A stretch of 64,000 bases of DNA from Alcanivorax sp. 1008 (GTDB taxonomy: Bacteria; Pseudomonadota; Gammaproteobacteria; Pseudomonadales; Alcanivoracaceae): NCBI RefSeq assembly GCF_020667895.1, contig NZ_JAFMPS010000001.1:124001-188000 (forward strand). The letters run 5' to 3'. Shown piece after piece: positions 1 through 64,000 of the stretch. The notes below the pieces were generated by a model, which did not search any database, was not told where the DNA came from, and saw only the letters and a program-made list of their open reading frames with translations. Each line of letters starts with the position of its first letter. The stretch's first letter is position 1. Both the position numbers and the translations under genes were made by a program.

Positions 1-339
1 GACTTCAATGGGGTATAGCACCAGTTCATCTTCCGGTAACTGCGGTCCGAATAAAGGCATGCGCTCGGCATCCAGCAGCACCAGGTTATCCGGCGGCTGA
101 TTGCGACCATCCTCTTCTGCCCAGATCAGCAGGCGCAGGCCAATGCCGTCAAAATCGCCACGCTCGCTGTAGTAACCGGACAGATCGGCGGCAATCTCGC
201 TGAGCAATGACTGGCGGCGCTCGTTGAGAAAGCGGTCCAGGCCACGTTCGAAGCCGAACTGGAATAGCCCGGCCATGGTTAGTACCAGCACAACACTGAC
301 TGACAGCAGGGTTATAAAGACACGGGTTCGCAGACGCAT
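1..339 (-). CDS. Sensor histidine kinase, N-terminal part (runs off the window)
   Basis: Only the first 113 codons are present; the reading frame is still open at the window edge. The product begins with a short basic stretch and one transmembrane segment (about residues 7-25), followed by a periplasmic region beginning FERGLDRFLNERR. This is the pattern of the BaeS-like two-component sensor kinases, where a periplasmic domain of this kind precedes a second membrane segment, HAMP, HisKA and HATPase_c. None of those later domains lies in the window, so the kinase call rests on N-terminal resemblance alone. It is divergent from the pilin accessory gene that starts about 95 bases away, so the two promoters share the gap. 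The signal sensed cannot be told. Confidence 0.6.
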   Translation of the reverse strand, partial: MRLRTRVFITLLSVSVVLVLTMAGLFQFGFERGLDRFLNERRQSLLSEIAADLSGYYSERGDFDGIGLRLLIWAEEDGRNQPPDNLVLLDAERMPLFGPQLPEDELVLYPIEV

Positions 340-433
340 AGGGAGCGGGCATAGCTTCGATATCTTGTATGCTAGCCGGATTCTGGTCTGATAGGGCAGC
401 TTGCACAGTTTTTCCTTGATCGGGAGGAGCGTT

Positions 434-1174
434 ATGGCGCCAAGGGTTAAAGCATTTCTGCTGCATTTGGCAATCAGTGTTGCGATCATTGCTGCAGTGC
501 TGATGCTGGTTTTTGTGTTCTGGTATCCGGCCCCGTTTTTTGATTACGAAGGTGCCTGGGGGCCTTTGCGAATCCTCATTTCAGTGGACCTTATCCTTGG
601 TCCATTACTGACGTTGCTGGTGTTCAAGCCGGGCAAGCGCTGGTTGTGGCTGGATATGGCGTTCATTTTTTTGCTGCAGATTAGTGCGCTTTTGTATGGT
701 GCCTACGCGCTCTGGTCCCAGCGCCCGTTAGTGATGGCGTTTGCGGTGGACGGTTTCTATGTGGTCAACCCCAAAGACCTGGCTGAGCGAGAGCTGCCGG
801 GCTGGCTGATCAGCGAGCGTTCCTGGCGGGGACCGGCACCGGTGTTTGCCGAACTTGTCGATGACCCGGACTATCTGCTGAAAGTCATGCTGGACGGTGC
901 CCCGGACATTCAGGCGCTGCCCGGGCAGTACCGCCGGCTGGAAGAGAAGGTGCCGCTAATGGCGCCCCGGGCCTACGACCTGCAGGCACTGGCTGCACTG
1001 CATCCTGAGGTGGCGCAGGCCATCGCCGGTCTGGACCCCGGTGTTTTGGCCGAGAGTATGGCGCTGCCGGTATATGGAATGCTGAAGACTGGCACGGTGC
1101 TGGCAGACCGGGAAACCGGGAGGCCCCGGTATTATCTGGATTTGGACCTGCCGGCGCTGCTGCCGGAGCAATAA
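434..1174 (+). CDS. TfpX/TfpZ-type type IV pilin accessory membrane protein
   Basis: The product is 246 residues with transmembrane segments near residues 6-30, 40-62 and 68-88 and a soluble C-terminal domain. The N-terminal part (FWYPAPFFDYEGAWGPLRIL, then LILGPLLTLLVFKPGK) matches the TfpX/TfpZ family. Members of that family assist surface display of particular type IV pilins in Pseudomonas, usually from a gene next to the pilin. No pilin gene is visible here, so it is an orphan or works with a pilin elsewhere. I chose ATG 434 because GGGAGGAGC lies 5-6 bases upstream; an in-frame ATG at 401 has no such site. A GC hairpin follows the stop codon directly. Confidence 0.75.
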   Translation: MAPRVKAFLLHLAISVAIIAAVLMLVFVFWYPAPFFDYEGAWGPLRILISVDLILGPLLTLLVFKPGKRWLWLDMAFIFLLQISALLYGAYALWSQRPLVMAFAVDGFYVVNPKDLAERELPGWLISERSWRGPAPVFAELVDDPDYLLKVMLDGAPDIQALPGQYRRLEEKVPLMAPRAYDLQALAALHPEVAQAIAGLDPGVLAESMALPVYGMLKTGTVLADRETGRPRYYLDLDLPALLPEQ

Positions 1175-1200
1175 AAAAAACGGCGCCCAGAGGGCGCCGG
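1173..1200. terminator. Rho-independent terminator-like hairpin
   Basis: An A-tract is followed by a perfect GC stem, CGGCGCCC-AGA-GGGCGCCG, right after the stop of the pilin accessory gene. The T-run lies on the minus-strand side, so the site is strongest for minus-strand transcription. The plus-strand side has only GTAAATACTTT after the stem. Confidence 0.55.
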
Positions 1201-1389
1201 TAAATACTTTGCTCGGGAGAGCTTCACGGAGATTAACTCCATACCCGGCCGAAGCCGAGGTGTACAAGTGTACATAATAGAGTCACTGTGACATTCGCCG
1301 CTAAGACCGATGTGCGGTTTTTTCGGCCAACCTGACCTGAGCGGGTTGATCCGGGTATGCTTGCCCTCCAACCTCCCACCGGATTCGTT

Positions 1390-1992
1390 ATGCACACTGC
1401 CGATCCCGCTCTGCGCTGGCATGTTTTTGCCCTGATTGCCCTGATGCTGGTGCTTGGTCTGTTCCATGAGGCGGTTAACCCATGGCTGGAATACCAGCGC
1501 AGTGAGGTTGCCAATGGCCAGCTATGGCGGCTGGTTACCGGCCACCTGGTGCATATGAACCTGTGGCACATGGGCATGAATATGGCCGGCTTCCTGCTGT
1601 GCTGGCTGTTCTTCCCTGATCTGCTAACCCGGCGGCGGCTGTGGGTATGGCTGGGGGTGTCGATTCCGCTGGTGAGTGCCGGTTTCTGGTTCCTGGATCC
1701 CCAGCTGCAGGGCTATGTGGGGTTTTCCGGGGTACTGCATGGTTTGCTGGTGATGTGCTTGCTGACCGGCCTGTCCGGTCATCCCAAGTTGCATGGCCTG
1801 ACGCTGCTGGTGGTGATCGGCCGGCTGACCTGGGAGCAGACGCCGGGGTATAACGTCAATTATCTGGTCGATACCATCGGTGGGTCGGTGTACGTCAATG
1901 CGCACCTGTATGGCTCGTTGGTGGGGGCAGTGCTTGGGGGGATTTTCTGGTGGCAGGAAAGAAAGCGAAGGCTGGTCGAAGCTGGGGAGTAG
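1390..1992 (+). CDS. rrtA: Rhombosortase (rhomboid-family intramembrane serine protease for GlyGly-CTERM proteins)
   Basis: Two hundred residues with about six membrane segments, the compact size typical of rhombosortases. The catalytic serine is in GFSGVLHG (Ser about 113) and the catalytic histidine in NAHLYG (His about 172), with the family WEQ motif between them. The loop HLVHMNLWHMGMNMAG is the usual rhomboid His/Asn region. RrtA enzymes cleave proteins whose C-terminus is a Gly/Ser-rich stretch, a hydrophobic helix and a basic tail. Two such substrates are encoded in this window at 23671 and 26509. An in-frame ATG at 1357 would add 11 residues; neither start has a strong ribosome site. 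The 3' end overlaps the next gene by 43 bases, suggesting translational coupling. Confidence 0.85.
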   Translation: MHTADPALRWHVFALIALMLVLGLFHEAVNPWLEYQRSEVANGQLWRLVTGHLVHMNLWHMGMNMAGFLLCWLFFPDLLTRRRLWVWLGVSIPLVSAGFWFLDPQLQGYVGFSGVLHGLLVMCLLTGLSGHPKLHGLTLLVVIGRLTWEQTPGYNVNYLVDTIGGSVYVNAHLYGSLVGAVLGGIFWWQERKRRLVEAGE

Positions 1993-3659
1993 CCCTGTTT
2001 GGCCTGCCATTTCTATTGGCGGGGCTGGTGGTGCTGGTGGTCAGTCCACTGGATACCCTGCGGTTGCATTTTGTCAGTGGCGGCTGGGTGCAGGTGCCGG
2101 CCACCCTGAATAACATTGATGTGATCAGCTCGCGCGGGTCGGACTCCACTACCTATCGGATTGCTGGCAGTTATTCCTACACCTTCGCCGGCAGACATCA
2201 TCACAGCAGTCGCATCAGTTATGACACCGGCAGTGACAATATTGGCAACGATCACTACGACATTGTGTCGCGGATAAAAAGTAGTCAGCAGCGCGGCACG
2301 CTGACTGCCTGGGTGAATCCGGCACAGCCCGATCAGTCGTTTCTGGTAAGGGAGCTGCGCTGGAAGAAAGTTTTGTTCAGTAGTGTTTTCGGACTTATTT
2401 TTGCCGGCATTGGTGCCTTTATCATGGTGTTCGGGCTACGCAAACCCGGTCCGCCTTCGGTGGTAATAAACGGGGTAACGATGACCGCACCAGTGTATTC
2501 CAGTGAGAAACATGGCTACTGGATATGGTGGGTGTTTGGCTCCCTGTTTGTGCTTATGCCGTTGCCGGCGCTGATCGATTTACCGGCGGAGCTGGGCAAG
2601 GAAAACTACCTGATTCTGTTGGTGCTGCTTTTCCCGCTGGTGGGAGGCTGGTTGATCTGGCTGGGTATTCGAACCTTTCGTAACTGGCGTCACTATGGCC
2701 CGTTACCCGTGCAGATGGATCCGGCTCCCGGTCAGATCGGTGGTGATATCGGTGGCACTATTGAGCTGCGTGAGCCGTGGCGTCTGGAAAACCCTTACCG
2801 GCTGACATTGCAGTGCCTGCGCTCCAAGGTGACAGGTAGCGGCAAGAACCGCAGCCGCCGTGAGTCGCTGGTATGGCAGCAGGAGCTGGTGCCATTTGCC
2901 GAGGCCAGCGCTGTCGGCACCCTGCTACAGTTTGTCTTTACCCCACCGGCACATCTGCCGGAAAGCGAGGCGGTCAGTAATGACTACCACCTGTGGCGGT
3001 TGTTGCTGTGCGGGCCGGACAAGCCGGTCAAGCTGGAGCGTACCTATACCGTGCCCGTGGTAAAAGGCACGGTTCGTTCGCGGGTAGATATCCCCAGCCG
3101 ACATATTGAGGAGCAGAGTGCCAAGGCCAGAATTCGGGCGCTGCAATCCGCGGATAGCCAGATCCAGCTGACCCAGCTGGGCGATGGCGTACGTTTGCAC
3201 TCTCCCTTCGGCCTGCACCTGGGCATGAAACTGATGCTGTTGCTGCTTGGTGTGGTATTTGCCGGCGCCGCAGCCTTCCTCAGCTATAAGGCACTGGAGG
3301 AGGGCGGCATGTTGTGGCTGATGGCGGTGGTGTTCTCCCTGTTCGGTTACCCGATGCTGCTGGGCGGCCTGTTTACGGTGGGCCGCTCACTGACCACCGA
3401 AATCCGCGCCGGACAAATACGCACCGTGCGGCGCTGGTTTGGCATACCACTCTGGCGTCGCCAGATGGAGCTGTTACGGGCCGACCAGCTGAAGCTGGCG
3501 CAAGGGGTAAAGAGCAACAATGGTCGCCGTCATACCGAGTACCTGCATCTGGAGGCACAGGACCAGAGCCGCAAGATACGGCTGGCGGAGGATATCAGCG
3601 GCCGCGAGGCGGCCGAGGCGCTGCGCGCTAGCTTGATACGCCTGCTGGGGCTGCACTGA
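1950..3659 (+). CDS. DUF3592-domain membrane protein
   Basis: A 569-residue membrane protein starting at GTG with a G-rich ribosome site (TTGGGGGG) about 8 bases upstream, inside the 3' end of rrtA. A first membrane segment (about residues 13-31) is followed by an extracytoplasmic DUF3592-type domain (HFVSGGWVQVPATL, later TLTAWVNPAQPDQSFL). Further membrane segments lie near residues 135, 190, 225 and 425-470, and there is a soluble C-terminal region. DUF3592 proteins have no assigned biochemical role. Coupling to the rhombosortase by overlap may be functional or only compact gene packing; no GlyGly-CTERM tail is present on this protein. Confidence 0.7.
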   Translation: MAGKKAKAGRSWGVALFGLPFLLAGLVVLVVSPLDTLRLHFVSGGWVQVPATLNNIDVISSRGSDSTTYRIAGSYSYTFAGRHHHSSRISYDTGSDNIGNDHYDIVSRIKSSQQRGTLTAWVNPAQPDQSFLVRELRWKKVLFSSVFGLIFAGIGAFIMVFGLRKPGPPSVVINGVTMTAPVYSSEKHGYWIWWVFGSLFVLMPLPALIDLPAELGKENYLILLVLLFPLVGGWLIWLGIRTFRNWRHYGPLPVQMDPAPGQIGGDIGGTIELREPWRLENPYRLTLQCLRSKVTGSGKNRSRRESLVWQQELVPFAEASAVGTLLQFVFTPPAHLPESEAVSNDYHLWRLLLCGPDKPVKLERTYTVPVVKGTVRSRVDIPSRHIEEQSAKARIRALQSADSQIQLTQLGDGVRLHSPFGLHLGMKLMLLLLGVVFAGAAAFLSYKALEEGGMLWLMAVVFSLFGYPMLLGGLFTVGRSLTTEIRAGQIRTVRRWFGIPLWRRQMELLRADQLKLAQGVKSNNGRRHTEYLHLEAQDQSRKIRLAEDISGREAAEALRASLIRLLGLH

Positions 3660-3721
3660 TTCTGCTAGACTTGGCCGATTAGCTGGCGGCCACGGGGCCA
3701 CCGCAGTATTCCGGAGAACCC

Positions 3722-5269
3722 ATGAGCAAAGATCGCCTGATCATTTTCGATACCACCCTGCGCGACGGCGAGCAGAGCCCCGGCGCAACCATGGATCGCG
3801 ACGAGAAATTGCGCATTGCCCGGGCCCTTGAGCGCCTCAAGGTGGATGTCATCGAGGCCGGTTTTGCCATCGCCAGCCAGGGCGACTTCGAGTCGGTCAA
3901 GGCGATTGCCGAAACCATCAAGGATTCCACCGTATGCTCATTGGCGCGGGCCAAGGACGCGGATATCGACCGTGCTGGCGAAGCCTTGAAAAATGCAGCC
4001 AGTGGTCGCATCCATACCTTTATTGCCACCAGCCCGATCCATATGCAGCACAAGCTGCGCATGCAGCCAGATGATGTGGTGGAAGCGGCAGTAAAGGCGG
4101 TGAAATATGCCCGCAATCTGTGTGCCGATGTGGAATTTTCCTGTGAGGATGCAGGCCGTTCGGAGATCGACTTCCTGTGTCGCATTATCGAGAAGGTAAT
4201 CGACGCCGGTGCGCGCACCATCAATATTCCTGACACCGTTGGCTACGCCATTCCGGAACAGTTCGGCCACACCATTGGCCAGCTCATCGAGCGTATTCCC
4301 AACAGTCACAAAGCAGTGTTCTCGGTGCATTGCCATAATGATCTTGGTTTGGCTGTGGCCAACTCGCTGGCGGCGGTGCTCAACGGTGCCCGGCAGGTGG
4401 AGTGCACCATCAATGGTTTGGGCGAGCGTGCCGGTAATGCCTCTCTGGAAGAGATTGTCATGGCGGTGCGCACCCGGGGCGACCTGTTCCCGGTAGAAAC
4501 CCGTATTGACACCACCGGCATCGTTCCAGCGTCGCGACTGGTGTCCACCATTACCGGTTTTCCGGTGCAGCCAAACAAGGCCATTGTCGGTGCCAATGCC
4601 TTCGCCCATGAATCCGGTATCCATCAGGATGGCGTTCTCAAGCACCGGGAAACCTACGAAATCATGCGCGCCGAAGATGTCGGCTGGAACACCAACCGCA
4701 TGGTGCTCGGAAAGCACTCTGGTCGTGCTGCGTTTCGAGCTCGCCTGGAAGAACTTGGCATCAGTTTTGATACCAATGAAGCGCTTAACGATACCTTCCA
4801 ACGCTTCAAGGATCTGGCCGATAAAAAGCACGAAGTGTTTGATGAAGATTTGCAGGCACTGGTCAGCGATGTGAAAAAAGCGGCGGAAGACGAGCGCTAT
4901 AAACTGGTGCTGCTGGACGTCGCCTCAAAGACCGGTGAAACCCCGGAAGCACGAGTGGTGCTGAATGTGGACGGCAGCGAAGTGGAAGCCAGCTGCGAAG
5001 GAGCCGGCCCGGTGGATGCCACCTTCCGCGCCATTGAGCAGATCGCGCAAAGCGACTCCATGTTGCAGTTGTACTCGGTCAATGCCATTACCTCTGGCAC
5101 CGACAGTCAGGGTGAGGTCACCGTGCGGCTGGAGCGGGGCGGACGCATCGTTAACGGGCATGGTGCCGACACGGACATTATTACCGCCTCGGCGAAAGCC
5201 TACCTGGATGCCCTAAACCATATTGCGGCTGGCGTGCCACGCGCCCACCCGCAGGCAGCGGATGTCTGA
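3722..5269 (+). CDS. leuA: 2-isopropylmalate synthase
   Basis: A 515-residue enzyme that condenses acetyl-CoA with 2-ketoisovalerate in the first committed step of leucine synthesis. The N-terminal [12 protein letters not shown] motif (residues 9-20) and the metal-binding [13 protein letters not shown] identify a DRE-TIM aldolase of the short gamma-proteobacterial LeuA type. The C-terminal regulatory domain is present ([20 protein letters not shown]), so leucine feedback inhibition is expected. The start ATG follows a GGAGA ribosome site. No leader peptide rich in Leu codons was seen in the 60 bases upstream, so classical attenuation is not supported. The next gene starts 3 bases after the stop. 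Confidence 0.97.
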
Positions 5270-5272
5270 TTA

Positions 5273-6004
5273 ATGGAAGAGCGGCTGCGTCAGCGATATC
5301 TCAAGCAGATGGGCTTTACTCCCTGGGTGGCGGCGGTGCCATTGCCGGGGGCGGCACCATCGCCGCTACTCGACATCGAGCCGCTGCCAGAGCTCAATGC
5401 GCTGCCTGATATCAAGCCAGAGTCGCCGGGCGTTCAGCAGGGCATGCCGGAGCAAGTGGCTGCGCTACTGAAAGCCGACGAAAAGCCCAGGCTGGCTGCG
5501 CCGCCGGTTCAGTCTTCTGACAAGACTGCCCCTGCTGTTAGTGAGCCCGTTGCTGCGCCGTCGTTGACGTTTACCCTGCAAGCTCATCGTGGCGCCCAGA
5601 TACATCTGTGGGCCGAGCAACAGCAAGCTGATGCCCCCGGACTTAACCGCGAAGAGCTGCAGCAGTTGGCGGCCCTGCTGAAATTGTTTGGCGGCACCGT
5701 GAGCAGCGATGCGAAACGGTTCTTCTGTGCGCCCACTGCGGGTAAGCCGATGACCGCCGAGAACGTTCGGCCCATGTTTGATGCTTTCTTGAGTGGCATG
5801 CTTGGTCGTCAGGGTGAAATAAAACTGCTGCTATGCGCCCGTGAAGAAACGGTGCAGGCGCTGTTCAACAGTCCCCGTTACCAGCCAGTGGTGCGCGGCC
5901 AGATCACCCTGCTGCCGGTCAGCAGCCTGACAGAAATGCTGGCCGATCCGGCGGCCCATAAAGTGCCCAGCTGGAAGGCGATGCAAACCCACGGCTTTGT
6001 ATGA
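5273..6004 (+). CDS. Probable divergent DNA polymerase III psi subunit (HolD-like)
   Basis: A 243-residue protein with an N-terminal segment (RYLKQMGFTPW) resembling the start of HolD, where this short region contacts tau/gamma of the clamp loader. A long Pro/Ala-rich linker follows (about residues 20-110), then a compact domain ending in WKAMQTHGFV. Its position directly before rimI, which it overlaps by ATGA, is the holD-rimI order of Escherichia coli, and prfC follows as in E. coli. Pseudomonad psi subunits are known to be long and hard to recognise. The call therefore rests on synteny plus a weak N-terminal match; a conserved protein of unknown function is the alternative. Confidence 0.55.
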   Translation: MEERLRQRYLKQMGFTPWVAAVPLPGAAPSPLLDIEPLPELNALPDIKPESPGVQQGMPEQVAALLKADEKPRLAAPPVQSSDKTAPAVSEPVAAPSLTFTLQAHRGAQIHLWAEQQQADAPGLNREELQQLAALLKLFGGTVSSDAKRFFCAPTAGKPMTAENVRPMFDAFLSGMLGRQGEIKLLLCAREETVQALFNSPRYQPVVRGQITLLPVSSLTEMLADPAAHKVPSWKAMQTHGFV

Positions 6005-6465
6005 CCGCTCTGCACGCTGGCTTTCAACTGCGCACTATGGGTGACAATGACTTGCCCGCAGTGGTGGCCATCGAAGATGCCACCCAGCCCACCCCCTGGA
6101 CCGAGCAGGTGTTCCGCGATTGTTTTAACTCCCACTATGACTGTCGGGTAATTGCGCGCGATGGCGACATTGCCGGCTTTGCCGTGCTGTCCTCGGTGCT
6201 GGACGAAGTACACCTTTTAAATATCGCCGTGGCCCCGGCCATGCAACGCCGTGGGCTGGCCTGGGCGGCACTGCGGGAGCTTATTGCCGATTATCAGCAG
6301 CGCAGCATGGGATATATCTATCTGGAAGTACGCGCCAGCAATCAGGGTGCCCGGCAGCTTTACGAGCGGCTTGGCTTTCAGCTTAACGGCGAGCGGAAAA
6401 ACTACTACCGCACAGTCGATGGCCGCGAAGATGCCATCCTCATGAGCCTCGCATTGCAGCACTGA
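6001..6465 (+). CDS. rimI: Ribosomal protein S18-alanine N-acetyltransferase
   Basis: A 154-residue GNAT enzyme that acetylates the N-terminal alanine of ribosomal protein S18. The acetyl-CoA loop is visible as QRRGLAWAAL (about residues 82-91), preceded by the beta-strand VHLLNIAVAP. The C-terminal NQGARQLYERLGF motif and GERKNYYRTVDGREDAILM are typical of RimI. The start overlaps the stop of the HolD-like gene in an ATGA arrangement, so the two are translated together. Length and position are as expected for the family. Confidence 0.95.
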   Translation: MTALHAGFQLRTMGDNDLPAVVAIEDATQPTPWTEQVFRDCFNSHYDCRVIARDGDIAGFAVLSSVLDEVHLLNIAVAPAMQRRGLAWAALRELIADYQQRSMGYIYLEVRASNQGARQLYERLGFQLNGERKNYYRTVDGREDAILMSLALQH

Positions 6466-6468
6466 GGC

Positions 6469-7002
6469 TCAGGCTGTCTGGATGCGTTTTTGCAAGGCGC
6501 CGGGCAGGGCTTCCAGTGGCGGACTAATGCTGTCGCGCACCACACGTTCCACCGCCGGCATAATGGTGCGAGCCAGCAGTTTCGGAACTCCCGGCAACTG
6601 GTGGGGAGTGACATCAAGATCGCCGACAAAGCTCATTCGAGTTCCCTCGCCACAGGCATCAAGGACAAACTCGCCGCGGCAGTTAAATAGCTCGCGCAGC
6701 CCCTCGCTATAAAACAAAAACTCCACCCGGCGCATGTGGTGGTGCCAATGGGTGTCGGAGCGTACCTCGTCCAGCAGATCACGCAAAAACGGCCGCGCCA
6801 CGGCCGGCACCACGCTGTGCTCAATGCCCCAGGCAAAGTCTATGCGCGCCGGGCCATCCGCTCCGGCCTGCCGGGTGAGTTCACGGATATGACGGACATG
6901 GGGCAGGTCCGCCGGCATCAGACTGAGATCCTGATGCAGGGACTGCCACGCCTGATCAAGATCGACGGCGATGATCTGTTCGAAACGCAGGGCAATAGTC
7001 AT
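6469..7002 (-). CDS. SRPBCC/START-fold hydrophobic-ligand-binding protein
   Basis: The product is about 177 residues. Its pattern (an N-terminal beta-strand TIALRFEQIIAVD followed by a helix, alternating strands, and a long C-terminal helix VERVVRDSISPPLEAL) is that of the SRPBCC ligand-binding fold. No catalytic residues can be proposed and the ligand is unknown. ATG 7002 was chosen; an upstream GTG pair near 7038 would add 12 residues, and neither has a clear ribosome site. The gene converges with rimI with a 3-base gap, and its 5' end shares a divergent promoter region with prfC. Confidence 0.55.
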   Translation of the reverse strand: MTIALRFEQIIAVDLDQAWQSLHQDLSLMPADLPHVRHIRELTRQAGADGPARIDFAWGIEHSVVPAVARPFLRDLLDEVRSDTHWHHHMRRVEFLFYSEGLRELFNCRGEFVLDACGEGTRMSFVGDLDVTPHQLPGVPKLLARTIMPAVERVVRDSISPPLEALPGALQKRIQTA

Positions 7003-7119
7003 CCGCCCATTGGAACGAAAAAGCGGGCCGAACACCACCCTGATGATGCCGCGCGCCTACATCCGCTGAGGTGATCCTGTATACTGCCGCCCTTTATTGC
7101 CGACCCCCTTTTGAGTGCC

Positions 7120-8697
7120 ATGAGCCAGCTTGACGAGATTCGCAAACGGCGCACCTTCGCCATCATCTCCCACCCGGATGCCGGTAAGACCACCATTACC
7201 GAAAAGTTGCTGCTATACGGCAACCTGATCCAGATGGCGGGCACCGTAAAGGGCAAGAAATCCGGCAGGCACGCCACCTCTGACTGGATGGAGATGGAGA
7301 AAGAGCGTGGCATTTCGGTGACCACCTCAGTGATGCAGTTCCCCTACAAGGGCGCCATGGTCAACCTGCTCGACACCCCGGGACACGCCGACTTTTCTGA
7401 AGACACCTACCGCACCCTGACAGCGGTGGATTCGGCGCTGATGGTGATTGACTGCGCCAAAGGCGTGGAAGAGCGCACCATCAAGTTGATGGAAGTGTGT
7501 CGCCTGCGTGATACGCCGATCCTGACCTTTATTAACAAGCTGGATCGCGAAGTCCGCGACCCGATTGAAGTAATGGACGAAGTAGAAGAAGTACTGGGCA
7601 TCCAGTGCAGCCCGGTTACCTGGCCGATTGGCATGGGCAAAAACTTCAAGGGCGTCTACAACCTGCTCACCGACACCACCGTGCTGTACCAGAGCGGGCA
7701 GGGCCACACCGTTCAGGCCGTGCGTGCCATCGCCGGGTTAGACAACCCGGAGTTGGACAAGGCCATAGGCAGCTACGCCGACGAACTGCGCGAAACCCTG
7801 GAACTGGTGCAGGGCGCCAGCCACGCATTTGATCTGCAAGCATTCCGCGCCGGCAAGCTGACGCCGGTATTCTTCGGCACCGCGCTGGGCAACTTCGGCG
7901 TAGACCACCTGCTCGATGGGCTGGTGGAGTGGGCCCCATCACCGCTGCCGCGTGCAGCGGAAGAGCGCACCATCAGTGCAGACGAACCCAAATTTACCGG
8001 CTTCGTGTTCAAGATCCAGGCAAACATGGATCCCAAACACCGCGACCGCATTGCCTTTATGCGCATCTGCTCCGGCAGATATGAAAAGGGAATCAAGTTA
8101 CAGCAGTGCCGCACCGGCAAGGACGTGCGCATCGCCGACGCGCTGACCTTTCTCGCCGGCGAGCGCGAGAATATCGAAGAGGCGTTTGCCGGCGATATCA
8201 TCGGCCTGCACAACCACGGCACCATCCAGATCGGCGACACCTTCACCGAAGGCGAGAAGCTGCGCTTCACCGGTATCCCGTTCTTCGCCCCGGAGCTGTT
8301 CCGCCGGGTAGTACTGCGCGACCCACTGAAATCCAAGCAGCTCCACAAGGGCTTGACCCAGCTATCGGAAGAGGGCGCCGTGCAGGTGTTCTTCCCGCTA
8401 AAAAACAACGACGTCATTCTTGGCGCCGTCGGCTCGCTGCAGTTTGACGTGGTGGCCCACCGTCTGAAGCACGAATACGGGGTGGAATGCGCCTACGACG
8501 TCATCAGCGTGGCCACCGCCCGCTGGGCCAGCGCAGACACTGAACGGGAGCTGGATAAATTCCGCGACAAAGCCTACGAAAACCTTGCCGTCGACGGTGC
8601 CGGCTTCCTCACCTACCTGGCCCCGACCCGGGTCAACCTGCAACTAGCCCAGGAACGCCACCCGGAAATCCAGTTCCGCGAGACGCGGGAGATCTAA
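7120..8697 (+). CDS. prfC: Peptide chain release factor 3
   Basis: A 525-residue translational GTPase that removes RF1/RF2 from the ribosome after termination. G motifs are intact: SHPDAGKT (residues 17-24), DTPGH (85-89) and NKLD (139-142). Long stretches match E. coli RF3, such as [19 protein letters not shown] and [15 protein letters not shown] 7120 was chosen over TTG 7111. The last 65 bases are antisense to the 3' end of the integron integrase gene, an unusual convergent overlap. Confidence 0.97.
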
Positions 8698-9739
8698 TCG
8701 TGGACACCTGCCAGAGGGCCATCTCTTCGCGCACTGGCAGGGCGCTCTTGCTAAGCGGGCTTACTGTGCCGGCATAACGCTGGCCGATCAGATGCGTGTA
8801 GATCTGTGTGGTGTTCAGGTCACTGTGGCCAAGTAATTCCTGCACTGTGCGAATATCCGTGCCCTGTTTTAACAGCTCAGTGGCGAAAGTGTGCCGGAAC
8901 GTATGGCAACTTGCCCGATAGTTGAGATCGAGCGCAGCGAGTGCTTTGCGCACCTGCCGTTGCACGGCGGTAACGTGCAAGTGGTACTGCACTATTCTGC
9001 CGCGATCATCATGGCAGGTGCCGGTGGAAGGAAATAGCCACTGCCACTGCACCGATGTGGCGGCTTGCGGATACTTTCTGTCGAGCGCATAGGGTAATAC
9101 CACCGGAACACGCTTTTCGCGGGGGATCGCCCTGAGTTGATCACCACGTTCGCGAACCATGGCCAGCAGTTCCTCACGTAAACTGGGCGGCAGCAGGGTT
9201 GTACGATCCTTGCCGCCCTTACCGTCGCGCACCACGACCAAGCTATTGCTGAAGTCCAGATCCTTAAGTCGAATACGGCACGCCTCGGTAACCCGAAGCC
9301 CGCTGCCGTACATCAATGACGCCACTAGACGATGCGGGTTTGGCAGCAGATCGATGACTGCCATAGCATCTTCATGGCTGAATACTGTCGGCAGTCGACG
9401 TGGTGCGGTGGCGAAATGGATGCCGGGAATCTTGTCGAGCGGCCGATCCAGCACACGTTTATAAAGAAACACCACCGCATTCAATGCCAGTTTCTGAGTG
9501 TTGGCCGTGATATCGCGATTGCAGGCCAGATGCGACAGGAACAGGGCGACATCTTGCTCATGAAGCTCCAGCGGATGCCGATTCTGATGGAAGCGGATAA
9601 AGCTGATAATCCAGTACCAGTAGGTCTTCTCGGTGCGGCGACTGTAATGATTCCGGCGCAAGACAGTACGGAACTGCTCTTTCAATGCACCGGGTCTGGC
9701 AGTGGAAAGGGACTGCGGACCTTGCTCGACATCATCCAT
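8633..9739 (-). CDS. intI: Integron integrase (tyrosine recombinase)
   Basis: A 368-residue tyrosine recombinase that recombines attI with attC sites of gene cassettes. The catalytic set is complete: Arg149 (GSGLRVTE), His279 and Arg282 (CHTFRHTFA), His305 (LLGHSD) and Tyr314 (TTQIYTH). The extra segment found only in integron integrases is present at about residues 217-237 ([18 protein letters not shown]), which separates it from XerC/D and phage integrases. The C-terminus runs about 45 residues past the usual end and is encoded on the strand opposite the end of prfC, so the tail is probably dispensable. The start ATG lies 32 bases from a LexA box, so SOS induction is expected, as for other integron integrases. 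Confidence 0.95.
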
Positions 9740-9770
9740 GATGGGCCTCAGAGAATGTTGCTATAGAATA

Positions 9771-9786
9771 CTGTTCATATGTACAG
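9771..9786 (-). promoter_or_regulatory. LexA (SOS) box upstream of intI
   Basis: CTGTTCATATGTACAG is a full CTGT-N8-ACAG LexA operator, 32 bases upstream of the intI start codon. LexA control of integron integrases is established for class 1 and Vibrio integrons, and the position here fits repression of intI. Confidence 0.9.
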
Positions 9787-9895
9787 TATAAATAATTAGA
9801 CAGCAACCCCTGCTGTGTTTTTCAGCGTTGTAGGAAATGGCTTACACGCGGAGCGTTGATTTTGTTGAATAATGCTCGCCATCAATCAGAACAGA

Positions 9896-9959
9896 GCAGA
9901 GTTAGACAGCATGCTGCTTTTTTCTGGAAACACAGCACGCTGTCTAATAACTGTTAGAT
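9896..9959 (+). other. attI recombination site (proposed) with integrase-site repeats
   Basis: The first cassette boundary is GTTAGAT at 9953-9959, a GTTRRRY core with crossover after G. It is the exact complement of the R'' site ATCTAAC of the first attC (11033-11039), as expected if both derive from one excisable cassette. Just upstream, TTAGACAGCATGCTG (9902-9916) and CAGCACGCTGTCTAA (9933-9947) form an inverted repeat with one mismatch. A third copy of TTAGACAGC lies near 9793-9801. These are plausible integrase-binding repeats. Confidence 0.65.
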
Positions 9960-9978
9960 TTATTTGGAGGTTTTACTT

Positions 9979-10182
9979 ATGCCCTATGTGAATATCAAGA
10001 TCACCAACGAAGGTGTAACCAAAGAACAAAAGGCTGAGTTAGTCGCAGGGGCGACTGAGCTGCTGCAGCGGGTATTAAACAAAAACCCAGCAACAACTGT
10101 TGTTGTAATCGACGAAGTTGATACCGACAATTGGGGCATTGCTGGTGAGCTTGTTACAGAGCGGCGAAAACGAGGAAACTGA
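9979..10182 (+). CDS. 4-oxalocrotonate tautomerase-family protein (integron cassette 1)
   Basis: A 67-residue protein of the 4-OT tautomerase family, small beta-alpha-beta enzymes that use the N-terminal proline (exposed after removal of Met) as general base. The mature N-terminus PYVNIKIT carries that proline, and the length matches the usual 60-70 residues. A strong GGAGG lies 8 bases before the ATG, right after the attI boundary. It is first in a three-gene cassette; its stop overlaps the next start (TGATG). The substrate is unknown. Confidence 0.8.
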   Translation: MPYVNIKITNEGVTKEQKAELVAGATELLQRVLNKNPATTVVVIDEVDTDNWGIAGELVTERRKRGN

Positions 10183-10568
10183 TGAAGGGCATACATCATC
10201 TGGGTTTGTCTGTTTCAAACTTGGAGGAGTCTTGCAAATTCTTCTGTAAAACTCTTGGTTGGCGCGAGGTTCGTCGTGTTGAGGAGTACCCTGCGGTATT
10301 TGTTACGAATGAAGCGGTAATGTTCACTTTGTGGCAAACATCGAGTGAAGCAAATGCATTTGACCGCCGCAATAATGTGGGCTTGCACCACGTAGCACTG
10401 CTGGTTGAATCAGAGGAAGAATTATTACTAATTTACGAAAAGCTGAAGTTGGCGACAGGCGTGAGCATCGAATTTGCTCCTGAATTCCTTAGAGAGGGTC
10501 CTGCAAAGCATATGATTTGCTACGATCCCAGTGGTATTCGCATTGAATTAATATGGGTTCCAGAATGA
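10182..10568 (+). CDS. VOC/glyoxalase-fold protein (integron cassette 1)
   Basis: A 128-residue vicinal-oxygen-chelate protein. The two beta-alpha-beta-beta-beta modules are visible, with candidate metal ligands in GIHHLGLSV (N-terminal), VGLHHVALLV (about residue 65) and the final strand IRIELIW (Glu). Family members include glyoxalases, dioxygenases and fosfomycin or bleomycin resistance proteins; VOC genes are frequent integron cargo. Nothing here fixes the substrate. Translation is coupled to both neighbours: TGATG at the start and ATGA at the end. Confidence 0.8.
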   Translation: MKGIHHLGLSVSNLEESCKFFCKTLGWREVRRVEEYPAVFVTNEAVMFTLWQTSSEANAFDRRNNVGLHHVALLVESEEELLLIYEKLKLATGVSIEFAPEFLREGPAKHMICYDPSGIRIELIWVPE

Positions 10569-11032
10569 CAGGTATGAGTAGCTCCTTTACTTACGCATTA
10601 ATCATGCTGTTCGCTGGCTTAGGTATACCCATTATGGCTGCTTTGAATGGCAGTTTGGGTGGGAAGCTACAAAGTCCAGTATTGGCCGCTACGATCTTAT
10701 TCGCTGTTGGCTTGGCGATCTCGTTATGTGTGCTGTTGTTGACTGAAGGGTTGCCCCAGGACATTCCCCTCAAATCAACTCCCTGGTATTTATTCTGTGG
10801 TGGGATATTTGTCATCTTTTATGTCTTGGCAATAACTTGGGTTGCTCCGCGTTTTGGTGTTGCTAACGCAGTTTCATTTGTATTACTAGGCCAACTTGTC
10901 GCCATGACCGTAATAGACCATTATGGTTTTATAGGCGTCCCTCAGTACTCCATTACTGGCCAAAGAATACTTGGTCTGCTGTTTATGGCTGTGGGGGTTT
11001 TGATGGTGGTCAATCGTGCGCCAAGTACGTAA
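10565..11032 (+). CDS. Small DMT-family transporter, YdcZ/DUF606 type (integron cassette 1)
   Basis: A 155-residue protein with about five hydrophobic segments (near residues 6-22, 35-53, 68-86, 92-112 and 128-146), the size and layout of the half-length YdcZ/DUF606 branch of drug/metabolite transporters. The N-terminal LFAGLGIPIMAALNGSLG is typical of that branch. ATG 10565 overlaps the VOC stop (ATGA); ATG 10574 is an alternative. It is the third gene of one cassette, and the first attC begins one base after its stop. Substrate unknown; export of whatever the first two enzymes act on would be a reasonable guess. Confidence 0.75.
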   Translation: MTGMSSSFTYALIMLFAGLGIPIMAALNGSLGGKLQSPVLAATILFAVGLAISLCVLLLTEGLPQDIPLKSTPWYLFCGGIFVIFYVLAITWVAPRFGVANAVSFVLLGQLVAMTVIDHYGFIGVPQYSITGQRILGLLFMAVGVLMVVNRAPST

Positions 11033-11109
11033 ATCTAACAAGGCAATCAACTACGCGTCTTCGGCGCCGGACGCGCAAAAAGCGTGCGCCGGTTATTGAG
11101 GCGTTAGGC
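11033..11109 (+). repeat. attC site 1
   Basis: R'' ATCTAAC at 11033-11039 (followed by AAGGC) and R' GTTAGGC at 11103-11109 bound a 77-base imperfect palindrome with internal arms around GCGCCGGACGCG / GCGTGCGCCGG. It closes cassette 1. Confidence 0.88.
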
Positions 11110-11116
11110 AATTAAG

Positions 11117-11581
11117 ATGGATGACGAAGAACGGACAACTTCATTCGGCCTGATAAGGTTTGCTAGTGATTTCAGAAAGGCAGCCCAAGCCACTGACAAG
11201 GCTCTGTCAAAAGAGGTGGCCAACGATTGGCTCGCGCCAATCCCCGCCTTGTACCTAATGGGGCACTCCACCGAGCTCGGGTTCAAGGCTTACCTCCGGC
11301 ACAAAGGACGAGACCTTAATACGCTACGAAGAATTGGCCACAATCTAGAAACGGCATACTCAAAGTGTAAGGCTGCTGGCATCCTTGAGATTTGTGAGTT
11401 TTCTAAAGATGAGCTGAAGGCGATGGGTGTTTTGAACGACCTCTATCGGACCAAGATGCTGAATTATATAAAAACTGGAAGCTGCAGATTTCCGAACTGG
11501 GGGACCTTAGAATCCCTCAATAGAGAACTTATCAAAAACGTGTCTCTGTCCATTGGGTACCCAGGGGCGCCACTTGCTTAA
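11117..11581 (+). CDS. HEPN-like hypothetical protein (integron cassette 2)
   Basis: A 154-residue, mostly helical protein not recognised with certainty. The segment LMGHSTELGFKAYLRHKG followed by LRRIGHNLETAY resembles the helical core of HEPN proteins, many of which are RNases or toxins. The canonical RxxxxH motif is not obvious, so RNase activity cannot be claimed. The ATG is 8 bases past the R' site of attC 1, and the stop codon lies inside R'' of attC 2, the tight fit normal for a cassette. Confidence 0.6.
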   Translation: MDDEERTTSFGLIRFASDFRKAAQATDKALSKEVANDWLAPIPALYLMGHSTELGFKAYLRHKGRDLNTLRRIGHNLETAYSKCKAAGILEICEFSKDELKAMGVLNDLYRTKMLNYIKTGSCRFPNWGTLESLNRELIKNVSLSIGYPGAPLA

Positions 11582-11638
11582 CAAGGCGCTGAAAATAGCG
11601 GACTGCCTTGCAGGCAGCAGCTTAGCTTGTCGTTAGGC
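11576..11638 (+). repeat. attC site 2
   Basis: R'' GCTTAAC at 11576-11582 and R' GTTAGGC at 11632-11638 enclose a 63-base palindromic site with a central stem CTGCCTTGCAGGCAG. It contains the stop codon of cassette gene 2. Confidence 0.88.
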
Positions 11639-11655
11639 AAAAAAATGAGGGTGTC

Positions 11656-12261
11656 ATGCTGGTCGATGCAATAAAAAAATATGAAGAATGCATTGATGAA
11701 AAGGACCCAGGTAGATTGAAGCTTTTCAATCCAGGGTTAACTGAAGATGAAATTCAAAGCATAATTTCGACTCTAAGCATTGAACTACCGGAAGAGCTTG
11801 TCGAGCTTTATATGTGGCGCAATGGGTTAAAGGGGTATGACTACTTAGAAGACTTCTTCAATGGGTATACTTTTGTTCCACTTCATGTCGCAGTTCAAAC
11901 TTACCAGCAGTGTTTAGAAGTCACGGAACAAGTGACAGGAAATAAGCCTCGTTATTGGCCGAAAAGCGATATTATAAAATATGGTGCGCTTCCTGTTTTT
12001 CAAACAGACAAACATTATTTGGGTATTGCCGGCACTAAAACAAAAGAGAGCAAAACACCGATATATTCATGCTCCTGTTGGCCAGAAGGTGAATACCCTA
12101 TATTTACAAGCCTAGAGGCAGTGTTTTTAACGCTATCCTCTTGCTATGAAAAAGGCATATTGCCTATACCAGAAGAGGAAGATCCATACGAATATTTTGA
12201 AGACATTGATTCAGTAAGAGTAGCGGTAGATCAAAATTCCTACCAAGAGAGCAACTACTAG
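11656..12261 (+). CDS. SMI1/KNR4-family protein (integron cassette 3)
   Basis: A 201-residue acidic protein. The N-terminal part (NPGLTEDEIQSI, then ELPEELVELYMWRNG) is the start of an SMI1/KNR4 (SUKH) domain, followed by FVPLHVAVQTYQ and a C-terminal strand-rich half. Many SUKH proteins are immunity proteins against contact-dependent or polymorphic toxins, often kept as orphan genes. No toxin lies beside it, so an orphan immunity function is only a possibility. Base composition is clearly more AT-rich than the core genes. Confidence 0.75.
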   Translation: MLVDAIKKYEECIDEKDPGRLKLFNPGLTEDEIQSIISTLSIELPEELVELYMWRNGLKGYDYLEDFFNGYTFVPLHVAVQTYQQCLEVTEQVTGNKPRYWPKSDIIKYGALPVFQTDKHYLGIAGTKTKESKTPIYSCSCWPEGEYPIFTSLEAVFLTLSSCYEKGILPIPEEEDPYEYFEDIDSVRVAVDQNSYQESNY

Positions 12262-12262
12262 T

Positions 12263-12379
12263 GTCTAACAAACGGCTGCACGCAGACGCCCAAACCTACG
12301 CAGTTTTTGTGGTTTCGCTGCGCCACACTTTATCACAAAAACCACTACAGTTTGGGCGCTGGTGAGCCGGGCGTTAGAG
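12263..12379 (+). repeat. attC site 3
   Basis: R'' GTCTAAC at 12263-12269 and R' GTTAGAG at 12373-12379 bound a long (117-base) imperfect palindrome. Matching arms include CGCCCAAAC / GTTTGGGCG and GTTTTTGTG / CACAAAAAC. The last base of R' departs from the GTTRRRY consensus. Confidence 0.8.
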
Positions 12380-12387
12380 CTGCATCT

Positions 12388-12545
12388 TGTAGGGTAAAAG
12401 TCCCTAGCCCAGGTATGACGGTGATAAGAATGTTAATATCACATGGCTTTTCGAAAGAGAGGGCTGCCTTACACGGTAGCAATGTTATTACTGAAGAGCC
12501 CAGTGCGGGAATTCCGCTCGCTGGGATCTGAGTGGGGGCGTTTGG
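12388..12545 (+). other. Group II intron-like fragment without maturase
   Basis: Two signatures of bacterial group II intron RNA appear in the right order: TAGGGTAAAAGTCCCTAGCC near 12390 and, at about 12494-12539, a hairpin GAGCCCAGTGCGGGAA...CGCTGGGATCTGAGTGGGGG. The second corresponds to the conserved stem that usually sits just before the intron-encoded reverse transcriptase. No reverse transcriptase reading frame follows, and the next gene begins within 60 bases, so this would be a truncated remnant. Group IIC introns are known to insert at attC sites, which fits the position directly after attC 3. Confidence 0.5.
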
Positions 12546-12593
12546 ATAGCTGGGCGTCCAACCACTACTGCGAAATAAGGATTCAGATTGGTT

Positions 12594-13085
12594 GTGAAAG
12601 TAATAAATATCCACGAACGCGAAATTGCAGCACCGTTAAAAGAGGTTGGAGCAGCGCTGGATGCGTTATCTTCCGCTGAAGATAGGGTTTGGCCGTCTGA
12701 TAAATGGCCAAGAATCAAACTGGATGGGCCTCTTAAGGTTGGCGCTAAGGGTGGCCATGGGCCAATCAGATATATGGTTGAGTCTTATTCACCGGGTGAA
12801 CGTATTCAGTTTAAATTCACCGGACCGAGGGGCTTTTGTGGCTACCACGATTTAGCTCTCGAAGAGATTGATGATGCTCGGTGTTTAGTGCGTCATTCGG
12901 TTAATGCAAACCTGACGGGATTGATGGTGCTAAAATGGAAGTTAGTAATGCGAGCATTGCATGATGCGTTAATCGAAGACGCTCTAGATAATGTTGAAAT
13001 ACAATTGTCAGGCAAACATATAGACAGAAAATACGGACGGTTAATTAGTTTGGGACGTCAAATAACCAAGTTTATTTACGCATAA
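12594..13085 (+). CDS. SRPBCC-family protein (integron cassette 4)
   Basis: About 163 residues: KVINIHEREIAAPLKEVGAA at the N-terminus, beta-rich centre (RYMVESYSPGERIQFKF) and a long C-terminal helix, the pattern of the SRPBCC (polyketide cyclase/START-like) fold. GTG 12594 was chosen; TTG 12588 has a better-spaced AAGGA and is a real alternative. The stop codon lies inside R'' of attC 4. The gene is preceded by the group II intron-like fragment, so its promoter may have come with that fragment. Ligand unknown. Confidence 0.65.
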   Translation: MKVINIHEREIAAPLKEVGAALDALSSAEDRVWPSDKWPRIKLDGPLKVGAKGGHGPIRYMVESYSPGERIQFKFTGPRGFCGYHDLALEEIDDARCLVRHSVNANLTGLMVLKWKLVMRALHDALIEDALDNVEIQLSGKHIDRKYGRLISLGRQITKFIYA

Positions 13086-13169
13086 CAAGCACATCAAAGA
13101 ACGCTCCACTTCGTTCTGCTGGACCGCCTTGGGCTGCACTCCAGTCGGCCCTTTATGTGGACGCTAGGC
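13080..13169 (+). repeat. attC site 4 (degenerate R')
   Basis: R'' GCATAAC at 13080-13086 and a degenerate R' GCTAGGC at 13163-13169 enclose about 90 bases with arms AACGCTCCAC / GTGGACGCT. The R' site has C in place of the second T of GTTRRRY, which could reduce recombination and mark the end of the active array. Confidence 0.65.
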
Positions 13170-13320
13170 GAAGCCTATGATCAACTCAAACGCCATCAAA
13201 AAGGCATCGGCAGAACAAACTTTCAAGTCCTTCTGTGTCCACCACTCTCCCTCTATATCCTCATTGGGCCACCGCCAGTTCTGGCGATGACCCAAAGTAC
13301 GGGTGAACGGACGGGTAGGA

Positions 13321-14196
13321 TTAACCAAAGCAAATTTGGTGAGTCAGATTTTTTCTCGGTGTGGCTGTCCCAAAGAACTGCTCTACCAATGGCAGGAATG
13401 CTTCTATGGGGTCCGTACGATAGTATGGATCAAACGCCTTCTGATCATACTCATCACTGAATCTAACAGCATCTGCATGCCACGACTCGCCAACATAACG
13501 GTTTCGCCCATTGGTAGGCTTGAATATATAGTGACCGTAGTGCTTCCATTGATACTCCATGTGATGACGCAACAGGTAGAACGAGCCATCGGATACATAA
13601 GGACGCACGATACCGGCAATAATGTCGGGATGCGCCAGATTGGAGATCACCTTGCCCAGATCATGAACCAAACAGACAAGAATCATTTCATCAGAGGCGT
13701 TGTCACGCCTCGCTCGCGTGGCCGCTTGTGTCACATGGGTAAATTGATCAGGCCCAAAACCCAGATGATAGCCGCGGCAGGCGTTAATCATGTTCATGAT
13801 GGTATCGACGACGCCTTGTTGCTGCGCTCGTACCGCGTTTTCAATGATCGCCCAATCCGCTGCGGTGCTTTGATCAAGCCGGGTAAAGCTTGTCGTTGTA
13901 GCTACAGACTGGTACAGATCCTCTGAGGGGGAGATAAATCCGTCCATCGCTTCGGCCTTGCTGGAAAAGCCTGCAATCTGGCCAAAAATACTGGTCGCAG
14001 CGACAGCCCCAAAAGAACTCCTTAAAAAGTGACGGCGTGATATACCAAAACGCTGGGACTTTTCTATGCACTCTTTTTCCAATAGCAAGGTCTGCAGGTT
14101 CTTTTTATAGGTACTATCCACGAAGTAGTCATATGAACCAGTGTCGTTTTTCTCACCTAGAGATATATCTTTATTTTTCTCGTTAGCGTTACTCAT
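13321..14196 (-). CDS. Tat-signal HD-domain protein (PhnZ/MIOX-like di-iron fold)
   Basis: A 291-residue protein with a twin-arginine motif SRRHFLRSS at residues 53-61 followed by a hydrophobic stretch, so export by the Tat system after cofactor insertion is predicted. The domain carries the HD metal ligands: His154, His178-Asp179 (LVHDLG), His189, His211/212 and Asp248 (SDEYDQ). With the ATRARRDNASDEM and IVRPYVSD context, this is closest to the HD oxygenases such as PhnZ and myo-inositol oxygenase, which hold two irons. Phosphohydrolase activity is the alternative. It starts 16 bases after a paralogous gene (AAGGA ribosome site) and is the second gene of the pair. Substrate unknown. Confidence 0.65.
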   Translation of the reverse strand: MSNANEKNKDISLGEKNDTGSYDYFVDSTYKKNLQTLLLEKECIEKSQRFGISRRHFLRSSFGAVAATSIFGQIAGFSSKAEAMDGFISPSEDLYQSVATTTSFTRLDQSTAADWAIIENAVRAQQQGVVDTIMNMINACRGYHLGFGPDQFTHVTQAATRARRDNASDEMILVCLVHDLGKVISNLAHPDIIAGIVRPYVSDGSFYLLRHHMEYQWKHYGHYIFKPTNGRNRYVGESWHADAVRFSDEYDQKAFDPYYRTDPIEAFLPLVEQFFGTATPRKNLTHQICFG

Positions 14197-14211
14197 TGCT
14201 AAGTCCTTTAT

Positions 14212-15066
14212 TTAGGCCGGATCTTCTCTGAAACAATCGCTCATCGTCACGTTCATACTTTCTGTGTCATAAGGCGCAAATTTTTCTTTAATTAACGGCT
14301 TGAAATCCTTTAGCGGATAGCTATCGTAGCTGGGGTCGTAAGACACCTGCACCCACTCATCCACAAATTTTGCGGCGGTGGCATACCAAGGTTGATTCAG
14401 GTACAGGTCACGCATTGTCGTCGATTCCCCGATCCTGTGCCCATAGTGTGCCAATTCGAATTCGTGATGATGAAACACGGTTTTATACACAGCTTCAGAC
14501 ACAAAGGGGCGAATAATCGAAGCGGATATTTGGGCATGACCAGGGTAAGAAATGGCGATACCGACATCATGCAGCAATGCAGCCAAAACCATTTCATCAC
14601 TGGCGCTTGCTCTGGCTGCTCGCGTGGCCGTTTGCAAGCAGTGCTGCAAGACATTGACAGGCATTCCAAACGAATAACGGTTACATTGCCTTAGTAAATT
14701 GATAATTGCTTTGTCGGCATTGATTTTATGCAGACTCGATGAAGAAGTTGCAATGATGAGCCAGTCAAGAGGATTGCTCCAATCCATGCGCCTGAATCTG
14801 GTCGTGGCTTCATTATCGATAATGGTTTGAAACTCGGTAGCTTGGGGACCGCAGACACCCGTGCATGGAGCGGGGCCGTCAGGGATGATCACACGGCTGG
14901 GGTTCCAGAACCATGCAGCGGCTTCACCTGTTGCGCCCAGACCTACTGCACCTACTGCCAAGCCAGCTGCCGCTTTACCAAGTCGATTGTCAGAAGAAGA
15001 GTTAGTACTTTCGTCATCATCGCACGGAGTGACGCGATCATTAGGTTTCGTGACTTTCGATTCCAT
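14212..15066 (-). CDS. HD-domain protein, paralogue of the downstream gene (PhnZ/MIOX-like)
   Basis: A 284-residue protein sharing the domain of its neighbour: His142, His166-Asp167 (LLHDVG), His177 (GHAQ), His199-201 and Asp236 (VDEW), all expected metal ligands. The N-terminus is a polar Asp/Ser-rich region and a Gly/Ala-rich hydrophobic stretch (residues 30-52) but no twin arginine. It may therefore be membrane anchored or carried through Tat with its partner. Start ATG 15066 follows AAGGAAAAACC. The two genes look like an operon of diverged duplicates that could form a heterodimer. Confidence 0.65.
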   Translation of the reverse strand: MESKVTKPNDRVTPCDDDESTNSSSDNRLGKAAAGLAVGAVGLGATGEAAAWFWNPSRVIIPDGPAPCTGVCGPQATEFQTIIDNEATTRFRRMDWSNPLDWLIIATSSSSLHKINADKAIINLLRQCNRYSFGMPVNVLQHCLQTATRAARASASDEMVLAALLHDVGIAISYPGHAQISASIIRPFVSEAVYKTVFHHHEFELAHYGHRIGESTTMRDLYLNQPWYATAAKFVDEWVQVSYDPSYDSYPLKDFKPLIKEKFAPYDTESMNVTMSDCFREDPA

Positions 15067-15488
15067 GGTTTTTCCTTTTTATTATTGGCTTTTTGTCTTT
15101 GCCTGAGCGCACCGTCGATACTAATTGCTATTAGTGACGCAACTATAAGAAAAGGAAGGGTTCGAAAAGTGACAGAATGCTAACAATAGGTGTCACGCGT
15201 GGCGATAAATCGAAAATTGCTTAAACCAGGCTCAGATTGCTGCCAGACTAAAGTCCTAGTAAGCGCGGAAAAGTATTAGTTAAATAGTTAGATTGGGCGG
15301 CTGAGTGGACTTGAATGGACTTTTCGGTGTTGTCTAGACAACAAGTAGCACATCAGTCTATCTCGGCGTGTCAGTGAAAGCGGTAAGGTTTTGCTAAGGG
15401 ATAAGTTACAAAGAGCAGCAAGTGCGGTGCTCGGTTGTCGCTATCCGGGCCCCTGTTGGTAACGTTATGCACTACGGGAGAAATTTTG
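15067..15488. other. Gene-free stretch with a perfect palindrome
   Basis: No convincing reading frame. It holds the 5' region of the HD-gene pair, a 16-base palindrome at 15328-15343, and GTTATGC at 15464-15470, which would fit an attC R' core just before the amidohydrolase gene. A matching R'' site was not found within the normal attC length. Confidence 0.6.
15328..15343. promoter_or_regulatory. Perfect 16-base palindrome, possible operator
   Basis: TGTTGTCTAGACAACA is fully self-complementary and lies 146 bases before the amidohydrolase start and 262 bases before the HD pair. The shape fits a dimeric GntR- or TetR-type repressor site. No such regulator gene is adjacent. Confidence 0.4.
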
Positions 15489-16295
15489 ATGATTGTTGAT
15501 GCTTGGGCGCAGCACCCGACATTGCGGCACTCGCAAGATCCAGTCTTCGAGTCGTTACGTCGATGGACGAAGATGCCAATGCCGACAATAGAAATTCCGA
15601 TTGAGATGACTATCGCAATGATGGATCAGGGCGGTGTGGATCGCAGCCTGATATCGGCTTGGGTCGCTCCCCGAAATGTCATGATCTCCAATGATGAAGT
15701 CGCAGGTTTCGTCGCTAAGGCGCCTGACAGGTTAGTTGGGGTGGGATCCGTGGACATCTCAAAGCCGATGGAGGCTGTTCGCGAGATTCGACGCTGCGTA
15801 AACGAACTTGGTTTCAAGGCGATTCGGGTCTTGCCCTGGCTTTGGGAGGTGCCGCCGATCGATCGTCGGTTTTATCCCGTATACACAGCATGCTGTGATC
15901 TTGATGTTCCGTTCTGCACCCAGATTGGCCACACTGGGCCGCTCATGCCGTCGGAGGTTGGTCGGCCTATCTACCTGGATCAGGTGGCGCTGGACTTTCC
16001 GGAGTTGAAAATCGTCGCAGGCCATATTGGCTACCCTTGGACAGATGAGGCAATTGCGGTAGCCACAAAGCACGAAAACGTGTACATCGACACCTCTGCA
16101 TACACCACTAGGAGATATCCACAGGCTCTAGTTGACTTTATGCGAGGACATGGCCGTAACAAAGTTCTCTTCGGCACAAATTACCCAATGATCATGCCCG
16201 CCAAAGCCTTAGAGCATCTCCCAGAGCTGGCGCTGGGAGATGATGTGCAGGAGCTTTTCCTGGGTGGTAACGCATGCCGAGTGTTCAGTTTATAG
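15489..16295 (+). CDS. Amidohydrolase-2 family metal-dependent hydrolase
   Basis: A 268-residue TIM-barrel protein of the amidohydrolase-2 (ACMSD-like) family. The segments GHTGPLMPSEVGRP, IVAGHIGYPWTDEA, VYIDTSAYTTRRYP and VLFGTNYPM are the usual barrel strands with metal-binding His and Asp/Asn positions. The N-terminal HxH motif typical of many members is not seen (the protein starts MIVDAWAQHP), which suggests a variant site. The family includes decarboxylases and lactonases; the substrate is unknown. GGGAG lies 8 bases before ATG 15489. GTTATGC ahead of it and an attC-like site behind it suggest a captured cassette. Confidence 0.75.
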   Translation: MIVDAWAQHPTLRHSQDPVFESLRRWTKMPMPTIEIPIEMTIAMMDQGGVDRSLISAWVAPRNVMISNDEVAGFVAKAPDRLVGVGSVDISKPMEAVREIRRCVNELGFKAIRVLPWLWEVPPIDRRFYPVYTACCDLDVPFCTQIGHTGPLMPSEVGRPIYLDQVALDFPELKIVAGHIGYPWTDEAIAVATKHENVYIDTSAYTTRRYPQALVDFMRGHGRNKVLFGTNYPMIMPAKALEHLPELALGDDVQELFLGGNACRVFSL

Positions 16296-16308
16296 TAGAT
16301 GTGGTTTG

Positions 16309-16361
16309 GCCCAACAAGGCGCTGCCAAGCGACAACTTTTCCGCAGAACACGGCGTTATGT
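16309..16361 (+). repeat. Possible attC site 5
   Basis: GCCCAAC (16309-16315, then AAGGC) and GTTATGT (16355-16361, preceded by CGGC) have the order and spacing of R'' and R' of a short attC, lying between two small plus-strand genes. The pairing of the two arms is weaker than in sites 1-3, so this is tentative. Confidence 0.45.
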
Positions 16362-16393
16362 GTTTTCACCCATAGGCAAGGGAAGGAGTTCTG

Positions 16394-16795
16394 ATGGCTG
16401 ATCATTTCGGTTCTTGTCTGTGTGGTGCCGTGAGCTTTGTGGTGAAAGGGGAGTTTGACAGCTTTTACCTGTGCCATTGTCGGCATTGTCAGAAAGATAC
16501 AGGGTCGGCTCATGCCGCGAATCTATTCTCGCGTTCGGCCAAATTGGTTTGGCAGTCGGGGGAAGATGCTGTGACTTCCTTTACGCTCCGTGGCACCCGT
16601 CATAGCAAAAGCTTCTGCAAGTTGTGTGGTTCAGCATTGCCAGGCACTCAGATCGCAGATTTGCTTGTCGTTCCTGCAGGGTGCCTGGACACGGAGATCA
16701 CTATGTTGCCGACTGCGCATATTTTTTTGTCCAGCAAAGCTGTGTGGGAGGAGGGGTTAGGAGAGGTTACAAAGTTCGAGGAACTCCCGGATTGA
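16394..16795 (+). CDS. GFA-family (CENP-V/glutathione-dependent formaldehyde-activating-like) protein
   Basis: A 133-residue zinc protein. The GFA cysteine pattern is clear: GSCLCGAVSF at the start, YLCHCRHCQKDTG, and FCKLCGSALP further on. Members are annotated as Gfa or CENP-V-like, but only some act on S-hydroxymethylglutathione, so the substrate is open. GGAAGGA is well placed before ATG 16394. The gene follows the possible attC 5, as a cassette would; no attC was found after its stop. Confidence 0.8.
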   Translation: MADHFGSCLCGAVSFVVKGEFDSFYLCHCRHCQKDTGSAHAANLFSRSAKLVWQSGEDAVTSFTLRGTRHSKSFCKLCGSALPGTQIADLLVVPAGCLDTEITMLPTAHIFLSSKAVWEEGLGEVTKFEELPD

Positions 16796-16997
16796 GCGCC
16801 ATCACATAAACAGCGCTGTTGCCGGACGGGGTGGGCATGATCCCCATCTTTCAACGAAGTGGGTGACTATTTCTGGCCTTTATCCGTTATTTGCTCGGCG
16901 TGCATTTCTCACGGCATAATCAGCCATTACAGCAGCATGCCTTCAAGCAGCCAATCGGGCGTCTTCCAGGCACAACAACAGACGGAAGGAATGCACC

Positions 16998-17615
16998 GTG
17001 GAACTTGAATTCACCCGTAAACTGGTCGATGACGCGGACAATATCGCGAAGATGGCCCATAGTGCCGCGCCAGAAATCTTCAATTATTTCTACGATACCC
17101 CTGGCGCCAGCGCCCTGGACTTTATCGCCTATGAATATCGCTCTGGCCGCGGCATGTGTGGGTATAAACAAATGACACTGGCCATCACCGAGGAGGGCGA
17201 GGTTGTCGGCACCGTGTCGTTCTATAACCTGACCGACTATATGCGGATGTCGCTCGGCACCGCCGTCAACATTCTCTCCTTCTATGGGCCGGTTACCGGG
17301 CTGCGCGTGATCGCCCGCACCTTGCATGCACCCAGTGCGCTCCGGACACCAGGCATGAAGGAAATGTACCTGTGCAACCTCGGCGTAAAAGCTGGCATCC
17401 GTGGCGCCGGTATCGGCTCCCGCCTGCTCACTCATCAGGCCGCTGTTGCTCGGGAAATGGGCTATCCGCGAATGAGCCTCGATGTGGACACCCAGAACCC
17501 TAACGCCCAGCGCCTCTACGAGCGACTGGGTTTCAAGGTGGTGAAGGCTAACAAGAAGTTTTCCGGCAAAACCCGCAATGCTGTGCTCCACAATGAGATG
17601 GTGATGGCGCTTTAG
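16998..17615 (+). CDS. GNAT-family N-acetyltransferase
   Basis: A 205-residue GNAT protein. The acetyl-CoA binding loop is at about residues 133-142 (VKAGIRGAGIGSRLL), preceded by the strand MYLCNLGV and followed by MSLDVDTQNPNAQRLYERLG, the C-terminal motif of the family. Start GTG 16998 was chosen because GGAAGGA lies 7 bases upstream; an ATG at 16991 is out of frame. A long N-terminal extension precedes the catalytic domain. The acetylated substrate cannot be told from sequence, and the gene stands alone. Confidence 0.8.
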   Translation: MELEFTRKLVDDADNIAKMAHSAAPEIFNYFYDTPGASALDFIAYEYRSGRGMCGYKQMTLAITEEGEVVGTVSFYNLTDYMRMSLGTAVNILSFYGPVTGLRVIARTLHAPSALRTPGMKEMYLCNLGVKAGIRGAGIGSRLLTHQAAVAREMGYPRMSLDVDTQNPNAQRLYERLGFKVVKANKKFSGKTRNAVLHNEMVMAL

Positions 17616-17746
17616 CCCGGCGGCTTGCGATCATAGCCGCGTCCGAGGCTGCCACCGGCTACCGAATCCCAATCTTGCCAAGCAGGCTGGCCGTGCTTGC
17701 ATAGCCACGGCGCAGTCCTCTGTTGGCAGCTTTATATGGAAAGCGA

Positions 17747-18322
17747 ATGAAGATATCAGCACGACCGAGCGAGCTCCGACATGACGAGCAGGCTATTCTG
17801 TCGGTACGGCAGTGGGTTAAAACTTTTGTCATGGAGATGAATCTTTGCCCTTTTGCCAAGTATGAGGTGCTTAACGATAGGGCGCGCTTTGCTTCCACGG
17901 GTGCGATGACTGAGGAGCAATTGCTGATGTCGCTGAAGGACGAGCTGGAATTGCTCAATAATCATCCGTCAGTGGAAACTACATTGCTAATCCACTCAAA
18001 GGTCTTGGGTGACTTTTTTGATTACAATCAGTTCTTGAGTTCTGCCGATAAGCTGCTCTTGGAAATGGGACTGGAAGGCACCTATCAGGTCGCCAGTTTT
18101 CATCCAGACTATCAGTTTGGCAGTACAAATTCTGACGATGCAGAGAACTATACAAACCGCTCTCCCTACCCCTTGTTGCATATTATTCGGGAGGCGAGTC
18201 TTGGGCGAGCTATTGCGGAATATCCCGATGTCGATCAAGTTCCGGCACGAAACGTGGCACTAATGAATAGCCTTGGGCGCAATAAGTTGCAGGCACTATT
18301 TGAGAGCCTCTTTAAACTATAG
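17747..18322 (+). CDS. DUF1415 family protein
   Basis: About 191 residues with the DUF1415 hallmarks: VRQWVKTFVMEMNLCPFAK near the N-terminus, FHPDYQFG in the middle and NRSPYPLLHIIREASLGRA after it. The family is widespread in Proteobacteria with no known function. The conserved Cys in NLCPFA and the aromatic HPDYQF segment look like functional residues. ATG 17747 was chosen over an upstream TTG at 17723. It is monocistronic and faces the AraC-type regulator gene. Confidence 0.85.
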   Translation: MKISARPSELRHDEQAILSVRQWVKTFVMEMNLCPFAKYEVLNDRARFASTGAMTEEQLLMSLKDELELLNNHPSVETTLLIHSKVLGDFFDYNQFLSSADKLLLEMGLEGTYQVASFHPDYQFGSTNSDDAENYTNRSPYPLLHIIREASLGRAIAEYPDVDQVPARNVALMNSLGRNKLQALFESLFKL

Positions 18323-18403
18323 GTGCCGCATGGCACATACAAGCAAGAGAAATCACCAAAGATACACTCTGGCCTACAATCTTCATGCCGCTAAACTGGC
18401 CAA

Positions 18404-19453
18404 TCATTCCAAGGTAAGATCGCCCGCAATACGATACTGATCAGGGGGCATTCCGCACCAGCGCTTGAATGCCCGGCGAAAGTTGGCGCTATCGTGGTAG
18501 TTTAGTAGCGTTGCTATAGCATCTACCGAGAGCTGCCCATCGCGTAGATAGCTCTTGGCCTGACGTGCCAGAAGGTCATCACGAATCTGGCGAAAGCCTA
18601 CTCCTTCTTTCTTGAGGCGCCGCGCCAGGGTGCGTTTGCTGACAAAGAGCGCTGCCGCCGCATCTTCTTCGGTTAGTGTGCCGGTGGGATGCGAGAGCAT
18701 CATGGTTTCAATTTGCCGGCGGTAACTGTGCTGCGCGCCACGCAGGTTAGCCAGAGCCGCCTCACATTGCTTGCGTGCCAGTGCGTAGCTCTCGTGATTT
18801 GCGGAGACATTGGGTATCCGGCACAGGTGCATCGGCACGCGCACAACAATGTCATCGTTGGAAAAGGAGACGCTGCCAGGAATATGCTCCGCATAACCTG
18901 CGCTTGCCCCCGGATCTGCGTGGGCAAAATGGGTCTCAACTTCAACGGCAGGCCTGCCAATAATGAACTCGGCGCAGGAGAAGAAAACCATCGCGCAGAT
19001 TTCAGCCATAAATCGGCTCACCTCAGGGCGCATTTCAACGTCAAAGGTGCAGCTTATGACAAGCTTGTCATCGTTTTGATTAAGGCTCAGCTGGACGAAA
19101 CTAACGCGCGTGGGCAAGAAGGCCTGAATCGCCTCGACGGCGGCCAGAAGGTTTGGGCTGCTACTGGCCAGAAAGCCCATCGGGCCATGGGCGGGTGGCG
19201 TCAGCCGTTTGCCAAGTCGTAACCCAAACCCCTCGTCCTGGGACAGGCGCAGGGCATTCTCAATAACCTGTATCTGTTGCTTAGTGCTGAGCCGAGTTGC
19301 TTCATCCAGCAGCTGTTCAACAGTGAGGTCGGTCTCTGACAGGAGGTCCGGCAGATCACGGGCGTGCATTCCCAGCTCCTGAGCGATCAGCCGCGTGTAG
19401 CTGGCGGGAATGCTGGTCAGCACGGCGGAGTCCGCGCGTGGCAGTTGGCTCAT
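18404..19453 (-). CDS. AraC-family transcriptional regulator (likely of the CYP153 operon)
   Basis: A 349-residue regulator with an N-terminal arabinose-binding-like domain of the OruR/ArgR-type group (HGPMGFLASSSPNLLAAVEA) and a C-terminal AraC DNA-binding domain from about residue 240. It has two helix-turn-helix units (AAAALFVSKRTLARRLKKEG and DAIATLLNYHDSANFRRAFK). It is divergent from the ferredoxin-P450 operon with a 163-base gap. In Alcanivorax-type bacteria an AraC regulator sits next to the same CYP153 operon, so control of that operon by an alkane-derived signal is the likely role. Confidence 0.85.
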   Translation of the reverse strand: MSQLPRADSAVLTSIPASYTRLIAQELGMHARDLPDLLSETDLTVEQLLDEATRLSTKQQIQVIENALRLSQDEGFGLRLGKRLTPPAHGPMGFLASSSPNLLAAVEAIQAFLPTRVSFVQLSLNQNDDKLVISCTFDVEMRPEVSRFMAEICAMVFFSCAEFIIGRPAVEVETHFAHADPGASAGYAEHIPGSVSFSNDDIVVRVPMHLCRIPNVSANHESYALARKQCEAALANLRGAQHSYRRQIETMMLSHPTGTLTEEDAAAALFVSKRTLARRLKKEGVGFRQIRDDLLARQAKSYLRDGQLSVDAIATLLNYHDSANFRRAFKRWCGMPPDQYRIAGDLTLE

Positions 19454-19616
19454 TATTATATTGCCCTTCGTCGAACCCTCCCGGGATTGTCTTGAAATGA
19501 CCCCCTTATGTCAATTGCCGACCTGTTGAGCCTTCTCGGTAAAGGGCAATCATGGCAAGTGTGAACATAGCCTATACGTGGCTGAGCCTCAGCCATCAAC
19601 AGACTCGGAGGGTTTC

Positions 19617-19937
19617 ATGGGACGCATGACTTTTATCGAACACGACGGCACCCGGCATGAAGTGGAGATCGAGGCCGACAAATCGTTGATGCAGCACGCA
19701 GCGGACAACATGGTGCCCGGTATCGATGCAGACTGCGGTGGCGAATGCGCCTGTGGCACCTGCCATGTAATCGTTGATGAGCAGTGGTTTGGCAAGACCG
19801 GCGCGATCAACAGCAACGAGAAGCAGATGCTGGAGATGACGCCGGAGGGTGCCCCCACATCTCGTCTGGCCTGCCAGATTGAGGTTACGGACGCCCTGGA
19901 CGGGCTAGTGGTCCATTTGCCTGAATTCCAGATGTAA
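19617..19937 (+). CDS. [2Fe-2S] ferredoxin, electron donor to CYP153
   Basis: A 106-residue adrenodoxin/putidaredoxin-type ferredoxin. The ligands fit C-x5-C-x2-C-x36-C exactly: Cys40, Cys46, Cys49 and Cys86. It would pass electrons from the FAD reductase encoded two genes on to the P450 in between. ATG 19617 has GGAGGG 5 bases upstream; an in-frame ATG at 19578 would add 13 residues without family support. First gene of a tight three-gene operon (gaps of 12 and 3 bases). Confidence 0.93.
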   Translation: MGRMTFIEHDGTRHEVEIEADKSLMQHAADNMVPGIDADCGGECACGTCHVIVDEQWFGKTGAINSNEKQMLEMTPEGAPTSRLACQIEVTDALDGLVVHLPEFQM

Positions 19938-19949
19938 GGGAGAGACACT

Positions 19950-21338
19950 ATGAGTATTTCAACCCTGGCGATGAATCTAAGCGCCCGTGTTGTGCCGATG
20001 CAGTGGCAGATCAAAGCGGCGCATCTGGCACAAAAAACACTGGATAGAATTGGCCTGGCACCGAAGGTCCCGGAGTTTGTGGAATCCCCGTTGCCGGATG
20101 TATCCACCTTGGCGATTGAAGATATTGATGTCAGCAATCCCTTCCTCTGGCGCCAGGGATTGTGGGGCTCCTATTTTAAGCGGTTGCGCGACGAGCAGCC
20201 CGTGCACTTTCAGAAAAGCAGCCCGTTTGGGCCTTTTTGGTCAGTGACCCGTTTCGACGATATTCTTTTTGTCGACAAGCACCACGAGCTGTTCTCTGCT
20301 GAACCAATCATCACTCTGGGTGATCAGCCCGCCGGTCTGGCCATTGAAACCTTTATTGCCATGGATCCGCCCAAGCACGATAAACAACGTCAGGCGGTTC
20401 AGAATGTGGTTGCGCCAAAGAACCTCAAGGAAATGGAAAGTCTGATTCGACAGCGTACCCAGGAGGTGCTGGATAGCTTGCCGGTGGACCAGCCATTCGA
20501 TTGGGTGAGCAGTGTATCCATAGAGTTGACTGCGCGAATGCTGGCGACATTGCTGGATTTCCCCTACGAGCAGCGGCGCAAGCTGGTGTACTGGTCCGAT
20601 GTGGCTGCGGCCAGCCCGGAAACCACCGGAGGAGAGGTGGAGCGTGATGAGTTCTTCCCTGTTGTTGCTGAGGTGGCGAAAGCGTTTTCTCAACTTTGGC
20701 GAGACAAAGCAGCTCGTCAGGATGCTGGAGAAGAACCGGGTTTCGACATTATTAGCCTGATGTTGAATAACGAGGACACCAAGGACCTGATTCATCGGCC
20801 GATGGAGTTTCTCGGTAATCTGGCATTGCTGATCGTTGGTGGTAACGATACCACCCGCAACTCTATGACGGGTGGTGTGCTGGCTTTGAACAAGTTCCCG
20901 CAGGAATTCGACAAGCTGAAATCCAATCCTGCCCTTATTCCCAATATGGTGTCGGAAATTATTCGCTGGCAGACACCGCTGGCCTATATGCGCCGCGTTG
21001 CCAAAGTGGACGTGGAGCTAAATGGTCAAACCATCCGCAAGGGCGACAAAGTGGTTATGTGGTATGCCTCTGGTAATCGCGACGAGCGCGCCATCGACAA
21101 CCCGGACGAGTTCATCATTGATCGCAAAGGTGCCCGTAATCATCTTTCTTTTGGTTTTGGGGTTCACCGTTGCATGGGTAACCGTTTGGCTGAGATGCAG
21201 CTCAGAATTCTATGGGAAGAGCTGCTGGAGCGATTTGAGCGGATCGAAGTTCAGGGTGAGCCGGAATACGTTCAGTCGAACTTTGTCCGCGGTTATACCC
21301 GCATGATGGTCAAAGTGAGCAAGAAAAACCGGAGCTGA
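19950..21338 (+). CDS. Cytochrome P450 of the CYP153 family (alkane/fatty acid omega-hydroxylase)
   Basis: A 462-residue soluble P450. The heme ligand is Cys408 in FGFGVHRCMGNRLAE, the oxygen-binding I-helix is GGNDTTRNS (about residues 297-305), and the ExxR is SEIIRW. The long N-terminus (MSISTLAMNLSARVVPMQW) and the VHRCMGNRLAEMQLRILWEE context are typical of CYP153, enzymes that hydroxylate the terminal carbon of medium-chain alkanes. The ferredoxin and reductase partners are encoded on either side, which makes the system self-contained. This is the main reason for suspecting a hydrocarbon degrader. Confidence 0.93.
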   Translation: MSISTLAMNLSARVVPMQWQIKAAHLAQKTLDRIGLAPKVPEFVESPLPDVSTLAIEDIDVSNPFLWRQGLWGSYFKRLRDEQPVHFQKSSPFGPFWSVTRFDDILFVDKHHELFSAEPIITLGDQPAGLAIETFIAMDPPKHDKQRQAVQNVVAPKNLKEMESLIRQRTQEVLDSLPVDQPFDWVSSVSIELTARMLATLLDFPYEQRRKLVYWSDVAAASPETTGGEVERDEFFPVVAEVAKAFSQLWRDKAARQDAGEEPGFDIISLMLNNEDTKDLIHRPMEFLGNLALLIVGGNDTTRNSMTGGVLALNKFPQEFDKLKSNPALIPNMVSEIIRWQTPLAYMRRVAKVDVELNGQTIRKGDKVVMWYASGNRDERAIDNPDEFIIDRKGARNHLSFGFGVHRCMGNRLAEMQLRILWEELLERFERIEVQGEPEYVQSNFVRGYTRMMVKVSKKNRS

Positions 21339-21341
21339 GCC

Positions 21342-22604
21342 ATGAGTCATTCACCGTCCCAGTCCGATGAGAATCAGGTATGTGTGATCATCGGGGCCAG
21401 TCATGCGGCAGCCCAGCTCGCCACCAGTCTGCGCCAGCAAGGCTGGAGCGGGCCCATCCGAATGATTGGCGATGAAGGTGGGCTGCCTTACCAGCGGCCA
21501 CCGTTATCGAAGGCGTTTCTGTGCGGAGAGAAGGATGCAGACAGCCTGATAATCCGACCCAGTGCTTTCTATGAGAAGCATGAAATAGAATTTATCCCGG
21601 GCAGGGTGACTGCGATTGATCGGGTGGCCAAGACGCTGACTCTGGCGGATGGCAGTGAGCAGCACTATGACAAGCTGGCGCTGTGTACCGGCACCAGAGT
21701 CATTCGGTTGCCGATTCAGGGTGCAAATCTTGGCGGTGTGCATTATCTGCGTACTCTGGCAGACGTTGAAGGCATCCGTCGCGAGCTGCCGGATAGCGGT
21801 CGCGTAGTCATCATTGGTGGAGGCTATATCGGCCTCGAAACTGCCGCGTCATTGCGTAAGCAGGGCATTGATGTGGTCGTGCTGGAAATGGCCGAGCGGG
21901 TTCTGCAGCGGGTCACCGCGCCGGAAGTTTCGGCCTTCTATCAACGTATGCACAGCGAAGCCGGCGTGACTATTGAGACCGGCACAATGGTGGCTGCGTT
22001 TGAGGGCGAGGAACGGGTTGAACGAGTGGTGTGTGCTGATGGACGTTTCTATCCCGCGGACATGGTGATTGTTGGCATTGGCGTTAGGCCGAATAGTGAG
22101 CTTGCCGATGCTGCCGGGCTTGAAATAGATAACGGTATTGTCGTTGATGAGTACTGCCAAACACAGGATCCCGATATTGTTGCGGCCGGCGATTGTGCCA
22201 ATCAATGGGACCCACGCTCAGGCCAGCGGCGGCGGCTGGAATCTGTACCCAACGCGGTGGAGCAGGCAAAAACCGCTGCGGCTACCTTGTGCGGCGAAAA
22301 GATCCCGCAGATCAGTTTGCCCTGGTTCTGGTCCGATCAATATGACCTCAAGCTGCAAATGGCTGGCTTGAATCAGGGCTACGATCAGGTGGTGATTCGC
22401 GGCACTGCGGATTCGGGCTGCAGCTTCGCTGCGTTCTATTTTCAGCAGGGGCAGTTGATCGCCGCTGATTGTATCAATCGCGCTCCTGAATTCATGCTGG
22501 CCAAGAAGCTGCTCAGCCAAAAGCAAACTGCCGATATGACGCGGCTCGCGGATGAAGCCATTCCAGTTAAACAACTGATGGCGGAGCTGACTACTTCATC
22601 CTGA
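21342..22604 (+). CDS. FAD-dependent ferredoxin reductase of the CYP153 system
   Basis: A 420-residue putidaredoxin-reductase-type flavoprotein. The FAD-binding segment is VIIGASHAAAQLATSL at the N-terminus and the NAD(P)H segment is VIIGGGYIGLETAASL (about residues 150-165). DPDIVAAGDCANQ near residue 275 is the second FAD motif. It should transfer electrons from NADH to the ferredoxin encoded by the first gene of the operon. Start ATG 21342 follows the P450 stop by 3 bases. Confidence 0.93.
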   Translation: MSHSPSQSDENQVCVIIGASHAAAQLATSLRQQGWSGPIRMIGDEGGLPYQRPPLSKAFLCGEKDADSLIIRPSAFYEKHEIEFIPGRVTAIDRVAKTLTLADGSEQHYDKLALCTGTRVIRLPIQGANLGGVHYLRTLADVEGIRRELPDSGRVVIIGGGYIGLETAASLRKQGIDVVVLEMAERVLQRVTAPEVSAFYQRMHSEAGVTIETGTMVAAFEGEERVERVVCADGRFYPADMVIVGIGVRPNSELADAAGLEIDNGIVVDEYCQTQDPDIVAAGDCANQWDPRSGQRRRLESVPNAVEQAKTAAATLCGEKIPQISLPWFWSDQYDLKLQMAGLNQGYDQVVIRGTADSGCSFAAFYFQQGQLIAADCINRAPEFMLAKKLLSQKQTADMTRLADEAIPVKQLMAELTTSS

Positions 22605-22826
22605 AAATCTATGGCGAGGTAGGCTGGTATTTACCATAAGGCGGATACTGGCGGCTCTGATATGACGCTATGGCTATTTGCTTGGCCCATGTGAAATATC
22701 GCTATCTGGCCGCTTATGCTTTGACAGCAATGGCGTTCTCATGGAGACTTGCCCCTTATTGCTTGGCAATTTGCACATAATATTCTTGGGAATGCTTTGA
22801 AAAAAACTCCTGAAACAAAATCAGGG

Positions 22827-23255
22827 ATGCCCATAGGTTCGTCCCAATCCGATGAGTTGTCAGCTGAGTTTCCTCAGGGAGAGCCCAAAGCGGCGCTGAT
22901 ATATTTTATTGTTCCTCTGATGCTGCTGTTCTCTAGCGCCATTATGGCGACAGCCTGGCTTGGCCATTTGCGTTTTAAGGAAGATCTGACCTTCTTGATG
23001 GCGACGCTTTTTGCCTGGCTGCTGGTGCTTCCGGAGTATGCGCTTAATATTCTTGCGTTGCGTCTTGGTTATCGAAAGTTCACCGGCGGGCAGATGGGAG
23101 CGTTCAGGCTATGCACCGGTGTTGTCGCTATCGCCTTTGTTTCCCATTATGTGTTGGGTGAGGAGCTAACCACCCAGAAGTTGCTAGGCTTTGCGGTTAT
23201 GGCTCTTTCAATGATCCTTATATCAAGCTCCAGTAGCAAAGCGATGGAGCAATAG
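22827..23255 (+). CDS. DUF486-type small DMT membrane protein, copy 1
   Basis: About 142 residues with four hydrophobic segments: LIYFIVPLMLLFSSAIMATA, a segment around LMATLFAWLLVLPEYALNIL, CTGVVAIAFVSHYVL and LGFAVMALSMILI. This is the layout of DUF486 proteins, short members of the drug/metabolite transporter clan that probably act as dimers. The start is uncertain: TTG 22749 or 22797 would add an N-terminal polar extension. Substrate unknown. The paralogue follows after 3 bases. Confidence 0.65.
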   Translation: MPIGSSQSDELSAEFPQGEPKAALIYFIVPLMLLFSSAIMATAWLGHLRFKEDLTFLMATLFAWLLVLPEYALNILALRLGYRKFTGGQMGAFRLCTGVVAIAFVSHYVLGEELTTQKLLGFAVMALSMILISSSSSKAMEQ

Positions 23256-23258
23256 CTA

Positions 23259-23591
23259 ATGGTGTTCTACGCAGTCCCACTAATGCTGTTTGCTTCTAGT
23301 CTATTGATGGCATTTGCATGGCTCGGGCATATCCGCTTTCGCCACAAGGGGTTTTTCTTCGCTCTTTGTGTGAGCTGGTTTATCGTGTTACCTGAATATC
23401 TTCTTAATATTTCGGCTATTCGCTGGGGCGTTGGCAGTTATCAGCCAAGTGAAATGGCTGCCATGAACCTGAGTTCGGGAGTTGTTTGCGTTGCTATCGT
23501 GGCTAAGGTCTTCCTGGGGGAGCATCTTAATCGTCGCCAGATCGCCGGGTTTTTCTTGATGGGGCTTGGCGTATTTATGGTTGTGCTTTAA
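23259..23591 (+). CDS. DUF486-type small DMT membrane protein, copy 2
   Basis: A 110-residue, four-segment protein of the same family as the gene before it (compare MATAWLGHLRF with MAFAWLGHIRF, and VLPEYALNILALR with VLPEYLLNISAIR). Side-by-side diverged copies of a short membrane protein suggest an obligate heterodimer with opposite membrane topologies, as in paired small multidrug transporters. That is inference. A strong bidirectional terminator follows. Confidence 0.75.
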   Translation: MVFYAVPLMLFASSLLMAFAWLGHIRFRHKGFFFALCVSWFIVLPEYLLNISAIRWGVGSYQPSEMAAMNLSSGVVCVAIVAKVFLGEHLNRRQIAGFFLMGLGVFMVVL

Positions 23592-23610
23592 GCATTCAGA
23601 TTTCTTCAAT

Positions 23611-23642
23611 AAAAAAGGCGACACCTGAGTGTCGCCTTTTTT
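23611..23642. terminator. Bidirectional rho-independent terminator
   Basis: AAAAAAGGCGACAC, loop CTGA, GTGTCGCCTTTTTT: a perfect 14-base stem with T-runs in both directions. It serves the DUF486 pair and the convergent GlyGly-CTERM gene. A near-copy follows the second GlyGly-CTERM gene at 26447. Confidence 0.92.
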
Positions 23643-23670
23643 ATTTTTCTTGCCTGAAACTAGCGCTGCA

Positions 23671-25083
23671 TTAGCGTGCCATGCGACGGCGCAGCATAGC
23701 TGCACCCAGCATTAGCAGAAGCGCTGCTGGCGCAGTGCTGCCACCGCTGCTGCCACCAGTGGATACCTTGCCCATGACGATCTTGCTGCCCTCGCCATCA
23801 TTGGCCGCATAGACTCTGGGCCAGAACAGGGCTCCATCTTCCGCCATGGCAGCGGGGTAGGCCTTGTGATAAGGGCTGAAGGTCACAGCATTGGAAGTCA
23901 AGACTTTCGTAGCGCCAGGCTTGCCCGATGTGCTAACCGGAATATGGCTCATGCCACTGCGCATGCTATAAAACACTTGCACAGTGTTGTTCTTCGCCAT
24001 AAAGGCCTGCGCATACTTAAATGGGCCAAGCTCAGAGTCGCCAACAATCTTTATGGCTGCCATGTCCGCCGCACTGCCGTCCTGATCGTCCAGGGAAGGA
24101 TCGAGTTTGGCGTACATCAAGGTGCCCCCGGATTGGCACTTTGTGCAGTAGACATCGCTAAACGGGGCATTGCGCTTGTCGGCCCAAACCACAGCCATTC
24201 TGTCCTTGCTGTCTGCCATGATGCTGTAGTGTGCTGCATGCGGAGCGTCGCCTACGTCTGTTTCGGCACCCTGATCGGTTGTCAGATTTGTGGTGATCAC
24301 GTTGGTGACGTCAATCAACACACTGCCGTCAGTGCCGTCCAGCATACCGTAGGAAACCGTGCAAAGATTGCCGGTAGTACTGTTGCAGTCCTGAAACACG
24401 ACATGGACATTGCCGTCGCTATCTAAGGCAATAGGGTTGGTGCCATGACCATTTTTATTTACGTCCGGGAATGGCGACATGGGTGCGATTTGTTCAACGA
24501 GTGAGCTGTCTGTTTTGGCGAACGTGCCATTATGGCTCCAGATGTAGACATTATCGCTGCTGTCTAGCTCAATAAACGGATGGTCAAAATCCTCGCTTAA
24601 CGTCACCTCGGCTACATCTTCAATGGTAGCAAGCGCGGGTGCTGTGCCATCTTGCGGCGCAGCAGAAGGATCAAGCTTGATGAGTTGCATGTTGCTGCCG
24701 CGGAAGGAGAACGACACAATAACCTTGTCGTCAGAGGTAACCTCGACATCCGCAGTATTAATGTTGTTTGTGCGATCAGCGGTCAGCTTGACCTCGTCGA
24801 TCAAGACGGTTCCGCTCTTGGATACCATCATGTAGCCAACATTGGAGCCAGTCATGCCGCTCTCTATTAGACCATCCGCATCACCCATGCGGTAGACGAT
24901 GTGGTAGTTGCCATCTGAGTCTTTATCGACGCGGGGACGATCCCGCGCAAATGCGGTGTCTGCAGAAATTTCGGTGTATGCCAGCTCTGCCGCGGATACC
25001 GGCAGTGCAGACAGTGACATGATTGTAGCGGCGAAGCTTGAAGCCAGTATCCCTGCGCTGCCTCTGGGAGATGTGGTTTTCAT
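23671..25083 (-). CDS. Secreted repeat (BNR-like) protein with GlyGly-CTERM tail, copy 1
   Basis: A 470-residue secreted protein with an N-terminal signal peptide (cleavage near ALPVSAAELA). Repeats of the form D-x-DGNxH/YxV/IxF/W (DSDGNYHIVYR, DSSDNVYIWSH, DSDGNVHVVFQD, DSKDRMAVVWAD) suggest a beta-propeller of the BNR/sialidase type. The C-terminus is a GlyGly-CTERM domain: STGGSSGGSTAPA, a hydrophobic LLLMLGAAML and a basic RRRMAR. Rhombosortase should remove this tail and release or lipid-modify the protein at the surface. Start ATG 25083 follows AAGGGGA. Substrate or binding partner unknown; copy 2 lies at 26509. Confidence 0.82.
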   Translation of the reverse strand: MKTTSPRGSAGILASSFAATIMSLSALPVSAAELAYTEISADTAFARDRPRVDKDSDGNYHIVYRMGDADGLIESGMTGSNVGYMMVSKSGTVLIDEVKLTADRTNNINTADVEVTSDDKVIVSFSFRGSNMQLIKLDPSAAPQDGTAPALATIEDVAEVTLSEDFDHPFIELDSSDNVYIWSHNGTFAKTDSSLVEQIAPMSPFPDVNKNGHGTNPIALDSDGNVHVVFQDCNSTTGNLCTVSYGMLDGTDGSVLIDVTNVITTNLTTDQGAETDVGDAPHAAHYSIMADSKDRMAVVWADKRNAPFSDVYCTKCQSGGTLMYAKLDPSLDDQDGSAADMAAIKIVGDSELGPFKYAQAFMAKNNTVQVFYSMRSGMSHIPVSTSGKPGATKVLTSNAVTFSPYHKAYPAAMAEDGALFWPRVYAANDGEGSKIVMGKVSTGGSSGGSTAPAALLLMLGAAMLRRRMAR

Positions 25084-25258
25084 GGTTTTCCCCTTTGAAT
25101 TGAAGCCAAGAACGGCCCTTCACTTAACCCTGTGAAAACCGACATCGGCTGCATTAGCCAGATGACTCTACGGGGCATGGCACCAATCCAGACTAATAAC
25201 ATCGAGCCATTTTGCAACCCTCAAGCATGGTTTGGTGCCGTCTGAGCTGGCTTTAGGT

Positions 25259-25277
25259 GGTAATGATTCTTATTAAC
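25259..25277. promoter_or_regulatory. Possible Fur box
   Basis: GGTAATGATTCTTATTAAC matches 14 of 19 bases of the consensus GATAATGATAATCATTATC. It lies in the gap between the STN-domain gene and the first GlyGly-CTERM gene, about 175 bases upstream of the latter. This is a single weak match and may be chance. Confidence 0.25.
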
Positions 25278-25312
25278 AGAGGGAGTCGGCGACAGTGCCA
25301 AGGGACAGTGGA

Positions 25313-25819
25313 TCAATCTGAATGCAGAGTGCGGTCAGGGGGAGGGTCCATCTGCTTTAGCATGCTGGGCTTCCAGCTCTTGTCTTCCGCCCCACCAGGA
25401 ATGGCTCGACCGCCTCGACGCGTTTTTTGCTGTTGCTGCAAGATACGCTGCTGCCTCGCATCCTGCTCTGCCAAGGATGCCGGGTCCATGTTGCCGTCCG
25501 GCAAAACGTCAATGCTTGCAAGATGATCATTGCCTTCGCTGTCACGCCGCCAGCCGAGGACAATATTCAGCCCTTCCTGGCGGGCTATCTGGTCCATTGC
25601 CCGCTGCAGGGGCATATTCTTAATGGATATGGATACCAAGCGCTCCACGTTTGAATCCACCTTGATGGTGGCGCCTGCCTGCTGGGCAACACCGGTCAGT
25701 ACAGTGGTCAGGGACTGCTGCGCTACTTCTATTGCCACGCTGTCGCCATTAACAGTCACCTGCGCATGGGCGACAGAAACTGTTAGCAGCATGGCAGACA
25801 AAATCAGGGGTAATTTCAT
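25313..25819 (-). CDS. Small secreted STN-domain protein
   Basis: A 168-residue protein with a signal peptide (MKLPLILSAMLLTVSVAHA) and a single STN-like domain: VAIEVAQQSLTTVLTGVAQQ, then IKVDSNVERLVSISIKNMPL and ALDQ-like AMDQIARQEG. STN domains occur at the N-terminus of secretins and TonB receptors, but here the domain stands alone and is followed by a Gln/Arg-rich tail. A role in secretion-complex assembly is possible. It is placed after a lipoprotein gene (41-base gap), between the two GlyGly-CTERM genes. Confidence 0.65.
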   Translation of the reverse strand: MKLPLILSAMLLTVSVAHAQVTVNGDSVAIEVAQQSLTTVLTGVAQQAGATIKVDSNVERLVSISIKNMPLQRAMDQIARQEGLNIVLGWRRDSEGNDHLASIDVLPDGNMDPASLAEQDARQQRILQQQQKTRRGGRAIPGGAEDKSWKPSMLKQMDPPPDRTLHSD

Positions 25820-25860
25820 TTATTGCTCCAACTACATGTCCGTGTACATATCCGTGCCCA

Positions 25861-26388
25861 TTACTCCGCTTGCTCAGAGGAACTGAATCGAATCTCCCGG
25901 ATTTCCCGGGTAACGGTGATATAAGCACCGCCCTGCTGCCTGACCAGCTTGATCAGGCCTTTGCCGGTCAGTACTGCCAAGCCGGGTTGGTCCGCCAGCT
26001 GGGCTTGATCCAGTACAAGCTCAGGGCCAGTGCAAGGCGCGAGGGTCACCGTATCGGCGTTATACTGCGCCATCATGCCGGTCAGGTCTGTGGCCGGACG
26101 AGGGTTCTCGCCCAAGTCGATATCTTGACTTTCAAACCCCTTGAAGAACTCCTTCGGTGGGAAATACTCCACACCCTGTCCTGTCACCGGCACCACGTTC
26201 AAGTGCGAGCCGCACTTTCCCAGCTCCAGCCCCGGCCATACCCGATCACCACTGAATTTTTGTCCCTGCTTGCTGCCATCACCAGAATGGGCCGCAGCAG
26301 CAGGTGTGTCGCTCTCGGCGGGGTCTGAGCATGCTGTCAGAAACCAGGCTGATAGCAAAAATGCCAATAGCTGAAGTGGGCGACGCAT
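25861..26388 (-). CDS. Predicted lipoprotein of unknown function
   Basis: About 175 residues starting MRRPLQLLAFLLSAWFLTAC: a signal peptide with lipobox LTAC, so Cys20 should be lipid-modified. A low-complexity Ala/Asp/Ser linker follows, then a domain with two cysteines (GKCGSH and APCTGP) and a C-terminal strand region ending REIRFSSSEQAE. I do not recognise the family. An in-frame start at 26427 would place the signal peptide internally and was rejected. It precedes the STN protein and may form an operon with it. Confidence 0.65.
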   Translation of the reverse strand: MRRPLQLLAFLLSAWFLTACSDPAESDTPAAAAHSGDGSKQGQKFSGDRVWPGLELGKCGSHLNVVPVTGQGVEYFPPKEFFKGFESQDIDLGENPRPATDLTGMMAQYNADTVTLAPCTGPELVLDQAQLADQPGLAVLTGKGLIKLVRQQGGAYITVTREIREIRFSSSEQAE

Positions 26389-26446
26389 ACATACTTCCCT
26401 GATTAAGATAGAAACGGTGCCTGCCATGCAGACTACCTCAAATAAA

Positions 26447-26474
26447 AAAAGGCGACACCTTGGTGTCGCCTTTT
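26447..26474. terminator. Bidirectional rho-independent terminator (near-copy of the one at 23611)
   Basis: AAAAGGCGACACC, TT, GGTGTCGCCTTTT: a 13-base stem. It is located between the lipoprotein gene start and the end of the second GlyGly-CTERM gene and resembles the terminator after copy 1, as if duplicated together with the gene. Confidence 0.85.
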
Positions 26475-26508
26475 CGCTTACTTCACCTTGCCTGAAACTA
26501 GCGCTGCA

Positions 26509-27948
26509 TTAGCGCGCCATGCGACGACGCAGCATAGCTGCACCCAGCATTAGCAGAAGCGCGGCAGGTGCGCTGCTGCCACCGCTGCTACCACCGCCAG
26601 TGGACACCTTGCCCATGACGATCTTGCTGCCTGCGGCATCATCGGCCGCATAGACTCTGGGCCAGAACAGCTTGCCATCGTCCGCCATGGCAGCGGGGTA
26701 GGCCTTGTTCCAGCTATTGAAGCTCACCGCATTACTGGTCAAGACACTAGAGTCACTCGCTTTGCCTGAGCTGCTGACGGATACATGGCTCATGCCACCA
26801 CGCATGCCGTGGAACACTTGCACGGTGTTGTTGCTTGCCATGAAGGCCTGTGCATATTTGAACGGGCCAAGCTCGGAATCATCAACGACTTTGATTGCCG
26901 TCATGTCCGCAGCACTGCCGTCTTGATCATCGAGGGAGGGATCAAGCTTGGCGTAGAACAAGGTGCCTCCACTACCGCTGACCGCGGTATAGACATCCCT
27001 AGTTGGAGCATTGCGCTTGTCGACCCAAACCACAGCCATGTTGTCCTTGCTGTCCGCCATAATGCTGTAATGCACTGCGTGCGGAGCGTCGCCTACGTCC
27101 GTTTCAGCACCCTGATCCGTTGACAGGTTAGTGGTGATAACGTTGGTAGCGTCAATCAGCACGCTGCCATCGGTGCCGTCCAGCATGCCGTAGGAAACCG
27201 TACACAGACGACCCCTAGGGTCGTTGCAATCCTGAAACACAATATGGACGTTGCCGTCGCTGTCGACCGCAATCGGGTTGGTGCCGTGACCGTTGTAGGT
27301 TACGTCGGTAAACGGCGCCATCGGTGCAATAACTTCCGTCAACGTAGAGTCATATTTGGCAAACTGGCCATCATGGCTCCAGACGTAAACATTGTCGGCA
27401 TCATCCAACTCGATAAACGGATGTTTGAAGTCAGGCCCAACATCAACCTCTGCCTCTTCTGTGATGGAGGCCAGAACTGGCGAAGTGCCGTCCTGCGGTG
27501 CAAGGGAGGGATCAAGCTTAATCAGATACAAGCTGCCGACGCGGTCGGGGCCATCACCACGATCGTCCCTAAAGCCCCAGGAAACGTATACCTTGTCGTC
27601 CGATCCCACCTCGATATCTGCAGTGGTGACGGAGTCGCTGGCCGCATCAGTGGTCAGCTTGACCTCATCGATCAGCACGGTGCCATTCTTTGAGACCATC
27701 ATGTAGCCGAGGTTGGCAACTGTATCCCGCATTTGCACCCCCGCACTCCCGATGCGGTAGACGATGTGATAGTTGCCATCCGAGTCTTTATCGACGCGCG
27801 GGCGATCCCGCGCGAACGCGGTATCGGCAGAAATTTCGGTGTATGCCAGCTCTGCCGCGGATACTGGCAATGCGGACAGTGACATGATCGCAGCAGCCAG
27901 ACTGGCTAGTAGCGGCCCTGCACTACGCTTGATAATAGTGTTCCCCAT
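26509..27948 (-). CDS. Secreted repeat (BNR-like) protein with GlyGly-CTERM tail, copy 2
   Basis: A 479-residue paralogue of the 23671 gene. The signal peptide region (SLSALPVSAAELA) and the tail (SAPAALLLMLGAAMLRRRMAR region) are almost identical, and the same DSDGNYHIVYR-type repeats recur. ATG 27948 was chosen because AAGGAGAACGAC precedes it; an in-frame ATG at 27984 would add 12 residues. The middle of the protein has diverged more than the ends (GFRDDRGDGPDRVGS and DPRGRLC are specific to this copy). Predicted rhombosortase substrate at the cell surface. Confidence 0.82.
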   Translation of the reverse strand: MGNTIIKRSAGPLLASLAAAIMSLSALPVSAAELAYTEISADTAFARDRPRVDKDSDGNYHIVYRIGSAGVQMRDTVANLGYMMVSKNGTVLIDEVKLTTDAASDSVTTADIEVGSDDKVYVSWGFRDDRGDGPDRVGSLYLIKLDPSLAPQDGTSPVLASITEEAEVDVGPDFKHPFIELDDADNVYVWSHDGQFAKYDSTLTEVIAPMAPFTDVTYNGHGTNPIAVDSDGNVHIVFQDCNDPRGRLCTVSYGMLDGTDGSVLIDATNVITTNLSTDQGAETDVGDAPHAVHYSIMADSKDNMAVVWVDKRNAPTRDVYTAVSGSGGTLFYAKLDPSLDDQDGSAADMTAIKVVDDSELGPFKYAQAFMASNNTVQVFHGMRGGMSHVSVSSSGKASDSSVLTSNAVSFNSWNKAYPAAMADDGKLFWPRVYAADDAAGSKIVMGKVSTGGGSSGGSSAPAALLLMLGAAMLRRRMAR

Positions 27949-28258
27949 GTCGTTCTCCTTCTTATTAACCCCAGATAATTTCACCCTAACGCCCCGGTGA
28001 AACGAACACTGATCGCATTCCGTTGCCGGATTAGAGGGGATGATCCTGATGACACACTAGTCCTATTGAACGGTTTTGCAAGCAGTCTTCCTGTATTGAT
28101 AGCTTCTAATGAGAGTGGTTATTGTTTGTGATCTGCTGGTGGGTAGCGCGCTCTACGTGAGGGCAAACAATCAGTACCTGTGGTTTTGTTTGTGCTATTT
28201 TCGTTTGGCGCGCACATTTAACCGCAACAAACATCCAGCGCGGACCTTGAGGGAACCA
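27949..28258. other. Divergent intergenic region, no gene seen
   Basis: A 310-base gap between the second GlyGly-CTERM gene and the EcfT-like gene. It should carry promoters for both directions. An in-frame ATG at 28109 for the EcfT gene was judged unlikely. No riboswitch fold or ModE-type operator was recognised. Confidence 0.5.
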
Positions 28259-29494
28259 ATGACGGCCGGTAACAACCGCAGCACTCTTGCCAAGGTCTAC
28301 TATCTTCTCGGCTTGGCCATAAGCCTGTTCCTGATCGCCGAGCCCTTGTTGCTGGCGGGGCTATTTCTACTGCAGCTGTCCATGTGGTTTCGTTTCAAGC
28401 TGCCCGTGTCGGGGGTGGTTCACATTGCGCGTAAGTTGCGACTGTTTTTCCTGATTATCTTTATAACCTACATGCTCACTGGTACCGGTGAGGACACTGA
28501 TCACTGGCTGGAAGTCCCGGTCAGCTGGCTGCCGGACCTTAGCCTGAGTGGGGCGACTCTGGCCCTGTTGATGTGCCTGCGAGTGATGACCCTGGTGCTG
28601 GCGAGCACCTGGCTGCAGCAGACATCCCCTCCCAGAGCCTTGGTCGTCGGACTACGACACTTGCGTATTCCTGAGAGTGTTGCCTTAACCGTGGACGCGA
28701 CGCTGGCTCTGCTCGGCGGTCAGGACAGAGGTGGTCAAGGCCATGGCAAGGGCGGCGGCAAGGGCCGAGGTAAAGGGGATGGTGAGGGGCGTGGCGACGG
28801 CGGTATAAGCTGGGCTGATATCCGTGCCGGCCGGCTGGCTGCTGTGGATGAGCTGCTGCAGGGCAAGTTTCGCCAAAGTAGGAGATGGCTGGCGGAGCGC
28901 TACCCGGAGCTGCCGCGGGAGCGGCTGCATGATCTGACGGTGGTTCTGGGCGTTAGCCTCACTGTGATGGGGCTCAAGGTCCTGCAAATTCTGCCTGGGG
29001 TGCCGATTGCATCCGGGCACAAGAACATGCTGATTGTGCCGTTGCTGCTGTTCGCTGCCAATGCGACTTATATGCGCTTTGGTGCTCTGGCGGCGGGGAC
29101 CACCACCGGCATAGTTTCTTTTCTGATGGGGTATGGCAAGTTCGGTATTCTGGAAATTGCCCATTTTGCTGTGCCTGGCTTGCTTGCAGATATGCTGATG
29201 CCTATTGCGAGGGCCACCAGTCGTGGCGGCAAATTGCTGCAGTTTGCATTAATTGGTGCTGCTATCGGTGCCGGCCGTTTTGCTGCCAACTTGCTTGTTA
29301 TTGTGCTTGCCGGCGCGCCACAGTTAGCTTTTGTGCTGTTTTTGCCCATGTTGGCTTCACAGCTTCTTTTCGGCACTTTAAGCTGCTTCGTCAGTGTGCT
29401 GCTGGTAAATCGCAATTTTACCGACTCACCGGAAGATCATTCAGACACGCAGCTACTGGCCGCTGACAATAGCCATAAGCGGAAAAAATCATAA
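28259..29494 (+). CDS. EcfT-like permease fused to an S-component-like membrane domain (molybdenum locus)
   Basis: A 411-residue protein in two membrane halves. The first half (about residues 10-150) resembles CbiQ/EcfT energy-coupling proteins: WFRFKLPVSGVVHIARKLRL, LALLMCLRVMTLVLASTWL and PPRALVVGLRHLRIP. Then comes a Gly/Lys/Asp-rich loop (about 158-185). The second half has helices typical of vitamin or metal S components (RFGALAAGTTTGIVSFLMGYG, HFAVPGLLADMLMP). ATG 28259 has GAGGGA upstream. It is 17 bases before the molybdenum storage genes, which suggests metal or oxyanion transport. No ECF ATPase is nearby, so the energising subunit is missing or shared. Fusion status is inference. 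Confidence 0.55.
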   Translation: MTAGNNRSTLAKVYYLLGLAISLFLIAEPLLLAGLFLLQLSMWFRFKLPVSGVVHIARKLRLFFLIIFITYMLTGTGEDTDHWLEVPVSWLPDLSLSGATLALLMCLRVMTLVLASTWLQQTSPPRALVVGLRHLRIPESVALTVDATLALLGGQDRGGQGHGKGGGKGRGKGDGEGRGDGGISWADIRAGRLAAVDELLQGKFRQSRRWLAERYPELPRERLHDLTVVLGVSLTVMGLKVLQILPGVPIASGHKNMLIVPLLLFAANATYMRFGALAAGTTTGIVSFLMGYGKFGILEIAHFAVPGLLADMLMPIARATSRGGKLLQFALIGAAIGAGRFAANLLVIVLAGAPQLAFVLFLPMLASQLLFGTLSCFVSVLLVNRNFTDSPEDHSDTQLLAADNSHKRKKS

Positions 29495-29511
29495 TCCAGA
29501 GGGAATAAAAG

Positions 29512-30351
29512 ATGTCAGAACTGGTGAAGGGGGACGGAAGGACCCATATTTCTAGCGGACTAATGAGAGAAAGTCTTGTTAGTCGGCGCCTTCTCAAAGA
29601 GACCGACTCTGCTTCCGTAAAGAGTATGGTTCCCGATGTAAACATGATCTGTGTGGGCGGGCGTAGCATTATGGACCGTGGCGCCGAAGCCATTATTCCA
29701 CTTGTGGATACGATCGCTAAACTGAATGGCAACCACCGTATGGTTATTGGTGTGGGTGGTGGCGCCCGCGCCCGGCATACTTACTCTATCGGTATTGATT
29801 TAGGTCTGCCGATTGGTGGTCTCGCCCGTATCGTCGGTGGGGTTGAAGAGAACAATCGGGACATTTTGCAATTTCTGCTGGCACCTCATGGCGGTATTAC
29901 TTTCGTCAAGGATCACTTTCAGGATCTGCAGCTGTTCCTCAAGAACGGCATGATTCCAGTGTGCATCGGCCAGCCGCCATACCATTTCTGGGAGCCGCCA
30001 TCGTTAGAAGCAGGGCAGCTGCCGGATAACGGCCCGGATACCGGACTGTTCCTGATGGCAGAAGTAATGGGTGCAATGAGCGTCATTTATGTCAAGGATG
30101 TTGATGGTATCTATACCGAAGACCCTCAGAAGAATCCCGACGCTGAGCTGATCCGCGAGATCACCGCCAAAGAGTTGCTGAAAATGGATTTGCCCGACAT
30201 GCCGATCGAGCGCGAACTGCTGCGCACTCTGGAGAATGCCAGAACGGTGCACCAGATTCAGGTGATTAACGGCCTCAAAATAGACAATCTGGAACGGGCA
30301 TTGAATGGTGAGCTGGTCGGCACCATCGTCAAGTCCAGCCGCGCGAAGTGA
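29512..30351 (+). CDS. mosA: Molybdenum storage protein, alpha-type subunit
   Basis: A 279-residue amino-acid-kinase-fold protein resembling the alpha subunit of the Azotobacter vinelandii molybdenum storage protein, which with MosB forms a hexameric cage that packs polyoxomolybdate in an ATP-dependent way. Matching parts are SIMDRGAEAIIPLVD, VGGGARARHTYSIGIDLGLP, PPYHFWEPP and DTGLFLMAEVMGA...DVDGIYTEDP. GGRSIMDRG is the nucleotide-binding loop. It is followed after 19 bases by mosB. Assignment as alpha rather than beta rests on the closer MosA-like text. Confidence 0.85.
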   Translation: MSELVKGDGRTHISSGLMRESLVSRRLLKETDSASVKSMVPDVNMICVGGRSIMDRGAEAIIPLVDTIAKLNGNHRMVIGVGGGARARHTYSIGIDLGLPIGGLARIVGGVEENNRDILQFLLAPHGGITFVKDHFQDLQLFLKNGMIPVCIGQPPYHFWEPPSLEAGQLPDNGPDTGLFLMAEVMGAMSVIYVKDVDGIYTEDPQKNPDAELIREITAKELLKMDLPDMPIERELLRTLENARTVHQIQVINGLKIDNLERALNGELVGTIVKSSRAK

Positions 30352-30370
30352 TTTAGGGAGCAGTAATAAA

Positions 30371-31195
30371 ATGAAAAAAGACGGAAAAATCTGGATCGAC
30401 GGCATGGATAATGCCCTGTCCGACCAATCGCTTTCTGGTCATGCTATCCGTGAACAGCTTGCTGCTCGCGATACGGTCGCGGTGCTGCCGGACGTATGGG
30501 TTATTAAAATCGGCGGTCAAAGCGTTATGGACCGTGGCCGCGCGGCGGTGTACCCGATTCTTGAAGAGCTGGTTGCGGCAAAAAAAAATGGCGTGAACTT
30601 TATTTTGGCCGCCGGTGGTGGCACCCGTGCCCGTCATGTTTACTCCCTTGGCCTGGACCTGAACATGCCCACCGGCATGTTGGCGCGTCTCGGCGCCAGT
30701 GTGCCGGTTCAAAACGCACGCATGCTGCAGATTCTCACCGCCAAGCATGGCGGCATCATGTGCTATCCGGAGGAGCTTGAGAAGCTGCCTTTCTTCCTCA
30801 ACGCGGGCTGCCTGCCGATTACCTCCGGCATGCCGCCGAATGAGTTCTGGGAGAAGTCACAGGCCGAGGGGCTGATTCCCGCTAACCGTACTGACGCGGG
30901 TGTTTACCTGATGGCCGAGTTCCTTGGTGCCAAGGGCGTGCTCTATATCAAGGATGAGGACGGGCTGTACACCGATGATCCGAAGAAGAACCCGGATGCC
31001 GAGTTCATTCCTGAAACCACCGCCTCAGAGCTACTCAATAATGGTCAGGACGATCTGATTGTGGAGCGCGTTGTACTGGAGTACATGATGCGTGGTGATC
31101 ACATCAAGAAACTGCAAATCGTTAACGGATTGAAGCAGGGACAAATCACCGCAGCTCTTAACGGCGAAGACGTGGGCACCATTATCCGCGCCTGA
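30371..31195 (+). CDS. mosB: Molybdenum storage protein, beta-type subunit
   Basis: A 274-residue partner of mosA in the same fold. Close to A. vinelandii MosB: VIKIGGQSVMDRGRAAVYP, RARHVYSLGLDLNMP, SGMPPNEFWEKS, then DEDGLYTDDPKKNPDAEF and NGLKQGQITAALNGEDVGTI. GGGAG precedes ATG 30371. Together with the permease before it and modABC beside it, the pair implies that this bacterium accumulates molybdenum (or tungsten) well above immediate need. No nitrogenase gene lies in the window. Confidence 0.87.
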   Translation: MKKDGKIWIDGMDNALSDQSLSGHAIREQLAARDTVAVLPDVWVIKIGGQSVMDRGRAAVYPILEELVAAKKNGVNFILAAGGGTRARHVYSLGLDLNMPTGMLARLGASVPVQNARMLQILTAKHGGIMCYPEELEKLPFFLNAGCLPITSGMPPNEFWEKSQAEGLIPANRTDAGVYLMAEFLGAKGVLYIKDEDGLYTDDPKKNPDAEFIPETTASELLNNGQDDLIVERVVLEYMMRGDHIKKLQIVNGLKQGQITAALNGEDVGTIIRA

Positions 31196-31227
31196 GTATG
31201 TTGCTCGTTTAGCTATGTCGGAGCGAA

Positions 31228-31800
31228 CTAATCTTCGCTCCGACGTTGGCCTCCTTGCTTTAATGCCACTTGACTGACATTGCGCATCAAGGTGTGCTCC
31301 ATCCCATCTGAAAGTTCGATCAACTTAAACGCGCCACGGCGGTTAGCGCCAATAAAGAACTGCCTGGTGTCCTGCTGCACTTTATCTACTGGGAAACGAG
31401 CCACGTCACCCTCGCAAGTGACCACTTCGACCACAGTAATATCCGGTGCCATGCCTGCCAGTACGAGCACGTTCACTCCTTGGGTGCTGGCGCGATGACC
31501 CGCATTAAGCGGCTGCACTTCCGGCATATCCTCAAATGCTTGGCTTTGTTTTTGCCATAGCAACTGCTGCCCGGCGTAGAGCGAAAGAGAGTCGCTACAG
31601 TCGGCCTGTTGCTTGCCTTTGTCCTCGCGGTTGCCACCGCTACCATCGCCCTTGTGCGCGACATCTTCTTGTTTCGGGTTGGATTGCTGTGCAGGCGTCT
31701 GAGCTGGCTTGATGGGGCTAACACTGTTCCCGGCCAGCCAGATATAAACGCCAGCGGCAACCAATACTGCGCCCAGCAACACCGCAAATTTAGTTCTCAT
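31228..31800 (-). CDS. Membrane-anchored protein of unknown function, fourth gene of the mod operon
   Basis: A 190-residue protein with an N-terminal membrane anchor (KFAVLLGAVLVAAGVYIWLA), a charged Gln/Lys/Gly-rich linker (about residues 30-70) and a soluble domain outside the membrane. The domain has strands around VLVLAGMAPDITVVEVVTC and FKLIELSDGMEHTLMRNVSQ. I do not recognise the family with confidence. It starts 28 bases after modC, so it is probably co-transcribed with modABC and may assist molybdate uptake or sensing in the periplasm. Function is inference from position only. Confidence 0.6.
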   Translation of the reverse strand: MRTKFAVLLGAVLVAAGVYIWLAGNSVSPIKPAQTPAQQSNPKQEDVAHKGDGSGGNREDKGKQQADCSDSLSLYAGQQLLWQKQSQAFEDMPEVQPLNAGHRASTQGVNVLVLAGMAPDITVVEVVTCEGDVARFPVDKVQQDTRQFFIGANRRGAFKLIELSDGMEHTLMRNVSQVALKQGGQRRSED

Positions 31801-31828
31801 GTCATGCCCCTATGTATCACTGTGTTTT

Positions 31829-32947
31829 TCATGCTTCTGCATTGGCGTTATCGATGGCCACCTGCTCGGCGGAGTTTTTTACCGCTACACCTTTTATCTG
31901 GGCAAATAGCGACTGCCCCTGAGTCAGGTTTAGAGCTTCTGCTGATTTCAACGTTACACGGGCCATTAGCTTTGCCTCACCGACGCGCAGCTGGACCAGT
32001 ACATGGCCACCGGATTCGGCTCGCCGGCTCTCCACTACCGCGGGCAGAATATTCAGAATACTGCTCGACTGTGGACGTTCCCGGCATAAACTCACATCAC
32101 TCGCCATGATGCGTAAACGCAACGGACAACAATGATCACCGTGGCGGCCGGGTACAACCACTTCACCGCCAGCAAACTGTAGTCTGGAAAGCTGATAATG
32201 TGGATCGTAATCAAGCACGCGAACATCCAGCACGGTACTAGCCTCGCCACCACCCAGTGTGGGTAGATCGGTACGCATCAGCATGTCGTGTAGCCTGCCT
32301 TGGCCGAGCACTCGACCGGACTGCATCACCACCAGGTGGTCACACAGGCGCGTCATTTCATCCAGACTGTGGCTGACATACAGCATTGGTACCTGGAGGT
32401 TGGCGTGCAAGCGGTCAAGGAATGGCATGATTTCTTGCTTGCGCCCCGCGTCGAGATTGGCAAGTGGCTCGTCCATCAAGACCAATGCCGGGTAGCGCAA
32501 CAGTGCGCGGGCAATCGACGCACGCTGTTGCTCGCCGCCGGAAAGTTGGGCTGGTTTCCGATCAAGCAAATGACCGATGCCCAGCATATCAATAATCTGC
32601 TCCGGCGAGCTTAGCTCCGGGGAAGGCGCAGAACGACGGCGGCCGTAATTGAGATTACGGGCTACTGTCATGTGTGGGAATAATCGCGCATCCTGAAATA
32701 CAAAGCCCACAGGCCGTTGCCAAGGCGGCACGAAGTTTTCTGAGTCCTGCCATAGTTGGCCATTAAATCCGACGCTTCCACGGGCGTCACGCTCCAGTCC
32801 AGCAATACAGCGAAGCAGGGTGGTTTTGCCGCAGCCGGAGGCGCCAAATATTCCGGTGACACCATGGGAAGGCACCTTGATGTCGACATCCAGAGTAAAG
32901 TCGGGGCGACTTAGCGCCGCCGTTACATGTCCTGCATCAGTTTTCAT
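31829..32947 (-). CDS. modC: Molybdate ABC transporter ATP-binding protein
   Basis: A 372-residue ABC ATPase. Walker A is GASGCGKTT (residues 35-43), the signature is LSGGEQQR (135-142) and Walker B is LVLMDE (155-160). After the ATPase, a C-terminal TOBE/MOP-like region (about residues 290-365, LILPAVVESRRAESGGHVLVQ context) is the part that binds molybdate in ModC. Start ATG 32947 overlaps the end of modB by 11 bases. Third gene of modABC. Confidence 0.93.
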   Translation of the reverse strand: MKTDAGHVTAALSRPDFTLDVDIKVPSHGVTGIFGASGCGKTTLLRCIAGLERDARGSVGFNGQLWQDSENFVPPWQRPVGFVFQDARLFPHMTVARNLNYGRRRSAPSPELSSPEQIIDMLGIGHLLDRKPAQLSGGEQQRASIARALLRYPALVLMDEPLANLDAGRKQEIMPFLDRLHANLQVPMLYVSHSLDEMTRLCDHLVVMQSGRVLGQGRLHDMLMRTDLPTLGGGEASTVLDVRVLDYDPHYQLSRLQFAGGEVVVPGRHGDHCCPLRLRIMASDVSLCRERPQSSSILNILPAVVESRRAESGGHVLVQLRVGEAKLMARVTLKSAEALNLTQGQSLFAQIKGVAVKNSAEQVAIDNANAEA

Positions 32948-33635
32948 GGCGTAACCTGCCATTGATGAAATACAGCGCAAACATGCAGGTGAAACTGAAC
33001 GCCAACAGCAGGCCGGACAAGACGTGTGCCTGAGCATACTCCAGCGCTTCAACATGGTCATAGATGGCAATGGAAATCACCCGGGTTTGCCCGGGGATAT
33101 TGCCGCCAACCATTAGCACGACACCAAATTCGCCCAGTGTATGGGCAAAGCCCATGATGGCTGCGGTCAGAAAGCCACGGGTGCTGAGTGGCAGGATTAT
33201 CGTAAAAAAAATGTCCAGAGGTCGTGCACCCAGTGTCTCAGCCGCTTCGACAAAGCCGCGGCCGATGCTTTCGAAGGCGTTCTGTAACGGCTGAATAACG
33301 AAAGGCATACTATAAAGAATTGACGCTAGCACGAGCCCGCCAAAACTGAACGTAAGGGAGCTTTCGGTCAGCTTCACCCAATAGCTGCCCACCAAGCCAT
33401 TCGGGCCGAGCAGAATCAGCAGATAGAAGCCGAGCACTGTAGGGGGTAGCACTATGGGAAGTGCCACCATGGCCTCAATAAAGGTTTTTGCGTGAGACCG
33501 GGTGCGAGATAGCCAGAATGCCAGCGGTGTTCCGAGCAGGATAAGGATCGCCGTGCTGATAAGGCCAAGCTTGACCGACAGCCAAAGAGGGCCGAGGCCA
33601 GGCATATTCGCAGTCCAAGAGTTAAAGAGCTCCAT
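32937..33635 (-). CDS. modB: Molybdate ABC transporter permease
   Basis: A 232-residue permease with five to six membrane segments. The cytoplasmic coupling loop EAAETLGARPLDIFFTIILP is the EAA motif that contacts ModC. GKNIPGQTR-like text (GGNIPGQTRVISIAIYDHVE) is characteristic of ModB. It begins 3 bases after modA. Confidence 0.95.
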   Translation of the reverse strand: MELFNSWTANMPGLGPLWLSVKLGLISTAILILLGTPLAFWLSRTRSHAKTFIEAMVALPIVLPPTVLGFYLLILLGPNGLVGSYWVKLTESSLTFSFGGLVLASILYSMPFVIQPLQNAFESIGRGFVEAAETLGARPLDIFFTIILPLSTRGFLTAAIMGFAHTLGEFGVVLMVGGNIPGQTRVISIAIYDHVEALEYAQAHVLSGLLLAFSFTCMFALYFINGRLRHEN

Positions 33636-33638
33636 TAT

Positions 33639-34397
33639 TTATTCAATGCCATATCCGTGAGCCAATATAATGGCTTGCGCCTTCTCACTGGCAAGAAACG
33701 CCATAAATGCCTTGGCGGCTGGATTATTTGCTGACCGCGTCAATAGCACCACCTGCTGTTCGATTTTGCTGTGCAGGGCCTGCGGTACCTGCCAATGGCA
33801 TGTGCCCTCTGGAATATCTGGCAAATTCAGCTGCGCTGCTGCAATCAGGCCCATGCTGGCGCTGCCACTGGCGACAAAATGAAGTGCCTGGGCAATTGAC
33901 TCACCGGTGACGATGCGTTCGGTCAGCTGGTTCTTGTCGAGCCCGATACTGGCAAGAACTTCCTCCGCAGCGACACCGTAAGGCGCGGCTTTGGGGTTGG
34001 CGATGGCGAGTTTGGCAAAATTTTTCGCTCTCAGTTCTGCTTCACAGTCCTTGTCTTGATAGCGCTCATCAACGGACCAGAGAACCAGTCGGCCGGTGGC
34101 GTAGGTACGGCGGGATTCAGGTGCCACCAGTCCGTTTGATTCAAGCAGCGCAGGCCGTTCAATGTCTGCGGAAAGAAAGATGTCAAAAGGTGCACCATGG
34201 CTGATCTGGGCATATAGCTTGCCACTTGAGGAAACGCTAAAGAGAACCTGATGCCCGGTTTCCTGCTCAAATGCTTCTGCGATCTCTCGCGCCGCTTGAG
34301 TGAAGTTGCTGGCAACGGCAACGGTGACTTGTGTGACCGCTGTTGCTGTCTGCGCCACTAGCAGTAGAGCGCCCCAAAGCCAGCTGGATCCGGTCAT
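33639..34397 (-). CDS. modA: Molybdate-binding periplasmic protein
   Basis: A 252-residue solute-binding protein. The signal peptide is MTGSSWLWGALLLVAQTATA, and the mature part starts with VTVAVASNFTQAAREIAEAF, the ModA N-terminal strand that holds oxyanion-binding residues. LFSVSSSGKLYAQI and PFDIFLSADIERP follow, both typical. ATG 34397 has GGGGACAGGG upstream; earlier in-frame starts would bury the signal peptide. First gene of modABC plus the 31228 gene. Confidence 0.95.
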   Translation of the reverse strand: MTGSSWLWGALLLVAQTATAVTQVTVAVASNFTQAAREIAEAFEQETGHQVLFSVSSSGKLYAQISHGAPFDIFLSADIERPALLESNGLVAPESRRTYATGRLVLWSVDERYQDKDCEAELRAKNFAKLAIANPKAAPYGVAAEEVLASIGLDKNQLTERIVTGESIAQALHFVASGSASMGLIAAAQLNLPDIPEGTCHWQVPQALHSKIEQQVVLLTRSANNPAAKAFMAFLASEKAQAIILAHGYGIE

Positions 34398-34612
34398 TCC
34401 CTGTCCCCAAAAAAACGGTCTAGATTGGTTACTATCGCGAAAATGATTCAGTGGCACAAGGCAGTCCTCGGGTGGTCGTATAGCCCCGTCATCTTTGCTT
34501 TCACCCGTAGCAACCCTGACCTGTGACAATTCGCCCCCCGCGCAGGTGAACTAGAGTAGCCTTATATTCAGGGTTGCTAGCTCGCCCATCAGCTGCAGAC
34601 GTTGAGGTCGAA

Positions 34613-35557
34613 ATGGAGTTTAAGGATTACTACGCATTGCTTGGTGTGGAGCCAGAGGCCGATGAGGCCACCATCAAGACGGCATATCGTCGCCTGGCTC
34701 GCAAATATCATCCGGATATCAGTCAGGAAAAAGACGCCGAGGCCAAGTTCAAAGAGGTGGCGGAAGCCTGGCAGGTGCTGAAGGATCCGGACAAGCGGGC
34801 TGATTACGATCAATTGCGCGCCATGCGCAGCCAGCAGGGCGGGCGGGGACCCTTTGAGGCGCCACCGGGCTGGCAGCCATCCGGCGGTGGCGGCTTTGAC
34901 CCTTCTGGTGCCGGGTTCTCTGATTTTTTTGAGTCTCTGTTTTCTGGTGCCCGTCAGGGCGGTCGAGGTGGACCTGCGCCAGGGCGGCGCGGGCGGGATG
35001 TGGAAATAGATCTGCCGGTCTTTCTTGAAGACACGGTTAGCTCTGAAACCAAGCCCATTTCCTTCCGCCTGCCTGAATACAACCAGTATGGTGAGCTGAT
35101 TGGCGAAACCACCAAGAGTCTGAACGTCAAGATTCCCGCAGGGGTTAGCGACGGCGAGCGCATTCGCCTGAAGGGACAAGGCAGCGCAGGTGTTGGCGAT
35201 ATGCCAGCGGGCGATGTGTATTTGCGTATTCGTCTTGTGCCCCATCCACTGTTTGATGTGGAGGGGCATAACCTGATTGTTACCGTGCCGGTGGCGCCAT
35301 GGGAGGCCGCGTTGGGCGCCAAGATTGAAGTGCCAACGCTGGCCAGTCCGATCAAGGTGAGCATTCCAGCCAATAGTCAGAGTGGCAAGAAGCTGCGTAT
35401 TGCGGGCAAGGGTTTGCCCGGCAAGGCGGGGCAGGGCGATTTGTTTGTATTGTTGAAGGTGGTGATGCCGCCGGCGAGCAGTGATGAAATCAATCAGTTG
35501 TGGGAGCAGCTTGCCGAGAAGGCCAGCTTTGACCCCCGTGCGCAATGGAGTCGATAG
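34613..35557 (+). CDS. cbpA: DnaJ-class co-chaperone CbpA
   Basis: A 314-residue J-domain protein that stimulates DnaK. The J domain has HPD at residues 33-35, then a Gly/Pro-rich linker (about 75-130) and two C-terminal substrate-binding domains ([36 protein letters not shown]). There is no cysteine-rich zinc domain, which separates it from DnaJ. ATG 34613 was chosen (TGAGGTCGAA before it). The next gene encodes its modulator. Confidence 0.93.
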
Positions 35558-35559
35558 CG

Positions 35560-35862
35560 ATGGCCTCCGAAGTGGAAGTGACGGTTTGTACCACTGAGCT
35601 TTATCAGCTGGTGGCGATCTCGGATCAGGATTTAGCCGAGCTGGTAGGCCATGGCATTGCCGAGCCACACGACCAGCAGGCTGTTGAATGGCAGTTCGAC
35701 GAAGCCGCCGTAGCGCAGATAACCCGTGCTGTTCGTTTGCGTAGGGAGCTGCAAGTTGACTGGGCCGGGATAGCATTGGCGTTGGAGCTTCTGGATGAAC
35801 TGGAAGAGTTACGACGTGAAAATGGCGCACTGCGGCGACGACTGGAGCGCCTCGAAGAGTAA
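35560..35862 (+). CDS. cbpM: CbpA modulator protein CbpM
   Basis: A 100-residue MerR-like helical protein that inhibits CbpA. The region LYQLVAISDQDLAELVGHGI and AVRLRRELQVDWAGIALALELLDE fits CbpM, with a coiled-coil end (LEELRRENGALRRRLERLEE). ATG 35560 has GGAG 9 bases upstream and lies 2 bases after the cbpA stop. Confidence 0.88.
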   Translation: MASEVEVTVCTTELYQLVAISDQDLAELVGHGIAEPHDQQAVEWQFDEAAVAQITRAVRLRRELQVDWAGIALALELLDELEELRRENGALRRRLERLEE

Positions 35863-35946
35863 ACGGTGACAGGGACAGTCTGCCGGCCGTGCAATCTGAT
35901 GTATTGTTACTGCCTGACTGCACCGGTTAAGGTGCGTTCCGGTTTG

Positions 35947-37779
35947 ATGTTCCGGTTGGATTCCATGCGTCGCTGCCTGTTGCTTTGTGTCGTAATACTT
36001 TCAGGTTTGTCGGTCTCGACGGTTGTTGCCCGGGAGATGGACTTCACGCGTTTGTCTGCTGGCGAAGTTGCCTTCACCGCCCAACGCTCCGAGGCGCCAT
36101 CGGCGCAGCTAAGTTGGCAATCGGTCAATCTGCCATTCTCCGCTGCCGCTGAGCAGACCAGCGGTCAATTCTGGTTTCGGCTTGATCTGGACACAGTGCC
36201 AGAGCAGCATCGTAGTGGCCTGTATATCCAGCATCATGTTTTTGACATTGAGTTGTTCCTGAACGGGACACGCCTGGGTGGCACTACCCGTGCCGATGGT
36301 CTTGAGTCTACCGGCTGGAACCAGCCTTACTTCGAGCGGATTGCCGCCCCCCTGTGGCGAGATAGCGGCAATCAGTTGCTGATCAGTGTTCGCGCCGGCG
36401 AGCCCAATGCGATGTTGTCTCCAGTTATCTTTGCCGAGGCAGGGGCACTTGCCGAGATGCATCGCGCCAAGACCTTCCAGCAAGTCACTATTGCCGAATG
36501 GAGCATGATTGCCTGCCTGATTATGGGCGGGTTTACCTTTTTCGTCTGGTTGCAGCGTCGCGATGACAGTCTCTATTTGCACTTTGCCTTGCTGTGTTTG
36601 AGCTGGTCTGTGGTGATGTTCTATCTGGCGTCTTCGTTCTCGCCATTGCCCCATGGTGTCTGGCTGCGCTTCTCTTACTACTGCGTGGATCTGGCGGGCT
36701 TTTTCCTGTTTATGTTCCTGTACCACCTGATGCAGCTGAATGCGCCTTGGCCAAGACGATTGGCGATACTGGCGGTGATCGGCTCCGGGGTGGCCCTGTT
36801 CAGTATGGACATCCGTCATCATGCGTTGGTAATCACGGTGGTTCATGGGGTGCATCTGGCTCTGGTGCTTTATCTGTTGGCCATCGGTGCATTGCGGGCG
36901 CTGCGTGGCCATGCCCGGGGGATACTCTGGTTTATGCCGGGCTTTCTACTGATAGCTGCATTGGTGGCCCACGATATCAGTGCTTTCTGGTCGGCAGCTC
37001 AGGTGCCCGGTGGATTGCCTGAAGGCACTTTGATGCAGTATGGCTTTGGCATATTGTTGGTGCTGATATTTGCCTACCTGATCCGCACCTTTGTTAAAGC
37101 GCTGGATGAAAGCGAGCACCTTAACACCCAGCTTGAGGCTCGGGTGCGTGATGTGTCGGCGTCACTGGAGCGCAGCTACGCCGAGAACCGGGCGCTGGAG
37201 TTGCATGCCACGGCGCAACAGGAGCGACAGAATATCTATCGGGATCTGCATGATGATGTGGGGGCAAAGCTGGTATCCATTGTTCATGCGGATGCCAGCC
37301 AACGGCAAACCGAGTTGGCCCGTGAGGCGCTGATGTCACTGCGAGAGGCGGTATCGCAGAGCCGTTATGAGTATCGCCAGCTGCTGGCGCTGATGACGGC
37401 GATGGTGGCGGAGATGGAGGTCCGGCTGGTGGGGGCAGATATGAGTTTTCGGTACCACGGCGTGGACTCTTTGCCGGATCAGGATATTGATCCCGCCATT
37501 GGCTATCAACTAAGCCGCATTCTGCGTGAGGTGACCAGCAATATCATCAAGCATGTTGGCCACGGTCTGGTGGAGCTTGATTGCGCCATGGAGCAGGGCA
37601 AGCTAACGCTGACGATTACCGATGACGGTCCGGGCATGCCGGAACAGTCACAGTGGCTCGGTGCCGGGTTGGGCAATATTCGTTATCGAGCGGCAGATAT
37701 CGGGGCGTACGTTAGCTGGCAGAGTAGACAGCCCAACGGTACCTGCTTCCATTTATCTCTTGCCTTGCCGGAAGGTTGA
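35947..37779 (+). CDS. 7TM-DISM sensor histidine kinase
   Basis: About 610 residues: a signal peptide (MRRCLLLCVVILSGLSVSTV region), an extracytoplasmic 7TMR-DISMED2-like beta domain (residues about 40-175, LFLNGTRLGG), seven membrane helices (about 190-400), a coiled coil and a kinase core. The H-box ERQNIYRDLHDDVGAKL (His about 435) is of the HisKA_3/NarX type and the ATP site includes DDGPGMPE and GAGLGNIRYRA. The start is uncertain (35947 or 35965). No response regulator is adjacent, so it is an orphan. The downstream methyltransferase start overlaps or abuts its stop. Confidence 0.8.
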   Translation: MFRLDSMRRCLLLCVVILSGLSVSTVVAREMDFTRLSAGEVAFTAQRSEAPSAQLSWQSVNLPFSAAAEQTSGQFWFRLDLDTVPEQHRSGLYIQHHVFDIELFLNGTRLGGTTRADGLESTGWNQPYFERIAAPLWRDSGNQLLISVRAGEPNAMLSPVIFAEAGALAEMHRAKTFQQVTIAEWSMIACLIMGGFTFFVWLQRRDDSLYLHFALLCLSWSVVMFYLASSFSPLPHGVWLRFSYYCVDLAGFFLFMFLYHLMQLNAPWPRRLAILAVIGSGVALFSMDIRHHALVITVVHGVHLALVLYLLAIGALRALRGHARGILWFMPGFLLIAALVAHDISAFWSAAQVPGGLPEGTLMQYGFGILLVLIFAYLIRTFVKALDESEHLNTQLEARVRDVSASLERSYAENRALELHATAQQERQNIYRDLHDDVGAKLVSIVHADASQRQTELAREALMSLREAVSQSRYEYRQLLALMTAMVAEMEVRLVGADMSFRYHGVDSLPDQDIDPAIGYQLSRILREVTSNIIKHVGHGLVELDCAMEQGKLTLTITDDGPGMPEQSQWLGAGLGNIRYRAADIGAYVSWQSRQPNGTCFHLSLALPEG

Positions 37780-37784
37780 CGCCT

Positions 37785-38255
37785 GTGGCTGTTTTTATCG
37801 GTCTGTATAACCCGAAAAGCCCGACCAATGTTGGTGCTGTGATGCGCGCAGCAGGCTGCTATCAGGCAGATAAGGTGTGCTATACGGGTGGCAGGTTTGA
37901 GCGAGCGGCCCAGTATCAAACAGACACCAGGCAAGTTGTTGACAGGGTTCCACTGCAGCGGGTGGATAGCCTGCTTGAGCAATTGCCTGATGGCATGAAG
38001 GTGGTATGTGTGGAGTTCGCTGAAGGGGCGACGCCGCTTCCCGGTTTTGGTCATCCAGATAGCGTCATATACATATTTGGCCCGGAGGATGGCTCGGTTT
38101 CCCAGGACATCGTCGACGCTGCTGATGAGGTGGTTTTTGTGCCCACCACGGGATGTATGAATCTGGCGGCAGCAGTCAATGTGGTGCTCTATGACAGGCT
38201 CTCCAAGCTGCCATTGAATGTTCACAGTGACGACCTTATAAAATGTTCACAGTGA
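37785..38255 (+). CDS. SpoU/TrmH-family RNA methyltransferase
   Basis: A 156-residue SPOUT protein that would methylate RNA with S-adenosylmethionine. NPKSPTNVGAVMRAAG at the N-terminus and the knot region IFGPEDGSVSQDIVDAAD plus VPTTGCMNLAAAVNVVLYD are the three SpoU motifs. GTG 37785 has GGAAGG 9 bases upstream. The last residues (LIKCSQ) and the stop arise from a 25-base tandem duplication that changed the reading frame, so the C-terminus is probably altered from the ancestral form. Confidence 0.85.
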   Translation: MAVFIGLYNPKSPTNVGAVMRAAGCYQADKVCYTGGRFERAAQYQTDTRQVVDRVPLQRVDSLLEQLPDGMKVVCVEFAEGATPLPGFGHPDSVIYIFGPEDGSVSQDIVDAADEVVFVPTTGCMNLAAAVNVVLYDRLSKLPLNVHSDDLIKCSQ

Positions 38256-38266
38256 CGACCTTATAA
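38217..38266 (+). repeat. Exact 25-base tandem duplication
   Basis: Two consecutive identical 25-base units (38217-38241 and 38242-38266), each beginning AATGTTCACAGTGACGACC. The first lies in the end of the methyltransferase gene and the second supplies its stop codon. Because 25 is not a multiple of 3, the duplication replaced the original C-terminus. Confidence 0.95.
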
Positions 38267-38329
38267 AGAGTAATCGGGATACCAATAACCGTTTAAAAGT
38301 TCGTTGATTTCTAGTTCAGGAGTGCGGTC

Positions 38330-38662
38330 ATGGCCAGCCCGAATGTGGGGTTTAATCCCGACTATAGCGACGATGCACCGACTCTTGAGCAACTTGATGC
38401 ACTTACTGGTGATGCGCTGCTTGAGTTCGGCGCCACGTGGTGTGGTCACTGTCAGGCGGCGGCGCCGGCAGTGCGGCAGGCATTGGCTGATCATCCCCGG
38501 CTACCCCATATCAAGGTAGCCGACGGCAAGGGCAGACCTCTGGGGCGGGCCTTTCGGGTCAAGCTCTGGCCAACCCTGATTCTGTTACGAGATGGTCAGG
38601 AGGTGGCGCGTCTGGTGCGGCCGTCAGACGCTGATCAGGTGGCTAAGCTGATTCGCCAGTAA
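38330..38662 (+). CDS. Thioredoxin-family protein
   Basis: A 110-residue thioredoxin-fold protein with active site WCGHC (Cys38-Cys41), a motif more typical of protein disulfide isomerases than the WCGPC of thioredoxin. The cis-proline region is KLWPTLILLRDG. No signal peptide is seen, so it is cytoplasmic. CAGGAG precedes ATG 38330. Role is general thiol redox exchange; partner unknown. Confidence 0.88.
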   Translation: MASPNVGFNPDYSDDAPTLEQLDALTGDALLEFGATWCGHCQAAAPAVRQALADHPRLPHIKVADGKGRPLGRAFRVKLWPTLILLRDGQEVARLVRPSDADQVAKLIRQ

Positions 38663-38843
38663 TCTGACGGAGATCACAAAAGTTCCGCTAAATCATCCTG
38701 TTACCAAGCATGCAGGGTGGTTTATCCAATTCTTCACGAAGAAGTGGTAGATTAGCGGTCTAATAGAAAAGCCTCACACGGGAAAGGTGTTGTCTGGCAG
38801 TCCTGACCAAAAGTCGAGGGTGTCCTGCAGACAAACCAGATAG

Positions 38844-41117
<2,274 letters not shown>

Positions 41118-41161
41118 AAGAGCTGCAGCCGGCGGGCTGTTTTACGCAGTGAGGGTTTGCT

Positions 41162-41545
41162 ATGTACTACGTTGTCGAGACAGAAAAATCCTTTGAGCAG
41201 GCTGCAGCGGACCTGAATGCGGCAGTAATTCGACATAAATTCGGGGTGCTGTATGTGCATGACATCGGCGCCACCTTGCGTAGCAAGGGAGTCGAGTTTG
41301 CCGAGCAGTGCAAAGTGTTTGAAGTGTGCAATCCGGTTCAGGCGGCGAAGGTCATGTCTGCGGATATGCGTTTGAATATGGCGCTGCCCTGTCGTATTTC
41401 CGTTTACACCGAACAAGGTAAAACCATGATTGGTATGATCCGGCCCAAGCAAATGCTGGCGGGTTTGTCGCAGGATCCGGCGCTGGCTCAGGTGGCCGGT
41501 GAAGTGGAAGATATCACCATACAGATGGTGGACGAGGCCAGGTAA
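41162..41545 (+). CDS. DUF302 family protein
   Basis: A 127-residue protein with the DUF302 pattern: YVVETEKSFEQAAADLNAAV, FGVLYVHDIGATLRSKG, FEVCNPVQAAKVM and LPCRISVYTEQGKTMIGMIRP. Proteins of this family are small, probably cytoplasmic, and of unknown function; some structures bind small ligands. It sits between icd and the alkyltransferase gene without clear co-transcription. Confidence 0.88.
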   Translation: MYYVVETEKSFEQAAADLNAAVIRHKFGVLYVHDIGATLRSKGVEFAEQCKVFEVCNPVQAAKVMSADMRLNMALPCRISVYTEQGKTMIGMIRPKQMLAGLSQDPALAQVAGEVEDITIQMVDEAR

Positions 41546-41548
41546 CGG

Positions 41549-42130
41549 GTGCATCCAGCAGCCGGGAAAATTATCAGGATGAGCGCTTGCCCCTCTCAAG
41601 GGGCGGCGCGGCACCTTGATTACGGTGTTCATTCTACTTCCTTTGGTGATGTGCTGGTGGCGATGACCGATCTTGGGGTTTGTCGGCTGGATTTCGTCGA
41701 TGCCCTGTGTGGCGATTCGTCCTCTGAAAAATCAGTGCTTTTTTTGCAGTCACTTTGGCCGAAGGCGCAGTTGCGGAAAAACCCGGGGCGCACTCAGTCA
41801 GTGATCTCTTCCCTGTTTGCAGGCAGTGCTAGCCAGCAGTCAGTGCCAGTGCATATTGCCGGAACAGATTTTCAGTTCGATATCTGGCAGGCGTTGCTGC
41901 AGATTCCAGCAGGGCACTGCATTAGTTATTCACAGCTGGCCTTGGCCAGTGGTCACCCCGGCGCCGCCAGAGCTGTTGGTAGTGCGGTGGCCAGCAATCC
42001 GGTGGCGCTGTTGATTCCCTGTCACCGGGTGATTCGTCAGGATGGCAAGCCCGGCGGGTATCGCTGGGGCGTCCACAGAAAGCAGACCTTACTGGCGGCA
42101 GAGTCCGCTTTAGTTCTTTCAGAGCACTAG
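41549..42130 (+). CDS. ogt: Methylated-DNA--protein-cysteine methyltransferase
   Basis: A 193-residue suicide repair protein that removes alkyl groups from O6 of guanine onto its own cysteine. The acceptor is in LLIPCHRVIRQDGKPGGYRWG (Cys about 158), and the DNA-recognition helix ISYSQLALASGHPGAARAVG precedes it. GTG 41549 has AGGCCAGG upstream; ATG 41579 is an alternative. The stop lies 12 bases inside the convergent DUF4010 gene. Confidence 0.92.
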   Translation: MHPAAGKIIRMSACPSQGAARHLDYGVHSTSFGDVLVAMTDLGVCRLDFVDALCGDSSSEKSVLFLQSLWPKAQLRKNPGRTQSVISSLFAGSASQQSVPVHIAGTDFQFDIWQALLQIPAGHCISYSQLALASGHPGAARAVGSAVASNPVALLIPCHRVIRQDGKPGGYRWGVHRKQTLLAAESALVLSEH

Positions 42131-43396
42131 CGCAGCCACCAGCCCGCCGCCCAGTGACAGCATCATTGGCACAGCAACGCGCAGGGCCAGAGCACGGGTG
42201 CCGATTGCCACCGCGATAAACGATTTGACCAGACTGTTGACCGCCGCAGCGACCACGATCGCCAATGTGGCGGTGCTCAGGTCTAGGCCGCTCGTGGTCA
42301 TTCGGGTTAGCGATAGAGTGATTGCGTCCACGTCAGCGATACCGGAAGCGGCCGCCAGCAGGTACAGGCCCTGGTCTCCCATCACTTCCTGCATCCAGGA
42401 GGCTAATAGCATGACGCCGCCCAGCAGCAGGCCAAATAAAACCGCAGCGGACAGATCCAGTGGATTCTGTTTCATTTCCGGACTGTCAACGGACTGCACC
42501 CGGTGGCGCCGCCAGATGGCCAGAGCCGGCAAATAAAGCGCCAGCGTCATCACCAGCATCGGCACGATGAGGCTGTTGAATAAGGCGGGTGATAGCAGGG
42601 CGCAGTAAACCAGTATGCGAGGAAACATGGTGCCGCAGGCTAGCAGGATGCCGCTGGCTAACAGTGGGCTGAGTGCTGGTGCATCACGGGACTGGCGAGC
42701 GAATTGCAGGGTCAGTGCAGTGGATGAGCTGAGGCCGGCGAACAGACTGGTGAACAGGATGCCCTTGCTGGCACCCCAGCCGCGCATGGCAAAGTAGCCA
42801 ACAAAAGAGATCGAAGCAATCAGTACCACCATCCACCAGATCTCAAACGGGTTGATGGCCTGGTAGGGTCCCATGCCCTCATTGGGCAGCAGTGGCAGCA
42901 CCACCACGGAGATCAGCAGTAACTTGAAGCCGGCGTCCAGCTCATGGGCCTGCAGTTTGCTCAGCAGGCCATGAATTTCGCGCTTGTTGTCCAGAATAAT
43001 GACGGTCACCACTGCGGCAGCAGCGGCCAAGACCAGTTCTCCGGCCATGGCCATGGCGCCAAAGCAAAAGGTTAATAACAAGCTGACCAGGCCAGTAATA
43101 CTGAGGTCGCCAGTCCGCTGGCTGTGCATGCGGTAGGCGGACAGACTGACTGCAGTCAGCGCTAACAGCAGTGCGGGCCATACCCAGCTGCCGATCAGGT
43201 TGGACAGCAGTACTCCCAGGCCACCGAGCAGGCCGACCAGCGAGTGAGTGCGGATGCCAGCAATGCGCTGGCCAGATTGTTTTTCTCTCGCTTCCCAGCC
43301 TCTCTCGACACCGATCAGCATGCCGATAAGTAAGGCGGAAATGAGCCGCAGTGCGGTCTGGTTGGTGCTTATGAACTGGTTGGCAAGTTCATCCAT
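42119..43396 (-). CDS. MgtC/SapB-DUF4010 membrane protein
   Basis: A 425-residue multi-pass protein. The first part is an MgtC/SapB domain (LISALLIGMLIGVERGWEA, then GIRTHSLVGLLGGLGVLL, DNKREIHG), and the second is DUF4010 (GGVMLLASWMQEVMG...SGIADVDAITLSLTRM). Members are linked to magnesium homeostasis and acid or low-Mg growth, but the transported species is unknown. ATG 43396 has AAGGA 8 bases upstream; an in-frame ATG at 43426 would add 10 residues. Convergent with ogt (12-base overlap). Confidence 0.85.
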   Translation of the reverse strand: MDELANQFISTNQTALRLISALLIGMLIGVERGWEAREKQSGQRIAGIRTHSLVGLLGGLGVLLSNLIGSWVWPALLLALTAVSLSAYRMHSQRTGDLSITGLVSLLLTFCFGAMAMAGELVLAAAAAVVTVIILDNKREIHGLLSKLQAHELDAGFKLLLISVVVLPLLPNEGMGPYQAINPFEIWWMVVLIASISFVGYFAMRGWGASKGILFTSLFAGLSSSTALTLQFARQSRDAPALSPLLASGILLACGTMFPRILVYCALLSPALFNSLIVPMLVMTLALYLPALAIWRRHRVQSVDSPEMKQNPLDLSAAVLFGLLLGGVMLLASWMQEVMGDQGLYLLAAASGIADVDAITLSLTRMTTSGLDLSTATLAIVVAAAVNSLVKSFIAVAIGTRALALRVAVPMMLSLGGGLVAALVL

Positions 43397-43556
43397 TGAG
43401 GTGTTCCTTGTCACAGCAAAGTCCATGCTGCGCGAATGTTCGGGGGTAAGGCAACTCTGCGGACTATCCGGGTGTCAGTGTAGTGTGGTTTAGGTATATT
43501 GATTTGGCTAGCTGACCAGGGAGAAATGAGATCGACATTATAGTGAGGGCTCTCCG

Positions 43557-45233
43557 GTGACGGCTCGCGCCATGCTTCGCTATTGGCTGCCTATGCTGCT
43601 TTTCTGGCCTCTTGCGGGCTATGCGGAGGAGGGTTGCGTAGAATATTTCAGTGAAGACGACCCGGCCCTGTTCCAGTTTCTTAGCACTCGTGCCACGGTG
43701 GACTATGCTGCTTATGAAGGGCTGGTTATCGGAGACCGGCAGATTGTCGTGTTGCCGATTTTTAACCTTGATAATCCAGATGAAGACCATCGCCTCTATC
43801 GGATGGCAAACCGGGTTCATTTCAGTACTCGGCACAGTACCGTCAGACGGCAGTTGACCATCCGCAGCGGCGCACCACTGATCGCCGCCAAAGTGGAGGA
43901 AAGCGAGCGGCTGTTACGGGAGAAGCCCTACTTCGCGGATGCCATGATTGTGCCCGCCAGAGTATGCGCCGGACGTATTGATCTGCTGGTGGTGGTGCGC
44001 GATGTCTGGACACTGACGCCAATCGCTTCAGCATCTCGCCAAGGTGGGGAGGCTTCTTCTTCTGGCGGCTTTAGCTATGGCAACGTGCTGGGTAGCGGGC
44101 AGGATCTGTCGGTGTCCTGGTCCACAGGCCCGGAGCGCACCAGTCAGGCTGTATGGTGGAGTGGCACTGATTTTTTTGGTGCGCATGTCGCCATGCAGGC
44201 AGCCTATGTGGATAGTACTGACGGTGAGTTGCGACTGGCCAATGTGGAACGCCCCTTTTACCAGCTTAATAGTCAGTGGAGCGGGGGTGGCACGTGGCAG
44301 CGGCAAAGTGAAGAGCATGAAATAGAACTTCTTGGTGTGCTGCTGAATCGTTATGCCCATGAACTGGATTATGATCGGGTTTTCGGCGGCTGGTCGGCGG
44401 GCGTGCGAAATGATCGGGTGCTGCGCTGGCGTCTGGGTTTTACCGATCAGGCGGATCGATTCTTTGCCACTGATGTTGGTTCCGTTGTTCCTCAGGATCA
44501 GCAAATACGTTATCCGTGGTTTAGTCTGGAGTCGGTCAGTAATACATTCTGGCGGGCCACTAATATCTCATTTAATAATCGCCAGGAAGACATCCCGCTG
44601 GGTATCCGCTGGGCGTTCAGTGTCGGTGTGGCTGATATGGGAATGGGTAGTAGCGAAAACTCCATTCCATTCTCCACAGAGCTGGGCAAGTCGATGCGCG
44701 GTGGCGATCGTCACCTGACTCAATGGGCTCTCTCCTCTACCGGTCGTTGGCGCCGTGATGATGATCAGTTGGTAAGTACTTTTTTTGCTGCGGAAGCACG
44801 CTACTACTACTTTATCGGTCGGCGTGATCGCTGGTTCGCTTCACTGAGGCTCGACAGTGCTGAAGGTATTCGTCAGGACGAGCAATTAAGTAGTGGCGGC
44901 GCTGATGTTTTGCGTGGTTATCCCATCGACACACAGCGTGGTGATCGACGCTGGTTAATGAGTATAGAGCGGCGACACTTTACCGACTGGCATCCGTATA
45001 ACTTGATACGGATTGGTGGTGCCGCCTATGTGGATGTAGGCCGAACCTGGGATAGTACTGACAGCATAGTGCAGATTGACGAAACGCTGGCTAACGCGGG
45101 GCTGGGACTACGGATTAGCTCCTCCAAGGCGCGCGCTGACAGGATTTTGCACGTCGACCTGGCGGTACCGCTGACCGCCACGGAAAGCATAGACAACTAC
45201 CAGATTGTGATTGTCGGCAAGCTCGAATTCTAG
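43557..45233 (+). CDS. Omp85-family outer membrane protein (BamA/TamA-like)
   Basis: A 558-residue outer membrane protein with a signal peptide (MLRYWLPMLLFWPLAGYAEE), a short periplasmic part that looks like one POTRA domain (about 60-150) and a C-terminal barrel of bacterial surface antigen type ending in IVIVGKLEF with terminal Phe. It is smaller than BamA (about 800 residues) and has few POTRA domains, so it is a minor Omp85 relative. GTG 43557 has GAGGG upstream; ATG 43572 is an alternative. It precedes the P-type ATPase by 21 bases. Confidence 0.72.
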   Translation: MTARAMLRYWLPMLLFWPLAGYAEEGCVEYFSEDDPALFQFLSTRATVDYAAYEGLVIGDRQIVVLPIFNLDNPDEDHRLYRMANRVHFSTRHSTVRRQLTIRSGAPLIAAKVEESERLLREKPYFADAMIVPARVCAGRIDLLVVVRDVWTLTPIASASRQGGEASSSGGFSYGNVLGSGQDLSVSWSTGPERTSQAVWWSGTDFFGAHVAMQAAYVDSTDGELRLANVERPFYQLNSQWSGGGTWQRQSEEHEIELLGVLLNRYAHELDYDRVFGGWSAGVRNDRVLRWRLGFTDQADRFFATDVGSVVPQDQQIRYPWFSLESVSNTFWRATNISFNNRQEDIPLGIRWAFSVGVADMGMGSSENSIPFSTELGKSMRGGDRHLTQWALSSTGRWRRDDDQLVSTFFAAEARYYYFIGRRDRWFASLRLDSAEGIRQDEQLSSGGADVLRGYPIDTQRGDRRWLMSIERRHFTDWHPYNLIRIGGAAYVDVGRTWDSTDSIVQIDETLANAGLGLRISSSKARADRILHVDLAVPLTATESIDNYQIVIVGKLEF

Positions 45234-45254
45234 ATTGCTTGAGCAGGGATAGGA

Positions 45255-47981
45255 ATGACTGTTACGCAGTGGCACACGCTTGAGGTAAAGCAGGTACTTG
45301 CTGAGTTGCAGGTGGATTGCGCAGGCTTGTCGTCGCAAGAAGCGACGGATCGGCTTGTTCGTTACGGTGCCAATCGTTTGCCTGAAGGTGCGCGCCGGTC
45401 TACCTGGCGGCGCTTTGTTGATCAGATCAATAACCTGCTTATCTATGTGCTAATCACGGCAGCTACCATTACCGCATTGATGGGTCACTGGATCGACAGC
45501 ACGGTGATTCTTATCGTGGTGCTGGTGCAGACGGTGATCGGCTTTCTTCAGGAAGGTAAAGCGGAGCAGGCGCTGGCCGCCATTCGTCATATGCTGGCAC
45601 CGAAAGCCACCGTATGGCGTGACGGGCATCGTAAAACAGTGGCCGGAGAGGATCTGGTCCCCGGTGATATTGTTTTGTTGGAAGCGGGTGATCGGGTGCC
45701 GGCGGATTTACGTTTGCTGGAGAGCCGATCTTTAGCAGTGGACGAAGCCGTATTGACTGGCGAGTCCATGGCGGTGGAGAAGAGCAGCGAAGTACTGAGT
45801 GGCGTGTTGCCATTGGGCGATCGGCGCAATATGGCCTACTCCGGCACCCTGGTGACCTACGGCACTGGCCGTGGCGTGGTTGTCGCTGGCGGTGCAGATA
45901 CGGAAATTGGTCGCATCTCCGGTATGTTGGCGGCAATTGAGCAGCTGTCTACACCGTTGCTGAGGCAGATGGATGTTTTCGCTCGTTATCTGTCGTTCGT
46001 CATTATTGGTCTTGGTGTATTGATATTCTTCGCCGGCTATTGGCTTGGCCATAATGATCCGACGGAGCTCTTTGTTGCGGTGGTGGCATTAACCATTGCC
46101 GCGATTCCAGAGGGTTTGCCGGCAATTTTGACAGTTACTCTGGCGATTGGAGTGCAGGGCATGGCGCGCCGCAATGCGGTGGTGCGGCGCATGCCGGCAA
46201 TTGAAACCCTGGGCGCCGTTTCTGTGATCTGTTCGGATAAAACCGGCACGTTGACACGCAATGAGATGATGGTGGCTGCCGTGGTTGTTGGTGGTCGGCG
46301 CTATCAGGTGGATGGCGACGGTTACTCACCGGATGGCGACGGTTACTCACCGGATGGTGCGGTACGTTGTGACGGTGAGCCCGCTCAACAAAGCACGCCG
46401 CTGACTTTGCTGGGCCGTGCCGCCCTGTTGTGCAACGACGCCAGTCTACGTCACAAAAACGGGGTCTGGCAGGTTGAAGGCGATCCGATGGAAGGTGCGC
46501 TGGTGGCATTCGCCATCAAGGCCGGTCTGGACGACCAGGTGGCCAGACAGGACTGGCGCCGTATCGATGTGATTCCTTTTGATGCACGGCATCGCTTTAT
46601 GGCGACGTTGAATCATGACCACCATGATCACCAGCAGGTGTTCGTCAAAGGAGCGCCGGAAAGACTTCTGGATATGTGCGCCGAACAGCATGCTGAGAAT
46701 GGTAACGAACCCCTGAACCGCCAGTTTTGGCAGGATCAGATTGATGCATTGGCTGCCGATGGTATGCGCGTGCTGGCGTTCGCCAGCCAGCCGGCCAGTC
46801 GGGGTGATGTGGAGCTGGATTTCGAGCAAGTGGAAGCAGGCCTTACCCTGATTGGTATTGCGGGCATGATCGATCCGCCACGGGAAGAGGCTGTCGCAGC
46901 GGTGGCCGACTGCCATGGGGCTGGTATTCGGGTAAAGATGATTACCGGCGATCATGCTCTGACCGCATCCGCTATTGCCGCCCAGCTTGGCCTGAAGAAC
47001 TCGCAGCGCGTGGTCACCGGGCAGGAGATCGATGAGCTAAGTGATGAGGCGTTGCAGGCTCTGGCTCAGGAGGTGGATGTATTTGCCCGCACTAGCCCGG
47101 AACATAAGCTACGTCTGGTGGAGGTACTACAGGGCGCTGGCGAAGTGGTGGCCATGACCGGGGACGGAGTTAATGATGCGCCGGCACTAAAGCGAGCGGA
47201 TGTGGGTATTGCCATGGGGGGCAAGGGCTCGGAGGCCGCCCGTGAAGCAGCCGAGATTGTCCTGCTGGATGACAACTTTGCCACTCTGGCGGCGGCTGTC
47301 AGGGCCGGGCGCACGGTTTACGATAATCTGAAGAAGTCTATTGTCTTTTTTCTACCCATTAATGGCGGAGAGTCGGGCAGTCTGATTATTGCCTTGCTGG
47401 CAGGCCTGACGCTGCCAATCACCGCAGTACAGATTCTTTGGGTGAATATGGTCAGCTCTGTAGCGCTGGCCATGAGCCTGGCGTTTGAGCCGGCAGAGCC
47501 TGGCGTTATGAAGCGCCCGCCCCGGTCTTCCCACGAGAAGCTGCTAAACGGGCTGCTGGTATGGCGTATCGCATTTGTGTCGATGCTTTTTGTTGCTGGT
47601 ATTTTCGCCATGTACAGATGGGCGATTCACCATGGACATGACATCGCCATGGCTCGCACTCTGGCAGTCAATACCCTTGTGGTCATGGAAGTATTTTACC
47701 TGTTCGCGGTACGCTATCTGGATAGCACCTCAATCACTTTGCGTGGGGTGATGGGAACGCCAGTGGTTCTGGTGTCTGTGGGGCTGGTGGTAGTGTTGCA
47801 GGTGATGTTTACCTATGCCCCATTTATGCACCGTTTTTTCGATTCCCGGCCGGTGACACTGGAAGATGGTGTGCTGGTTATCATGGCTGGTGTGCCAGTC
47901 TTGTTGGCTCTTGAAGCGGAAAAATATCTCAGAAAAATAATATTTATGATTTTCGGGCGAAAAATCTCATCCGCCCGATGA
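45255..47981 (+). CDS. P-type cation ATPase (Ca2+/Mg2+ type, P2)
   Basis: A 908-residue ion pump. TGES (actuator), DKTGT (phosphorylated Asp about 328), KGAPERLL, TGDHALTASAIA and TGDGVNDAPALKRADVG are all intact, with about ten membrane helices. Helix 4 has AIPEGLPAIL, common to Ca2+ and Na+/K+ group pumps; the transported ion is probably Ca2+ but not proven. An in-frame 21-base tandem duplication adds a second DGDGYSP unit near residues 354-367 in the nucleotide-binding domain. Confidence 0.92.
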   Translation: MTVTQWHTLEVKQVLAELQVDCAGLSSQEATDRLVRYGANRLPEGARRSTWRRFVDQINNLLIYVLITAATITALMGHWIDSTVILIVVLVQTVIGFLQEGKAEQALAAIRHMLAPKATVWRDGHRKTVAGEDLVPGDIVLLEAGDRVPADLRLLESRSLAVDEAVLTGESMAVEKSSEVLSGVLPLGDRRNMAYSGTLVTYGTGRGVVVAGGADTEIGRISGMLAAIEQLSTPLLRQMDVFARYLSFVIIGLGVLIFFAGYWLGHNDPTELFVAVVALTIAAIPEGLPAILTVTLAIGVQGMARRNAVVRRMPAIETLGAVSVICSDKTGTLTRNEMMVAAVVVGGRRYQVDGDGYSPDGDGYSPDGAVRCDGEPAQQSTPLTLLGRAALLCNDASLRHKNGVWQVEGDPMEGALVAFAIKAGLDDQVARQDWRRIDVIPFDARHRFMATLNHDHHDHQQVFVKGAPERLLDMCAEQHAENGNEPLNRQFWQDQIDALAADGMRVLAFASQPASRGDVELDFEQVEAGLTLIGIAGMIDPPREEAVAAVADCHGAGIRVKMITGDHALTASAIAAQLGLKNSQRVVTGQEIDELSDEALQALAQEVDVFARTSPEHKLRLVEVLQGAGEVVAMTGDGVNDAPALKRADVGIAMGGKGSEAAREAAEIVLLDDNFATLAAAVRAGRTVYDNLKKSIVFFLPINGGESGSLIIALLAGLTLPITAVQILWVNMVSSVALAMSLAFEPAEPGVMKRPPRSSHEKLLNGLLVWRIAFVSMLFVAGIFAMYRWAIHHGHDIAMARTLAVNTLVVMEVFYLFAVRYLDSTSITLRGVMGTPVVLVSVGLVVVLQVMFTYAPFMHRFFDSRPVTLEDGVLVIMAGVPVLLALEAEKYLRKIIFMIFGRKISSAR
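46311..46352 (+). repeat. In-frame 21-base tandem duplication in the P-ATPase gene
   Basis: Two identical consecutive 21-base units starting GATGGCGACGGTTACTCACC encode DGDGYSP twice. It lengthens a loop of the nucleotide-binding domain without breaking the frame. Confidence 0.95.
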
Positions 47982-47999
47982 CTTTAATCGGAGACCTGA

Positions 48000-49397
48000 A
48001 TGCCTGTTATTACTTCGTATGGAGCTGCCCAGGAAGTCACTGGCTCGTGCCATTTGCTGGAGCTCAATGGCCGTCGTTATCTTTTGGACTGTGGCATGCA
48101 TCAGGGCGGCGACGCTGTGTCCCGCATGCGCAAGGAGCGCTTTGGGTTCGATCCACGGCGTATTGAAGCGGTCATCCTGTCTCATGCTCATCTGGATCAT
48201 TCCGGGTTGTTGCCGAAGTTGGTGCGGCGTGGCTTTAAAGGGCCAATTTATTGCACAGCCCCGACCAGGGGGTTGCTCGCCATCATGTTGGAGGATTCCG
48301 CTAATATTTATTTTCGGGATCTTGAACACACAAATATGCGCAATCGTCGCGAAGGCAAGAAACCTGTGGCGGCGATGTATGAAATGAAGGACGTGCTCCA
48401 GGTTCTAAAGCAGTGTGTTCCAGTGGAGTATGGCCAAGAGGTGCAGATCGAAAGTGATCTGCGGCTGCGTTTCTATGACGCCGGGCACATTCTCGGCTCG
48501 GCATCGGTGGAGTTGCTTTGCCGGGAGGACGGCGGCGAAAAGATTGTGGTGTTTTCCGGTGATATTGGTAACCCGGAAAGTGCCTTGATGCATGAGCCGG
48601 AGGTTCCGCCCAAGGCTGATCTGGTTTTGATGGAGTCGACCTATGGCAATCGTGATCATAAGCCGCTGTCAGATACGCTGATCGAATTGGAGGTTGTGCT
48701 GGAGGAGGCGCGCCGGGGTAACGGGGTAGTGCTGATACCGGCCTTTGCTGTGGGCCGGACTCAGGAGTTGCTGTTCCATCTGGGTTGCTTCTGGCAGCTG
48801 GGCAAGCTGGAGGGCTGGAAAGTCTATCTGGATAGCCCCATGGCTATCGAAGTGACTCAGCTTTATGACCAGTGGCTTGATCAGTGGGATGAGAATGATC
48901 AATACGCCATGGATCATTTCAGCGCCCGCTCGCTGGAGGAGTTTTTGCCAGTATTGTCGCTGACCGCATCCACAGAGGACTCCATCGCTTTGAACAAGCT
49001 GGATCACGGCGCCATCATCATCGCCGGCGCCGGCATGTGTAATGGTGGACGTATCCGCCATCACTTCAAGCACCGCATCTGGCAGGAAAATACCCATGTT
49101 ATTTTCGCCGGGTTTCAGGCCCGTGGCACATTGGGGCGGCAACTTGTTGATGGTGCCAAGTGGATCCGCATGTTCGGTCAACGGTATGCGGTAAATGCCA
49201 CTATTCATACGCTGGGCGGGTTCTCTGCCCACGCGGGCCGCGACGGTTTGCTCAAGTGGGCGGCGTCGATCTCTGGCAACCCGGCGCTGCGTCTGGTGCA
49301 TGGCGAATCCGAGGCATTGACTGCTTTAGCCCATGAGTTAACAACCCAGGGGCACTCGGTAACCATCGCTGAGCCTGAGTCAGCACACGAGTTTTGA
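48000..49397 (+). CDS. Metallo-beta-lactamase/beta-CASP RNA-processing nuclease
   Basis: A 465-residue MBL-fold nuclease. The zinc motif HAHLDH (residues 62-67), AGHILGSASVEL, SGDIGNP and the beta-CASP part (DSPMAIEVTQLY, AGAGMCNGGRIRHH, IHTLGGFSAHAGRDGLLKW) are complete. Family members cleave or trim RNA (CPSF-73/RNase J relatives, YbiB-like proteobacterial forms). GAGACCTGA precedes the ATG. The next gene starts inside its stop codon. Confidence 0.92.
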   Translation: MPVITSYGAAQEVTGSCHLLELNGRRYLLDCGMHQGGDAVSRMRKERFGFDPRRIEAVILSHAHLDHSGLLPKLVRRGFKGPIYCTAPTRGLLAIMLEDSANIYFRDLEHTNMRNRREGKKPVAAMYEMKDVLQVLKQCVPVEYGQEVQIESDLRLRFYDAGHILGSASVELLCREDGGEKIVVFSGDIGNPESALMHEPEVPPKADLVLMESTYGNRDHKPLSDTLIELEVVLEEARRGNGVVLIPAFAVGRTQELLFHLGCFWQLGKLEGWKVYLDSPMAIEVTQLYDQWLDQWDENDQYAMDHFSARSLEEFLPVLSLTASTEDSIALNKLDHGAIIIAGAGMCNGGRIRHHFKHRIWQENTHVIFAGFQARGTLGRQLVDGAKWIRMFGQRYAVNATIHTLGGFSAHAGRDGLLKWAASISGNPALRLVHGESEALTALAHELTTQGHSVTIAEPESAHEF

Positions 49398-51052
49398 TGA
49401 TGGAATATCTGTCCACCGGGCTTGGCGGTATTGGCCTTTTTCTATTAGGCATGTGGCTGATTACAGAGGGGCTACGGCTGGCCGCCGGTTCCTCTCTGGA
49501 GGCATTGCTGTCGAGCTGGACGTCGAGTAAGCGTCGTGGGCTGCTGGCAGGGACTTTTCTGACCGCAGTGGTGCAATCATCCAGTGTTGTCACTGTGGCT
49601 GTTATCGGCTTCGTCAATGCCGGCCTGATCTCTTTCCAACGTGCGGTCTGGGTTATTTTTGGAAGCAATCTGGGTACCACCCTGACAGCTTGGTTGGTGG
49701 CGCTGATTGGTTTCAAGCTGAAAATTGATGCGTTTGCTTTGCCAATTATTGGCATGGGCGCGTTGATGCGTATTTTCGCACCGTCGGACCGTTATCGTTC
49801 TTTCGGCATGGCGCTGGCCGGGTTTGGTATTTTGTTTTTGGGTATTGAAACCCTGTCCGGCGGCTTCAGTTCGTTGAGCGAGCAGGTGTCACTGGATGAC
49901 GAGCGCTATGGTGTGATTGCCATGGTGGTTATCGGCTTTGTTCTGACTACCCTGATGATGAGTTCCAGTGCCGCAGTTGCGGTGGTGTTGACTGCCTTGG
50001 CCGGTGGTCTGGTTGGTTTTTCTGATGCGGCGGCAGTGGTGATTGGTACCAATATTGGCACCACCACCAAAGCGTTACTTGCCACACTGGGGGCAACCAG
50101 TAGTGCCAAGCGGCTGGCCATGGCCCACGTTTTCTTTAACTTGCTGACTGGCGCAGTGGCGCTGGTTTTGCTCGGCCCACTTTTAACGCTGGTATTGTGG
50201 CTTGGCTATATCAGTGGCTATGGCAATGAACCGGTCACCATGCTGGCGCTGTTCCATAGTATTTTTAATTTGCTGGGAATTGTATTGATGTGGCCACTTG
50301 AGCCGCTCATGAGTCGCTTTTTAATGACCCGCTTTGTGGTTGCTGAAGAGCAGGGTGTCGCCTTACGTTATCTGGATCGTAACGTGGCATCCGTGCCGGA
50401 TGCTGTGCCGATGGCACTATGCCGCGAATTCGAGCCGTTACTGGGCGAGTACCCCGGCACTGTCGCAGGACTGCTTGAGGCAGATCCTGAGCGTCGCAAA
50501 GCTAATGGCATTCGACACAAGAGACTGGAAGCTATCGGTGACTTTTTTGTCGAGGCATCCCGTTACCCGATCAGTGCCGATGCGGCTGGTTTTTTCTCCG
50601 ATGGTTGGCGTATTCAGCACAACCTGCTGTATGCCGACGAGACACTCATGCAGCTTGATAACCTTGGCGAGCCGTTACGCAAAAGCCCCGATTACCAACG
50701 TATCAGGGAGCCGCTGGAAAGCTGGTTTGCCAGTGTTTCCGAGCACCTTCAGTCAATTCTGTGTGGTACCGAGGGGTCTTTGGACTTTGTGGTGTTGGCT
50801 CCTGCTTACGAGCAGGTCAAGCTCAAACTATTGCAGTCAGCATTGGCTGGGCAGATCAGCCGCGCCAGTCTCGACTCTGCCCTGCAGATGTGCAGTTTAT
50901 CGCGCCGGCTGGCGGAGCAGTGGCTGCGGGCGCTGAATCATTGGCAGAACATGAAGGCTGAAACAGATAGTCCGGTTGAGCAGCCTTGCCCCAGCACTAG
51001 CCAGCCGGTTGTGGAAGTCGAGCCTGCGTCAGGCCCCAGTTCCAACAGTTGA
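49397..51052 (+). CDS. Na/Pi cotransporter family protein
   Basis: A 552-residue protein with two inverted membrane repeats, each with a Gln/Ser-rich signature (FLTAVVQSSSVVTVAVIGFV and LMMSSSAAVAVVLTALAGG), IFGSNLGTTLT and VIGTNIGTTTKALL. A PhoU-like helical C-terminal domain follows (about residues 350-520). Such fusions (YjbB-like) move or export phosphate. ATG 49397 overlaps the nuclease stop (TGATG); ATG 49400 is equally possible. Confidence 0.9.
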   Translation: MMEYLSTGLGGIGLFLLGMWLITEGLRLAAGSSLEALLSSWTSSKRRGLLAGTFLTAVVQSSSVVTVAVIGFVNAGLISFQRAVWVIFGSNLGTTLTAWLVALIGFKLKIDAFALPIIGMGALMRIFAPSDRYRSFGMALAGFGILFLGIETLSGGFSSLSEQVSLDDERYGVIAMVVIGFVLTTLMMSSSAAVAVVLTALAGGLVGFSDAAAVVIGTNIGTTTKALLATLGATSSAKRLAMAHVFFNLLTGAVALVLLGPLLTLVLWLGYISGYGNEPVTMLALFHSIFNLLGIVLMWPLEPLMSRFLMTRFVVAEEQGVALRYLDRNVASVPDAVPMALCREFEPLLGEYPGTVAGLLEADPERRKANGIRHKRLEAIGDFFVEASRYPISADAAGFFSDGWRIQHNLLYADETLMQLDNLGEPLRKSPDYQRIREPLESWFASVSEHLQSILCGTEGSLDFVVLAPAYEQVKLKLLQSALAGQISRASLDSALQMCSLSRRLAEQWLRALNHWQNMKAETDSPVEQPCPSTSQPVVEVEPASGPSSNS

Positions 51053-51144
51053 GTCAGCTATCTCTGTTGGCGCGAAATGCCATGTTGCATCGCTCGCTCG
51101 GCAGGCATAGTCGCCACCATCCCACATTGTCTGGAGCCGCATAG

Positions 51145-51960
51145 ATGAAACAGTTCAAGGATAAGGAAGTGCTGATCACCGGCGCTGGTAGTGGTATCGG
51201 CCGCGCCACAGCCCTTGCATTCGCTGCTCGTGGCGCGCGTTTGTGGCTGTCCGATATCAATGCGGACGGTAATGAGCAGACTGCGGCTCTGGCCCGCGAA
51301 CGCGGTGTGCTGGTGCGCACCTTGCAGTGTAATGTTGCTGATGCGGCTTCGGTGCAGGCGATGGCGGATCAGGTCCATGCTGAGGTCGAGTCGCTGGATA
51401 TTCTGATGAACAATGCGGGCATCGGCAGCGCCGGGCGTTTTCTTGATACCACGCTGGAAACCTGGCGCCGGGTGATGGATATCAACCTGATGGGCGTGGT
51501 GTATGGCTGCCATGCGTTTTTGCCCAATATGGTGGCGCGAGGGCAGGGTGGCCATGTTATCAATACTGCTTCCGCCGCAGCTTTTATTGCGGCGCCGGAC
51601 ATGCCGATTTATGCGGCGAGTAAATTCGCAGTGCGTGGTTTTACCGAGGCCTTGCGCGGTGATATGGCGAAGCACGATATCGGGGTCACGGCGATCTGTC
51701 CCGGTATTATCAATACGCCGATTGTGGCCAACTCCATCATGGAAGGCAGCATGGATAATGCGGAGCGCCATGAAAAAGTCATGAAGTTTTATCAGAAGCG
51801 TAACTACACAGCGGAGCAGGTGGCAGAGGTGGTGCTGGAGGCAGTGCGCAAGAATGTTGCGGTGCAGCCAGTGTCGCCAGAGGCCTGGGGCATGTATCTG
51901 GCGAAACGCATTATGCCGGGTATCGTTGGTAAGCTCTCTGAGCGCGAACTGCCATTCTGA
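51145..51960 (+). CDS. Short-chain dehydrogenase/reductase
   Basis: A 271-residue classical SDR. The cofactor site is TGAGSGIG (12-19), NNAG is at 89-92, the catalytic Ser is near 143, Tyr156 and Lys160 (YAASK) complete the site. The C-terminal region (QPVSPEAWGMYLAKRIMPG) is like SDRs found beside acyl/alcohol metabolism genes in hydrocarbon degraders. Asp37 after the second strand (LSDINA) favours NAD(H). Substrate unknown. A perfect terminator follows. Confidence 0.9.
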   Translation: MKQFKDKEVLITGAGSGIGRATALAFAARGARLWLSDINADGNEQTAALARERGVLVRTLQCNVADAASVQAMADQVHAEVESLDILMNNAGIGSAGRFLDTTLETWRRVMDINLMGVVYGCHAFLPNMVARGQGGHVINTASAAAFIAAPDMPIYAASKFAVRGFTEALRGDMAKHDIGVTAICPGIINTPIVANSIMEGSMDNAERHEKVMKFYQKRNYTAEQVAEVVLEAVRKNVAVQPVSPEAWGMYLAKRIMPGIVGKLSERELPF

Positions 51961-51962
51961 TC

Positions 51963-51994
51963 ATTGCAGGAGCGGCTGATGCCGCTCCTGCAAT
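51963..51994. terminator. Convergent terminator between SDR and aldehyde dehydrogenase genes
   Basis: ATTGCAGGAGCGGC, loop TGAT, GCCGCTCCTGCAAT: a perfect 14-base stem-loop between two convergent genes. The T-run is weak on both sides, but the stem is long and GC-rich. Confidence 0.75.
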
Positions 51995-52016
51995 CCTTCT
52001 TGCACTCTGCAGGGGC

Positions 52017-53444
52017 TCAGGGTGTCCGAATCACCAGCAGCCGCTCTTCAGTCATATCGGCAATGGCCCAGCGAATGCCCTCACGGCCAAGTCCGGAATC
52101 CTTAACCCCGCCATAGGGCATATTGTCCACTCGCCAGCTGGGTACATCACCGATCACCACACCACCCACATCCAGTACATCCCAGGCTTTCTGGGCGCGA
52201 TAAAGGTCGCGGGTGAAGATGCCGGCCTGCAGGCCGAAGGCACTGTCGTTGACACGCTCCAGTACCGCATCAAAGTCATCAAACGGCTCCAACACAGCCA
52301 CCGGGCCGAAGGCTTCCTCGGTGCAGATTGCGCAGTGGTTGGGTACGTTCTCCAGTAGGGTGGCTTCGAGCATGGCGCCATTACGCTTGCCACCACACAG
52401 TAAGGTGGCGCCGGCGTCGATGGCTTCCTGAACCCACTTGTCCAGGCGCTTGGCTTCACCCTCTGAAATCATGGGCCCGATAAAGGTGTCTTCTTTTTTC
52501 GGGTCGCCCATTTTCAGTTGTTTGGTCTTTTCTATAAGGCGCTGTTTCAGCTCGGCGTACTGACTACGATGACCGTAGATACGTTGCACACCGATGCAGC
52601 TTTGGCCGCTTTGGTAGAAGGCGCCAAAAATAATACGAGCAACCGCATCATCCAGATTGGTGTTCTCATCGACAACACAGGCGGCATTGCCACCCAGTTC
52701 CAGTACCACCTTCTTTTTGCCGGCACGTGCTTTCAGGTCCCAACCTACCGCAGGTGAGCCGGTAAAGCTGAGCAGCTTCAGCCGATCGTCTTCAGTAAAC
52801 AGGTCTGCGCCGTCTCGGTGGCAGGGCAGAATGGAGAATGCGCCCTTGGGTAGATCCGTTTCCGCCAGAACTTCGCCAATGATGAGCGCGCCGATAGGGG
52901 TGCGGCTGGCCGGCTTGAGAACAAAGGGGCAGCCAGCAGCAATTGCTGGTGCAACTTTGTGAGCAGCCAGATTCAAGGGAAAATTAAAGGGTGAAATAAA
53001 CGAGCAGGCGCCCACAGGAACACGCTTGGTGAAGCCGCGATAGCCTTTTGCCCGCGGAGCAATTTCCAGGTTAAGTACTTCGCCGCCAATGCGCACAGAC
53101 TCTTCCGCTGCTACGCGAAAGGTATCAATCAGTCGCGTGACTTCACCACGGGCATCCTTGATTGGCTTGCCGGCCTCAATGCACAGGGCGTCGGCCAGCT
53201 CTTCGGCTCGTTCGGAAAAGCGTTTTACGCAGTGATAGAGGATGGCCTGACGCTCATAAGGGGGCATGGCGGCCATGGGCGCTTCTGCAGCCACGGCGGC
53301 GGCGATGGCCTGATCAATGGCGCTGGCATCAGCTAGCGCGACACGGGTAGCGACCGCCCCGGAAAACTTGTCTGTAACATCCAGGTCCGCGTTGTCGTAT
53401 ACCGGTTCGTTGGCCAGATAGTAGGGATAGGCTTCTTTCAGCAT
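52017..53444 (-). CDS. NAD(P)-dependent aldehyde dehydrogenase
   Basis: A 475-residue ALDH. Catalytic Cys283 (GQSCIGVQR), Glu249 (LELGGN), Asn154 (FNFPLN) and Lys177 (LKPAS) are all present. It would oxidise an aldehyde to an acid, possibly from alkane or alcohol degradation. It follows an acetolactate-synthase-like gene by 29 bases on the same strand, so the two are likely co-transcribed, a pairing seen in other Proteobacteria. Confidence 0.92.
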   Translation of the reverse strand: MLKEAYPYYLANEPVYDNADLDVTDKFSGAVATRVALADASAIDQAIAAAVAAEAPMAAMPPYERQAILYHCVKRFSERAEELADALCIEAGKPIKDARGEVTRLIDTFRVAAEESVRIGGEVLNLEIAPRAKGYRGFTKRVPVGACSFISPFNFPLNLAAHKVAPAIAAGCPFVLKPASRTPIGALIIGEVLAETDLPKGAFSILPCHRDGADLFTEDDRLKLLSFTGSPAVGWDLKARAGKKKVVLELGGNAACVVDENTNLDDAVARIIFGAFYQSGQSCIGVQRIYGHRSQYAELKQRLIEKTKQLKMGDPKKEDTFIGPMISEGEAKRLDKWVQEAIDAGATLLCGGKRNGAMLEATLLENVPNHCAICTEEAFGPVAVLEPFDDFDAVLERVNDSAFGLQAGIFTRDLYRAQKAWDVLDVGGVVIGDVPSWRVDNMPYGGVKDSGLGREGIRWAIADMTEERLLVIRTP

Positions 53445-53473
53445 AGTGATACTCCTTGGCTAATCGGCCGCAG

Positions 53474-55114
53474 TTAGAGTTTGGCGGCCAGTTCGCGGAT
53501 ATCCTCGTTCAGGACTTGATGATTCTGGCTATAGTCGACCTGCACATCGATCAGGTGAACACCGCCGGTTTCAAAACACTTATCCAGCATGGGCTTGAAC
53601 TCCGCAGTACTTGCCAGACGATGGCCGTGGGCGCCATAGGACTGTGCATAGGCAACAAAATCCGGGTTGCCGAAGTCCAGACCGAAGTCACGGAAGGCCA
53701 TATGGGCCTGTTTCCACTTGATCATGCCGTAGCCGTCATCGCGCAGGATGAGGATCACCAGATCCAGACCAAGTCGCACTGCGGTTTCCATTTCCTGCGA
53801 GTTCATCATAAAGCCGCCATCACCGCAGATAGCTACCACGCGGCGATCCGGGTAAACCAGCTTGGCCGCCATTGCTGAAGGCAGGCCGGCGCCCATGGTG
53901 GCGAGGGCATTATCCAGCAGTACCGTGTTCGGTTTGTGGGCCGGGTAGTTGCGGGCAAACCAGATTTTGTACATGCCGTTATCCAGCGCGATGATACCGT
54001 TGTCGGGCATGGCTTCGCGCAGCTCGCGCACCACCCGCTGGGGCAGCATGGGGAAACGGTCATCCTCTGCGCCCTGATGGATGTGCTGCTGCAGTGCTTC
54101 TCGAATACGCAGAAAGTCAGCAAAGCTCCAGTGTGCTTGGGGCTGCAGGTGCTCCTTCAGCTGCCACAGGCTATTGGCGATATCGCCGATCACTTCGATT
54201 TGCGGGAAATAAACCGGATCGACCTGTGCGGAGTTGAAGTTAATGTGGACCACTTCGGCGCCACCCGGGCGCATAAAGAATGGTGGCTTCTCCACCACGT
54301 CGTGGCCCACGTTGATAATCAGATCCGCTTGATGAATGGCGCGGTGTACGAAATCACCATCAGACAGGGCGGTGTTGCCAATAAAGTGGGGGCTGTTCTC
54401 ATCAATGACGCCTTTACCCATCTGGGTGGTGATCACCGGAATGCCCAGCTTGTCGATAAAGGCCTTAACCATCTTGGCGGTCAGCTTACGGTTGGCGGCG
54501 GCACCTAGCAGTAGCAGGGGTTTACGTGCGGCGCTGATGGCTTCTGCTGCCAGGCGGATGGCTTTCTCTTCCGGTACCGGGCGGCGGGCATTGCTGGGTT
54601 GTAGCACCGGCATGGGGGAGTGTTCGCGGGCAATGTCTTCCGGTAACTCCAGATGGGTGGCGCCGGGGCGTTCTTCCTGAGCCATGCGGAAGGCTTCGCG
54701 GATGCGCGAAGGCACGCTGTCACCGCTGACAATCTGCCGGGTGAACTTGGTCAGGGGGCGCATCATGTCAACCACATCAATAATCTGGAACTGACCCTGC
54801 TTGGAGCTCTTGATCGGTTTTTGTCCGGTGATCATGACCATCGGCATGGCGCCGAGCTGGGCGTAAGCCGCTGCTGTGACGAAGTTGGTGGCGCCCGGAC
54901 CGAGAGTGGCCAGACAGACTCCGGCTTTGCCAGTGAGACGGCCGTAGGTAGCAGCCATAAAACCTGCTGCCTGTTCATGACGGGTGACCACCAGATTGAT
55001 TTTTGATCCGCGCAGGGATTCCAGCAAATCTAGATTTTCTTCACCTGGAATAGCGAACACGTACTCAACGCCTTCTGCTTCCAGGGCGCGGACAAACAGG
55101 TCCGAGGCTTTCAT
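53474..55114 (-). CDS. Acetolactate synthase large-subunit-like thiamine diphosphate enzyme
   Basis: A 546-residue ThDP enzyme. The catalytic Glu47 (TRHEQAAGFMA), the FAD-region segment (LLLLGAAANRKLT) and the ThDP-Mg site GDGGFMMNSQEMETAVRLGLD are present. No small regulatory subunit gene is nearby, and the pairing with an aldehyde dehydrogenase argues for a catabolic or specialised role over branched-chain amino acid synthesis. True substrate unproven. Confidence 0.85.
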   Translation of the reverse strand: MKASDLFVRALEAEGVEYVFAIPGEENLDLLESLRGSKINLVVTRHEQAAGFMAATYGRLTGKAGVCLATLGPGATNFVTAAAYAQLGAMPMVMITGQKPIKSSKQGQFQIIDVVDMMRPLTKFTRQIVSGDSVPSRIREAFRMAQEERPGATHLELPEDIAREHSPMPVLQPSNARRPVPEEKAIRLAAEAISAARKPLLLLGAAANRKLTAKMVKAFIDKLGIPVITTQMGKGVIDENSPHFIGNTALSDGDFVHRAIHQADLIINVGHDVVEKPPFFMRPGGAEVVHINFNSAQVDPVYFPQIEVIGDIANSLWQLKEHLQPQAHWSFADFLRIREALQQHIHQGAEDDRFPMLPQRVVRELREAMPDNGIIALDNGMYKIWFARNYPAHKPNTVLLDNALATMGAGLPSAMAAKLVYPDRRVVAICGDGGFMMNSQEMETAVRLGLDLVILILRDDGYGMIKWKQAHMAFRDFGLDFGNPDFVAYAQSYGAHGHRLASTAEFKPMLDKCFETGGVHLIDVQVDYSQNHQVLNEDIRELAAKL

Positions 55115-55359
55115 GTGTGGCTCCGTCTCAGCAATGGTACATGGGCTGACACTATAGCCTTTTATGGCGGTTACGAAACATGATCCGGGCGGATGTTACA
55201 GGTTGACGAATATGGCCCCGAGCCAAGTGACTCAGTGGCCTCAATGATACAGGGGTAAAGAGCCCTGCGATGCCGTATAGCACACCGTTTGAGGTTGGCA
55301 GTGCCCGGGGCAGCCTGGTGGCTGCCAGTCAGTCTCTGCCCAGCGCGTGTGGTTAGTGC

Positions 55360-55728
55360 CTAGTGCACAATGCCATCGCTGTTTTCGCAGATCTCAAGAA
55401 ACTCTTCGACGCTCATGTCGCGGCTGTCCACCACGCCGAGTTGTTCCATGAGTTGTTCTTTCAGTTGGCTGACCACAGTGGTCATGATGGTCAGGGTTTC
55501 TTCTACTTGCTCAATGGTGCCGAGCAGGTCTTCCGGGTCCAGATCGAGTGGTTCGCTCACGTCGCGTTCCTCGTCATCGGAGTGGGATATGGCGTTTTGT
55601 TTTGCCACGACTTTGAGTGTGCCTGTGATTTTTTCTGTTGTCGAAGAAAAATATGCCTGACTATCACTATCGTGCCAGAGCGCAACCGCCGCCATATCCT
55701 CCGGGGTGACCGTTTCGCTGCGCTGCAC
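55360..55728 (-). CDS. Small acidic coiled-coil protein of unknown function
   Basis: A 122-residue acidic protein. GTG 55728 has GGAGGG 7 bases upstream, an excellent ribosome site. The centre (LLGTIEQVEETLTIMTTVVS then LKEQLMEQLG) is a coiled coil and the end (MSVEEFLEICENSDGIVH) is acidic. I do not recognise a family. It is isolated between the acetolactate-like gene and nrdB. Confidence 0.6.
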   Translation of the reverse strand: MQRSETVTPEDMAAVALWHDSDSQAYFSSTTEKITGTLKVVAKQNAISHSDDEERDVSEPLDLDPEDLLGTIEQVEETLTIMTTVVSQLKEQLMEQLGVVDSRDMSVEEFLEICENSDGIVH

Positions 55729-55835
55729 TCAGTCACCCTCCGGATATGGTGGCGTTCAGGCCTAATTGGGATACCGTGCCGACGCGAGTCAGGGGTGAAG
55801 ATAGGAGCTGGAAAGAAGCAGGATGTGAGGTCGGA

Positions 55836-55883
55836 GCAGGTGTCAGGGGCTTCCGGCGCGTCCCGGAAGCCCCTGACACCTGC
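55836..55883. repeat. Long perfect inverted repeat (21-base stem)
   Basis: Arms GCAGGTGTCAGGGGCTTCCG+G and its exact complement flank a 6-base loop CGCGTC. Four more bases on each side pair with one mismatch. It has no T-run, so it is not a plain terminator; it resembles REP-type palindromic units or a structured RNA. Confidence 0.85.
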
Positions 55884-55927
55884 TTCGACCGGTGAAGTTC
55901 ACTACCAAAGCAAAGCCAAAAAAACAA

Positions 55928-55949
55928 AAGGGCGCCGAAAGGCGCCCTT
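55928..55949 (-). terminator. Terminator of the nrdAB operon
   Basis: Stem AAGGGCGCC, loop GAAA, GGCGCCCTT lies just after the nrdB stop; on the minus strand it is followed by a T-rich tract (TTGTTTTTTT). Confidence 0.85.
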
Positions 55950-55965
55950 GTCTTTACCTGCTGGT

Positions 55966-57246
55966 TTACCAGCTCAACGCACCACCCGTTTGATATTCGG
56001 TGACACGGGTCTCGAAGAAGTTTTTCTCCTTACGCAGATCCATGATCTCACTCATCCACGGGAATGGATTGGTTACGCCTTTGAACTGTTCTGGCAGACC
56101 GAGCTGGGCCAGACGACGGTTAGCAATAAACTGCAGATACTCTTCCATCATATTGGAGTTCATGCCCAACACTCCACGCGGCATGGTGTCGCGGGCATAC
56201 TGAATCTCCAGCTCTGTGCCTTCCAGGATCATCTGGGTGGCCTTGTCGCGCATCTGGGCATCCCACAGATGCGGATTCTCGATTTTGATCTGGTTGATCA
56301 CATCGACGCCAAAGTTCACATGCATGGATTCGTCACGCAGGATGTACTGGAACTGTTCAGCCACACCGGTCATCTTGTTGCGGCGCCCCATGGACAGGAT
56401 CTGGGTGAAGCCGCAATAGAAGAAGATGCCTTCCAGCACGCAGTAAAACGCAATCAGGTTTTCCAGCAGCGCCTTGTCGGTTTCGACGGTGCCAGTTTTG
56501 AACTCCGGGTCCGACAGCTCGCGGGTGTACTGAATGCCCCATTGGGCTTTTCTGGCCACCGCTGGCAGCTCGCGGTACATGTTGAAGATTTCGCCCTCAT
56601 CCATGCCCAGTGATTCGATGCAGTACTGGTAGGCGTGGGTGTGGATCGCTTCTTCAAACGACTGACGGAGAATGTACTGGCGGCACTCAGGATTGGTGAT
56701 CAGCCGGTAGACGGCCAGCACCAGGTTGTTGGCGACCAGTGAATCCGCGGTGGAGAAAAAGCCCAGTGAACGCTTGACGATGCGACGCTCGTCTTCGGTC
56801 AGTCCTTCCGGATTTTTCCACAGGGCGATGTCCGCATTCATGTTCACTTCCTGCGGCATCCAATGGTTGGCACAGCCATCCAGATATTTCTGCCAGGCCC
56901 AGTCGTATTTGAATGGTACCAGCTGGTTCAGGTCAGCGCGGCAGTTAATCATGCGCTTCTCATCTACTTGCACACGGCCTGAAGCGCCCTCAAGTTCGGC
57001 TACGCCCTCGCTGACATCCATCTGCGCGACGCTGGCCTTGGCCCGTGCTACGGCATCTCCTCCGGCAGCAGGGGTATTGGTGGGAGCAGCGTTGGCTCGC
57101 TCGACAGCAGGTTCTGCTCGCGCCGGCGCTGGCGCAGCAGCAGCTGGCGCCGGCGCTGCAGTCGGCTCTGATTCCTGTGGCGCACGGTCTGCAACGGGCG
57201 GTTGGAACGCTTTTTCCTCGGCATGGAATTCATCCCAGTTGAGCAT
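55966..57246 (-). CDS. nrdB: Ribonucleoside-diphosphate reductase class Ia, beta subunit
   Basis: A 426-residue di-iron subunit that holds the tyrosyl radical. Iron-ligand segments are visible ([27 protein letters not shown]), and the end YQTGGALSW matches pseudomonad-type NrdB. An Ala/Pro-rich linker (about residues 30-70) separates the NWDEF N-terminus from the core. It follows nrdA by 62 bases. Confidence 0.95.
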
Positions 57247-57308
57247 TGTTCTCTCCTACAATTTTTTTAGCGCGGCTGAGGGTGGTTCCTGCAGCCGCTC
57301 ATACAGTG

Positions 57309-60194
57309 TTATTGGCAGGCTTCGCAGTCCGGGTTGTCGATCGAGCAGGCGTTTGGCACTTCTGCTGCCTGACTGAACGCGGCGGCTTCTTCGCTACCTG
57401 ACGACACCCTGTTCAGGCGACCGTCGCTGATGGTGGACTTCTCCGTTGCACTGGCGCCGATGGCGCGCAGGTAGTAAGTGGTTTTCAAGCCACTGAGCCA
57501 CGCCATTTTGTAGGTGATATCAAGCTTCTTGCCGTTTGCCTGTGCAATGTAGAGGTTCAGCGACTGGGCCTGATCAATCCACTTCTGCCTACGGCTGGCG
57601 GACTCCACCAACCAGCGTGGCTCGACTTCAAAGGCGGTGCGGAACTGCTCCTTGATGTCGTCCGGCACGCGATCGATGGGTAGTACCGAACCGTCGTAGT
57701 ACTTCAGGTCGTTGACCATAACGTTGTCCCACAAACCGCGAGCCTTCAGCTCGTGCACCAGGTACGGATTAACCACGGTGAACTCACCGGACAGGTTCGA
57801 TTTCACATACAGGTTCTGATACGTCGGTTCAATGGATTGTGAAACACCAGTGATGTTGGCAATGGTTGCGGTGGGAGCAATCGCCATCACGTTGGAGTTG
57901 CGCATGCCCTGAGTGCGAACTTTATTGCGCAGCGAGTTCCAATCCATGGACTGGGAGCGATCCATGTTGAGATATTTTTCTTCGCCACGTTCGCGGGCCA
58001 GCATTTCGATGGAGTCGATGGGCAAAACACCCTGACTCCATAGCGAGCCTTCGTAGCTGGAATAGCTGCCACGTTCAAGGGCCAGGTCACTGGACGCCTG
58101 AATGGCAAAGTAGCTCACAGCTTCCATGGAGCGGTCAGCAAATTCCACCGCCTGCGGCGAAGCATAGGCAATCTTTTGCATGTACAGCGCGTCCTGGAAA
58201 CCCATGATGCCAAGGCCAACCGGGCGGTGTTTGAGGTTGGAGTTGCGCGCTGCCGGCACCGAGTAGTAGTTGATGTCGATAACGTTATCCAGCATGCGCA
58301 CAGCGGTCTTGATGGTGCGTTCCAGTTTGGCAACGTCCAGGCCGGTTTCGCTAACATGGTGGGTCAGATTGATCGAACCCAGATTACATACTGCGATTTC
58401 GTCCTTGCTGGTGTTCAAGGTGATCTCGGTGCACAGGTTCGAGCTATGCACAACACCAACGTGCTGCTGCGGGCTGCGCACGTTGCATGGGTCCTTGAAG
58501 GTCACCCACGGGTGGCCGGTTTCAAACAACATGGATAGCATCTTGCGCCACAGGTTGATAGCCGGTACGCGCTTGAACAGTTTCAAGCTGCCATCGCGGG
58601 TTTTGGCTTCGTACTCGAGATATTTTTTCTCGAAGTCCTGACCGTACAGGTCGTGCAGCTCCGGTACGTTGTTTGGCGAGAACAGGGTCCATTCACCTTC
58701 TTCCAGAACCCGCTTCATAAACAGATCCGGAATCCAGTTGGCGGTGTTCATGTCGTGGGTGCGACGACGATCGTCACCGGTGTTCTTACGCAGCTCGAGG
58801 AATTCCTCGATGTCCATGTGCCAGGTTTCCAGATAGGCACATACCGCGCCTTTGCGCTTGCCGCCCTGATTCACCGCTACAGCGGTGTCATTAACGACTT
58901 TCAGGAACGGCACCACGCCCTGGGATTTGCCGTTGGTGCCTTTAATGTAGGCGCCCAGAGCCCGCACCGGGGTCCAGTCGTTACCAAGGCCGCCGGCAAA
59001 CTTGGACAGCATGGCGTTGTCCTGAATGGCGCCGTAAATACCGTGCAGGTCGTCTGGTACCGTGGTCAGGTAGCAGGAGGACAGCTGCGGGCGCAGGGTG
59101 CCGGCGTTGAACAGGGTTGGCGTGGAGGCCATGTAATCAAAGCTGGACAGCAGGTCGTAGAACTCAATGGCGCGTTCTTCTCGGTTTTGCTCCCGTGCGG
59201 ACAGGCCCATGGCGACACGCATGAAGAAGCACTGTGGCAGTTCGATACGGGTATCGTCACTGTGCAGGAAGTAGCGGTCGTACAGGGTTTGCAGACCGAG
59301 GTAGTTGAACTGCATGTCACGGCTGCCTTTCAGAGCGGCACCGAGCTTGGCCAGATCGAAGCGTGCCAGCTCCGGATCAAGCAATTCCAGTTCAACGCCG
59401 CGCTGGATATAGGTGGCAAACGCCTGACCATAGAGCGCTTCCATTTCCTGCTGATCAGCAAGTTTGGCAACACCGAGGAATTGCAGGGCTTCGGCGCGCA
59501 GGCTATCCATCAACAGGCGGGCGGTGACCTGAGAGTAGTTGGGCTCCAGCTCGATCATGGTGCGGGCGGTCATCACCATGGAGGTGTTCACATCGCGCAG
59601 GGAGACGCCGTCGTACAGATTCTTGATGGTTTCGTCGATGATCTTGTCAGCATCGACATCGGCCAGGCCAAGGCAGGCCTCACGGATCAGGTGCTCCAGA
59701 CGGGCCATGTCGAGCGGCTGCAGGGTGCCGTCTTCCATGGTCACATTGACATTCACTTCGCGGCTGGCGGTGGGCAGGGCAGCGCTTTCCGCGGCGCGCT
59801 TGCGCGACTGCTCTTCCCGGTACAGCACGTAGGAGCGGGCCACCTTGTGCTCACCGGCACGCATCAGCGCCAGCTCAACCTGATCCTGAATCTCTTCGAT
59901 ATGGATAGTGCCGCCAGATACCAGACGGCGCTTGAAGATAGCGGTGACCTGATCAGCCAGCCGGCCGACGGTGTCATGGATGCGACTGGAGGCAGCCGCA
60001 TTGCCACCTTCTACGGCCAGAAAGGCCTTGGTAATGGCAACGATGATCTTGTCGTTGGTATAGGGAACGACCTTGCCGTTGCGCTTGATGACGCGCAGCT
60101 GCCCCGGTGCGGTGGCATTCAGGCTGCTGTCTTCGATGGCGCTGCTGCCCGCTTGGGGTGCCGAACCGGCTTGGCTGTGTGTTTCCGTGTGCAT
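57309..60194 (-). CDS. nrdA: Ribonucleoside-diphosphate reductase class Ia, alpha subunit
   Basis: A 961-residue catalytic subunit. An N-terminal ATP-cone ([20 protein letters not shown]) is followed by a second cone-like region (about 150-230), as in the roughly 960-residue pseudomonad enzymes. Catalytic parts: [32 protein letters not shown], and the redox-active C-terminal [12 protein letters not shown]. The start follows GGAGACGGGCC. Expression is probably controlled by NrdR and DnaA sites upstream. Confidence 0.96.
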
Positions 60195-60358
60195 GGCCCG
60201 TCTCCGTGAGTGTTGCTGTTTTTTTTGGTGTTGCTGCCGTTAGTCAAACAACGAATCCATCACCCGCCTGATGGTCAGGGCAGGGTGATGGTCGCTGCTG
60301 GAGTTAATAGTGTGTTGCTGTGCATCTTCCCTGAGCTCCGCCGCCTTAAATGCCGACA

Positions 60359-60374
60359 ACACTATATGTAGTGT
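60359..60374. promoter_or_regulatory. NrdR box 1
   Basis: ACACTATATGTAGTGT is a 16-base NrdR-type palindrome, 165 bases upstream of nrdA. NrdR represses ribonucleotide reductase genes through paired boxes of this kind; here its partner is 269 bases away in place of the usual three helical turns. Confidence 0.8.
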
Positions 60375-60578
60375 TGCCTTGGTGTCTGGCATGGCCGCCC
60401 TTTACTCCGCTTTTTGCCATTTAAGCTGGCCAACAGGCTGCCTGGATGGACTTTTTTATGCACGTAAAAGGTGCACTGAAGCGGTAATAAAACCCAACAT
60501 ATAGGGGTGGTTTGCCCGATTGGGTACAAGTTATAGCGGTGTCGCCGGCATTGCAAGAGTTTGCTACGGGGGAAATGT

Positions 60579-60587
60579 TGTGGATAA
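60579..60587 (-). promoter_or_regulatory. DnaA box
   Basis: TGTGGATAA is the complement of TTATCCACA, the strongest DnaA site. DnaA boxes upstream of nrdA are known in E. coli, where DnaA tunes dNTP supply to replication. Confidence 0.65.
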
Positions 60588-60627
60588 CCTGTGTGCTTCC
60601 TGCGTATCAGATGGCGCGAAGGAGTAA

Positions 60628-60643
60628 ACACAATATATGGTGT
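60628..60643. promoter_or_regulatory. NrdR box 2
   Basis: ACACAATATATGGTGT fits the NrdR consensus with two departures from perfect symmetry. It lies 171 bases before the response-regulator gene and far from nrdA. Confidence 0.7.
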
Positions 60644-60813
60644 GTCGTTGCCAAAGAAAGTGTTTCCTTAGGGAACATTCTGCGGCCTGCGCCGGCTATT
60701 CTTGGGGGGTTCAGTAACAAGGACACCACAGTGTCCCGGTTGCCGGCCAACGGGGGGATGCGTATAAAGCCTGCATTGCCTGTCAACAGCGGTCGATTCT
60801 CAAGGAGAACAGT

Positions 60814-61518
60814 GTGGACAATGCTCCGCGGGTGATGATTGTCGAGGATGATGAGCGCCTCGCCACCCTGACCAGTGATTATTTAACTGCCAATGGCCTG
60901 ACGGTCAGTGTCGTTTCCAACGGTAACGAGGCGATTCGCCGGATTCCGGCGGAGCAGCCAGATCTGGTGGTGCTTGATTTGATGCTACCGGGAGCGGATG
61001 GACTGACCGTATGCCGTGAGGTGCGGCGTCATTATCGAAACCCGATTCTGATGCTGACGGCGCGCACCGACGATATGGATCAGATTCTTGGTCTGGAGAT
61101 GGGCGCGGATGATTATGTTGCCAAGCCGGTGAAACCGCGTCTGCTGCTGGCTCGTGTGCGCGCGCTGCTGCGCCGTATTGAGCCGGATACGGATAGCCCG
61201 CCTTCGCGTCTCGAGTTTGGCAATCTGATTATCGACAACTCTGCCAGAGAAGTAATTCTTGATGGTGTGTCGGTGGAGATGACCAGCGCCGAGTACGACT
61301 TGCTGTGGCTGCTTGCATCCCATGCCGGCACGGTGCTGTCCCGGGAAACCATCTTCGAGCGCCTGCGTGGTATTCAGTACGATGGTCAGGATCGTTCTAT
61401 TGATGTGCGTATTTCCCGCATCCGCCCCAAAGTTGGCGATGACCCGGATAACCCGCGACGGATCAAGACGGTCCGTTCCAAGGGCTATCTATTCGTCGCC
61501 GATATTAACGCAGGCTGA
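60814..61518 (+). CDS. OmpR-type response regulator, RstA-like
   Basis: A 234-residue regulator: receiver domain with Asp55 (LVVLDLMLPG) and KPVKPRLLLARV, then a winged-helix DNA-binding domain (LSRETIFERLRGIQYDGQDR, RRIKTVRSKGYLF). GTG 60814 has AAGGAG 6 bases upstream. The YDGQDRSIDVRISRIR text matches RstA. It is followed after 11 bases by its sensor kinase. Confidence 0.9.
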   Translation: MDNAPRVMIVEDDERLATLTSDYLTANGLTVSVVSNGNEAIRRIPAEQPDLVVLDLMLPGADGLTVCREVRRHYRNPILMLTARTDDMDQILGLEMGADDYVAKPVKPRLLLARVRALLRRIEPDTDSPPSRLEFGNLIIDNSAREVILDGVSVEMTSAEYDLLWLLASHAGTVLSRETIFERLRGIQYDGQDRSIDVRISRIRPKVGDDPDNPRRIKTVRSKGYLFVADINAG

Positions 61519-61529
61519 GTGGGCCGCTC

Positions 61530-63182
61530 TTGAATAGTATTTTTCTACGTATCTATGGCGGCATGCTGGCGGCGATTCTGGTGGTTGGCCTTATCGCCTA
61601 TGGTGCGGTACAGCTGGCTAACAGTTATCGCGCAGATGAGTATCGCGAGCAGATGGCACGCGGCACGTTCTATCTTATGGCGCGTGGTTTGCAGCGTCAG
61701 CAGACGCCGGAGGAGCTGGAGCGCTGGCGGCAGGTGCTGGGGCGGTTGATGTCGGCGGACATTAAGGTGCTGGTGCCGGCGGAGCTTGATCTGACTGAGC
61801 AGGAGTTGGGCCGCCTTGAGGCCGGCCGGGTGCTGATGCGCCTCAACGACAGCGAGGGCTATGCTGACATCTACTTTCAGTTGCCTGGCGAGCAGCGCTA
61901 TTTGTCCACTCGCATGACCCGGGTGTCAGAACAGCAAGCCCGGGCTACCGCGTTACTTATTCTTGATGAGTTGTCGCAGTTTCCCAGTAATCAGTGGGAT
62001 AACGAGTTTGCCCGGATTCAAAGGCACTTTGGGTACCCGCTCAATCGGGTGCCATTCGAGCAGTTGAATCTGGATCGTGAGCAGTTACTGCGGCTGGAGC
62101 GTCGTGAGGTGGTGCTGGCGATTGATGACAGCGCCAGTCGGACACAATCCTCGGTGCAGGTCTATGCGCCGGTGGGCAGCACCGGCAAGGTGCTGGTGCT
62201 GGGGCCGATGCGTTTGTTTGATCAGTACCCTGTGCAAATGCTACTGGTGGTTGGCGGCCTTGGCTTGTTGGCCATGGGGCTTGCCGCCTATTTACTGGTG
62301 CGCCCCCTGCAAAACCGACTGTTTCGACTTGGCTCCGCTGTTGAGCAGCTGGGCCGCGGCAATCTTAATGTTCGTGCTGATGCCGGCAGTCCAGATGCCA
62401 TTGGCCACTTGGCGGCAACCTTTAACGGTATGACTGCACACATCCGTCGGTTGATTGAGTCTCAGCGCGAGATGACCCGGGCCGTGTCCCATGAGTTGCG
62501 CACTCCTGTGGCGCGGCTACGCTTCGGTTTGGAAATGCTGGCGGACATTGATGATGGTGACGAGCGGCGTAGTAAGGTGGAGGCGCTGGATCGGGATATT
62601 GATCAGCTGGATGAGCTGATTGATGAAATCCTGACTTTTGCCAGGCTGGAAGAGGGCAGTCCGTCGCTTGATTTCGTCCGGGTGATGATGCCGGCGCTGC
62701 TTGAGCGTTTGCATGATGAGTTGATCACAATCAGTGGTGGCATTGACATCAACATTGACGAACATGCGTTGGCGGCGCTGTCGCCGGAAGACGAGTATGC
62801 GTTTGGCAGTGAGCGTTACCTGCACCGTGTGCTGCAGAATCTGGTGACTAATGCCCTGCGTTATGCCTCCAGTAAGGTGACATTACGTTATCGGGTGGAT
62901 GGAGAGCTGGCAGTGCTGGAAGTAGAGGACGATGGCCCGGGAATAGCACCTTCAGACCGGCAGAGGATTTTCAAACCCTTTGCCCGGCTGGATGAAAGCC
63001 GTCAGCGGAAAAGTGGCGGTTATGGTCTGGGCTTGTCTATTGTTCAGCGTATTGCCGAGTGGCATGGCGGCGGCGTGACAGTGCAGGAAGGAGTCATGGG
63101 CGGCGCTCTGTTTAGCATGACCTGGCCGCGCCAGCCGCGCAGCGCTGCCCACGTTCTTGGTCAAGCGGATAACATGCCGTAA
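61530..63182 (+). CDS. Sensor histidine kinase, RstB-like
   Basis: A 550-residue kinase: membrane helix (about 8-28), periplasmic domain (30-228), second helix (231-253), HAMP, HisKA with His321 (VSHELRTPVARLRFGLEML) and HATPase_c with NALRYAS, DDGPGI and GYGLGLSIVQRI. TTG 61530 is the start that fits; no strong ribosome site is seen. The partner is the RstA-like regulator before it. Signal unknown. Confidence 0.87.
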   Translation: MNSIFLRIYGGMLAAILVVGLIAYGAVQLANSYRADEYREQMARGTFYLMARGLQRQQTPEELERWRQVLGRLMSADIKVLVPAELDLTEQELGRLEAGRVLMRLNDSEGYADIYFQLPGEQRYLSTRMTRVSEQQARATALLILDELSQFPSNQWDNEFARIQRHFGYPLNRVPFEQLNLDREQLLRLERREVVLAIDDSASRTQSSVQVYAPVGSTGKVLVLGPMRLFDQYPVQMLLVVGGLGLLAMGLAAYLLVRPLQNRLFRLGSAVEQLGRGNLNVRADAGSPDAIGHLAATFNGMTAHIRRLIESQREMTRAVSHELRTPVARLRFGLEMLADIDDGDERRSKVEALDRDIDQLDELIDEILTFARLEEGSPSLDFVRVMMPALLERLHDELITISGGIDINIDEHALAALSPEDEYAFGSERYLHRVLQNLVTNALRYASSKVTLRYRVDGELAVLEVEDDGPGIAPSDRQRIFKPFARLDESRQRKSGGYGLGLSIVQRIAEWHGGGVTVQEGVMGGALFSMTWPRQPRSAAHVLGQADNMP

Positions 63183-63282
63183 CAGCCCTCTGACAAAGCC
63201 GCCACAGACCGGGCGCCGGTTTTGCTTAATACTGTCCGTGTAGCAATCGAGTGTGACCCTGACTCCTTGGATGTGACCATTG

Positions 63283-63315
63283 AAAAGCCTGCCTTGCACC
63301 GGCAGGCTTTTTTTT
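63283..63315 (+). terminator. Rho-independent terminator of the two-component operon
   Basis: Stem AAAAGCCTGCC, loop TTGCACC, GGCAGGCTTTT followed by a run of eight T: a textbook terminator 100 bases after the kinase stop. Confidence 0.92.
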
Positions 63316-63326
63316 ATTGTTGCGTA

Positions 63327-63342
63327 CTGTCTTTATGTACAG
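63327..63342. promoter_or_regulatory. Orphan LexA box
   Basis: CTGTCTTTATGTACAG fits CTGT-N8-ACAG as well as the intI site does (both share the ATGTACAG half). It stands 242 bases before glpK with no obvious SOS gene next to it. Confidence 0.75.
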
Positions 63343-63583
63343 TACTCTTGTTCTCCCGGTGAGCACACAGCCCAGCTTCCCACTGCGACCACCACCCGGC
63401 TGACTGTGACTGATCTCCCCTTGCGCCATGGATGGTGCAGCTCGCCGGGCCTGTCTTTGTCCCGATACGCCGCGTTCACTTACATAAACGACGGGGTACA
63501 GCCGCACCACTTTGCGTTACTCTTTCGCGTTTTAATCTGCCGGTCTCCAGACTGAGCGGATGGCGATATTGAGGGAGAGTAAA

Positions 63584-64000
63584 ATGTCTTGCCTGCTTGC
63601 TATTGATCAGGGCACCACCAGTTCCCGGGCAATTTTATTTGACGGCAACGGCAACCGGTTGGCGCAGACTCAGCGTGAGTTTCGTCAGTATTACCCGGAA
63701 GATGGCTGGGTAGAGCATGATGCCACGCAGATCTGGCAGGACTGTTTGCAACTGTGCCGAGAGGTGCTCAAGGAAGCTGGCAAGACAGCCAGCGAGGTGG
63801 CTGCAATCGGTATCACCAATCAGCGGGAAACCACTGTGTTGTGGGATCGGGCCACTGGCACGCCTGTGGCTCCGGCCATTGTTTGGCAGGATCGACGCAC
63901 TGCTGACCTGTGTGACGAGCTGCGGGCAGCGGGCAAAGAGGAGCTGGTGCAGCAACGCACCGGCCTGCTGCTGGACCCCTATTTTTCCGCCACCAAGTTG
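63584..64000 (+). CDS. glpK: Glycerol kinase, N-terminal part (runs off the window)
   Basis: The first 139 residues of a sugar-kinase-family enzyme that phosphorylates glycerol to glycerol 3-phosphate. [18 protein letters not shown] is the phosphate-binding start, [11 protein letters not shown] and [16 protein letters not shown] are typical of GlpK, and [12 protein letters not shown] and [12 protein letters not shown] follow. GAGGGAGAG precedes the ATG. The rest of the gene lies outside the window. Confidence 0.95.

Follow-up and report, generated by a model that had tools for sequence, protein, structure and literature searches.

Loading of molybdenum into the storage protein MoSto requires ATP (PMC6448029), and the account of MoSto in the excerpted parts of that paper names no membrane protein that feeds or empties the cage. 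Single-chain proteins that join the S-component EetB to an ECF-T component have already been published, as has an EetB–FmnA flavin exporter (excerpts of PMC9973259), and some S-components are described as carrying their cargo without an ECF module (excerpts of PMC4820897). The principle of an S–T fusion, like that of an ECF exporter, is not new; with both already in print, the fusion described below is therefore a variant of a known design. A further point of comparison is PruR, a periplasmic pterin-binding protein (excerpts of PMC13259868).

The window, by which we mean the whole 64,000-nucleotide stretch of DNA analysed here, holds seven open reading frames at 28259-34397, all of which were recovered at these coordinates and all of which are real genes. 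On the plus strand, a gene for a 411-residue membrane protein, predicted to join an EcfT-like to an S-component-like half (28259-29494; the fusion), is followed by mosA-like (29512-30351) and mosB-like (30371-31195) genes for MoSto subunits. Converging on these three from the minus strand are the gene for a 190-residue SUOX-fold (PruR-like) protein (31228-31800), modC (31829-32947; TIGR02142, 428 bits against a cut-off of 285), modB (32937-33635; TIGR02141, 239 against 183) and modA (33639-34397; TIGR01256, 210 against 62.5). With all three mod products over their NCBIfam equivalog cut-offs, this is an ordinary ModABC, and the preliminary description was right to place both storage subunits beside a standard molybdate importer. 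Regulatory signals gave little: Rfam had no match at its gathering thresholds across 22000-38000; a palindromic TATATA pattern, which we took as a stand-in for the ModE site, had 0 matches; and promoter-like (5 against 4.4 by chance) and terminator-like sites (8 against 7.0) were at chance level. A viral or mobile origin was considered and rejected, there being no plasmid or phage match and 0 relatives among 26 viral-contig stretches that fitted a search pattern.

Sequence comparison identifies the mosA and mosB products as MoSto homologues, with both tandem subunits present. The mosA-like subunit matches the beta and alpha chains of the solved Azotobacter MoSto in the PDB (E 6e-53 and 1e-48, respectively) and the mosB-like subunit the beta chain (E 8e-71); both are also placed by a phylogenetic tree. 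In the alignment, the residues of the polyoxomolybdate cage differ in part from those of MoSto, and some of the ligand positions checked do not fit the numbering.

The fusion is where the locus departs from the familiar. A moderate-confidence model (mean pLDDT 71, pTM 0.68) portrays it as one membrane protein in which a disordered cationic linker ties an EcfT-like half to an S-component-like one, much as the preliminary description had imagined two such halves joined through a Gly/Lys-rich loop; profiles support the EcfT-like half, fold matches both halves, and disorder the loop. This linker, rich in Gly, Lys and Arg (residues 155-184; 28721-28810, plus strand), has pLDDT below 50, and its Lys and Arg outnumber Asp and Glu in all eight homologues. 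Compared with its homologue in L032, the gene gives a dN/dS of 0.09, by which measure it is under purifying selection. The best Foldseek E-value for the model was 0.16. When a profile of the fusion family was run against the PDB, EcfT came up only at E 9.6, beneath Gly-rich noise.

Within the EcfT-like half (residues 1-150; 28259-28708, plus strand), CbiQ profiles from Pfam and NCBIfam cover residues 11-145. TIGR02454 matches residues 11-144 at E 9.5e-9, below its equivalog cut-off of 111.8, and the CbiQ-family match is weak, scoring 23.3 bits in one search, short of the 25-bit cut-off, and 25, over the cut-off, in another. Across the homologues, TIGR02454 matches 8/8 and PF02361 7/8 at E <= 1 (best 2.5e-11). 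The predicted structure does contain an EcfT-like half: model residues 5-140 align to residues 17-147 of EcfT in 7nnu_D (Z 11.3, rmsd 3.2, 131 aligned), a score to be read with the caution that, for helical proteins, Z below about 13 may reflect a merely common arrangement.

The coupling helices CH2 and CH3 of EcfT, with their two Ala-Arg-Gly motifs, make the contacts to EcfA. Four of the five EcfT fold matches stop at residue 147-148. The fifth, 8bms_C, reaches EcfT residue 226 (Z 10.6, rmsd 6.4), and part of the coupling domain may therefore persist. By eye, one partial Ala-Arg-Gly motif follows the linker (G191 invariant, its Arg variable) and the second was not seen. The ATPase-contacting region thus appears degenerate and shortened, with the linker in its place. 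As the preliminary description had it, there is no sign of an ECF ATPase: among 53 ABC-ATPase matches in the fusion's own genome, the one genome searched for this, none passed the cut-off of TIGR04521, the one profile used (best 167 of 330 bits). Could ModC or another ABC ATPase then be borrowed to power the fusion? modC lies in the locus in the window and in five of the seven other fusion loci, the 8bms_C match extends into the coupling domain, and ModC scores 126 of 330 bits, below the cut-off, against an ECF ATPase profile; but inspection by eye shows no conservation of the EcfA-contacting arginine motifs, ModC belongs to the ModB system, and in the flanks of a planctomycete fusion locus no modC match reaches 80 bits. 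We regard such borrowing as very unlikely. The degenerate look of the coupling region would also suit a protein that transports nothing and, its S-fold frozen, positions the MoSto cage as a sensor or an anchor in the membrane, and S-component folds also serve as receptors (excerpts of PMC11109136). No signalling domain is seen in sequence or model, however, and the S-half keeps a loop motif and further residues unchanged in two phyla. We hold this role to be distinctly unlikely.

The S-component-like half (residues 217-388; 28907-29422, plus strand) is recognised by its fold and its invariant residues. ThiT (4tkr_B) is the best match (Z 13.2, rmsd 3.2, 163 aligned), followed by PanT (Z 12.7), BioY (11.1), FolT (10.8) and RibU (10.4), with rmsd values across the five of 3.2-4.2; AMO/pMMO subunits come next, at Z 9. 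No metal S-component is among the 50 fold matches listed, and neither Pfam nor NCBIfam has an S-component profile that matches this half. Invariant in 8/8 homologues are the basic residues K240, H254, K255 and R340, with Lys or Arg at position 294; the acidic E299 and D311 are invariant too. Helix 1 of ECF S-components carries an AxxxA (small-xxx-small) motif. At that site, by eye, all eight homologues have [TA]xxx[GT] and none the strict AxxxA.

These matches raise the prospect that the cargo is an organic cofactor of the same pathway (a pterin, flavin, vitamin or nucleotide) rather than an oxyanion. Every S-component fold match with a named substrate is a vitamin or cofactor S-component, the S-component in the published S–T fusions is a flavin one (excerpts of PMC9973259), and PruR-like proteins, with their pterin-binding fold, occur in four of six related gammaproteobacterial fusion loci. 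The planctomycete locus, however, yielded no member of that family; none of the six S-halves scanned matched a Pfam S-component family or, at E <= 10, PF07456 (EetB), a search in which the HMMER filters lose most matches above about 0.1; and the fusion adjoins mosAB in two unrelated mosAB lineages. On balance, we think an organic cargo rather unlikely.

The PruR-like protein of the window deserves a closer look. Blocks of its model within residues 71-180 have pLDDT 80-96 and match PruR (7kp2; Z 10.7, rmsd 3.1, 109 aligned) ahead of SoxC (Z 9.6) and plant sulfite oxidase (8.5), with a Foldseek E-value of 2.3e-3. As modelled, it is a SUOX-fold domain resembling pterin-binding PruR, preceded by an N-terminal helix that we take for a signal or a membrane anchor; searches of Pfam and NCBIfam, and of PDB profiles at E <= 10, gave no match. 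The suggestion that this gene is a new fourth mod gene did not survive, a Mod component being rejected in favour of the SUOX-fold model. We considered, and dropped, the idea that its Cys129, invariant in our alignment A5, corresponds to the cysteine that holds Moco in SUOX enzymes: it sits in a later strand, and motif order would put the Moco cysteine earlier. The position that we take, by motif order, to be that of the Moco cysteine is Asn here and Asp in the L032 protein.

How faithfully does the fusion travel with the storage genes? It lies head to tail with mosAB both in the window and in 6/6 related gammaproteobacterial loci, where the junctions range from 8 bp of overlap to a gap of 47 bp. 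In the planctomycete it lies tail to tail with mosAB, whose MosA and MosB form a distant, supported lineage in the tree. Adjacent mosAB accompanies the fusion in 8/9 genomes found to have it, and the link is therefore specific. Left out of these counts as weak were G163 (a match to profile positions 40-151 only), G690 and G829, with the EcfT part only, and three genomes with the linker region only. The expected co-occurrence thus holds from the fusion's side, yet 73 of 80 sampled mosAB loci, Azotobacter included, have no fusion in the flanks examined, and the seven that do are six gammaproteobacterial and one planctomycete. Since 39 of 46 mosAB genomes searched whole also proved to be without it, MoSto works without the fusion. 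Eight fusion genomes were examined for nitrogenase, and none turned up. In the ninth fusion genome, G642, the gene is cut by a contig end, no mosB was detected in the assembly, and an ArsB-like permease gene lies divergently beside the fusion. That neighbour is one argument for a relief valve, a fusion that exports molybdate or tungstate from a store that is overfull or being emptied, an idea close to the release channel of the preliminary description. Import is already covered by ModABC, and outward work by an S-component is known from Listeria, where the EetB–FmnA ECF complex exports FAD; but that published exporter needs EcfA/EcfA' (excerpts of PMC9973259), none of which passed the cut-off in the fusion's own genome. 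We consider a relief valve unlikely.

The fusion is probably a transporter dedicated to the store. Our own more specific proposal, tentative and with somewhat worse than even prospects, is that it is an ATPase-less single-chain ECF-type permease that carries molybdate or tungstate species, with ATP-driven trapping in MoSto supplying the pull; both the cargo and the direction of transport are inferred. The N-half would be an EcfT transmembrane scaffold and the C-half, on its predicted fold, a substrate-binding S-component that may hold a Mo or W oxyanion species through K240, H254, K255, K/R294 and R340. The S-half would topple against the tethered EcfT half and, needing no dedicated ATPase, free its cargo on the inside; MosAB, spending ATP to lock molybdate away in polyoxomolybdate clusters, would pull net uptake. 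The spacing suggests that the fusion gene is co-transcribed with mosAB, in which case transport capacity would follow storage capacity; modABC would stay the ordinary high-affinity importer. For this permease speak the two-half anatomy, adjacency to mosAB in two lineages, the missing ECF ATPase over cut-off, the degenerate coupling region, the invariant basic residues and purifying selection. Against it stand a modABC that already imports molybdate at the same locus, invariant E299 and D311, fold matches whose named substrates are vitamins, the many mosAB genomes without a fusion, the G642 fusion without a detected mosB, a moderate model with its Foldseek E of 0.16, the caution on Z below about 13 for helical proteins, and the possible coupling-domain remnant seen with 8bms_C. 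A bolder version, in which the fusion docks MosAB by its cationic Gly-rich linker and hands molybdate over, the cage's ATP hydrolysis standing in for the ECF ATPases as motor, strikes us as very doubtful.

If true, that bolder version would describe a storage-driven transporter without an ABC ATPase. Accompanying mosAB in two distant lineages, the fusion is a concrete candidate for the membrane protein that feeds or empties MoSto, and a natural test of whether ECF S and T parts can work without ATPases. MoSto in hosts without a detected nitrogenase points to roles beyond nitrogen fixation.

Set beside Azotobacter vinelandii MoSto, the window likewise has a tandem pair of AA-kinase-fold subunits, homologues of the alpha and beta chains, but they form a diverged lineage on long branches, the beta-like gene comes second, a fused transporter lies upstream and the host has no detected nitrogenase. 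The 190-residue protein shares with PruR its SUOX fold, its N-terminal helix and, presumably, going by motif order, the absence of a Moco cysteine at the expected place; it differs in lacking a PDB sequence match and in its gene, which lies behind modC with modC and mosB as neighbours and no adjacent DcpA/DTB regulator. Like the Group I ECF transporters (CbiMNQO, BioMNY, YkoEDC), the fusion has dedicated S and T parts, an EcfT/CbiQ-like half and an S-component fold; unlike them, it is fused, no A component was found for it, and its arginine motifs are not conserved by eye. The EetB–ECF-T proteins likewise unite S- and T-component in one polypeptide and take ECF parts outside classical vitamin import, whereas the window's S-half has no PF07456 match, no ECF ATPase passes the cut-off, mosAB is adjacent and a cationic linker has apparently replaced the coupling region. 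Solitary S-components such as BioY resemble the fusion in their proposed transport without an ECF module (excerpts of PMC4820897), but the fusion brings an EcfT transmembrane half of its own.

The seven genes of the molybdenum locus in Alcanivorax sp. 1008 are all found where the preliminary description had placed them. The forward strand carries the gene for a 411-residue membrane protein (28259–29494), then mosA-like (29512–30351) and mosB-like (30371–31195) genes, separated by gaps of 17 and 19 bases. Converging on them from the reverse strand are the genes for a 190-residue protein (31228–31800), modC (31829–32947), modB (32937–33635) and modA (33639–34397), the three mod products each scoring over their NCBIfam cut-offs. 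Searched against the PDB, the mosA-like and mosB-like products find the subunits of the Azotobacter molybdenum storage protein, MoSto (best E 6e-53 and 8e-71, respectively), followed by distant amino-acid-kinase relatives (E 6e-8 and 7e-9). The window's MosB shares 99% identity with the MosB of an Alcanivoracaceae MAG. Compared with Azotobacter (L102) and the other loci showing two distinct subunits, where the beta-like gene comes first, the order of the subunit genes is reversed in the window (29512–31195) and in the related gammaproteobacterial loci L032–L037, where it comes second. Three genes past modA lies a 7TMR-DISM histidine kinase (35866–37779, forward).

The membrane protein had been read as an EcfT-like half joined to an S-component-like half, and its predicted fold recovers both. 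Pfam and NCBIfam return one weak match, to CbiQ (EcfT) at residues 11–145; among eight homologues at E ≤ 1, all match the NCBIfam CbiQ profile and seven the Pfam one. No S-component profile of either library matched the second half, alone or within the whole protein. AlphaFold2, run on an eight-row alignment, gave a model of mean pLDDT 71 and pTM 0.68, with residues 155–184 disordered. In VIA-align, where helical proteins with Z below about 13 may share just a common arrangement, residues 217–388 superpose on ThiT (Z 13.2, rmsd 3.2, 163 aligned), PanT (12.7), BioY (11.1), FolT (10.8) and RibU (10.4), and residues 5–140 on EcfT residues 17–147 (Z 11.3, rmsd 3.2, 131 aligned). Lower-scoring matches are to subunits of ammonia/methane monooxygenase (Z 9) and to glutamate transporters (Z 6). 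Against that warning we set two things: the two halves of this single chain each find a different partner from one class of transporter, and sequence profiles separately support the EcfT half. Foldseek alone put a structure titled S-component at the top, but with no E-value below 0.1.

The coupling part of EcfT, described as carrying two Ala-Arg-Gly motifs, contacts EcfA (PMC4820897, PMC11109136). Four of the five EcfT superpositions stop at EcfT residue 147–148, short of this part; the fifth, 8bms_C, reaches EcfT residue 226 at rmsd 6.4. By eye, in the alignment of eight, a Gly/Lys/Arg linker occupies the start of the expected coupling part and is followed by a single degenerate motif, its Gly invariant and its Arg variable. 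Loss of the ATPase-coupling part is thus indicated, not settled. The host genome holds no CbiQ-family match besides the fusion and, in keeping with the earlier suggestion of a missing ECF ATPase, none of its ABC ATPases reaches the single ECF-ATPase cut-off applied. A rival reading is that the fusion works with a borrowed ATPase.

The expected co-occurrence with mosAB holds from one side only. Across 57 genomes including the host's, the fusion occurs in three, and close mosA and mosB homologues in the same three. It turned up in 1 of 398 Pseudomonadota genomes (the host itself), 3 of 390 from the host's order (all already counted) and 2 of 392 from the phylum of a fusion-bearing planctomycete. 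With G001/G003 and G450/G451 each counted as one genome because their coordinates agree, mosAB adjoins the fusion in eight of nine fusion genomes; the exception is a planctomycete assembly, G642, whose fusion match, split in two, reaches no further than profile position 281 of 406, where the contig runs out, and which has no MosB match at E ≤ 1e-10. (At L136:2534-3841, on the reverse strand, a gene for an ArsB-like permease, scoring 179.6 bits for PF02040, is transcribed away from this fusion gene.) Conversely, among the best 80 of 168 stretches matching MosB, all distinct loci, the fusion adjoins mosAB in just seven, several loci being on short contigs, where absence means absence from the available flank; in the 46 of these genomes searched whole, it is present in seven and absent from 39. 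At the six gammaproteobacterial fusion–mosA junctions the genes overlap by at most 8 bp or lie at most 47 bp apart; in the one Isosphaeraceae locus, the two genes face each other and the fusion runs into the end of mosA. The sequences show linkage of the fusion to mosAB. Most sampled mosAB loci, Azotobacter included, do without it, which speaks against a general role.

A phylogeny built with the MosA and MosB sequences in 40 of the 80 loci gives the gammaproteobacterial pair its own very long, well-supported branches; the program warned of long branches meeting at two places, one being where the gammaproteobacterial MosA clade joins the gammaproteobacterial MosB clade. The Isosphaeraceae pair with the fusion clusters with a fusion-less Isosphaeraceae pair (support 99/93 for MosA, 100/99 for MosB), within 20-row clades shared with Acidobacteriota, Acetobacteraceae and others. 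The mosAB pairs that the fusion adjoins are therefore of two distantly related kinds, a pattern not accounted for by recent transfer of the locus as a unit; an ancient association with many losses is possible.

The 190-residue protein, earlier labelled a fourth mod gene, is not a transporter part. Its model opens with a low-confidence helix (4–23), read here as a signal or membrane anchor; a confidently modelled domain follows at about 71–180, whose nearest structures are pterin-binding PruR proteins (Z 10.7, rmsd 3.1, 109 aligned), ahead of SUOX-fold molybdoenzymes (Z ≤ 9.6) and beta-grasp proteins (from Z 5.5). PruR is described as periplasmic and without the Moco cysteine (PMC13259868). By phmmer the family occurs in 4 of the 80 mosAB loci, all with the fusion (L032, L033 twice, L034 and L036), and not in fusion loci L035, L037 or the Isosphaeraceae L054; it is a companion of the gammaproteobacterial mos/mod/fusion locus type.

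Beside the fusion lie two secreted-looking paralogues (23671–25083 and 26509–27984, reverse) with a Gly-rich, sorting-like C-terminal tail, one scoring 13.9 bits for GlyGly-CTERM (cut-off 15.5), the other unmatched; large related proteins adjoin the mos/mod/fusion loci of four relatives (L032, L034, L035 and L037). At 1357–1992 (forward) lies a rhombosortase gene (TIGR03902, 152.8 bits, cut-off 84), whose product presumably processes GlyGly-CTERM proteins. Two adjacent reverse-strand genes (25313–25819 and 25861–26427) encode a small protein matching STN below the threshold and a lipoprotein-like one; by eye, small STN-like proteins adjoin 190-residue-family genes in L033, L034 and L036, and phmmer with the window's own finds L032 alone. 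Elsewhere near mosAB are a large-protein family (16 of 80 loci, the L038–L059 and L077 group; the scanned member, L038, has multicopper oxidase domains) and a class I methyltransferase-looking family (10 of 80, the L043 group). A Pfam-confirmed methyltransferase sits directly upstream of mosB at L054:9194-9970.

Low dN/dS against L032 (fusion 0.09, mosA 0.06, mosB 0.02) shows purifying selection on these three genes. In the S-half, K240, H254, K255, E299, D311 and R340 are invariant across the eight homologues, position 294 is always basic, and a loop reads PGxPxAxGHK, a motif compatible with anionic cargo, no proof of it. A search of eight fusion genomes, most of them MAGs, found no nitrogenase-family protein (PF00148; 11 matches in the Azotobacter control), and seven of the eight carry molybdopterin oxidoreductases (PF00384). 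Metal stored in these hosts would go to Moco (or W) enzymes, not FeMo-co. We infer that the fusion would carry a Mo or W oxyanion inward, the pull being supplied by trapping in MoSto. ATP is reported to be used for Mo loading into MoSto (PMC6448029), and some S-components to transport without an ECF module (PMC4820897). The fusion might instead be a pure anchor or sensor. Among the open-access papers listed on MoSto and on ECF transporters, judged by titles, abstracts and term counts, none connects an ECF-type protein with a locus for MoSto. The published EetB-FmnA flavin exporter and EetB–ECF-T fusions (PMC9973259) make export, rather than import, and an organic cargo serious rivals to inward oxyanion transport, and with those fusions, as reported there, the fusion principle itself is already known.
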